The notes: a model not told the origin generated them from the sequence alone. 27,845 bases of DNA from a virus (IMGVR_UViG_3300013133_000051:1-27845); one strand, 5' to 3'; counted from the first letter of the stretch, positions 1-27,845 are shown. Translations and numbers: made by a program.

Positions 1-439
1 CCGCCCATTGTTTATTCAAAGTAGAAACGTCACCACACAAAACACTGTAACCAGAACTAACCAAAAAATCAACAATCGCCTTCACATAAACCCTCTCAAC
101 ATCATCAACAATAATAGGAACATCCTTCCTAAACAAATTAAAATTATAAATGAAATTTAATCTACTATTACCAGCTGGACCATCAACTATGAGAAGATCA
201 TAATCCTTAGGAAGCATCTCCTCAGTTAAATTATACCAATCCAAAAACAAATCAGCCTTAATATAATTACTACTATACTTATTAATCCACTTCAAATCAT
301 GCTCAACAGAATATAAAACATAATCACCACACAACATAGCAGTAGTACCATCCCCACTACCTAATTCAAGAATAGTCCTACCATTTGGAACATGGAACTT
401 AATCCACTTAATCATTGATTCCTTAACAGGCCACGCCAT
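1..439 (-). CDS. SAM-dependent methyltransferase-like protein (3' end outside window)
   Basis: Reading the minus strand from an ATG at 439 gives 146 residues that run off the left edge. A GGAGG ribosome site lies 7 bases upstream. Residues about 23-31 read ILELGSGDGTT, the glycine-rich SAM-binding motif I of class I methyltransferases. It is followed by an acidic strand end (SVEHD) and by LLIVDGP and IIVDD, which fit motifs II to IV of the Rossmann core. The substrate cannot be told; small molecules, sugars and protein targets all fit this fold. The coding strand is rich in G and T, like the helicase exteins further right, so it looks resident in this phage rather than recently acquired. It is transcribed divergently from the plus-strand gene at 554. 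The fold call is sure; the role is not known. Confidence 0.75.
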   Translation of the reverse strand, partial: MAWPVKESMIKWIKFHVPNGRTILELGSGDGTTAMLCGDYVLYSVEHDLKWINKYSSNYIKADLFLDWYNLTEEMLPKDYDLLIVDGPAGNSRLNFIYNFNLFRKDVPIIVDDVERVYVKAIVDFLVSSGYSVLCGDVSTLNKQWA

Positions 440-553
440 ATCTGCCTCCACAAAATCTTATCGAAGATAACAAAACACATAATTTCATCGAACGACGAAT
501 CAAAATTTCTAGTAATATACCGCACGATACAAAACAACGCCAAGGAGAAAGAA
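440..553. other. Divergent intergenic region
   Basis: This 114-base spacer separates the leftward methyltransferase gene from the only confident rightward gene. It must hold the start signals for both, including the GGAGG site at its left end and AAGGAGA at its right end. I see AT-rich stretches (for example TAGTAATAT near 508-516) but no convincing -35/-10 pair and no T4 late promoter TATAAATA. Confidence 0.4.
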
Positions 554-1303
554 ATGATGACCGCCAAATCAAAGGCTAGAGTCTGGTGGACAGACGAAGA
601 AAAAACGGAACTCATCAAAAGAGCAGCAAACATCATCTACAAAAATACCGGTCTATCCACCCTTGAGGCATTACGTAGAGCACAAGAACAAGCCCTACCA
701 AAAGAACGCCAAAGACCAATCAACACACTAACCGCCATCCCCTGGTACAAACCAGCCCTAGACAAGCAAGTAGAGGAACACAAGAAAGCAGTAATCACAG
801 AACATGTCAAAATTGTCGAAGAAATAATTAGTATCCCAATGCAACTATCAGAAGTAAAAACAGACGACCTAATTGCCGAACTACTAAAACGAATATTCAC
901 AGCAGGAGGATCAGGAATAGTAGGACTAATCTCAAACTCAATGGTACAAGCACTCCGAGAAGAACTACCAGCAGCAATCACAAGACTCCAGAAACAAACC
1001 AAAGTAGCAACCCAAACCAGACAAAAGAAGATCCTAATCCTAGGATTACTACCAGAACAAACAAACGAAATCCAAAAAGCACTCGGATCAGCATTCGACT
1101 TCACATTTTGGAAAGATGCCAACCCAGACTCACTAAAACAGACAGCCCCACATCAGGATAAGATTTATATAATGAAGAGATTTATCGGCCATACACACCA
1201 GGAATTACTTAATTCGGTAGGCGCAACATATACTATAGTCCCAGGATCTACCTCAGAATTACTCCATGTACTAGAGAAATATTTCTTTGAGGTAACAACA
1301 TGA
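554..1303 (+). CDS. Hypothetical phage protein, N-terminal helical DNA-binding-like region
   Basis: This is the one clear plus-strand gene, 249 residues, with a strong AAGGAGA site 6-9 bases before the ATG pair (the second ATG, at 557, is equally possible). Residues about 11-55 start with WWTDEEK and continue as charged helices, which resembles Myb/SANT-like or small HTH regions. The middle (80-150) is helical. Residues 158-249 look like an alternating beta/alpha domain beginning KILILGLLP and containing conserved-looking K/D and IVPGSTS segments, loosely like a Rossmann-type or DUF2325-like fold. I do not recognise the family with certainty. Its coding strand is rich in A and C, the reverse of the minus-strand genes, so base use here follows the DNA strand rather than the gene. 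Its lone orientation suggests separate expression from the late genes. Confidence 0.7.
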   Translation: MMTAKSKARVWWTDEEKTELIKRAANIIYKNTGLSTLEALRRAQEQALPKERQRPINTLTAIPWYKPALDKQVEEHKKAVITEHVKIVEEIISIPMQLSEVKTDDLIAELLKRIFTAGGSGIVGLISNSMVQALREELPAAITRLQKQTKVATQTRQKKILILGLLPEQTNEIQKALGSAFDFTFWKDANPDSLKQTAPHQDKIYIMKRFIGHTHQELLNSVGATYTIVPGSTSELLHVLEKYFFEVTT

Positions 1304-1499
1304 AAAGCCTTTGGCACAAAACGCCCTAAAGCCATCAAAATAGTCAGATGACATCTCCAACTCAACGGGAGCCAAGGAAAAGGGCAAAAAAGTACCGTCC
1401 CTAAAGACCTTCAGACCATACTCGCCATCATATATAATACAAATATATTTTAGATGAGTGATGAAGACTTCGAAGAATTACTTGGATGGATATTCCTGT
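1304..1499. other. Gap between convergent genes, no confident gene
   Basis: About 200 bases lie between the end of the plus-strand gene and the end of the minus-strand Nudix-like gene. All three plus frames are broken by stops before 1454. I see no hairpin with a T-run. A possible 27-residue membrane peptide ORF begins inside it (listed separately). Confidence 0.4.
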
Positions 1500-1537
1500 T
1501 CATAACAAGCTACTGTTGTTATACGATAAAGAATTAA
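1454..1537 (+). CDS. Possible 27-residue single-span membrane peptide
   Basis: An ATG at 1454 opens a short frame ending at TAA 1535-1537. The peptide has an acidic start (MSDEDFEELL), a hydrophobic stretch (GWIFLFITSYCCY) long enough for one membrane helix, and a basic end (TIKN). This charge pattern is typical of small phage membrane peptides. Against it, there is no ribosome site upstream, and the ORF overlaps the end of the convergent minus-strand gene by 38 bases. It may be chance. Confidence 0.2.
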   Translation: MSDEDFEELLGWIFLFITSYCCYTIKN

Positions 1538-1841
1538 GAATATTCGCACAAACCTCATCAACAGGCTTAGGAATTATAAAAGAAGGATCGGACCATATGC
1601 CATTCTCAATCAACTCACCTGATTTCCAATTACACGTAAAAGCCAAACCCTCAATATCAATCGAAAAAATAGATTCCTCACAAATATCCAGACCATACTT
1701 CTTAGCCACCTTAGCACAAGAAACACACAACGGAGAACTTATATCAACAACATCACTAGGGAAACTCCAAACCCCATCACTCTTAGGAACAAACAATATA
1801 ATATCATCTCTTTTAATCACCAACGTAATTAATTTGTCCAT
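1500..1841 (-). CDS. Nudix-like small protein, catalytic box degenerate
   Basis: The start chosen is the second ATG (1841) because AAGGAG lies 6 bases upstream of it; the ATG at 1847 directly abuts that site. The 113-residue product begins with a beta strand pair (LITLVIKRDDIILFV), then GVWSFPSD, then a helix ending KVAKKYGLDI. This order matches the Nudix hydrolase core (strand, strand, W-x-x-P, helix, strand). However the REx2EExGx glutamates that bind metal are not present, so pyrophosphohydrolase activity is doubtful. It may be a binding or degenerate member. It lies 75 bases downstream of the endonuclease-like gene ending at 1917. Confidence 0.55.
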   Translation of the reverse strand: MDKLITLVIKRDDIILFVPKSDGVWSFPSDVVDISSPLCVSCAKVAKKYGLDICEESIFSIDIEGLAFTCNWKSGELIENGIWSDPSFIIPKPVDEVCANILNSLSYNNSSLL

Positions 1842-1916
1842 GATCATCTCCTTGTATTTTTTATATTTACAGCGAAAATACCACCAACCAACACACCAAA
1901 AAACTCAGGACAAGCC

Positions 1917-3410
1917 TTATCTTTTGAATATAAATCTAATCTTATTAGAACCATAGATCCTCTTATACCCATTCTTATCAGCAAATTCATTCTCAGTTAA
2001 ACCCATTTTAGTAGCATGATTATATAAAGTCTTCTTATGCATCACCCATCCACGCCCATCAGTATACCAATAATCAGGATCAACAACAGAATCCTCAATA
2101 AAATTCAAAGCCTTATAAACAGCACCATTATGGTTAAAAGTAGTATCACAATAACTAATAATACACTTATATTTATAATCTAAAGATTTAATACATCTAC
2201 TAACAAACCAGCTAGCAAAATTCCTCTTTTGATATCTTGGGTTAATACAAAGTCTACTTAAATCACAAACTTCACTTGATTTAAAACCAGAAATAGTAAT
2301 ATTTTGCCTAGGTAATTGAGAAAATATACAAGTTGCAATGATCTCATTATTAATAAACGCGCCAAAAGCAATACCCCCTCTACCAGCATTTGGTAAATAA
2401 TGATATTTTGATAATAATGATTTATATTCAGCAGCAGTAGCATTTTTAATAATAATTTGATTAAAATCAAAATCAACAACCTCTAAATCAGAAATGCCGA
2501 ACCAATATTTAATCATTTCAACAATTTTACCATAACACTTAAATTCATGCTCCCATAAATACTTAAGTTCATATTTATTAGTAAAATATCTTGATATATA
2601 AGTAGATTTAGATTGATCTAATCTAATATGTCTCTCCTGAGAATGCCAGTAATCACCTTGACATTCAATAATAAGATTAGATTTACCATCTCTAGGAATA
2701 ACACAATCAACATTATATGGACCTATTATACATTCTGGGTCAGGAGCTTTATCTCTATATTCTCTATAAAATTTAATTTTAAGATCATTAAGAATATTAT
2801 ATAAAATTTCTTGAATATTAGATACGCCACCCTGGTTCAAACGCATTTCAGCTAATTGTCTCTTCCTATCGGGAGTATTCCAAATCAATTTCTGTATCTC
2901 AATTTGACGTTTTCTATATTCAGAATTCTCCCATAACTTCTTAGACATCGCACTAAGACGACCACAAACATCAGTAGTCTCTAATCTAACCCGCACATCA
3001 TTAGAGACATTATCCCGCTTCTCTTTAGTCCAAGCCTTCTGTATACGCCATGATTGCAAATCATTGAAATGATCTTTATCTAATGAAATATTATATTTCT
3101 CACACAATCTACTAACTGCAGAAATACTACTATTAAATCTAATAGCGATTTCCCGTAATGATAAATCATGTCTGATTTTCATGATTTCAGCAATAACATC
3201 AGGAGTATCAAGTGGGGATTTAATAATTAAAGACGCTATTGCCTTTCTATCCCTTTTTAACCCAAGATTTTTACATAATTTCATTATAGTCCTTCTAGGA
3301 CAAGACATTTCTTTAGCAATTTGTATCTGTGTATACCCATTATTGAATAATTCTTTAATTCTATTCTTCTGATTTTCATTAAATGATTCAAAAACTGGTA
3401 TTGGAGCCAT
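1917..3410 (-). CDS. HTH + Vsr-like endonuclease + GNAT/Mom-like domain fusion
   Basis: The 497-residue protein starts at an ATG with AGGAG 6 bases upstream. Residues 12-55 and 70-110 are two helix-turn-helix units of the kind found in phage homing endonucleases. Residues 120-190 hold two NUMOD-like repeats (SKKLWENSEYRKRQ and QKLIWNTPDRKRQ). Residues 198-300 match the Vsr/EDxHD nuclease fold: D235 in YNVDCVIP, E249 in LIIECQGDYWH with D253 and H256, and WEHEF at 286-290. Residues 318-497 form a separate domain resembling GNAT acetyltransferases and phage Mom-like DNA modification proteins: GIAFGAF, then the acyl-CoA-loop-like DLSRLCINPRYQKRNFAS, then IISYCDTTFNHNG. The gene is much more AT-rich than the capsid gene next to it and sits after the capsid terminator, as expected of an invading mobile gene. 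The endonuclease call is firm; activity of the C-terminal domain is inferred. Confidence 0.8.
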   Translation of the reverse strand: MAPIPVFESFNENQKNRIKELFNNGYTQIQIAKEMSCPRRTIMKLCKNLGLKRDRKAIASLIIKSPLDTPDVIAEIMKIRHDLSLREIAIRFNSSISAVSRLCEKYNISLDKDHFNDLQSWRIQKAWTKEKRDNVSNDVRVRLETTDVCGRLSAMSKKLWENSEYRKRQIEIQKLIWNTPDRKRQLAEMRLNQGGVSNIQEILYNILNDLKIKFYREYRDKAPDPECIIGPYNVDCVIPRDGKSNLIIECQGDYWHSQERHIRLDQSKSTYISRYFTNKYELKYLWEHEFKCYGKIVEMIKYWFGISDLEVVDFDFNQIIIKNATAAEYKSLLSKYHYLPNAGRGGIAFGAFINNEIIATCIFSQLPRQNITISGFKSSEVCDLSRLCINPRYQKRNFASWFVSRCIKSLDYKYKCIISYCDTTFNHNGAVYKALNFIEDSVVDPDYWYTDGRGWVMHKKTLYNHATKMGLTENEFADKNGYKRIYGSNKIRFIFKR

Positions 3411-3468
3411 TATTATCTCCTAAAAACCTCATAATATCTTTACCTTCGATAGTCATAATTATAAATAA

Positions 3469-3501
3469 AAAAGAACCCCAGTTCATCACTGGGGTTCTTT
3501 T
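3469..3501 (-). terminator. Rho-independent terminator after the capsid gene
   Basis: Arms at 3469-3481 and 3489-3501 form a perfect 13-bp hairpin with CCCCAG/CTGGGG at its tip and a 7-base loop. Read on the minus strand it lies 12 bases after the capsid gene stop and is followed by a run of T. The plus-strand reading also ends in T, so it could act in both directions. It separates the very strongly needed capsid transcript from the endonuclease-like gene downstream. Confidence 0.85.
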
Positions 3502-3512
3502 AAGACTTATTA

Positions 3513-5105
3513 TTACAGGTTACTTACTGTAATGGTGGCATAGTAGAGACCGCCATCTTCGATCAGCTTCTTGCCGTATCGAGTCATAATTCCCTTATTC
3601 GGCGTGAAGCTGTTCGGGTCCAGAATGGTCGGAGTGGAGAGCAGTGGGATGTATGGAGCGTAGAAGTAACCGCTATCCAGTACCGAGTTCCCCTTGAAGC
3701 CCATGAGGATCTTGCAGTTCGGGAAGAGCGGGTCCTTGAACATCTGCAACTTGCCCTGGATTGTACCGGCATTAATGATACCAATGTCAGCACCCTGCTG
3801 GGCGAGCGCGTCGGAGGCGCGGAAGTCGTTCAGCTGTTCGAACTTGCTGGCGATATCCGCAGAAGTCACCATCCAGTTCGCAGGACCACGGAGAGTGGTT
3901 CTGTGGATGATGTTCGCAACTTCCAGAGCCTTGTAGAGCAGCGCGATGTTGCGGTCCGTGAAGTTAACGGAGGCACCAGCGCCGGTTGCAAAGTTGTGGT
4001 TTGCGCGGATGGAGGCAGCGATAATCAGGTCGTTGATGATTTCGCGGTCAATTTCAGCGACCATTTCATCTGCCATCATGTCCGTCAGGACGCCTTCGGC
4101 GTCAACGTTGTGGACGGACTTCAGGTCCTGAGCAGCTTCCAAAGACCAGCGAGTCTTGAGCTTGCGGGTCACTGCCGAAACCGTGTCGCTGTCGATTGAC
4201 AGGGTGATTTCGGGCTGCATTGGGTTGTCTTCAAGGTCGTACTCGTAATCAGCACGAGCAATGAATCCATTAGGGATTGTACCAGCGGACAGGGTCACCG
4301 TGACCGTGCCGGTGGACGGATCAAAGTAAGTCGCGCCACTGGTTGTCTCGTCAACCGTGACTGTCGGGCAGTCAGAACCATTGCCGTAAACGACGTAAGC
4401 CACGTGGCCTTCAGCGTCAAAGGCAACCGACAAGCAAGGATCAGCGACTTCGCAGTCGTCCGTGTCTGCGGCGTAGACGTTGACCACAACCGTGCCAGCG
4501 AGGACTGGCTTATGGGTCAGTGTGCCAACAATTACTGCTCCGCCGCCGTTGATGGTAAGGTCTTCACCCTTGACCAACTGGCTGCTGTAGTAGGGGTCCA
4601 GTGCCCAACCGTTCTGGCGGGCGTAATTCTGGGCCGTGTTCTGGCGCATGATCTGCGTTCCGGCAACCGTCTGACCCTTCGACAGGGCGTAACGATAGCG
4701 GATGTAGAAGATCAAGCTGGCTGGGCTGCTCATCGGCTGGACGCCAACGAGGTTATCAGCGATGAGGCGGGGGTAGGACTTGCGGATTAGTGGTAGTGCG
4801 AAACGGGTGAAGTCCGCAATGTCGCCAGTCGTAGTAGCTTCCTCAAACAGGAGGCTGCTGCCCTTCTTGCCGCCCATGTGGTTGTGCTGGTTTTCGAGAA
4901 TGGACGCCATAAGGGCGTACTTCTCAGGAACCACTTCCAAGCACTTCGAAAGAACCGGTGCCCATTTCTGGACTAGTTCGTTCTTGCGAGCTTCGAGCAT
5001 GAGGCGCTCGCTGCGGTACTCGCGGTAATTCTCGGTGATGACTTTGCGGTCAGTGACCTTCTGCGCGGAGGCCAGGTGTTGTGACCGCATCATGGGAATC
5101 TTCAT
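3513..5105 (-). CDS. 23: Major capsid protein, T4 gp23-like
   Basis: The 530-residue product (T4 gp23 has 521) forms the hexamers of the prohead shell. The region GDIADFTRF..LIRKSYPRLIADNLVGVQPMSSPASLIFYIRYRYA corresponds to the gp23 segment with RRAIPNLIAFDICGVQPM. The segments RWSLEAAQDLKSVH, EIDREIINDL, GYFYAPYIPL and MTRYGKKL also match the family. The gp23 leader cleavage site (T4 FLTEA) corresponds to LLFEEA at residues 85-90, where gp21 would remove the N-terminal piece. The start has GAGGAG 6 bases upstream. GC content is far above that of the neighbouring endonuclease gene (37 of 60 bases at 4081-4140 against 14 of 60 at 2161-2220). A strong terminator follows. No intein is present. 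Confidence 0.95.
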   Translation of the reverse strand: MKIPMMRSQHLASAQKVTDRKVITENYREYRSERLMLEARKNELVQKWAPVLSKCLEVVPEKYALMASILENQHNHMGGKKGSSLLFEEATTTGDIADFTRFALPLIRKSYPRLIADNLVGVQPMSSPASLIFYIRYRYALSKGQTVAGTQIMRQNTAQNYARQNGWALDPYYSSQLVKGEDLTINGGGAVIVGTLTHKPVLAGTVVVNVYAADTDDCEVADPCLSVAFDAEGHVAYVVYGNGSDCPTVTVDETTSGATYFDPSTGTVTVTLSAGTIPNGFIARADYEYDLEDNPMQPEITLSIDSDTVSAVTRKLKTRWSLEAAQDLKSVHNVDAEGVLTDMMADEMVAEIDREIINDLIIAASIRANHNFATGAGASVNFTDRNIALLYKALEVANIIHRTTLRGPANWMVTSADIASKFEQLNDFRASDALAQQGADIGIINAGTIQGKLQMFKDPLFPNCKILMGFKGNSVLDSGYFYAPYIPLLSTPTILDPNSFTPNKGIMTRYGKKLIEDGGLYYATITVSNL

Positions 5106-5132
5106 CTTGTTCTCCTCGGAGGGATTCTCCGA

Positions 5133-5846
5133 CTAAAATGCCCTTGCTTCGTCCATGCTGGATGCTATCGTGGCAACATCCCCTTCTTGTGTAGGAGTTG
5201 CTGCGGCAGGTTTGACTTCTCTAGCTACCGATTCCTGAAGAGTCGGTCGGGAAGTCTTCGGAGTCTCAGGTTTCTTGCGCAAATCCTGCAGAGTAGCGGC
5301 AGACTTCGCAGCAAGTGCCTTTGATTCGGCCACGACCGGACGAGAAGCTACTGGCTTGGATTCGAGAACGCGAGTTCTCTCCACAAGCTGCATCGCGACC
5401 TTGTTAGCTCGTGATGCCTTCTGTTCGGCTCTGGCTACCTGTTCCGTCAACTGGGTCTTCACAAGACGGAGTGCCTGAAGCTCATCTCGCATGGCCTGGA
5501 TTTCAGTCGGGTTTCCACCCTCAAATGTGACCCCTTCAAGGAGCGCCTTAGCGTCTCTGAGGATCTTGAGAGCCTTACCCTCACCAATAGCCACTTGCTT
5601 CTTGGCTGTCCTGTCTATGCTTGCCAGCTTCGCTTCTAGGAAGATTTCAACCTTCCTAGCAAGTTCCTGTTTTTCCTTCTCAATCTCTTCGATGCACAGC
5701 TTTCGTGCTTCGATGAGACGCTGCTTCAGCTCTTGCTCAGCAGCTAACTTCGTCCGACGTCTAAAATTCTCAAGAGATTCAGTAATGGTGTTGACCAATT
5801 CCTGTGAGGCACCCATCTCAGCCAGAAGTTTTTTGATCTTTTCCAT
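5133..5846 (-). CDS. 22: Prohead core scaffold protein, T4 gp22-like
   Basis: This 237-residue protein sits directly between the protease and the capsid gene, exactly where T4 carries gene 22. It is almost wholly helical and charged, with long coiled-coil segments at about 20-90 (RTKLAAEQELKQRLIEARK and on) and 115-160. An alanine/proline/lysine-rich tail (160-237) contains several E-containing sites where gp21 could cut. In T4 the scaffold fills the prohead and is degraded by gp21 before packaging. A GGGAG site lies 7 bases before the ATG. The identity rests on position, size and composition, plus the VEIFLEAKL-type segment seen in gp22 proteins. Confidence 0.8.
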   Translation of the reverse strand: MEKIKKLLAEMGASQELVNTITESLENFRRRTKLAAEQELKQRLIEARKLCIEEIEKEKQELARKVEIFLEAKLASIDRTAKKQVAIGEGKALKILRDAKALLEGVTFEGGNPTEIQAMRDELQALRLVKTQLTEQVARAEQKASRANKVAMQLVERTRVLESKPVASRPVVAESKALAAKSAATLQDLRKKPETPKTSRPTLQESVAREVKPAAATPTQEGDVATIASSMDEARAF

Positions 5847-5890
5847 CTTGAATCTCCCTTTACTTCTAGTTTTGCTCTAAGGAGTATTCC

Positions 5891-7699
5891 TTAAAGCGAC
5901 AAGAAATGCCTAATTTCTTCCTTAAGCATCTTAGACCTAGCCTGATGGAGGAAAACCTTCTTATCCTCTGACACAATCGGGCTGATCTTGCCAAGTCTAT
6001 GCTTCCTACTCTCTTCAAGGCGCTTAAGTTGAGTGCCAGTTACGGAAGGCTCAGCAACGGCATCAAAAGTAATAAACTCAAAACCTTCCTGAACTTGATA
6101 AGCCTCTTCACCATCAGCTTCAACTAACTCCATATCACCAACACCACGAGAACTAATACCAACCTGAATACCACGATCTAATAAACAAGATAACATACTA
6201 CCACAAGGACAACGATCATCATTAATAACCTCCAACTCACCATATACAGTCTTAGTCTTATTCTCCATCCACAACCTAGTCAACAAATGAGAAATTCTAT
6301 CAAGGTGAATCTTAGCATCACAATTTCCAGTCCAGAATGAACAGCCATCTTGTTCCATATAGAAATTACCATGTTCAGTTGTTAAGCAATAAATATTACC
6401 CTTATGTTGGAATGGTTCAATTTTAAGGAACCTATCATCAAGATGTATTCCTTCCATGTCAGAAAGTGTTAATTGATAGAGTGGTTTCTTATTTTCTGCT
6501 TTTATTACTCTTCCTGCAAAAGTGTAATCATTCTCTGTAATAATCGTTGTAGAGTAGCAACAACCTCCGGATTTGACATAACATTCATGTAAATCATTTA
6601 TCAATTTCTCTGAAACAGCAAAAACATTTGATCGACCATTTTTCAAACGACCGTCACCAACTTGGAACCAATAAACTAGTTCTTCAAGATATATTGCATC
6701 AAGGGCTTTGATATCTTCTGGGATATATTTTGTGTATTTATTTCCGAGTTTTGAAAGATATTTATGCAATCTAGCATCTGATAGATAAAATGAATTATCT
6801 GTTTCTTGCCATTTCAAACCATTGGGGAATTTAGATAACATTTCACGAATTATTGGTTTATAATCATCTTTAGTCTGAAAAATATTCACTCTATAACTTC
6901 TTGGTTCATTAACAATGCAACCTTCAGCGAGCCATAACCCAAGGAATGATGTAAATGTTTTTGTATCAATATGTAGATCGTCTGTTATTGCGGCGTTATA
7001 ATAATTTTCTGTCAATGCTTTCAGTTCTTCCTTAGGAATACCTGGAATAATATAAGTTGATTGATCATTGCCGACCCATTTAGCTTTACGAGGGATGATA
7101 TTCTTATTGAATTTTTTACGATCAGTGTATATTTCTTGAAGAGTGGCTTCTGTTTGTTTTGGTGTATATCCATTTCTAGTTTCCATAATAATTTTATGTG
7201 GTGCTGTGAAACCAGAATTTATATAACGACCTTCTAATTTATATGCTTGTCCTTCATATTGTTCATTAATAATCGTATTCACTCGTGATTTAACCATTAT
7301 CCCATCAACACGAGAATAAACAAAATCACCTTCTTTTATATCTTCAAATTTCTTCCACCCATCACAAGTAAGAACTTTAAAATCGGGTGAAGTTAAACAA
7401 GGATGATCAAACTCGCCACACACCTTACGCTCTTTAATAGGAGTCTGAAGCTTCTCAATAGCTTCCTTCAAAATCGGATAAGGATAAATTCTACCATTAG
7501 CATTACGTTGATCAGCACGCTGGAAAACACCAGTGCACCGCATTACATTGACTTTATCATGACCAAATGATTCAGTAATAGCACGTTTAACGTCGAGTGG
7601 CTTGAAATCCATCGTATCCCGCAGAAGCTCCAGACCGGACGGTAATTGTCCGGTCTGGGCAATATATTCACGAAGCAACATCGGCGGTCGCTTGATCAT
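5891..7699 (-). CDS. 21: Prohead maturation protease, T4 gp21-like, with intein
   Basis: The precursor is 602 residues; removing the intein leaves about 243, close to T4 gp21 (about 212). Extein residues 1-100 include FQRADQRNANGRIYP and end in CGEFDHP, which carries the catalytic histidine (H99). Extein residues 460-602 start with CDAKIHLDRISHLL and contain GIQVGISSRGVG, which carries the catalytic serine of this S77-type serine protease family. The intein therefore sits between the two active-site motifs, one residue after the HP. The enzyme cleaves core proteins and the capsid leader inside the prohead. The gene lies 3 bases after the large core-protein gene and upstream of scaffold and capsid, forming one late operon. 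The start ATG at 7699 is followed by family-like sequence at once. Confidence 0.92.
   Translation of the reverse strand: MIKRPPMLLREYIAQTGQLPSGLELLRDTMDFKPLDVKRAITESFGHDKVNVMRCTGVFQRADQRNANGRIYPYPILKEAIEKLQTPIKERKVCGEFDHPCLTSPDFKVLTCDGWKKFEDIKEGDFVYSRVDGIMVKSRVNTIINEQYEGQAYKLEGRYINSGFTAPHKIIMETRNGYTPKQTEATLQEIYTDRKKFNKNIIPRKAKWVGNDQSTYIIPGIPKEELKALTENYYNAAITDDLHIDTKTFTSFLGLWLAEGCIVNEPRSYRVNIFQTKDDYKPIIREMLSKFPNGLKWQETDNSFYLSDARLHKYLSKLGNKYTKYIPEDIKALDAIYLEELVYWFQVGDGRLKNGRSNVFAVSEKLINDLHECYVKSGGCCYSTTIITENDYTFAGRVIKAENKKPLYQLTLSDMEGIHLDDRFLKIEPFQHKGNIYCLTTEHGNFYMEQDGCSFWTGNCDAKIHLDRISHLLTRLWMENKTKTVYGELEVINDDRCPCGSMLSCLLDRGIQVGISSRGVGDMELVEADGEEAYQVQEGFEFITFDAVAEPSVTGTQLKRLEESRKHRLGKISPIVSEDKKVFLHQARSKMLKEEIRHFLSL
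6323..7399 (-). mobile_element. Intein in the prohead protease (LAGLIDADG type, penultimate Gly)
   Basis: The 359-residue intein runs from C101 (CLTSPDFKVLTCDGWKKF, block A) to N459 and is followed by a Cys extein residue. Block B appears as GFTAPHKI. LAGLIDADG-type helices are visible as FLGLWLAEG (252-260) and VYWFQVGDGR (342-351), so it should carry its own homing endonuclease. The C-terminal junction reads SFWTGN|C, with glycine where most inteins have histidine before the asparagine. Plus-strand base content changes at its edges: 45 of 60 bases are A or C in the extein at 6181-6240, but only 29 of 60 in the intein at 6841-6900, which fits later acquisition. Confidence 0.92.
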
Positions 7700-7702
7700 G
7701 GA

Positions 7703-10700
7703 TTATTTCCCTTGGCCAGGCTTCTTCATCTTGTCAAACTTCGTCTTTGGATTCAGCCGATTGTCATCAGTAGTATATTTCTTACTCTTAGGATCAGTTA
7801 TATCATGACGTTCTTTAGGAGCTGGAGGAAGACCAGTCTTCTTAGACCGTACCTTATCCTCCATCGGAGGCTCCGCAGAAGGCTCCTCAGGAATTTCATC
7901 CAAAGAAGCAGGAATTTCATCGCCCATTCCGGCTTCAGGAATTCCCTCTGGGCCAGCCGCCTCGCCCTCTGGACCACCAATCTCAGGAGCAAGACCTTCG
8001 GCATCAACCTCAGTAGAAATGTCATCCGCTGACGCAGGAGGTTCAGTCGGCAGATCAGTAGTCTCAGGCTGAATCATCAGAGTAACTTCATTAGCAGCAC
8101 CTTCATCACCACTATCAATCTTCACTCTAATCTGACTATTCGGCTTAACTGTAATCTCTTGTTCACCACCAGGAGGTTCAGCCATTGGGTCAACAATATC
8201 CCCAGCAGCCGGAGCCAGATCATCTGGGCCGCCGCCAATAGGCTCGTCACCAATGGTTGGCTCACCCTCAACCGGAGGCTCAGGAATCAAACCAGCCTCG
8301 TCACCACCCTCAAGAGAACCACCAGCATCCATTGGCGAAGCAACATCGCCAGCAGGAGCAATCTCACTATCAACCTGCTCATCATCCTCTTCAGCAATCA
8401 CTGAGGCAACTATACTGTCAAGATTATCCTCAGTAGTGAAACCAGAATTCTTATTGTACGGGAACATCAAACCCTTGCGGCTGGTCGGAGGACGACGACC
8501 GGCCTCACTAACCTCACCCTTCACCTTACCAGCGATAGACTTTCCTTCAGGGCTATCATTAGTAGCAGTCTTGGAACCAGACCCCGTATCAACCTTACCA
8601 AGACCAGCCTTCTGAACTCCCTTGCCTTCAGGAGAATCATTTGATGGTTTCTCACCACCGCTAGAATTCTTGATCTTACCAATACTCTTATCGGCCAAAC
8701 CCTTACCTTCTGGGCTTTCCATCGTGCCGACTGCCTCAACCACTAAGTCGAAGACATCGAAACCGCAATCTGGGCACATCGCAACATCTTCACCCATGCA
8801 GGCAACTACATTATGGACACCATTGCAGGCTGGGCATTGCAGTTTGGCTTCGCTCAGTTTGCCCTTCTTGACCAACCCGCCGCCTTTTGGCTTTTCCTTG
8901 GCGACGTTCATGTTTTCCGGTTTTTCGGCGCTGCCGAAGGCTTCCTTACGGCCAGAAACCTTCTTGCCATCATCCGGAAGACCAGTCTCTGATTCCTTCA
9001 TCTTATCAGAGGCAACTTCGTGGGTTTCCTTGAGTGTAGCTTCCTTGTGACCCAATCCAGCCGCTACGTTCTGGTTCTTCTCGCCAGCCTTACCCATCGC
9101 GCCACCAGACGGGCGACTTGCTGACTGAGCCTTCCTTGTTACACCATCTTCAGTTTCCTGCATCTTCTTGGACCAAGTAACATGGTCTTCGGAAACTGGA
9201 TAGTGGTAAGGATCGTCGCTCGTCTCTGTCTCAGTGATGCGAGCGTTCGTCGGGGTATTCTTGATTAGGATGTTCTTGAATTCAGCTGCTACCTTCGGGA
9301 GATTCAGGGCCTTTGCCTGATCGGCACATGCCTCAAGGTGGACCTTGGATCTCTCAAAACCATCTTCCATGAAGAATTTTGGCGCGTCTTTCTGCCAAGT
9401 CGCTAATTCTTCATTGAGTTCAGACGGCTTTAGACCAGAGATTACCTTGCGAATCTCAACGACTGATTCAGTCTTGGTATCTTTCTCTTCACCCTTTTCC
9501 TCATCCTCTGGCTTCTCGGCTGGAGCAGCACCATCACCACTCTTCTTCTTGAATTGGAATTTCTTGAGATGTTCAAAACCTTCGCCGAACATACCAGCGA
9601 TGTCCAGTGCCTCTTCTTCCTCCTCAGGAGCGCCAGGTTCACCTTCTGCGCCAGGTTGCTCAGTCGGGCCTTCACCACCTACACCAGCCTCGGCACCCAT
9701 CGGTGCTGCTTCAGGAGCGCCACCCATCTCCATACCGCCAAGATCACCACCACCCATACCACCCATTCCACCGCCCATGCCACCGGCATCACCAGCGGCA
9801 GGAACGCCACCAACATCAGCGCCGAACTGCTTAGGCTCAATGTCAGAACCAGCACCGTTAGTGAACTTATCGAATGAAGCATATCTCTGGTACTCACTAG
9901 CGGCATTAATAACTTCCTTGTTCAGACTATTGAATAAATTCTCAATGTCTTCAATCAACTTATTATCAACATTATCACCCATCTGTTCAAGACGACTCAG
10001 ATAACCCTGGACCTGTTCACAAACACCAGCCGGAACACTACCCTCTGGCATCTGGGAGCATGTCTCACAAATCTTTCTCAGAGGAATTACGTAGACACCG
10101 GCTTTCTTCTTAAGGTCGATAATTTCTTCTGTGAAGAGAGCATTCAGGAATTTATTATAATCTTCTTCGAAATTCTTGGACTCAGCCAATATCCTAACAT
10201 TTTCAACGAATGGCGCATATTCAGTCATCCGAGCGGTCTTGCGCCACTCTTCGATGATTGTATCCTTATTAATTCTGCAGCAGGTCTTGAAGAACAACGT
10301 GCCGATGTCCTCAGCCAATTGCTTATTCAAGCAGAGACTAGCGGCTAAGGAATCAGCAATCAGATTCTGGGTTTCTTCATGGTTCAGCAAGCAGAATTCC
10401 TGCTGTTCAGAGGTGAATTCAGCGATGTTCTTGACGGCTTCCTTTACCTCTTCCTTCATCAATAGTGTTGCAACGTGCTTAATTCTATTCTGGAATCCAT
10501 CTGACTTATATGCATTCAGTGCCGCTTCCTTCATCATCTTGGCAACTATCTTGCGGCTGGTTAACTCAGTGATTGGGATAGTAATCTTCTGGCTATTAAA
10601 TGTCGCTTCAACAATACCACCACGATTAACTCTTACGCCGCCGTTGATAATTGCAGCCAATGACTTGACTATCTGGTCTTTATCTTCTGTCGTGATATTC

Positions 10701-11167
10701 TCGTTTTCTGTCTTGACGTATCTGGTTACTCCGTCACGCGTTGTGACTAGGCCGTGCTCTGGGATAACTGAGGAGCGGAATCTCTGCTTTGCAACTCTGC
10801 CGAAGATTGCTTCGGCGTCTTTGATCTTGTCTTCACCAATGGCGTTTACTAATTCGACTAGGTTCTTCCGGAATGAATTTTCTTTCTTGGATTCAACAAT
10901 GCGTAGTTCTTTAATGTTATGGATTCTTATTCGCTTATTTCCAAGGTTCTCGACATCTGCTTGGAAATACTTATTGTCAGTCTTATCTTCGATAACTAGG
11001 TTATTACGATCAACTGATACGAGTGACCATTCTTTACCTAGTTCATTTCCAAGGAACTTAACTCGTTCCTCGAAAATCGAGATTTGAGCTTGTGCTCCCA
11101 TATTGATCTGATGCAGGAACTTACCAGCATCAACGACCTGTACGGGAAATTTCTTAATGCCAGGCAT
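7703..11167 (-). CDS. Very large acidic prohead-core-like protein
   Basis: This 1154-residue protein lies between portal and protease, where T4 has the small core genes 67 and 68. Residues 1-440 are a mixed, mainly helical region. Residues 450-520 are a Gly/Met/Ala linker (repeated GGMGG) that passes into a run of Glu. Residues 565-650 form another helical domain. Residues 778-801 hold a zinc-ribbon-like CPAC..CPDC motif (C778, C781, C798, C801). Three SPEGKG/SPEGKS repeats follow at 818-876. Residues 925-1105 are acidic and Pro/Gly-rich, and the last 50 residues are basic. Several LxE/IxE sites (LSEA, IAEE, IPEA, IPEE) fit gp21 cleavage. I infer a structural or core role from position and composition; no enzymatic domain is seen. 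A GGGGA site precedes the ATG. Confidence 0.8.
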   Translation of the reverse strand: MPGIKKFPVQVVDAGKFLHQINMGAQAQISIFEERVKFLGNELGKEWSLVSVDRNNLVIEDKTDNKYFQADVENLGNKRIRIHNIKELRIVESKKENSFRKNLVELVNAIGEDKIKDAEAIFGRVAKQRFRSSVIPEHGLVTTRDGVTRYVKTENENITTEDKDQIVKSLAAIINGGVRVNRGGIVEATFNSQKITIPITELTSRKIVAKMMKEAALNAYKSDGFQNRIKHVATLLMKEEVKEAVKNIAEFTSEQQEFCLLNHEETQNLIADSLAASLCLNKQLAEDIGTLFFKTCCRINKDTIIEEWRKTARMTEYAPFVENVRILAESKNFEEDYNKFLNALFTEEIIDLKKKAGVYVIPLRKICETCSQMPEGSVPAGVCEQVQGYLSRLEQMGDNVDNKLIEDIENLFNSLNKEVINAASEYQRYASFDKFTNGAGSDIEPKQFGADVGGVPAAGDAGGMGGGMGGMGGGDLGGMEMGGAPEAAPMGAEAGVGGEGPTEQPGAEGEPGAPEEEEEALDIAGMFGEGFEHLKKFQFKKKSGDGAAPAEKPEDEEKGEEKDTKTESVVEIRKVISGLKPSELNEELATWQKDAPKFFMEDGFERSKVHLEACADQAKALNLPKVAAEFKNILIKNTPTNARITETETSDDPYHYPVSEDHVTWSKKMQETEDGVTRKAQSASRPSGGAMGKAGEKNQNVAAGLGHKEATLKETHEVASDKMKESETGLPDDGKKVSGRKEAFGSAEKPENMNVAKEKPKGGGLVKKGKLSEAKLQCPACNGVHNVVACMGEDVAMCPDCGFDVFDLVVEAVGTMESPEGKGLADKSIGKIKNSSGGEKPSNDSPEGKGVQKAGLGKVDTGSGSKTATNDSPEGKSIAGKVKGEVSEAGRRPPTSRKGLMFPYNKNSGFTTEDNLDSIVASVIAEEDDEQVDSEIAPAGDVASPMDAGGSLEGGDEAGLIPEPPVEGEPTIGDEPIGGGPDDLAPAAGDIVDPMAEPPGGEQEITVKPNSQIRVKIDSGDEGAANEVTLMIQPETTDLPTEPPASADDISTEVDAEGLAPEIGGPEGEAAGPEGIPEAGMGDEIPASLDEIPEEPSAEPPMEDKVRSKKTGLPPAPKERHDITDPKSKKYTTDDNRLNPKTKFDKMKKPGQGK

Positions 11168-11185
11168 GTTTTTATCCCCTAGTCA

Positions 11186-14100
11186 TCAATGTATTTTTGC
11201 GTCTGACTGTTCTTCAGCAATTAATTGCTGCTCCTGAGGTAACATCTTTTGCGATATAATTTTAATCTCTTCATTTTCCTGATTATTTAAAGATGGGTCC
11301 AAGATTTTCTTAACCTCAGTGCAGACTTCATCAATCATCGTCTTCTCAGTACCAGGACTGACAATTTCAGAACCCTTACCATTAGTAAGACCATCCAACT
11401 CATTCTGATTAACATACCATGATGCATCAGGAGTATAGAAAACTTTCTCAGCCTCACGATACTGCCTAATTCCACCATTCTTTATTAAATCATTATACTC
11501 CATAATTAACATCTTATCTTCATCATCAACAGCCTCACCAAGAGATAATCCAGGAGGTGCGGCAACTTCCTCACCACCAGCTTTCGCTTCTTTCTCCGCC
11601 TGCTTTGCTCTATTAATCTGATTCTCAGCAATCTCATCCTTCGTCATATCAGTAAATCTACCAAGAATCCACTCATCAGTGAATAACCCACTCTCCTTAA
11701 GATTACTAATAACCTCAGACCTAGTATTCCATGTCTCAATCCGGTATAATTCGTCAATAGCAGATGCAGCAGTCATAGTCAAATCAAGATCTTTAATCTC
11801 TTCAACGGAGAATCCACGCAGGGCAAGATCAATAATAGCAATCTTCTTCAAACCAATAGCAACTTCGCGCTGAACCCACTGTACAGCCTTGGCAAATTCA
11901 GGCGAAGAACTAGCGACAGACCTAGTATCAGATTCAGTCTGCTCACCGATACCAACTCTACTAAATGGAATCTTGGTACCAGCGATCATCTTCTTCTTGA
12001 AGTAAAGAATATCCTCAATCTGATCCAAATTCTGAGCGCCAGGTAATGTTTCAATAGTCGGACCTTCACCGCCAGGACGCTTAGGCAGGAAGAAATCGTC
12101 TTCTTGAATCAGCGGGGCATATCTCTCATTGACCTGACCAGTAGCTGGATCAACAAATTTATGCTTCTTAAATTGTCTAGCAATCTGGGTAATATAATGG
12201 TACACCTGAGTATTTGGAATATTACCTACTGGAATAGAGAACATACGCTTCTCAGGCGCTCTAGTATTATGGACCGTAACACCATTGGCTACAAAATTAC
12301 GATTCTCATGCTCAACTGAGATATCAAAGACTTCTTGCTGACCAACATATTCAATTTCAGTGATTTTCTCATATCCAACCTTCGATTCTGGGTTAATATA
12401 TAAGTTATAACTAGTATACTCGCCATTCATATGTTCTAAACCACCTTCCCTAGTTCTAGTGCGAATATTCCCAGCAATCCAGCCAATTTGTTCACAAAGT
12501 ATTTTGATATCCTCTAATAATTCACGATTACAAAGTTCCAATTCATAATATTCGCCACTGGCTCCAGTACGAATAGTACCATCTGCATCAATTAAACCAA
12601 GTATAAACTCAATCTTATGACTGAGTGGTAATTCATAAACCCAACCTGGAATACGTTTGCCATGTGCGCCACCAATTAGACCAAGATCAACAAAAGTCAT
12701 ATATAATTGTTTATCACATACAACAGCAGTATTTAGACGTTTGATCTTAGCACCATCAATTATAATATTCTTATATTCCAATTTTACACGTTGATGATAA
12801 CGTTTATAATGCTCAATATAACGTTTATTAATATCCTGATCAACACCTAACGCTAAGCCAACTCGCCAATTTATATCTGTAAGATAACCATCTCCAAGGA
12901 AGAAACCAACAAAACGAGCAAAATCCTTGTCAGAAATCGATGGCAAAGTAGATCCGCCACCACAATGTGGTACATAACGATCTATCTTCGCTGGATCTAA
13001 CCCCAATAACTCACATAAAGTAATCAACTTTTGAATTGGCATCCCCTTACCCAGGTATAATACTTGTCTAGTAAGATATATAGGATGATCAACTTTGCGC
13101 ATAATCTCTGTGATATTATTATATGAAGTATTCCTAAACTGTTCTAATTGTTCTAACGTCAATTTACCATATTCATTATCTGACCATAATTTAATTTGTT
13201 TCTGCCTACCTTCACCGCCGATTTTAGGAGATACCAACAGATGCCATTCTGGATTAAGATCCTGTAAATCAATATATTTTAAAACATCATCGGATAAATC
13301 TCTAATCAAGAATGGATGAGTTGCTGTACCTGTAATCTGCCGATATTTCGTACTGACAGTATATACATCACGTATTCCATTACTAACTTGGTGCGTTACC
13401 CTTGTTGGTGTCAAACGCCCATCTGAAGACTGACTATAAACTATATCTCCAGGTCGAATATATTTTATCTTGATATGGCCAGTAGGTGTCCAAATACTAG
13501 TATCGCCCACCAAACAAACTCTATAGATCAACGCAGCATCTTCCATCAACCTCAAACGCTTGAAATCCTTGCGCGACCCATCAATAATAGAATTATGAAT
13601 TACAACACCATTAGAAATAAAATTATGATGTTCAGATACTTGTATATCACCAACTTCGACTTCGCCACCATCTTCAATAGATATAATAGTCTCAACTAAA
13701 TAATCGTCCGATGAATTATCATATTTAGTCCTACGTTTTCCAAAGTGAAGTAGATCACCAGATGACATTTTAGCATTATACCAATAAAGTATCCAAGAAT
13801 CATGTCTCTTATATTCTTCACCATGAATAATAGTTGTCATGATTGGACGATTACGTTTACTAATATTACTACACTTAATATTCATTTGATCAAGAAGGAC
13901 CTTAATATCCCTAATCAATTCCTCTGAAGTTAATTCTATTTGGAATCTTTCACAATTCCATTCATCTATATTAGATGAACCATCTGAATCTATTAAACCT
14001 TCTATAAATGCCTTCTTAATATCATTATTGGCTAAAAATACCCATTTTGGAATCCGTTTATCATAACACTTACCAACAAGACCCATCTGAGCGATTGTTT

Positions 14101-15415
14101 GTGATAATTCAATAGAATTAAATTTATAATATCCATAATTACTATTATCACTATTTTCATGAACTGGGTCCTGTTCATAACCAAATGATTTGATAATATT
14201 GATATATTTATCATTTATCTCCTTATACTCGCCTTCAGCAAAACACAATTGTGTATAATTACTAGTTGGAATCCAACCATCTCCAATTAAAAACCCCATT
14301 AATTTAGCAAAATCATTATTAACAAAATCAGGAATTGACATCTTTTTACCAGCATGTTTTTCAATCTTATACTTCTCAATCGGAATCATTATACCAGTAT
14401 TATGAAGTTTTGGAAGAACTAATTTATCACCTTTAATTAAATCTTTAGCTAAAACATATTTCTTAGTCTTTATATCTCTCTCATGCTTTATTTCATAATG
14501 AGCTTGATTCCTATCTGAAGCATTAACCAATACTCGTTCATCTTTATAATTATTCTTAATAATAGCTAGTATTGGATGCTCTGGTGTCACTCGAATAGAT
14601 CTATGTTTAGTATTGATAATCAAAGTATTTTTAATACCAGAAATTACTTTATCTAAAACCTTCGTTACAACTGGTTTCTGATTCTCTAAATCAAACGAAT
14701 AAACTAAATCGCCTTTCTGTATATCCTTTAACTTTTTATAACCATATGGTGTCCAAATGGGACCATTTATATCTTGGCATCTACCATAAGGATGATACGC
14801 ACTCTCATACGAAGTCAGGCGCAAATGCAACACCTGCCAAGGATGTAAGAATTGTGGTGCCATAGTATTAGGGTCTTGATAGAAAAATCCAACAAGATCA
14901 CCAAACTTAGTCTGTAATCTAGTGAAATTATAAACATTAATGAATCTGAGCGATGCTACACCATCACGATTCTTAGTAAGAACCACTTCAGCGGGGAAAT
15001 CACCATACTTACATAGATATCTCACTATTGGTCTTAAGTCTCTATCGATCAGTAGGGTATTATAGAATAAATCTTCCACTCTTTCTTTTACTTGTTTACT
15101 CTTAGCCTTGACTATAACTGCGTGTTTTCTTTCGGAATCAATCAATGAACTTTCGTCGGCATATATATCCAATGCTAATGTAATTTCACCTACCTCATCC
15201 ATCATGTCATAATCTTTATATCTTTCAAGTCTGTTGATTTGGAGGTTGGTCTGGTCTAATAATCCTGATGCTCTGGTTAGTTCGAGGAAGTTGGCACCTG
15301 TGGTAATTCTATTGATATCTGTCTGGTCTTGATAAAGTGAATCAATTCGGTAATAATTTGTATGTCTGAAGAATGCTCTTATCCTGTCAAATACCTGCCA
15401 TGATGGTAAAGGCAT
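11186..15415 (-). CDS. 20: Portal vertex protein, T4 gp20-like, with two inteins
   Basis: The precursor has 1409 residues; without two inteins about 596 remain (T4 gp20 has 524). Extein 1 (1-212) includes ELTRASGLL, YKDYDMMDEVGEITLALDIYADE and LHLRLTSYESAYHPYGR. Extein 2 is only residues 609-633 (SIIDGSRKDFKRLRLMEDAALIYRV). Extein 3 starts TRAPEKRMFSIPVGNIP, a hallmark of gp20 portals. It continues with KKMIAGTKIPFSRVGIGEQ, and ends in a long helical, acidic tail. The portal forms the dodecameric ring for DNA entry, nucleates prohead assembly and docks the terminase and the neck. AAGGA lies 8 bases before the ATG. It sits between the terminase and the core-protein genes in one leftward operon. 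Confidence 0.95.
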   Translation of the reverse strand: MPLPSWQVFDRIRAFFRHTNYYRIDSLYQDQTDINRITTGANFLELTRASGLLDQTNLQINRLERYKDYDMMDEVGEITLALDIYADESSLIDSERKHAVIVKAKSKQVKERVEDLFYNTLLIDRDLRPIVRYLCKYGDFPAEVVLTKNRDGVASLRFINVYNFTRLQTKFGDLVGFFYQDPNTMAPQFLHPWQVLHLRLTSYESAYHPYGRCQDINGPIWTPYGYKKLKDIQKGDLVYSFDLENQKPVVTKVLDKVISGIKNTLIINTKHRSIRVTPEHPILAIIKNNYKDERVLVNASDRNQAHYEIKHERDIKTKKYVLAKDLIKGDKLVLPKLHNTGIMIPIEKYKIEKHAGKKMSIPDFVNNDFAKLMGFLIGDGWIPTSNYTQLCFAEGEYKEINDKYINIIKSFGYEQDPVHENSDNSNYGYYKFNSIELSQTIAQMGLVGKCYDKRIPKWVFLANNDIKKAFIEGLIDSDGSSNIDEWNCERFQIELTSEELIRDIKVLLDQMNIKCSNISKRNRPIMTTIIHGEEYKRHDSWILYWYNAKMSSGDLLHFGKRRTKYDNSSDDYLVETIISIEDGGEVEVGDIQVSEHHNFISNGVVIHNSIIDGSRKDFKRLRLMEDAALIYRVCLVGDTSIWTPTGHIKIKYIRPGDIVYSQSSDGRLTPTRVTHQVSNGIRDVYTVSTKYRQITGTATHPFLIRDLSDDVLKYIDLQDLNPEWHLLVSPKIGGEGRQKQIKLWSDNEYGKLTLEQLEQFRNTSYNNITEIMRKVDHPIYLTRQVLYLGKGMPIQKLITLCELLGLDPAKIDRYVPHCGGGSTLPSISDKDFARFVGFFLGDGYLTDINWRVGLALGVDQDINKRYIEHYKRYHQRVKLEYKNIIIDGAKIKRLNTAVVCDKQLYMTFVDLGLIGGAHGKRIPGWVYELPLSHKIEFILGLIDADGTIRTGASGEYYELELCNRELLEDIKILCEQIGWIAGNIRTRTREGGLEHMNGEYTSYNLYINPESKVGYEKITEIEYVGQQEVFDISVEHENRNFVANGVTVHNTRAPEKRMFSIPVGNIPNTQVYHYITQIARQFKKHKFVDPATGQVNERYAPLIQEDDFFLPKRPGGEGPTIETLPGAQNLDQIEDILYFKKKMIAGTKIPFSRVGIGEQTESDTRSVASSSPEFAKAVQWVQREVAIGLKKIAIIDLALRGFSVEEIKDLDLTMTAASAIDELYRIETWNTRSEVISNLKESGLFTDEWILGRFTDMTKDEIAENQINRAKQAEKEAKAGGEEVAAPPGLSLGEAVDDEDKMLIMEYNDLIKNGGIRQYREAEKVFYTPDASWYVNQNELDGLTNGKGSEIVSPGTEKTMIDEVCTEVKKILDPSLNNQENEEIKIISQKMLPQEQQLIAEEQSDAKIH
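12266..13516 (-). mobile_element. Portal intein 2 (LAGLIDADG type)
   Basis: The 417-residue intein runs from C634 (CLVGDTSIWTPTG, block A) to N1050 at VTVHN|T. Block B reads GTATHPFLI. Endonuclease helices are FVGFFLGDGYL (835-845) and FILGLIDADGT (937-947), with both acidic residues present. The C-terminal block FVANGVTVHN is canonical, with Thr as the first downstream extein residue. It is inserted directly before TRAPE, the most conserved portal segment, and only 25 extein residues after intein 1. Confidence 0.95.
13592..14779 (-). mobile_element. Portal intein 1 (LAGLIDADG type)
   Basis: The 396-residue intein runs from C213 (CQDINGPIWTPYGYKKL, block A) to N608 at VVIHN|S. Block B reads VTPEHPIL. 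Endonuclease helices are LMGFLIGDG (372-380) and FIEGLIDSDGS (470-480), both with acidic catalytic residues present. The C-terminal block FISNGVVIHN with HN and a following Ser is canonical. All splicing residues look intact. It shares architecture with, but is not a copy of, the second portal intein. Confidence 0.95.
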
Positions 15416-15418
15416 GAT

Positions 15419-15508
15419 TTAGTCCTTGTCCTTATTATGTTCACCTACAAAATATATATTCAGTTTGATTTTCTTATCCTCCAATACCACCTTGATTATA
15501 TTTATCAG
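15419..15508 (-). CDS. Possible 29-residue peptide gene between terminase and portal
   Basis: A perfect AGGAGG, which also encodes the last two Arg codons of the terminase, stands 7 bases before a CTG at 15508. From that CTG a frame of 29 codons runs to a TAA 3 bases before the portal ATG. The peptide would read LINIIKVVLEDKKIKLNIYF and then VGEHNKDKD, with a protein-like amphipathic then charged pattern. A shorter version could start at TTG (15491 region). Lack of an ATG is the main doubt. AGGAGG without an ATG behind it could instead be a remnant. Confidence 0.3.
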   Translation of the reverse strand: MINIIKVVLEDKKIKLNIYFVGEHNKDKD

Positions 15509-15512
15509 AAAA

Positions 15513-17405
15513 TTACCTCCTATTGATGTTATTTGGAACTTTCAATTGATTCTTGCGATTGACGACTATCGGAGCTTGTCCCCTCTGGATTCCTCCAAGG
15601 CTCTTCATAAATGTATCAAATTCCTCACTAGGAGTCTTACCACGTAAATCACTATCCTGTCCAACAACTACAGGCATAAGGCATTCTATGCCACCAGTAG
15701 CAACCGCCTTACGTATATCTTCCTCATTTGGAGACATCACAACATCATTTGGATCTTGCCTAGTCGGTAACAAATGGCTAGAATCACTAATCAAAGCATC
15801 CATACCCCCAACCAACGCAAAACCAGCAGACATAGACAAGTCATCGTGATTACCAACACCCTTAACACTACCAACCTTATTCCTACTTAAATGGACAAAT
15901 ATCCTCAACTGATCATATAATCTCTGACTATAAATCTTATACCCACCATTATCTGGGTCCAAATTATCAAGTAATGCCTTAACAACCATCGGCTTGTATG
16001 TCGGAGAAGTAGGAAAACCAACCTTAGTATGTAATTTACCATTAGGTAATTTCATCCTATAAATATTAGGATATCCAAGATCAAAATGGATCGATTGAGT
16101 AACAGGAGCACCCATACCAGTACGCTCAGGAATAACAAGAGCTAAATTATACCACCTACCAATATAATCAACCATCATAGCAAGAACAGTAGGTAATACT
16201 TTAATATTAAGTTCAGCAACCTGCTCCCTAGCCGTATGATCGAAAACCTCAACAGCAGAGAAGTCAACATCTTCGCCGCTAGAAATGTCTATGCCGACCG
16301 AGTATATGTGACCTGGGTCACCAGGTCGAATAATACGCCCGTGTTCGACAACTGGTGGCGTTGGCTTGACTGGCTTCTTCCAAACCCATAATTGGTTCTG
16401 AAAATCAAGCGATAATTTATCATCACTGACTGGGTGAACATATTCAACACTCGAAACAGTCTTATATTCAGTACTAATAGATTCACCCATATTAACCAAA
16501 TAACTAGCTGGTAATACCGTATTACCAGTACCAACGAATTCCGCAAGAATTTCCTGCCTGAACAGATGCGCTTCGCCACGTTTCTGTAGAGCGATATATT
16601 GTTCTTCCAGCCACGGAGACCAAAATGGGCCGTATTTCGCTTTTTCTTCCTTCGTCTCACATTTCCGGATGCCAGCACGTGGACAAATCTTCTTGGCATG
16701 CTTATCTAAATCATCTTTATATGAAATCGTCCAATCCATATCCCACCAATTTACTTCAATAAGATTAAAAATACTGCGTTTAGCAGCGGCGTCCATACAA
16801 TTCATGTGATACCAATTACCTTCACCATTGGCTGTGGAAATCACTATACAAGAACCGCCGTGTTGCAGAGTAGGCCAACCAGCGCCCCACATCGCATCCA
16901 TGTCAGGCATGAATCCAGCTTCGTCTATAATATTAAGTGAAGCTGAATTAGATCTCAAAACATCCTTACCAGATGGGAGACATTTAACAGTCGTGCCATT
17001 CGGGAATCTAATTGAGTGTTCATTACTAATCCTATTAATATCACCATACACTTCATGGAATTCACCAGGAAGATTCTTATAAACAAATTTAATGTTCTTC
17101 TCAAGGAATTCAACAGAATCTCTATCGCCCTTAGAAACAACAAGTACCGTCTTATGATTATAGAACATAGAATACCACAACGTAAACCCACCAGCCAATG
17201 TAGAAATACCACATTGTCTGGTTTTCTTATAAAGATTAAATCTATGATTCCTAAAACAAGCAAGTGATTTCCTCTGATAACTATGTAAATTAAATGGTAA
17301 TATACCAGCTGCTGGGTGCCTTACCTTACAGAAATTCTCAATGAAGAACTGCGGACTAGCTTTGCAGCGTAGGAGAACCTGAGCAAATTGTTCTGATCTG
17401 GTCAT
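15513..17405 (-). CDS. 17: Terminase large subunit, T4 gp17-like
   Basis: The 630-residue packaging motor has an N-terminal ATPase with an RQxGxST-type Walker A (KKTRQCGIST, residues 60-69), Walker B LNIIDEA (157-163) and the coupling motif ISTANGEGNWY (189-199). The C-terminal RNase H-like nuclease shows D373 in VGIDISSGEDVDF, E427 in VIPERTGMG and D521/D522 in NHDDLSMS, the three metal-binding acids seen in gp17. It pumps DNA through the portal and cuts concatemers at headful. The start ATG overlaps the stop of the upstream small gene as ATGA, so the two are translationally coupled. Unlike portal and protease, it has no intein. Size is close to T4 gp17 (610). Confidence 0.95.
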   Translation of the reverse strand: MTRSEQFAQVLLRCKASPQFFIENFCKVRHPAAGILPFNLHSYQRKSLACFRNHRFNLYKKTRQCGISTLAGGFTLWYSMFYNHKTVLVVSKGDRDSVEFLEKNIKFVYKNLPGEFHEVYGDINRISNEHSIRFPNGTTVKCLPSGKDVLRSNSASLNIIDEAGFMPDMDAMWGAGWPTLQHGGSCIVISTANGEGNWYHMNCMDAAAKRSIFNLIEVNWWDMDWTISYKDDLDKHAKKICPRAGIRKCETKEEKAKYGPFWSPWLEEQYIALQKRGEAHLFRQEILAEFVGTGNTVLPASYLVNMGESISTEYKTVSSVEYVHPVSDDKLSLDFQNQLWVWKKPVKPTPPVVEHGRIIRPGDPGHIYSVGIDISSGEDVDFSAVEVFDHTAREQVAELNIKVLPTVLAMMVDYIGRWYNLALVIPERTGMGAPVTQSIHFDLGYPNIYRMKLPNGKLHTKVGFPTSPTYKPMVVKALLDNLDPDNGGYKIYSQRLYDQLRIFVHLSRNKVGSVKGVGNHDDLSMSAGFALVGGMDALISDSSHLLPTRQDPNDVVMSPNEEDIRKAVATGGIECLMPVVVGQDSDLRGKTPSEEFDTFMKSLGGIQRGQAPIVVNRKNQLKVPNNINRR

Positions 17406-17983
17406 ATCTGCTCGTCATCTTTGGGTTCCTGGCTAAGTAATTTTTCAAGATTAAGACCACCAGTCTGACCACCTTCACCAATATTAATTACTAAATTATT
17501 ATTCTTAGCCGCAGCCAATAGCTTAGCCATTGAATCGAGTACACCAACCGAATTAGAATTAATTTCGGCTTTGACCATCAACAACTTAACCCATCCCTCA
17601 ATAATCGACGGTGGCAACTTCTCCTTAGCTGCCCTAGCAACCTTGACTTGATCCTCAAAATATGAAATAGCACTTTCAACCTGCGCTCTGTCCGTAGCAT
17701 AATTATTAACTATGACTTCAACCGTAGAACCGAACAATTTAATTAATTCATTAATCCTCTTAGACGTCTCATCTTCTGGCTTATCCTTGAAAATCTCAGG
17801 CTCGGTATATGTTGTCTTGACAGTCTCTAATATTGGTTCAGTTACTGTTATTTCTTTGGCTACTGGCGGTTGTTCTGGTTCTGCAGGAACTGGCTCCTCA
17901 ATAATATCCTCATCAGACCCACCTAATATTGATACTAGATCAGAATCCTCTGTAACCTCAGGAGTCTGACTAGTCTTAGTCAT
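17402..17983 (-). CDS. 16: Probable terminase small subunit, gp16-like
   Basis: This 193-residue protein lies directly upstream of the large terminase with a 4-base ATGA overlap, the position of gene 16 in T4. Residues 1-75 are acidic and Pro/Glu-rich. Residues 75-165 are helical (TSKRINELIKLFG, RAQVESAISYFEDQVK, IIEGWVKLLMVKAEIN) and suit the ring-forming coiled-coil core of small terminases. The C-terminus is short and acidic. GGAGG lies 6 bases before the ATG, inside the end of the upstream gene. The assignment rests on position, size and helix pattern; the sequence itself is too divergent for me to be sure. Confidence 0.6.
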   Translation of the reverse strand: MTKTSQTPEVTEDSDLVSILGGSDEDIIEEPVPAEPEQPPVAKEITVTEPILETVKTTYTEPEIFKDKPEDETSKRINELIKLFGSTVEVIVNNYATDRAQVESAISYFEDQVKVARAAKEKLPPSIIEGWVKLLMVKAEINSNSVGVLDSMAKLLAAAKNNNLVINIGEGGQTGGLNLEKLLSQEPKDDEQI

Positions 17984-18596
17984 TACAAGCCTCCATGAAC
18001 TTATATAACTTATCAGAATCTATCTGCCTATATTTCTTACCCTTAGCGCAAAGATGACCATCATCGGTGACATCCCAATGCTCACAAAGAGCCATCCTAC
18101 CAGAAATATGCATTAAACAATTCTCTTCCTTATACCAGCCACCCATATTAGTAATCAACAAATGGTTAATCATCTCACGCAACTGATCTTTATGTTCAAA
18201 ATTCTTAAATTTCGCAGAAATTACATCACACTCCTCATTTATGTTGTCTGATAGAAATAATAGGCATTCATCAACCGACCTTGGACCACCTTCACCCTCC
18301 TGCCTAGGGTTCACCGCGTGCGCGATGCCCTTAACCGGATCGGGCAACTTCATCTTATGGCCTGACGGCTTATCATGCCTCTTCCGTCTATCTGTGATTC
18401 TTTGTTTTAGATTAGATGCGCCTGGTAATGTTTCCTCGTAGACTCTTTGAGTATGTGGGTAATTATGTCCATTCTCACAGAAGGTGTCGCCATCTGGGCA
18501 GCGCTCGCAGCTGACACCTTTACCGTGACAGATCGGGCATAATCCATAACCAGTTCTGATTGGTTGTGGTGTAACTGTAAAACCTGGATTACTCAT
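17976..18596 (-). CDS. Zinc-motif protein of unknown function
   Basis: The 206-residue product starts directly after the sigma gene stop (TAAATG, with GAGGA upstream) and overlaps the next gene by 8 bases, so it belongs to a tight operon from sigma factor to terminase. Residues 20-34 read CPICHGKGVSCERC, a DnaJ-like zinc-binding pair, with further Cys at FCENGH. The middle (65-100) is basic and the C-terminal half is helical with scattered Cys/His (CLMHISGRMALCEHW). It could be a nucleic-acid or protein-binding accessory to packaging or late transcription. I do not recognise the family. Confidence 0.7.
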   Translation of the reverse strand: MSNPGFTVTPQPIRTGYGLCPICHGKGVSCERCPDGDTFCENGHNYPHTQRVYEETLPGASNLKQRITDRRKRHDKPSGHKMKLPDPVKGIAHAVNPRQEGEGGPRSVDECLLFLSDNINEECDVISAKFKNFEHKDQLREMINHLLITNMGGWYKEENCLMHISGRMALCEHWDVTDDGHLCAKGKKYRQIDSDKLYKFMEACND

Positions 18597-20756
18597 TTAT
18601 CGATCCTCGAAATCGTCTGGTTCCCCATTACCTAGTATATTTTTAGCTGTATTATTAATCTCGTTAACTGGCGAATCAGAAAAATCATGACATCTTAGAC
18701 GAATAATTCTAAAGAAGCAAACTATTGATGATCTTGATAAATTAGTCTCCTGCATCAATTTAGCAATTAATCCCTCGTGTGCTCGCTCATCCTTATTATG
18801 TAATTTCATTAGAGCATCAAGAATTTGTAAATGTTCATCATTAAATTTACATAACTCATATGCTTCATCATAGAACCGAGAGATAATTTTAGATGGTCCA
18901 ATCGGTTTGTTCTCTACGTGAGTCTTGAACATATTACTGTTTTTTCTATCTCTATTCTCTTTTTTAATATAAGCTAATATTACTGTCCTAGCGACTTGTG
19001 AGTTATGCGACACAAATCCATTGGCAATATATCCATGATCATCAGAATTTACTTCTATATCACATAATTCACTTTCTGATTTTTCAATTTTAATTATAGG
19101 CAACCATATAACTCTATTCTTAAATTTTAAATTTTCATCAATCCTCTCTTTTAAGAATTTATAATCAATATCTTCGCTGAAATTCGACCAATATTCAAGA
19201 TATTGCCTTACTTTAAATAATTTTCCAACATATCCAGGTTTTATTAATTTTCTTATTTGATTATAATGGCCAACTGAACCATATTTTTTATATAATTTAA
19301 TAAATTTATCCTTTAGTGAATAAATGTACTCATGGGGGATAGGTAATGAAGTTATATTTTCCTGTTTTCTATTAATTCTAAAACCAATTCGATCATAAAA
19401 TCTTAATGAATCAGCGGTTGGTAATCTAATCATATATGCGCCAGTTAAATTACTTATATAAGATCGCCCATCTTTTTTAATAAATTCTCTAATTTCTCTT
19501 GGGTCAACATATAATTTTGAGACAATACCAATATTAAGTAATATACTACGAATTTGATTAATTAATTCCAATGATGTTGATGTAAACCCAACTTCACCAT
19601 TAAATGATGAAGAATGACCGTCCCCATCAAATAACCCTGATAATAAATTATGAATATTATCTTTAGACATCCTAAGAAGACGATCTGGTATCTTCTTATT
19701 TTGTGCTGTATGACATTCAGAAAAACCAATCTTATCCATAAACTCATTAAACGATTTAGAACAAGTATAATTACCACAATTTATATCTTGGTGTTTAAAT
19801 TTCAGCCCATTAAACCTAGATAAAAAGTCAATAACTTCTTTATCAACATTATAAATATTAAGCATATTATTACCATAAGACCCTTCAGAAATATACAAAC
19901 CAAAAAAATAGGCCATATCATTAGTAATAACATTAGGATGTTTCCACTCATCAGTAACTAATTTTATATCACTTATATCATCATTATTACCAAATATATG
20001 TTGCCCACATTGCATCGCAACTAAATCACCAACTTTTAAATCTTTTAATTTTGCCCAATCTGGGCCATTATCATTAAGCCTCATCAAACAATGTTCTGTA
20101 GATCCCTCAATAGGATAATTATACATTGAATTAATAATTAATGTATCCTGCTTAATCTTTCTAATACCACCATTCACTTCAACCATTTTATCAATACCAT
20201 GAACCATTAATGAAATATTATCGACAACATCAGATATAGGTAAAATTCCATTTTTAGTTATAACTTTAGTATTTGGATTTACACACCATAAGTTGAATAA
20301 TCTTGATTTTCCTTTATAATAGATGCTTGTTTCGGTAAGTTGTACTTTGCAGTTTGGACATCTCTTTATTCTTTTGACGATTTCGGCTTCAAAGATATAC
20401 TCTTCTGATAGGAGTGATTCATTTGGACGCATATTATTGTAGCATTTAGCGCAGTAGGGGAGTGCTTCATATTTGTATAATGCGCTTTCTATTTGTATCC
20501 ATGCTGTTTGGAATAAATCCATCATTGAGGAGTCATCTTTACCTGGGTAGATTTGTGCTAGGTTGTGTGCTTTGATTAGTTGCACTATTAGTTCTGAGGC
20601 GTGTATCATTATTTCGTCGCGGAGGTGGACGTCAGTACAGGCCCCTCGGAGATACCTATGTAATAGTCGTTCGACAATTTCGTTATCAAAGTAGTGGTTT
20701 TTGTAGAAGATTTCTTTTCGTTCTATGGCGTCTTTCGGGTGGACACCCTTGGACAT
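18597..20756 (-). CDS. 55: Late sigma factor, T4 gp55-like, with intein
   Basis: The start is set at ATG 20756 because GGAGG lies 7 bases upstream; the upstream in-frame ATG at 20792 has no ribosome site. The precursor is 719 residues. The spliced form is about 291, longer than T4 gp55 (185). The pattern HASELIVQLIKAHNLAQIY..MMDLFQTAWIQIESALYKYE, then RLFNLW|SQVARTVILAYIKKENRDRK, matches the gp55 sigma-2 core-binding helices (T4 [21 protein letters not shown]). An extra zinc-ribbon-like pair (CAKC..CPNC) is inserted in the sigma-2 region. A C-terminal HTH-like segment (LIAKLMQETNLSRSSIVCFFRIIRLR) may serve as a sigma-4-like part. It would direct RNA polymerase to late promoters for the genes to its left. 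Confidence 0.8.
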   Translation of the reverse strand: MSKGVHPKDAIERKEIFYKNHYFDNEIVERLLHRYLRGACTDVHLRDEIMIHASELIVQLIKAHNLAQIYPGKDDSSMMDLFQTAWIQIESALYKYEALPYCAKCYNNMRPNESLLSEEYIFEAEIVKRIKRCPNCKVQLTETSIYYKGKSRLFNLWCVNPNTKVITKNGILPISDVVDNISLMVHGIDKMVEVNGGIRKIKQDTLIINSMYNYPIEGSTEHCLMRLNDNGPDWAKLKDLKVGDLVAMQCGQHIFGNNDDISDIKLVTDEWKHPNVITNDMAYFFGLYISEGSYGNNMLNIYNVDKEVIDFLSRFNGLKFKHQDINCGNYTCSKSFNEFMDKIGFSECHTAQNKKIPDRLLRMSKDNIHNLLSGLFDGDGHSSSFNGEVGFTSTSLELINQIRSILLNIGIVSKLYVDPREIREFIKKDGRSYISNLTGAYMIRLPTADSLRFYDRIGFRINRKQENITSLPIPHEYIYSLKDKFIKLYKKYGSVGHYNQIRKLIKPGYVGKLFKVRQYLEYWSNFSEDIDYKFLKERIDENLKFKNRVIWLPIIKIEKSESELCDIEVNSDDHGYIANGFVSHNSQVARTVILAYIKKENRDRKNSNMFKTHVENKPIGPSKIISRFYDEAYELCKFNDEHLQILDALMKLHNKDERAHEGLIAKLMQETNLSRSSIVCFFRIIRLRCHDFSDSPVNEINNTAKNILGNGEPDDFEDR
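19002..20285 (-). mobile_element. Intein in the gp55-like sigma factor (LAGLIDADG type)
   Basis: The 428-residue intein begins CVNPNTKVITKNG (block A) directly after FNLW and ends GYIANGFVSHN|S. Block B reads STEHCLMRL. Endonuclease helices are MAYFFGLYISEGS and LLSGLFDGDGHSS, each with an acidic residue. All splice-site residues (Cys1, block B His, HN, Ser+1) are present. It interrupts the helix that in sigma-70-type factors contacts core RNA polymerase, so the unspliced protein should not function. Confidence 0.93.
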
Positions 20757-20859
20757 CGTCTTACCTCCACATTGCATTTCCATCGTGTTCATACATATAT
20801 TTATTCAAACAAGGAATCTGAGAATATAGTTTTAATGTAAGAAATAGTTACAAATTATA
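20757..20859 (-). promoter_or_regulatory. Sigma-gene leader with weak late-promoter-like element
   Basis: The 103-base spacer between helicase and sigma gene holds GAATAAATATATG on the minus strand about 30-40 bases before the chosen start. AATAAATA differs by one base from the T4 late element TATAAATA. In such AT-rich DNA this is weak evidence. The GGAGG site that decides the sigma start is at its left end. Confidence 0.25.
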
Positions 20860-23859
20860 CTATATCTTAATTCTAAACCTACTCTTCACGAATTTAACAC
20901 CATCCAAAACAACATTACCAACACAAATCTTAGGATTATATCCCATATCAATAACAGCCTTAATATTCTCCCTACTATGATGATACAAATACTTATTATT
21001 CAAGAAAAAGAATAAAAACACCCTAGCCCAACCCCTAGCATTCCTACGAACAGCACGACCAACCATCTGATTAATATTAGACCGCTGCTTACCCCCACCA
21101 ACAACAATAAGATTATCAACACCACCAAGAATATCCAAACCACGCTGGAAAATCTTACCACCAATAAGGCACATCAATTCACCACTCTCAAACAACTTCA
21201 AACACTCATCACGCTCAGACTTAGACGACTTATTCCAAAGAAACCTAGAACCAGAAATCTTATCCCTCAAAGCCTCACCAAGCTCACCAATAGGAGAAGT
21301 ATCCAAAAGAATCAAAGTCTTATCCTTCGGAAACGAGTCAACAATAGTCTTAATCTTACTATGCAACACCTCATTCTCAATAATCTCCTCCCTCATAGCA
21401 ATATCATAAGCACGCCTATCCTCCTTATCACCATCCCTACCAACAACAATAAAAACCGGCCTAACAGGAATAATCCTACCACGCCCCTGCACCTCTTGCC
21501 TAGGAACCTCATGAATAATAGAACCGAGATTCTCCTTAATAAACAAATTCTGAATCGGACGGCCAGGATCATTGAAAGTACCACTAAAACCGTACCTCCT
21601 ACGACCATTAAACACCGTCCTAAACAACTTACTATACTGAGTAGTTGAAGCCAAATCAGCCTCATCAACACAAATCATATCACAAGTAGAAACAGCCTCG
21701 CGAATAATATCAGCATTACCATGCCTAGTAGAATGCCACTTAAGACGCTTATCATACTCCTGATCACGGAAATAATTATGAGCCAACTCATAATAAGTAC
21801 CCTTCAACTTCATAATATTCTCAGGATTCCTAGTCATAACCTCGATAAGAGCAGAAGGAAGAACTTTAGTTAAATTCTCATCCTCACGCTCCACCATCTT
21901 CAACAAACGAGAAAAAACTTGATGCCTGGTTAAAGTAACCTTAGCCTTCTTCGGCTTAGCAGCAACGAAGAGTGACTGTAAACTACCGACCATAATCTTC
22001 TTACCAGTCGGCAAGAAACCATGGCAAAACTTATCAACCTTCTCAGCAACCTTCCTAATCTGTAGCCTATTAACAATCTGATTCAAAACAACAGTTTGCT
22101 CAGTAATAATAACACACGAACAATCATATAATTTAACAATACCACAAATAATCTCTGTATTATGTGATAAAATATTGTTAGTCCAAAATGAATGACTTAT
22201 ATCTTCAACTTGAAGATCATAACAATTTTCTATGCCGTCATCAACAACATGTTTTACTTTATTCCAATTATTGATTCTATAATAGAATCCATTTTTGAAC
22301 ATTTGTCGCAAATTATTAGGACATATTTCATTGAATGATTTTGTGCATATTTCTCTGCGGCTATTTTCTTCGATAATATACTGCTCTTCTTCAATTCGAA
22401 TAAGTATTTCGATTTTATTTCTATTATCAATTTGTTTGTTATTGTCTGAATCATAAAATCTGATAAATACCATGAATTGGCGAATTTTATTGTTGGACCC
22501 CTCTCTAGAGATAAGATATTCTTCGATTTTACACAATACTCGATGAACTTCAACTCTAATCTGCTCTGATATGGTATTCTCCCAAATCTTGTAATTATAA
22601 AATTGGTCCGTATTTTCTGAGAACGCGAAAACAATTCGTTTATAGATTCCTTCGTCGAATGATTCTTGCGCCACGTCTCTTTTTTCTTCCTCTTTATATT
22701 CTCTATCTCTTCTATTGATTTTAATTTCATTGTTTCCCTGAATTTTGATATAACCTCTAGCGAATTCGGTAACCTCCCTGTTTTCGTTTTTGTTAGTACA
22801 CCTCTCTTCACTGACTCTGATCTGTCCACATTGGGCAAATTCGCTGGCACTGATATTCCATACTTCTTTTTGCATGTCTCCATGACTTTCTTTATTATTT
22901 CTGGATTTTTCATACAATTGTTTTTTGTACGTCCTATTTCTAAACAATGACACATCTTCTTGTATAAATTTGGATTGTTCTGTAATGCCATTTTTTGTGC
23001 CAATGATCTCGTACATTTTATACAAAGAGGTTTTCCATATTTCTTCGTCGTCTTTAATATTGAATATAGATTTTTCACAAACCGTGTCGCGCATAACGCA
23101 CAGTCTGACTCTATATGAACTCGATTGTATTTGCGAATATATGCCCCATTTATTACTAATTCCATCACCTTCTCTTTTAATGATTTCGTCTGATTCAGTA
23201 ATTTGACATAACTGTTTCCAACCATTTTTTGTGAAGATTCTATGTTCATCGACTCCACGTATAATTCCTCCATTATCTAAGATAAGTTTTTTAATTGGTC
23301 TTGGAGATGTTTTATATAATTTATTAATTTTATTATATCCATTAATACCAAGAACATATAATTCAAAATTAGAAACATCTTTAATTTCCTCATCTAAAAA
23401 ATCAGTAAACAAATTACTTATTGGTATTTCAATCCCATTCAATATTATATTTGATTCCCCAGTTATACATTTCCCTGCTCCAGTTGGCGCTTGAATACAA
23501 CCAATCTCATTATTCAACGTAGACTTAATAGCACCTATCTGATAGTCCTCTAACGTAATACCTGCTAGCATATCCTTTGTAATTCTATCCTCAGGCACCT
23601 TCTCAATTGGGGGACGCTCATCGAAAACCTCTAACGGTACATCTATCTTAACCATATAATTCTTCAATTCAGTTAAGAATGGTAACGCCAATCTACGATT
23701 TTTTGTATCATACCTCCTATACCATCCGTCCCAATAATCAGAATCAATATAATGCGCTCTAGGATCTCTAACACTGAAGTGATCTAGGATACTTTTCTCT
23801 ACTTCTACAGGCATCTGTAATAGGTATATCCAACGATTGTCTACGATTTTTGCAATCAT
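20860..23859 (-). CDS. uvsW: UvsW-type DNA helicase with intein in Walker A
   Basis: The 999-residue precursor leaves about 562 residues when spliced (T4 UvsW about 500). Residues 1-90 match the small UvsW N-terminal domain. ITLEDYQIGAI is the Q-like motif. The Walker A loop APTGAGK is broken after the Lys (residue 130) and resumes with TEIICG at 568. Further superfamily 2 motifs are VDEAD (731-735), YGFSGTF (756-762), LILLDTSP, GLDILG and the motif VI QMVGRAVRR (931-939). UvsW unwinds branched DNA and R-loops and helps the switch from origin- to recombination-driven replication. The coding strand is unusually rich in G and T in the extein parts but not in the intein. The ribosome site is weak. 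Confidence 0.95.
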   Translation of the reverse strand: MIAKIVDNRWIYLLQMPVEVEKSILDHFSVRDPRAHYIDSDYWDGWYRRYDTKNRRLALPFLTELKNYMVKIDVPLEVFDERPPIEKVPEDRITKDMLAGITLEDYQIGAIKSTLNNEIGCIQAPTGAGKCITGESNIILNGIEIPISNLFTDFLDEEIKDVSNFELYVLGINGYNKINKLYKTSPRPIKKLILDNGGIIRGVDEHRIFTKNGWKQLCQITESDEIIKREGDGISNKWGIYSQIQSSSYRVRLCVMRDTVCEKSIFNIKDDEEIWKTSLYKMYEIIGTKNGITEQSKFIQEDVSLFRNRTYKKQLYEKSRNNKESHGDMQKEVWNISASEFAQCGQIRVSEERCTNKNENREVTEFARGYIKIQGNNEIKINRRDREYKEEEKRDVAQESFDEGIYKRIVFAFSENTDQFYNYKIWENTISEQIRVEVHRVLCKIEEYLISREGSNNKIRQFMVFIRFYDSDNNKQIDNRNKIEILIRIEEEQYIIEENSRREICTKSFNEICPNNLRQMFKNGFYYRINNWNKVKHVVDDGIENCYDLQVEDISHSFWTNNILSHNTEIICGIVKLYDCSCVIITEQTVVLNQIVNRLQIRKVAEKVDKFCHGFLPTGKKIMVGSLQSLFVAAKPKKAKVTLTRHQVFSRLLKMVEREDENLTKVLPSALIEVMTRNPENIMKLKGTYYELAHNYFRDQEYDKRLKWHSTRHGNADIIREAVSTCDMICVDEADLASTTQYSKLFRTVFNGRRRYGFSGTFNDPGRPIQNLFIKENLGSIIHEVPRQEVQGRGRIIPVRPVFIVVGRDGDKEDRRAYDIAMREEIIENEVLHSKIKTIVDSFPKDKTLILLDTSPIGELGEALRDKISGSRFLWNKSSKSERDECLKLFESGELMCLIGGKIFQRGLDILGGVDNLIVVGGGKQRSNINQMVGRAVRRNARGWARVFLFFFLNNKYLYHHSRENIKAVIDMGYNPKICVGNVVLDGVKFVKSRFRIKI
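22159..23469 (-). mobile_element. UvsW intein with no in-frame endonuclease motif
   Basis: The 437-residue intein runs from C131 (CITGESNIILNGIEIPISNL, block A) through a block B-like RGVDEHRIFTKNGW to LQVEDISHSFWTNNILSHN|T. Splice residues look complete: Cys1, block B His, HN, Thr+1. The recognisable splicing parts are only about the first 95 and last 28 residues. Between them lie some 300 residues that are highly charged, rich in Glu, Lys, Arg, Asn and Ile, and without LAGLIDADG, HNH or GIY-YIG motifs. The same DNA encodes a convincing endonuclease in the +1 frame. Plus-strand A+C content drops from 47 of 60 (21001-21060, extein) to 22 of 60 (22381-22440, intein). Confidence 0.93.
22254..23273 (-). 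CDS. Out-of-frame homing endonuclease nested in the UvsW intein
   Basis: In the +1 frame relative to the helicase, an open frame of 339 codons lies wholly inside the intein. Its product has a zinc-finger-like unit C58-C61..C84-C87 (CALC..LCIKCTRS). A KKKYGISVPANLPNVDRSESVKRG segment resembles the KYGV repeats of phage Vsr-type homing endonucleases. A nuclease-like domain at 230-320 shows YQSRLELKFIEY, WYLSDF and LIIEIKSKY, which form a (P)D..ExK active site with D272, E285 and K287. The true start is uncertain. ATG 23273 has no ribosome site, ATG 23249 has GGAG 3 bases upstream, and ATG 23165 (MELVINGAYI) has AGAAGG 2 bases upstream and begins where family similarity starts. Expression from inside the helicase message is inferred. 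Confidence 0.75.
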   Translation of the reverse strand: MEELYVESMNIESSQKMVGNSYVKLLNQTKSLKEKVMELVINGAYIRKYNRVHIESDCALCATRFVKNLYSILKTTKKYGKPLCIKCTRSLAQKMALQNNPNLYKKMCHCLEIGRTKNNCMKNPEIIKKVMETCKKKYGISVPANLPNVDRSESVKRGVLTKTKTGRLPNSLEVISKFRETMKLKSIEEIENIKRKKKETWRKNHSTKESINELFSRSQKIRTNFIITRFGRIPYQSRLELKFIEYCVKSKNILSLERGPTIKFANSWYLSDFMIQTITNKLIIEIKSKYLFELKKSSILSKKIAAEKYAQNHSMKYVLIICDKCSKMDSIIESIIGIK

Positions 23860-23894
23860 ATGTTAATGTATCACTTTCTATGACGTATTAAATA

Positions 23895-24383
23895 CTACTT
23901 AGGTCGCATCGCCAAAGCTGCGGATAGACTTGTAACTGCTTTGCCTAACGCAGCTTTCTGCGCAGGATTATTCTTCGCAGCGGCCTCGGCCTGCTTTCGT
24001 TCCTGTTCAGCTCGTGATGGGTCGAGTTTTGGCGGCTCAGGTGGTGGCTCAGTCGCTTTTTGTGGTGTTGTTGGCTTGGGTGGCTGGCCTGGTTTCGTTA
24101 GTTGTGGTGGTTTATTTGGATCTACTGATGGATTTACCTGAGCAATCTGCTGCTGTAATGCTTGAATTTGCTTCTGAACCTGTTGATTTTGTAAGTTAAG
24201 GGCTTTGGTTCTCTCTGTCTCTTGCTTCTTTATGTCACGAGCAATAGTATCGCCTATCTTCTTAAATTCCTTCGGTGCGCCACTGGCACCTGGTGCGCCA
24301 GGCCGAACACCCCCCGCGCCTGCTGGCGGGGCAGCTTCGACGACAGTAACCTTGCCCTTCTTGCTCTTAATTATTATCTTCAT
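23895..24383 (-). CDS. Proline/glutamine/alanine-rich small protein
   Basis: The 162-residue product starts at ATG 24383 with AAGGGA upstream and overlaps the end of the preceding gene by 17 bases. A basic start (MKIIIKSKKGK) leads into a Pro/Gly/Ala linker. A Gln-rich helical segment follows at about 55-85 (LQNQQVQKQIQALQQQIAQV), probably a coiled coil, then a Pro/Lys-rich stretch and an Ala-rich end. It has no recognisable domain. Composition and setting suggest a small virion or assembly protein. Confidence 0.65.
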   Translation of the reverse strand: MKIIIKSKKGKVTVVEAAPPAGAGGVRPGAPGASGAPKEFKKIGDTIARDIKKQETERTKALNLQNQQVQKQIQALQQQIAQVNPSVDPNKPPQLTKPGQPPKPTTPQKATEPPPEPPKLDPSRAEQERKQAEAAAKNNPAQKAALGKAVTSLSAALAMRPK

Positions 24384-24795
24384 CTTCTTCCCTTAAGAAG
24401 AAAAACATATCATCTGGATCACCAATCATCTTATAAATTTCAACAGGTTCATTGCTAAGACAACCACCACCCATGAAATATGCCTTATTACCAAAACACT
24501 CACTAATAACTCTAGTCTTACTCTCAGTAACTGGTCTAACCGTAACACCAGGCTTCACCCTATTAGCCGGTGCGAAAAACCGAGTAGGCTCAACATTAAT
24601 CGGCACAAGATCAAAATGAGCAGCGTCTAATACATCTCTCTGACCAACTGGCCTAACTCTATAAGTAAACTCATCAACATCCTCAATTATCAACTTACCG
24701 TTACTGGCTTGATAATAGCCATTAACTCTAGATTGTAAGTCGCCAATCGGACTAACTGACTGACCAATCGAAAATGACCTGTAGGGTATGTTCAT
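24367..24795 (-). CDS. Hypothetical protein in the tail gene group
   Basis: A 142-residue protein whose ATG overlaps the stop of the upstream gene by one base (TAATG), with AGGTGAG upstream, so it is coupled to the structural gene before it. It is beta-rich: GKLIIEDVDEFTYRVRPVG looks like strands of a small barrel, and the C-terminus is very acidic (FFFLREEDEDNN). I do not recognise the family. Position suggests a tail, neck or assembly role. Confidence 0.65.
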   Translation of the reverse strand: MNIPYRSFSIGQSVSPIGDLQSRVNGYYQASNGKLIIEDVDEFTYRVRPVGQRDVLDAAHFDLVPINVEPTRFFAPANRVKPGVTVRPVTESKTRVISECFGNKAYFMGGGCLSNEPVEIYKMIGDPDDMFFFLREEDEDNN

Positions 24796-25601
24796 TAACT
24801 CACCTGTAAATGGAGATCAGGACTTGACCTAGTTTCACCATTTGGAAGACAAAGATCAACACGATACCTATAAGTACCTCTCAGAACTCTAGTAGTATCA
24901 AATAAGTACTGTAACACAAATGGATTAGATCTATATGTCCCCTGCCTCAAACCAATCTTCATTGGTTCAGCATCAATCAATACCTCGCAATTATCAGTGA
25001 ATAATGTAAACGTAGCCGTCAGGAATGGAATAATTGGGGCCACCAAATTGTAATCAAAATCATATAATGGCATAGGCATAATACCAACTTCAAGCGTTCT
25101 TCTCTCAGGCTGATGGAACTTAGAATCCATCGCCTCGAAACCTAACCTAATCGTTTCAAGACCTGAATCGACATAAGTTCCATCTGGGTAGAGCCAAAAT
25201 TCGTTGCATTGCCTCTGCCAAAGATCCTCATTATTAATAATCTCTGGCGAACATGGGTCAGTACCACTTGAGTCTGGACAAATTGTCATATATTCCCACA
25301 CATCGAAGAATATATCTGGAACTGATATTCCAGTACACGGCACATCCCAATATAGATGATATACTCCTGGTTGAGGTGTCGTTCCTACGTATTCCTGTGA
25401 AATTGGTGCTGGATAACCAGTCTCGCAAGGTGATACAATGGGGATTTGTGCTATTAGATTTTCGTCTGTTACTGCTGTCTTATAGATTGACACTCTTCTT
25501 ATTGCAAAAGGATCTGCCGGGACACCATTTATGAGGAATGTGACGTTTAGGTCGATTGTACTTCCGACTCGACCGCTAATACGAGGGTAGACTGTGGCCA
25601 T
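24795..25601 (-). CDS. Beta-rich probable virion structural protein
   Basis: The 268-residue protein begins at ATG 25601 with AGGAGA about 8 bases upstream. The N-terminal 120 residues (VGSTIDLNVTFLINGVPADPF..VYHLYWDVP..DIFFDVWEY) look like an Ig-like or carbohydrate-binding-type beta sandwich. The C-terminal half (ATFTLFTDNCEVLIDAEPMKIG..GTYRYRVDLCLPNGETRSSPDLHLQV) reads as a second beta domain. Several cysteines are spread along it. It may decorate the virion or form part of the tail or neck. The exact T4 counterpart is not clear. Confidence 0.65.
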   Translation of the reverse strand: MATVYPRISGRVGSTIDLNVTFLINGVPADPFAIRRVSIYKTAVTDENLIAQIPIVSPCETGYPAPISQEYVGTTPQPGVYHLYWDVPCTGISVPDIFFDVWEYMTICPDSSGTDPCSPEIINNEDLWQRQCNEFWLYPDGTYVDSGLETIRLGFEAMDSKFHQPERRTLEVGIMPMPLYDFDYNLVAPIIPFLTATFTLFTDNCEVLIDAEPMKIGLRQGTYRSNPFVLQYLFDTTRVLRGTYRYRVDLCLPNGETRSSPDLHLQVS

Positions 25602-25628
25602 AAATGATTCTCCTGATCTATTTTTGCA

Positions 25629-25805
25629 CTACACAAAACTACGTCCCCCATAACCCTTCCTACCTTCCTTAGGAACATTTTCATTTTCTTTATCGATTTG
25701 TTCCTTCATTCTCTTTAGGTGGAATGCCCTATCCTCAGCTGACATAATTGCCATCTCAAATAAATTGAAATGACAATGATACTTAAGTTGGAATTCCTGC
25801 TCCAT
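25629..25805 (-). CDS. Small gp51-like coding segment after gp26-like gene
   Basis: From ATG 25805 a 58-residue helical peptide runs to TAG 25629-25631: MEQEFQLKYHCHFNLFEMA, then MSAEDRAFHLKRMKEQIDKE and on to GGRSFV. The pattern of a short helical protein directly after a gp26-like gene resembles the gene 26/51 pair of T4-like phages. No ribosome site precedes the ATG. The same frame is open upstream to 25865, overlapping the end of the gp26-like gene in its -1 frame and reading EEYEAEYHHL before the ATG. It may therefore be made mainly as a frameshift extension of the gp26-like protein and not as a free protein. Confidence 0.55.
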   Translation of the reverse strand: MEQEFQLKYHCHFNLFEMAIMSAEDRAFHLKRMKEQIDKENENVPKEGRKGYGGRSFV

Positions 25806-25824
25806 TAAATGGTGATACTCTGCC

Positions 25825-26790
25825 TCATACTCTTCCGTGCTCCGTTGGGCGAAAAAAGGATTCAGTTATAGGAAGATTCATCCTCATTTCGGTCTTACAA
25901 TCAGGACAAGTAACAATAATTGCTGTCTCAACACCAGGCTCATTCTTCGTCAAAGTACGTCTGATAGCAGCCGTATCGGCAGAAGTCATCCTCTTGAAAA
26001 TCTCATTTATCTTAGTCCTATCACGATTGCCATTAATCGAGACAATCACCATATTAAGATGATCTTCAATCGAAGAATCCAAAGACGGCTCAACAAAAGC
26101 CATTGGTTTATTCGTAACAGCATTCCTAGCAATACCAGTCTGAACATTCTCCTTAATACGGTGAGTCCGCATCATCACCTGTAAATCTCTACCACGCAGG
26201 AATCTAACCTCAGCATATACCTCAGTACTACCACCAGCAAGTTCAGAAAGAGACTTCGTCATTGAAGGAAGAATTACCTTCAAAGGTTCAGTAACAGTCG
26301 GGCCTTTAACAGTCTCGGCAATCTTATTCAAATCATACTCATGCGAGCTAACTCTAGCACATTCCTCATTAGTACAAGTCACAGTAAACTCATAATTATT
26401 ACCATGTGTAATGCCGCGCAGATAGTACAACAGGAACATTCTATCACCAACAAGAAGGTCAAGAGGATCGAATGCAGGATCTGGGAATTTTACATGGTTC
26501 TTGAAGATGTAATCAATAGTTTGCCCTGATTGAGCCAAACGCTGTGTCGCCAAAATCTTATCAGCAATAAGACCCATTGGTCTTACTTGTACTTCACCAT
26601 TAGGAATCTTACCTTCATAATACATTCCTGCACTCGGAAGTGGAATCTTTTCCCATGGCAGGAATTCTTCTGGAGGTTTACTTAAGATTAAGTCAACTAC
26701 ATCATCTCTTCCAACTTGCTTTTCTGGAGGTTGCTGGCGATCTGATGGTTGTTGTTTTCCGCTACCAGGTATGTGGATTTCCTGCTTCAT
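25825..26790 (-). CDS. 26: gp26-like baseplate / tail assembly chaperone protein
   Basis: The start is ATG 26790, with AGGAG 8 bases upstream, rather than the TTG two codons earlier. The 321-residue product has a Gln/Pro-rich start. After that come LPSAGMYYEGKIPNGEVQVRPM, a segment typical of T4 gp26-like proteins, and FLLYYLRGITHGNNYEFTVTC. A zinc-like pair of knuckles follows (CTNEEC near 141 and CPDCKTEM near 302). The end, ITESFFRPTEHGRV, is also family-like. Members act in baseplate hub or tail assembly. It lies downstream of two tail tube genes, where a tail assembly chaperone is expected. The last codons contain a run of six T (25852-25857), a candidate slippery site. Confidence 0.75.
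   Translation of the reverse strand: MKQEIHIPGSGKQQPSDRQQPPEKQVGRDDVVDLILSKPPEEFLPWEKIPLPSAGMYYEGKIPNGEVQVRPMGLIADKILATQRLAQSGQTIDYIFKNHVKFPDPAFDPLDLLVGDRMFLLYYLRGITHGNNYEFTVTCTNEECARVSSHEYDLNKIAETVKGPTVTEPLKVILPSMTKSLSELAGGSTEVYAEVRFLRGRDLQVMMRTHRIKENVQTGIARNAVTNKPMAFVEPSLDSSIEDHLNMVIVSINGNRDRTKINEIFKRMTSADTAAIRRTLTKNEPGVETAIIVTCPDCKTEMRMNLPITESFFRPTEHGRV
25852..25857 (-). promoter_or_regulatory. Candidate -1 frameshift slippery site
   Basis: On the minus strand the gp26-like frame reads TCC TTT TTT CGC. Slipping back one base in the T6 run would bypass the TGA at 25825 and continue in an open frame for about 75 codons to 25629. The heptamer C TTT TTT is not a perfect X XXY YYZ signal. No clear pseudoknot is visible by eye. 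The use of this site is an inference from the overlapping frame and the gene context. Confidence 0.35.
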
Positions 26791-26824
26791 TTTCAAGTCT
26801 CCTCTTATACATATTATTTACGCT

Positions 26825-27337
26825 TTATTCAAATTCGACATAATCAACGGCTAATGTTAAATTTATAAGATTTATATTAGAGTCAGCATAAGATAATTTA
26901 CCGTAATCAACATCAATCGGCCATGAATTCTTCAATTTTATAGTTCTAATAATTTCACCGGCACCATCTAATTCATTTAGAATTGAATCTTGCTTATAAC
27001 CACCAGAACCATGTATTCCAATACCATCAGTGTCAGTATAAACCTGATCTTTCCATTTATTAAGCGAGTCAAGGACTGGTGGCTTTGTAGTATCATAGAA
27101 GACTATTGTGGCATCGCCCCAATTTACTCCCTTGGCATATTTATACGTTAGTGTTGTTACTACTTCATGTTTATTAACTGTCCATTTTGGAATTTGGAAA
27201 TCCTTGGCTACAACTAAGTGTTCACGCATAGTTATTGGACCTAGTACTTCTATGATATATCTGTGTGCTCGTACTGTTTCTAGTGTATTTGGTATAGGGT
27301 ATTGATTACCAGTTCCATTTATTACGAATCCTGGCAT
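26825..27337 (-). CDS. gp19-family tail tube paralogue
   Basis: The 170-residue protein shares the plan of the tail tube protein just upstream. An RAHRYIIEVLG start strand is followed by KDFQIPKWTVNKHEVVTTLTYKY, GDATIVFYDTT, then a helix (VLDSLNKWKDQVY) and a final strand pair with SWPIDVDYGKLSYAD..NLTLAVDYVEFE. These match the gp19 order W-P-x-D-(I/V)-(N/D)-x-x-x-L-D/S-Y. In T4 the tube-like proteins gp48 and gp54 cap the baseplate, and gp19 forms the tube. This copy may be either a second tube protein or a tube initiator or terminator. The ribosome site is weak (GGGAAATGAATA). Confidence 0.75.
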   Translation of the reverse strand: MPGFVINGTGNQYPIPNTLETVRAHRYIIEVLGPITMREHLVVAKDFQIPKWTVNKHEVVTTLTYKYAKGVNWGDATIVFYDTTKPPVLDSLNKWKDQVYTDTDGIGIHGSGGYKQDSILNELDGAGEIIRTIKLKNSWPIDVDYGKLSYADSNINLINLTLAVDYVEFE

Positions 27338-27361
27338 TATTCATTTCCCACTATCCACCTA

Positions 27362-27845
27362 CTATTTTCGTTGTGCTCGGTCATACCGCATCGAGACTTC
27401 GATCTGTATTATTTCTGAAGAACCGTAATCCAATGTCTGCCAGTTAATGTCCTTCGGCCAGCAACCGCACATCTTCCAAGTCTCAGTCGGACTTCCCTTA
27501 CCGTCAATCATAACCAATTCGCCATCTTTCTTATACTGATCTGGTGTCTCAACTGGTAACTGACCACCAGTAATCTCGACAATCTTATTGAGCCAATCCC
27601 ACACGTTCTTAGAGCAGTCAGGATCTTGCTCAACGTCATACCACATCAATTTTGTCTCAGCCCACTTCTGCTTACCAGCGAAGTAGACCGTTTCCTGGTT
27701 ATGCTCCATAACTGCTTCATCGAAGGTGAACTGTGGTCTTGCAGCTTCCTTCAAGACAAGCAGGAAATTTGGCTGAAGATCACCAAGGGTCTGGTAGTAC
27801 CAGCGGTGCTTTCTTCTAGTCTCGTTTGTGTTAGATGGACCGTTC
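27362..27845 (-). CDS. 19: Tail tube protein, T4 gp19-like (5' end outside window)
   Basis: The frame is open to the window's right edge, giving 160 residues, so only the first few are probably missing (T4 gp19 has 163). The visible start NGPSNTNETRRKHRWYYQTL leads to LKEAARPQFTFDEAVMEH, YFAGKQKWAETKLMWYD, a helix, then GCWPKDINWQTLDYGSSEIIQIEVSMRYDRAQ. These are the hallmark segments of the T4 gp19 family (HRW, AARPSF, YFAGKxKWE, YPxxI...LDYGSxE). A TTG at 27754 could be mistaken for a start, but the conserved KHRW and AARP segments lie before or at it, so the gene clearly begins further upstream. It forms the hexameric inner tube through which DNA passes. Confidence 0.92.
   Translation of the reverse strand, partial: NGPSNTNETRRKHRWYYQTLGDLQPNFLLVLKEAARPQFTFDEAVMEHNQETVYFAGKQKWAETKLMWYDVEQDPDCSKNVWDWLNKIVEITGGQLPVETPDQYKKDGELVMIDGKGSPTETWKMCGCWPKDINWQTLDYGSSEIIQIEVSMRYDRAQRK

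What the first reader, a model, noticed from the sequence alone, without database searches (positions are those of the whole stretch)
22254..23273. Homing endonuclease gene encoded out of frame inside an intein that stays open
The UvsW intein (22159-23469) reads through without a stop, yet its 300-residue middle has no endonuclease motif and looks like a shadow translation. The +1 frame of the same DNA encodes a 339-codon protein with a CxxC..CxxC finger, a KYG repeat segment and a D..ExK nuclease-like site. Known inteins carry in-frame endonucleases. Known fractured split-intein genes from marine metagenomes carry Vsr-type endonuclease genes between the intein halves. A continuous intein frame overlapping a nested endonuclease for about 1 kb is a different and, to my knowledge, undescribed state. 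It could be an intermediate between split-intein and in-frame forms, with selection keeping two frames open so that the helicase can still be made and spliced.
Basis: partly seen in the sequence, partly recalled or inferred. Interest (0 to 1): 0.92.

Follow-up and report, generated by a model that had tools for sequence, protein, structure and literature searches.

The report
Endonuclease gene hidden inside intein frame
A phage helicase gene carries an intein whose middle kilobase is read in two frames at once, one keeping the helicase-intein protein whole and the other encoding a homing endonuclease, and a related phage shows the same parts as an ordinary split intein, so this looks like a real and apparently undescribed way for a selfish gene to live inside a host gene.

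Summary
On the minus strand the 999-aa UvsW-like helicase ORF (20860-23859) has an intein at Walker A (22159-23469, 437 aa), open throughout. Nested in the +1 frame is a 339-codon ORF (22254-23273; likely start ATG at 23165, 303 aa).

The nested product is a zinc-finger/KYG/PD-(D/E)xK homing-endonuclease-like protein of the DUF7487 group: profile E=8e-20, key residues present, TnsA-like fold. The host-frame middle matches nothing.

Openness of the host frame is selected. Of 71 nested codons where a T would create an intein-frame stop, none ends in T, against 63/148 elsewhere. Fifteen other window genes, 54 family members and the orthologous split gene show no such avoidance. Two indel errors cannot produce this.

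Related phages show the same site empty (L003, L004, L007), as a split intein with the orthologous endonuclease gene between the halves, in the same register and with 56 host-frame stops (L119), and as a continuous mini-intein with a decayed endonuclease remnant (L001, L002).

Best reading: a cis-splicing intein whose endonuclease is translated separately from an overlapping frame, probably derived from the split form. Expression, splicing and homing are untested. New variant of known kinds.

The parts
20860..23859 (-). UvsW-like DNA helicase ORF (999 aa precursor) interrupted by the intein; exteins 23470-23859 and 20860-22158
   Evidence: PHROG 16 DNA helicase E=8e-36, Helicase_C; aligned with intein-free homologues
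22159..23469 (-). Intein, 437 aa, inserted in Walker A (TGAGK|C ... HN|T); open in the helicase frame
   Evidence: NCBIfam intein-containing models match both ends; orthologous mini-intein in L001 passes Pfam PF14890 cut-off and matches the Ssp DnaB intein structure 1mi8
23180..23469 (-). Intein N-terminal splicing domain (blocks A and B: Cys1, RGVDEHRIFT), host frame, approximate inner border
   Evidence: Alignment with L001 and L119
22159..22266 (-). Intein C-terminal splicing domain (blocks F and G, ending SHN|T), host frame, approximate inner border
   Evidence: Alignment with L001 and L119: 58% identity over 36 residues
22254..23273 (-). Nested +1-frame ORF, 339 codons: DUF7487-type homing endonuclease gene
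   Evidence: profile built without it E=8e-20; VIA-align TnsA Z 9.7
22254..23165 (-). Most likely endonuclease coding sequence (ATG codon 37, 303 aa), homologous start to L119; alternative start GTG codon 6 at 23258 with GGAGGA 7 nt upstream
23013..23102 (-). Zinc finger of the nested protein (C58, C61, C84, C87)
   Evidence: Family alignment; pLDDT 91-95; 12.1 bits against best of 300 shuffles 8.5
22272..22599 (-). PD-(D/E)xK nuclease domain of the nested protein (E240, D272, E285xK287)

Best explanation
This is a continuous, probably cis-splicing intein in a phage UvsW-like helicase whose homing endonuclease is not a domain of the intein but a separate protein encoded in the +1 frame of the same DNA. 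One translation product reads straight through (999 aa) and would splice to a 562-aa helicase and a 437-aa intein whose middle is a charged shadow of the endonuclease gene. A second product, the endonuclease (303 aa from ATG 23165, or about 334 aa from a GTG behind a GGAGGA site), is made by internal initiation. It would cut intein-free helicase alleles at the Walker A site so that repair copies the whole element. Selection keeps both frames: the helicase must be made, and the endonuclease must drive homing. The state probably arose from a split intein with the endonuclease gene between the halves, as still seen in L119, by loss of all host-frame stops, and can decay to a mini-intein by in-frame deletion, as in L001 and L002. 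Shown: both frames open, stop avoidance, homology and key residues of the nested protein, intein blocks, the allele series. Inferred: expression, splicing, cleavage, homing and the direction of change.
For: Both frames open. T at 0/71 stop-making junctions against 63/148 elsewhere, p=8e-14; no avoidance in 15 other window genes or 54 family ORFs (T fraction 0.43-0.71), nor in the L119 orthologue (56/117 against 125/221, p=0.14). Nested protein scores 73.8 bits, E=8e-20, against a family profile built without it; host frame scores nothing. Zinc-finger cysteines and E/D/ExK kept; nuclease domain pLDDT 94-98, TnsA Z 9.7, I-Bth0305I Z 7.7. Intein blocks conserved; L001 mini-intein over the Pfam cut-off. 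L119: IntN ORF, endonuclease ORF, IntC ORF at the same site and in the same register with 56 host-frame stops; endonuclease pair E=4e-31 and 99/98 clade. L001/L002 remnant in the same frame, E=6.5e-11, nested-frame similarity stronger than host-frame similarity. Empty sites in L003, L004, L007. The four other inteins in the window carry in-frame LAGLIDADG-type motifs, so out-of-frame coding is special to this one.
Against: No expression, splicing or cleavage data. Only one intact dual-frame copy is known; L001/L002 carry a remnant only. P0002 is below the Pfam cut-off for DUF7487 and clusters on long branches. The likely start ATG 37 has only a weak ribosome-binding site. Reads could not be mapped. 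Codon-position substitution patterns between window and L001 were saturated and uninformative.
Confidence: 0.86

Rival explanations
1. Assembly or sequencing artefact: an ordinary in-frame intein endonuclease with one compensating indel near each end of the nested frame.
For: Reads could not be checked.
Against: The second frame would then be an unselected alternative frame, yet has no stop in 339 codons where the family averages 17 per 100 in that register; T-avoidance p=8e-14. Two independent contigs (L001, L002) show the same +1 remnant, and L119 shows the gene in the same +1 register.
Confidence: 0.02
2. The nested endonuclease is a dead passenger and only the intein frame matters.
For: In L001/L002 the endonuclease is decayed, so loss does occur.
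Against: In the window the whole reading frame, all four finger cysteines and the nuclease residues are intact; shuffles of the host codons always gave at least 4 nested stops, the gene has only its own terminal one.
Confidence: 0.07
3. Programmed frameshifting joins the frames: ribosomes shift into the endonuclease frame and back, giving an intein with a fused endonuclease.
For: An AAAAAAC run lies just upstream of the nested ORF.
Against: A -1 shift there leads to the third frame, which has 46 stops. An open host frame would be unnecessary, and two shifts would be needed.
Confidence: 0.04
4. Still mainly a split intein: IntN and IntC are made as separate chains and trans-splice, and the continuous frame is incidental.
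For: L119 is split at this site. The window has an in-frame ATG upstream of IntC at host codon 520.
Against: No stop ends the IntN frame, so a separate IntN chain would not be made; no ribosome-binding site is seen before codon 520; strict stop-avoidance would not be needed.
Confidence: 0.05
5. Same present-day reading as the best explanation, but reverse history: the dual-frame continuous intein is ancestral and L119 became split by gaining a start for IntC and then stops.
For: The same register and identical start offset in both fit either direction.
Against: All other family members sampled are stop-rich in this frame, so the gene must have arrived with stops; L119 branches outside window plus L001 in the extein tree, though other forks are open.
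Confidence: 0.3

Closest known systems
Fractured genes: split inteins with a homing endonuclease gene between the halves (Dassa et al. 2009, cited in PMC3229294 and PMC10448857; the paper itself was not readable here)
   Same: Intein in a phage-type replication gene, endonuclease as a separate gene located between the two splicing halves; L119 is such a case at the same site with the orthologous endonuclease.
   Different: Here the intein is one continuous frame and the endonuclease lies out of frame inside it. The endonuclease is TnsA-like DUF7487, not the Vsr-type described there (from memory of that paper).
ShiLan domain: hidden out-of-frame HNH endonuclease in a phage methylase insertion (PMC11855218, 2025)
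   Same: Endonuclease in an alternative frame of an insertion that stays open in the host frame; separate initiation is assumed.
   Different: ShiLan has no intein motifs and is thought to stay in the methylase, is an HNH enzyme of 195 aa, and no split relative is reported. Here a recognisable intein would remove the shadow segment.
Ordinary inteins with in-frame LAGLIDADG endonuclease (four neighbours in this window)
   Same: Splicing blocks, insertion at a conserved site of a phage gene.
   Different: Their endonuclease is part of the intein polypeptide; here it is a separate product from another frame.
Free-standing phage homing endonucleases with Zn finger, KYG repeats and PD-(D/E)xK domain (DUF7487, PHROG 3339 and 12131, similar to F-LimVIII of Dickeya phage LIMEstone1)
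   Same: Domain order, finger cysteines, catalytic residues, predicted fold.
   Different: Those sampled stand alone between genes with stop-rich alternative frames; only this one overlaps a host frame.

Membership tests
Intein (HINT protein-splicing domain) | Cys/Ser at position 1, block B histidine, C-terminal HN followed by C/S/T | tested here: met
   C131 start, RGVDEHRIFT, SHN|T
Intein (HINT protein-splicing domain) | Recognised by a splicing-domain profile | tested here: met
   NCBIfam intein-containing models match both ends of the window intein; L001 orthologue over the PF14890 cut-off and similar to 1mi8; the window intein itself has no Pfam hit, probably because of the long middle
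Intein (HINT protein-splicing domain) | Host gene homologues lacking it read through the site | tested here: met
   L003, L004, L007
Intein (HINT protein-splicing domain) | Protein splicing activity | not testable with these tools
   Needs expression
DUF7487 / PD-(D/E)xK phage homing endonuclease | Sequence homology over the full length | tested here: met
   73.8 bits, E=8e-20, profile 18-315 against residues 22-334
DUF7487 / PD-(D/E)xK phage homing endonuclease | Score over Pfam curated cut-off | tested here: inconclusive
   16.9 bits against 27 for P0002, while 31 of the 33 rows of the alignment that holds it match DUF7487 at E<=0.001
DUF7487 / PD-(D/E)xK phage homing endonuclease | Zn-finger cysteines and E...D...ExK | tested here: met
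   C58, C61, C84, C87, E240, D272, E285, K287
DUF7487 / PD-(D/E)xK phage homing endonuclease | Nuclease fold | tested here: met
   TnsA Z 9.7, rmsd 2.2 over 101 residues
DUF7487 / PD-(D/E)xK phage homing endonuclease | Site-specific cleavage and homing | not testable with these tools
   Needs biochemistry
Fractured gene (split intein with endonuclease gene between halves) | IntN and IntC on separate ORFs | tested here: not met
   One continuous ORF in the window; met in relative L119
ShiLan-type hidden endonuclease insertion | Endonuclease out of frame in an insertion open in the host frame | tested here: met
ShiLan-type hidden endonuclease insertion | HNH nuclease and no splicing motifs | tested here: not met
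   PD-(D/E)xK nuclease, intein blocks present
Group I intron | Intron RNA match in the region | tested here: not met
   No Rfam match at E<=1 in 20800-24000

The most novel reading that the evidence does not exclude
A stable dual-coding mobile element: a split intein regained a single continuous frame by purging some 50 stop codons from the DNA of its still-active endonuclease gene. The host protein is now made in one piece, and the selfish gene is entangled with it so that most indels in the endonuclease would also destroy the helicase.
Probability: 0.6. Interest if true: 0.88.

Novelty: new variant of a known kind. Interest (0 to 1): 0.84.

Why it matters
Known inteins carry their endonuclease in frame or, when split, as a gene between the halves. 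This locus shows a third solution, and homologues at the same site show empty, split, dual-frame and decayed states side by side. That makes a standing question testable: how split and continuous inteins turn into each other. It is also a natural case of a selfish gene entangled with its host gene, a state that synthetic biologists now engineer on purpose.

Tried and rejected
Indel artefact: rejected by stop-avoidance and by independent relatives. Group I intron: no Rfam match. Frameshift fusion: the third frame has 46 stops. Chance overlap: the window's next longest alternative frame (138 codons in terminase, 16292-16705) has no family match and the terminase shows no sign of an inserted endonuclease, so a second hidden gene there was rejected. 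Substitutions by codon position between window and L001 were saturated and told nothing. AlphaFold of the intein from two sequences failed (pLDDT 33). Genome-contig scans found nothing. tblastn of the nested protein against named phages found nothing; relatives came only through a more distant family member. A screen of DUF7487 loci found no second dual-frame case among 54 other distinct ORFs. Among 56 loci with a similar intein end, the other long overlaps were alternative frames without a match to the endonuclease profile, the longest at 65% GC.

Full report
What is there. On the minus strand, ORF 20860-23859 (999 aa) is a UvsW-like helicase with an intein in Walker A, 22159-23469, starting Cys and ending HN before Thr. 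Removing the intein leaves a 562-aa helicase that aligns with intein-free homologues L003, L004 and L007. The intein frame has no stop. In the +1 frame of the same strand lies a 339-codon ORF, 22254-23273.

Is it more than chance? In this register an intein-frame stop needs a nested codon ending in T before a codon starting AA, AG or GA. Over the likely endonuclease coding part (codons 37-339) T occurs at 0 of 71 such places where a T-ending synonym exists, against 63 of 148 other places, p=8e-14. Over the whole ORF it is 0 of 79 against 68 of 161, and synonymous shuffles of the gene's own codons give 17 host-frame stops on average, minimum 7 in 5000. Controls show no such avoidance: 15 other genes of the window, 54 distinct family members (T fraction 0.43 to 0.71), and the orthologous split gene in L119, 56/117 against 125/221. 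Family members carry on average 17 stops per 100 codons in that frame and 9 in the other; the window gene has zero. This excludes two compensating sequencing errors, because an unselected frame would not be open.

What the nested frame encodes. Against a profile built from 31 relatives without it, P0002 scores 73.8 bits, E=8e-20, over residues 22-334; the host frame scores nothing. It has the four finger cysteines, a KYG segment and E240, D272, E285xK287. The model has pLDDT 94-98 in the nuclease domain and 91-95 in the finger. VIA-align gives TnsA Z 9.7 (rmsd 2.2 over 101 residues), Can2 8.1, I-Bth0305I 7.7, Vsr 7.5. The relatives fall in Pfam DUF7487 and PHROG 3339 and 12131 'homing endonuclease', resemble F-LimVIII between structural genes of Dickeya phage LIMEstone1, and include a copy next to a capsid gene. 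So the nested protein is a PD-(D/E)xK, TnsA-like homing-endonuclease family member, not a Vsr-type one. P0002 itself is below the Pfam cut-off.

What the intein is. The window intein matches NCBIfam intein-containing models at both ends. Its orthologue in L001, without the long middle, passes the Pfam intein cut-off and matches the Ssp DnaB mini-intein structure. The four other inteins in this window, in the prohead protease, the portal (two) and a sigma-like gene, carry in-frame LAGLIDADG-type motifs (Pfam matches in the portal and the sigma-like gene, by eye in the protease), so this one is the exception even in its own genome.

The allele series. Relatives of the same gene show four states at one site. 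Empty: L003, L004, L007. Split: L119 has an IntN ORF (7390-8091, minus), an endonuclease ORF (6084-7397) and an IntC ORF (4759-6102), each overlapping the next by a few bases. The endonuclease is the likely orthologue of P0002 (E=4e-31; 99/98 clade with one more relative), stands in the same +1 register, and its ATG lies at nucleotide 694 of the helicase ORF, exactly where ATG codon 37 of the window's nested ORF lies. Its host frame holds 56 stops. Dual-frame: the window. Decayed: L001 and L002 carry a 197-aa continuous intein with a remnant of the finger region in the same +1 frame (E=6.5e-11) and the rest deleted without breaking the intein frame. In that region nested-frame similarity between window and L001 (score 81, shuffles 24 +/- 5) exceeds host-frame similarity (58).

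How it likely works (inferred). Full translation gives a precursor that splices to helicase plus intein; internal initiation gives the endonuclease. Candidate starts are ATG 23165 (homologous to L119, weak ribosome-binding site) and GTG 23258 (GGAGGA 7 nt upstream, like other genes here). The endonuclease would cut empty Walker A sites and repair would copy the whole element. Since sampled family members are stop-rich in this frame, the gene must have arrived with stops, which fits an earlier split state like L119; window and L001 are sisters in the extein tree with L119 outside (86/100, other forks open). Direction is likely, not proven. How about 50 stops were purged is unexplained.

Comparison. 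Split inteins with an endonuclease gene between halves are known as fractured genes (Dassa et al. 2009, cited in PMC3229294 and PMC10448857; not readable here). An out-of-frame HNH gene in a non-splicing methylase insertion is known as the ShiLan domain (PMC11855218). A continuous intein with an overlapping out-of-frame endonuclease was not found in the literature searched. The library holds only open-licence papers, so absence there is weak evidence.

Limits. One intact dual-frame copy; no reads, no expression, no cleavage; two-frame dN/dS not possible because the available relatives are saturated or decayed.

Noticed in passing
5891-7699, 11186-15415, 18597-20792: Four further inteins in this 27.8-kb window: prohead protease (about 6323-7399), portal (about 13592-14779 and 12266-13516) and a sigma-like gene (about 19002-20285), with in-frame LAGLIDADG-type motifs; five inteins in one fragment is dense.
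   Followed up: partly
1917-3410: ORF next to the major head protein gene joins HTH motifs, a Vsr/EDxHD-like nuclease segment (IIECQGDYWH) and a Mom-like acetyltransferase domain in one protein; L013 has a similar set split over two overlapping ORFs.
   Followed up: no
L159 2858-7865: Terminase large subunit apparently fractured by a split intein with two endonuclease-like genes (one HNH-like, one KYG type) between the halves, plus a separate mini-intein upstream.
   Followed up: partly
L005 4383: A contig 98% identical over the helicase N-terminus ends just before the intein junction, which may reflect intein-plus/minus variation in the population, or chance.
   Followed up: no
L001 6231-7166, L002 6231-8450, L119 637-2868: The sigma-like gene next to the helicase carries a LAGLIDADG intein at the same place in the window, L002 and L119 but not in L001, although L001 and L002 are nearly identical in the helicase: recent gain or loss.
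   Followed up: no
L027-L106: Pfam DUF7487 ('unknown function') looks like a large group of phage homing endonucleases with Zn finger, KYG repeats and a TnsA-like PD-(D/E)xK domain.
   Followed up: partly
16292-16705: A 138-codon alternative open frame inside the terminase gene without any family match; probably due to T-rich third positions.
   Followed up: yes
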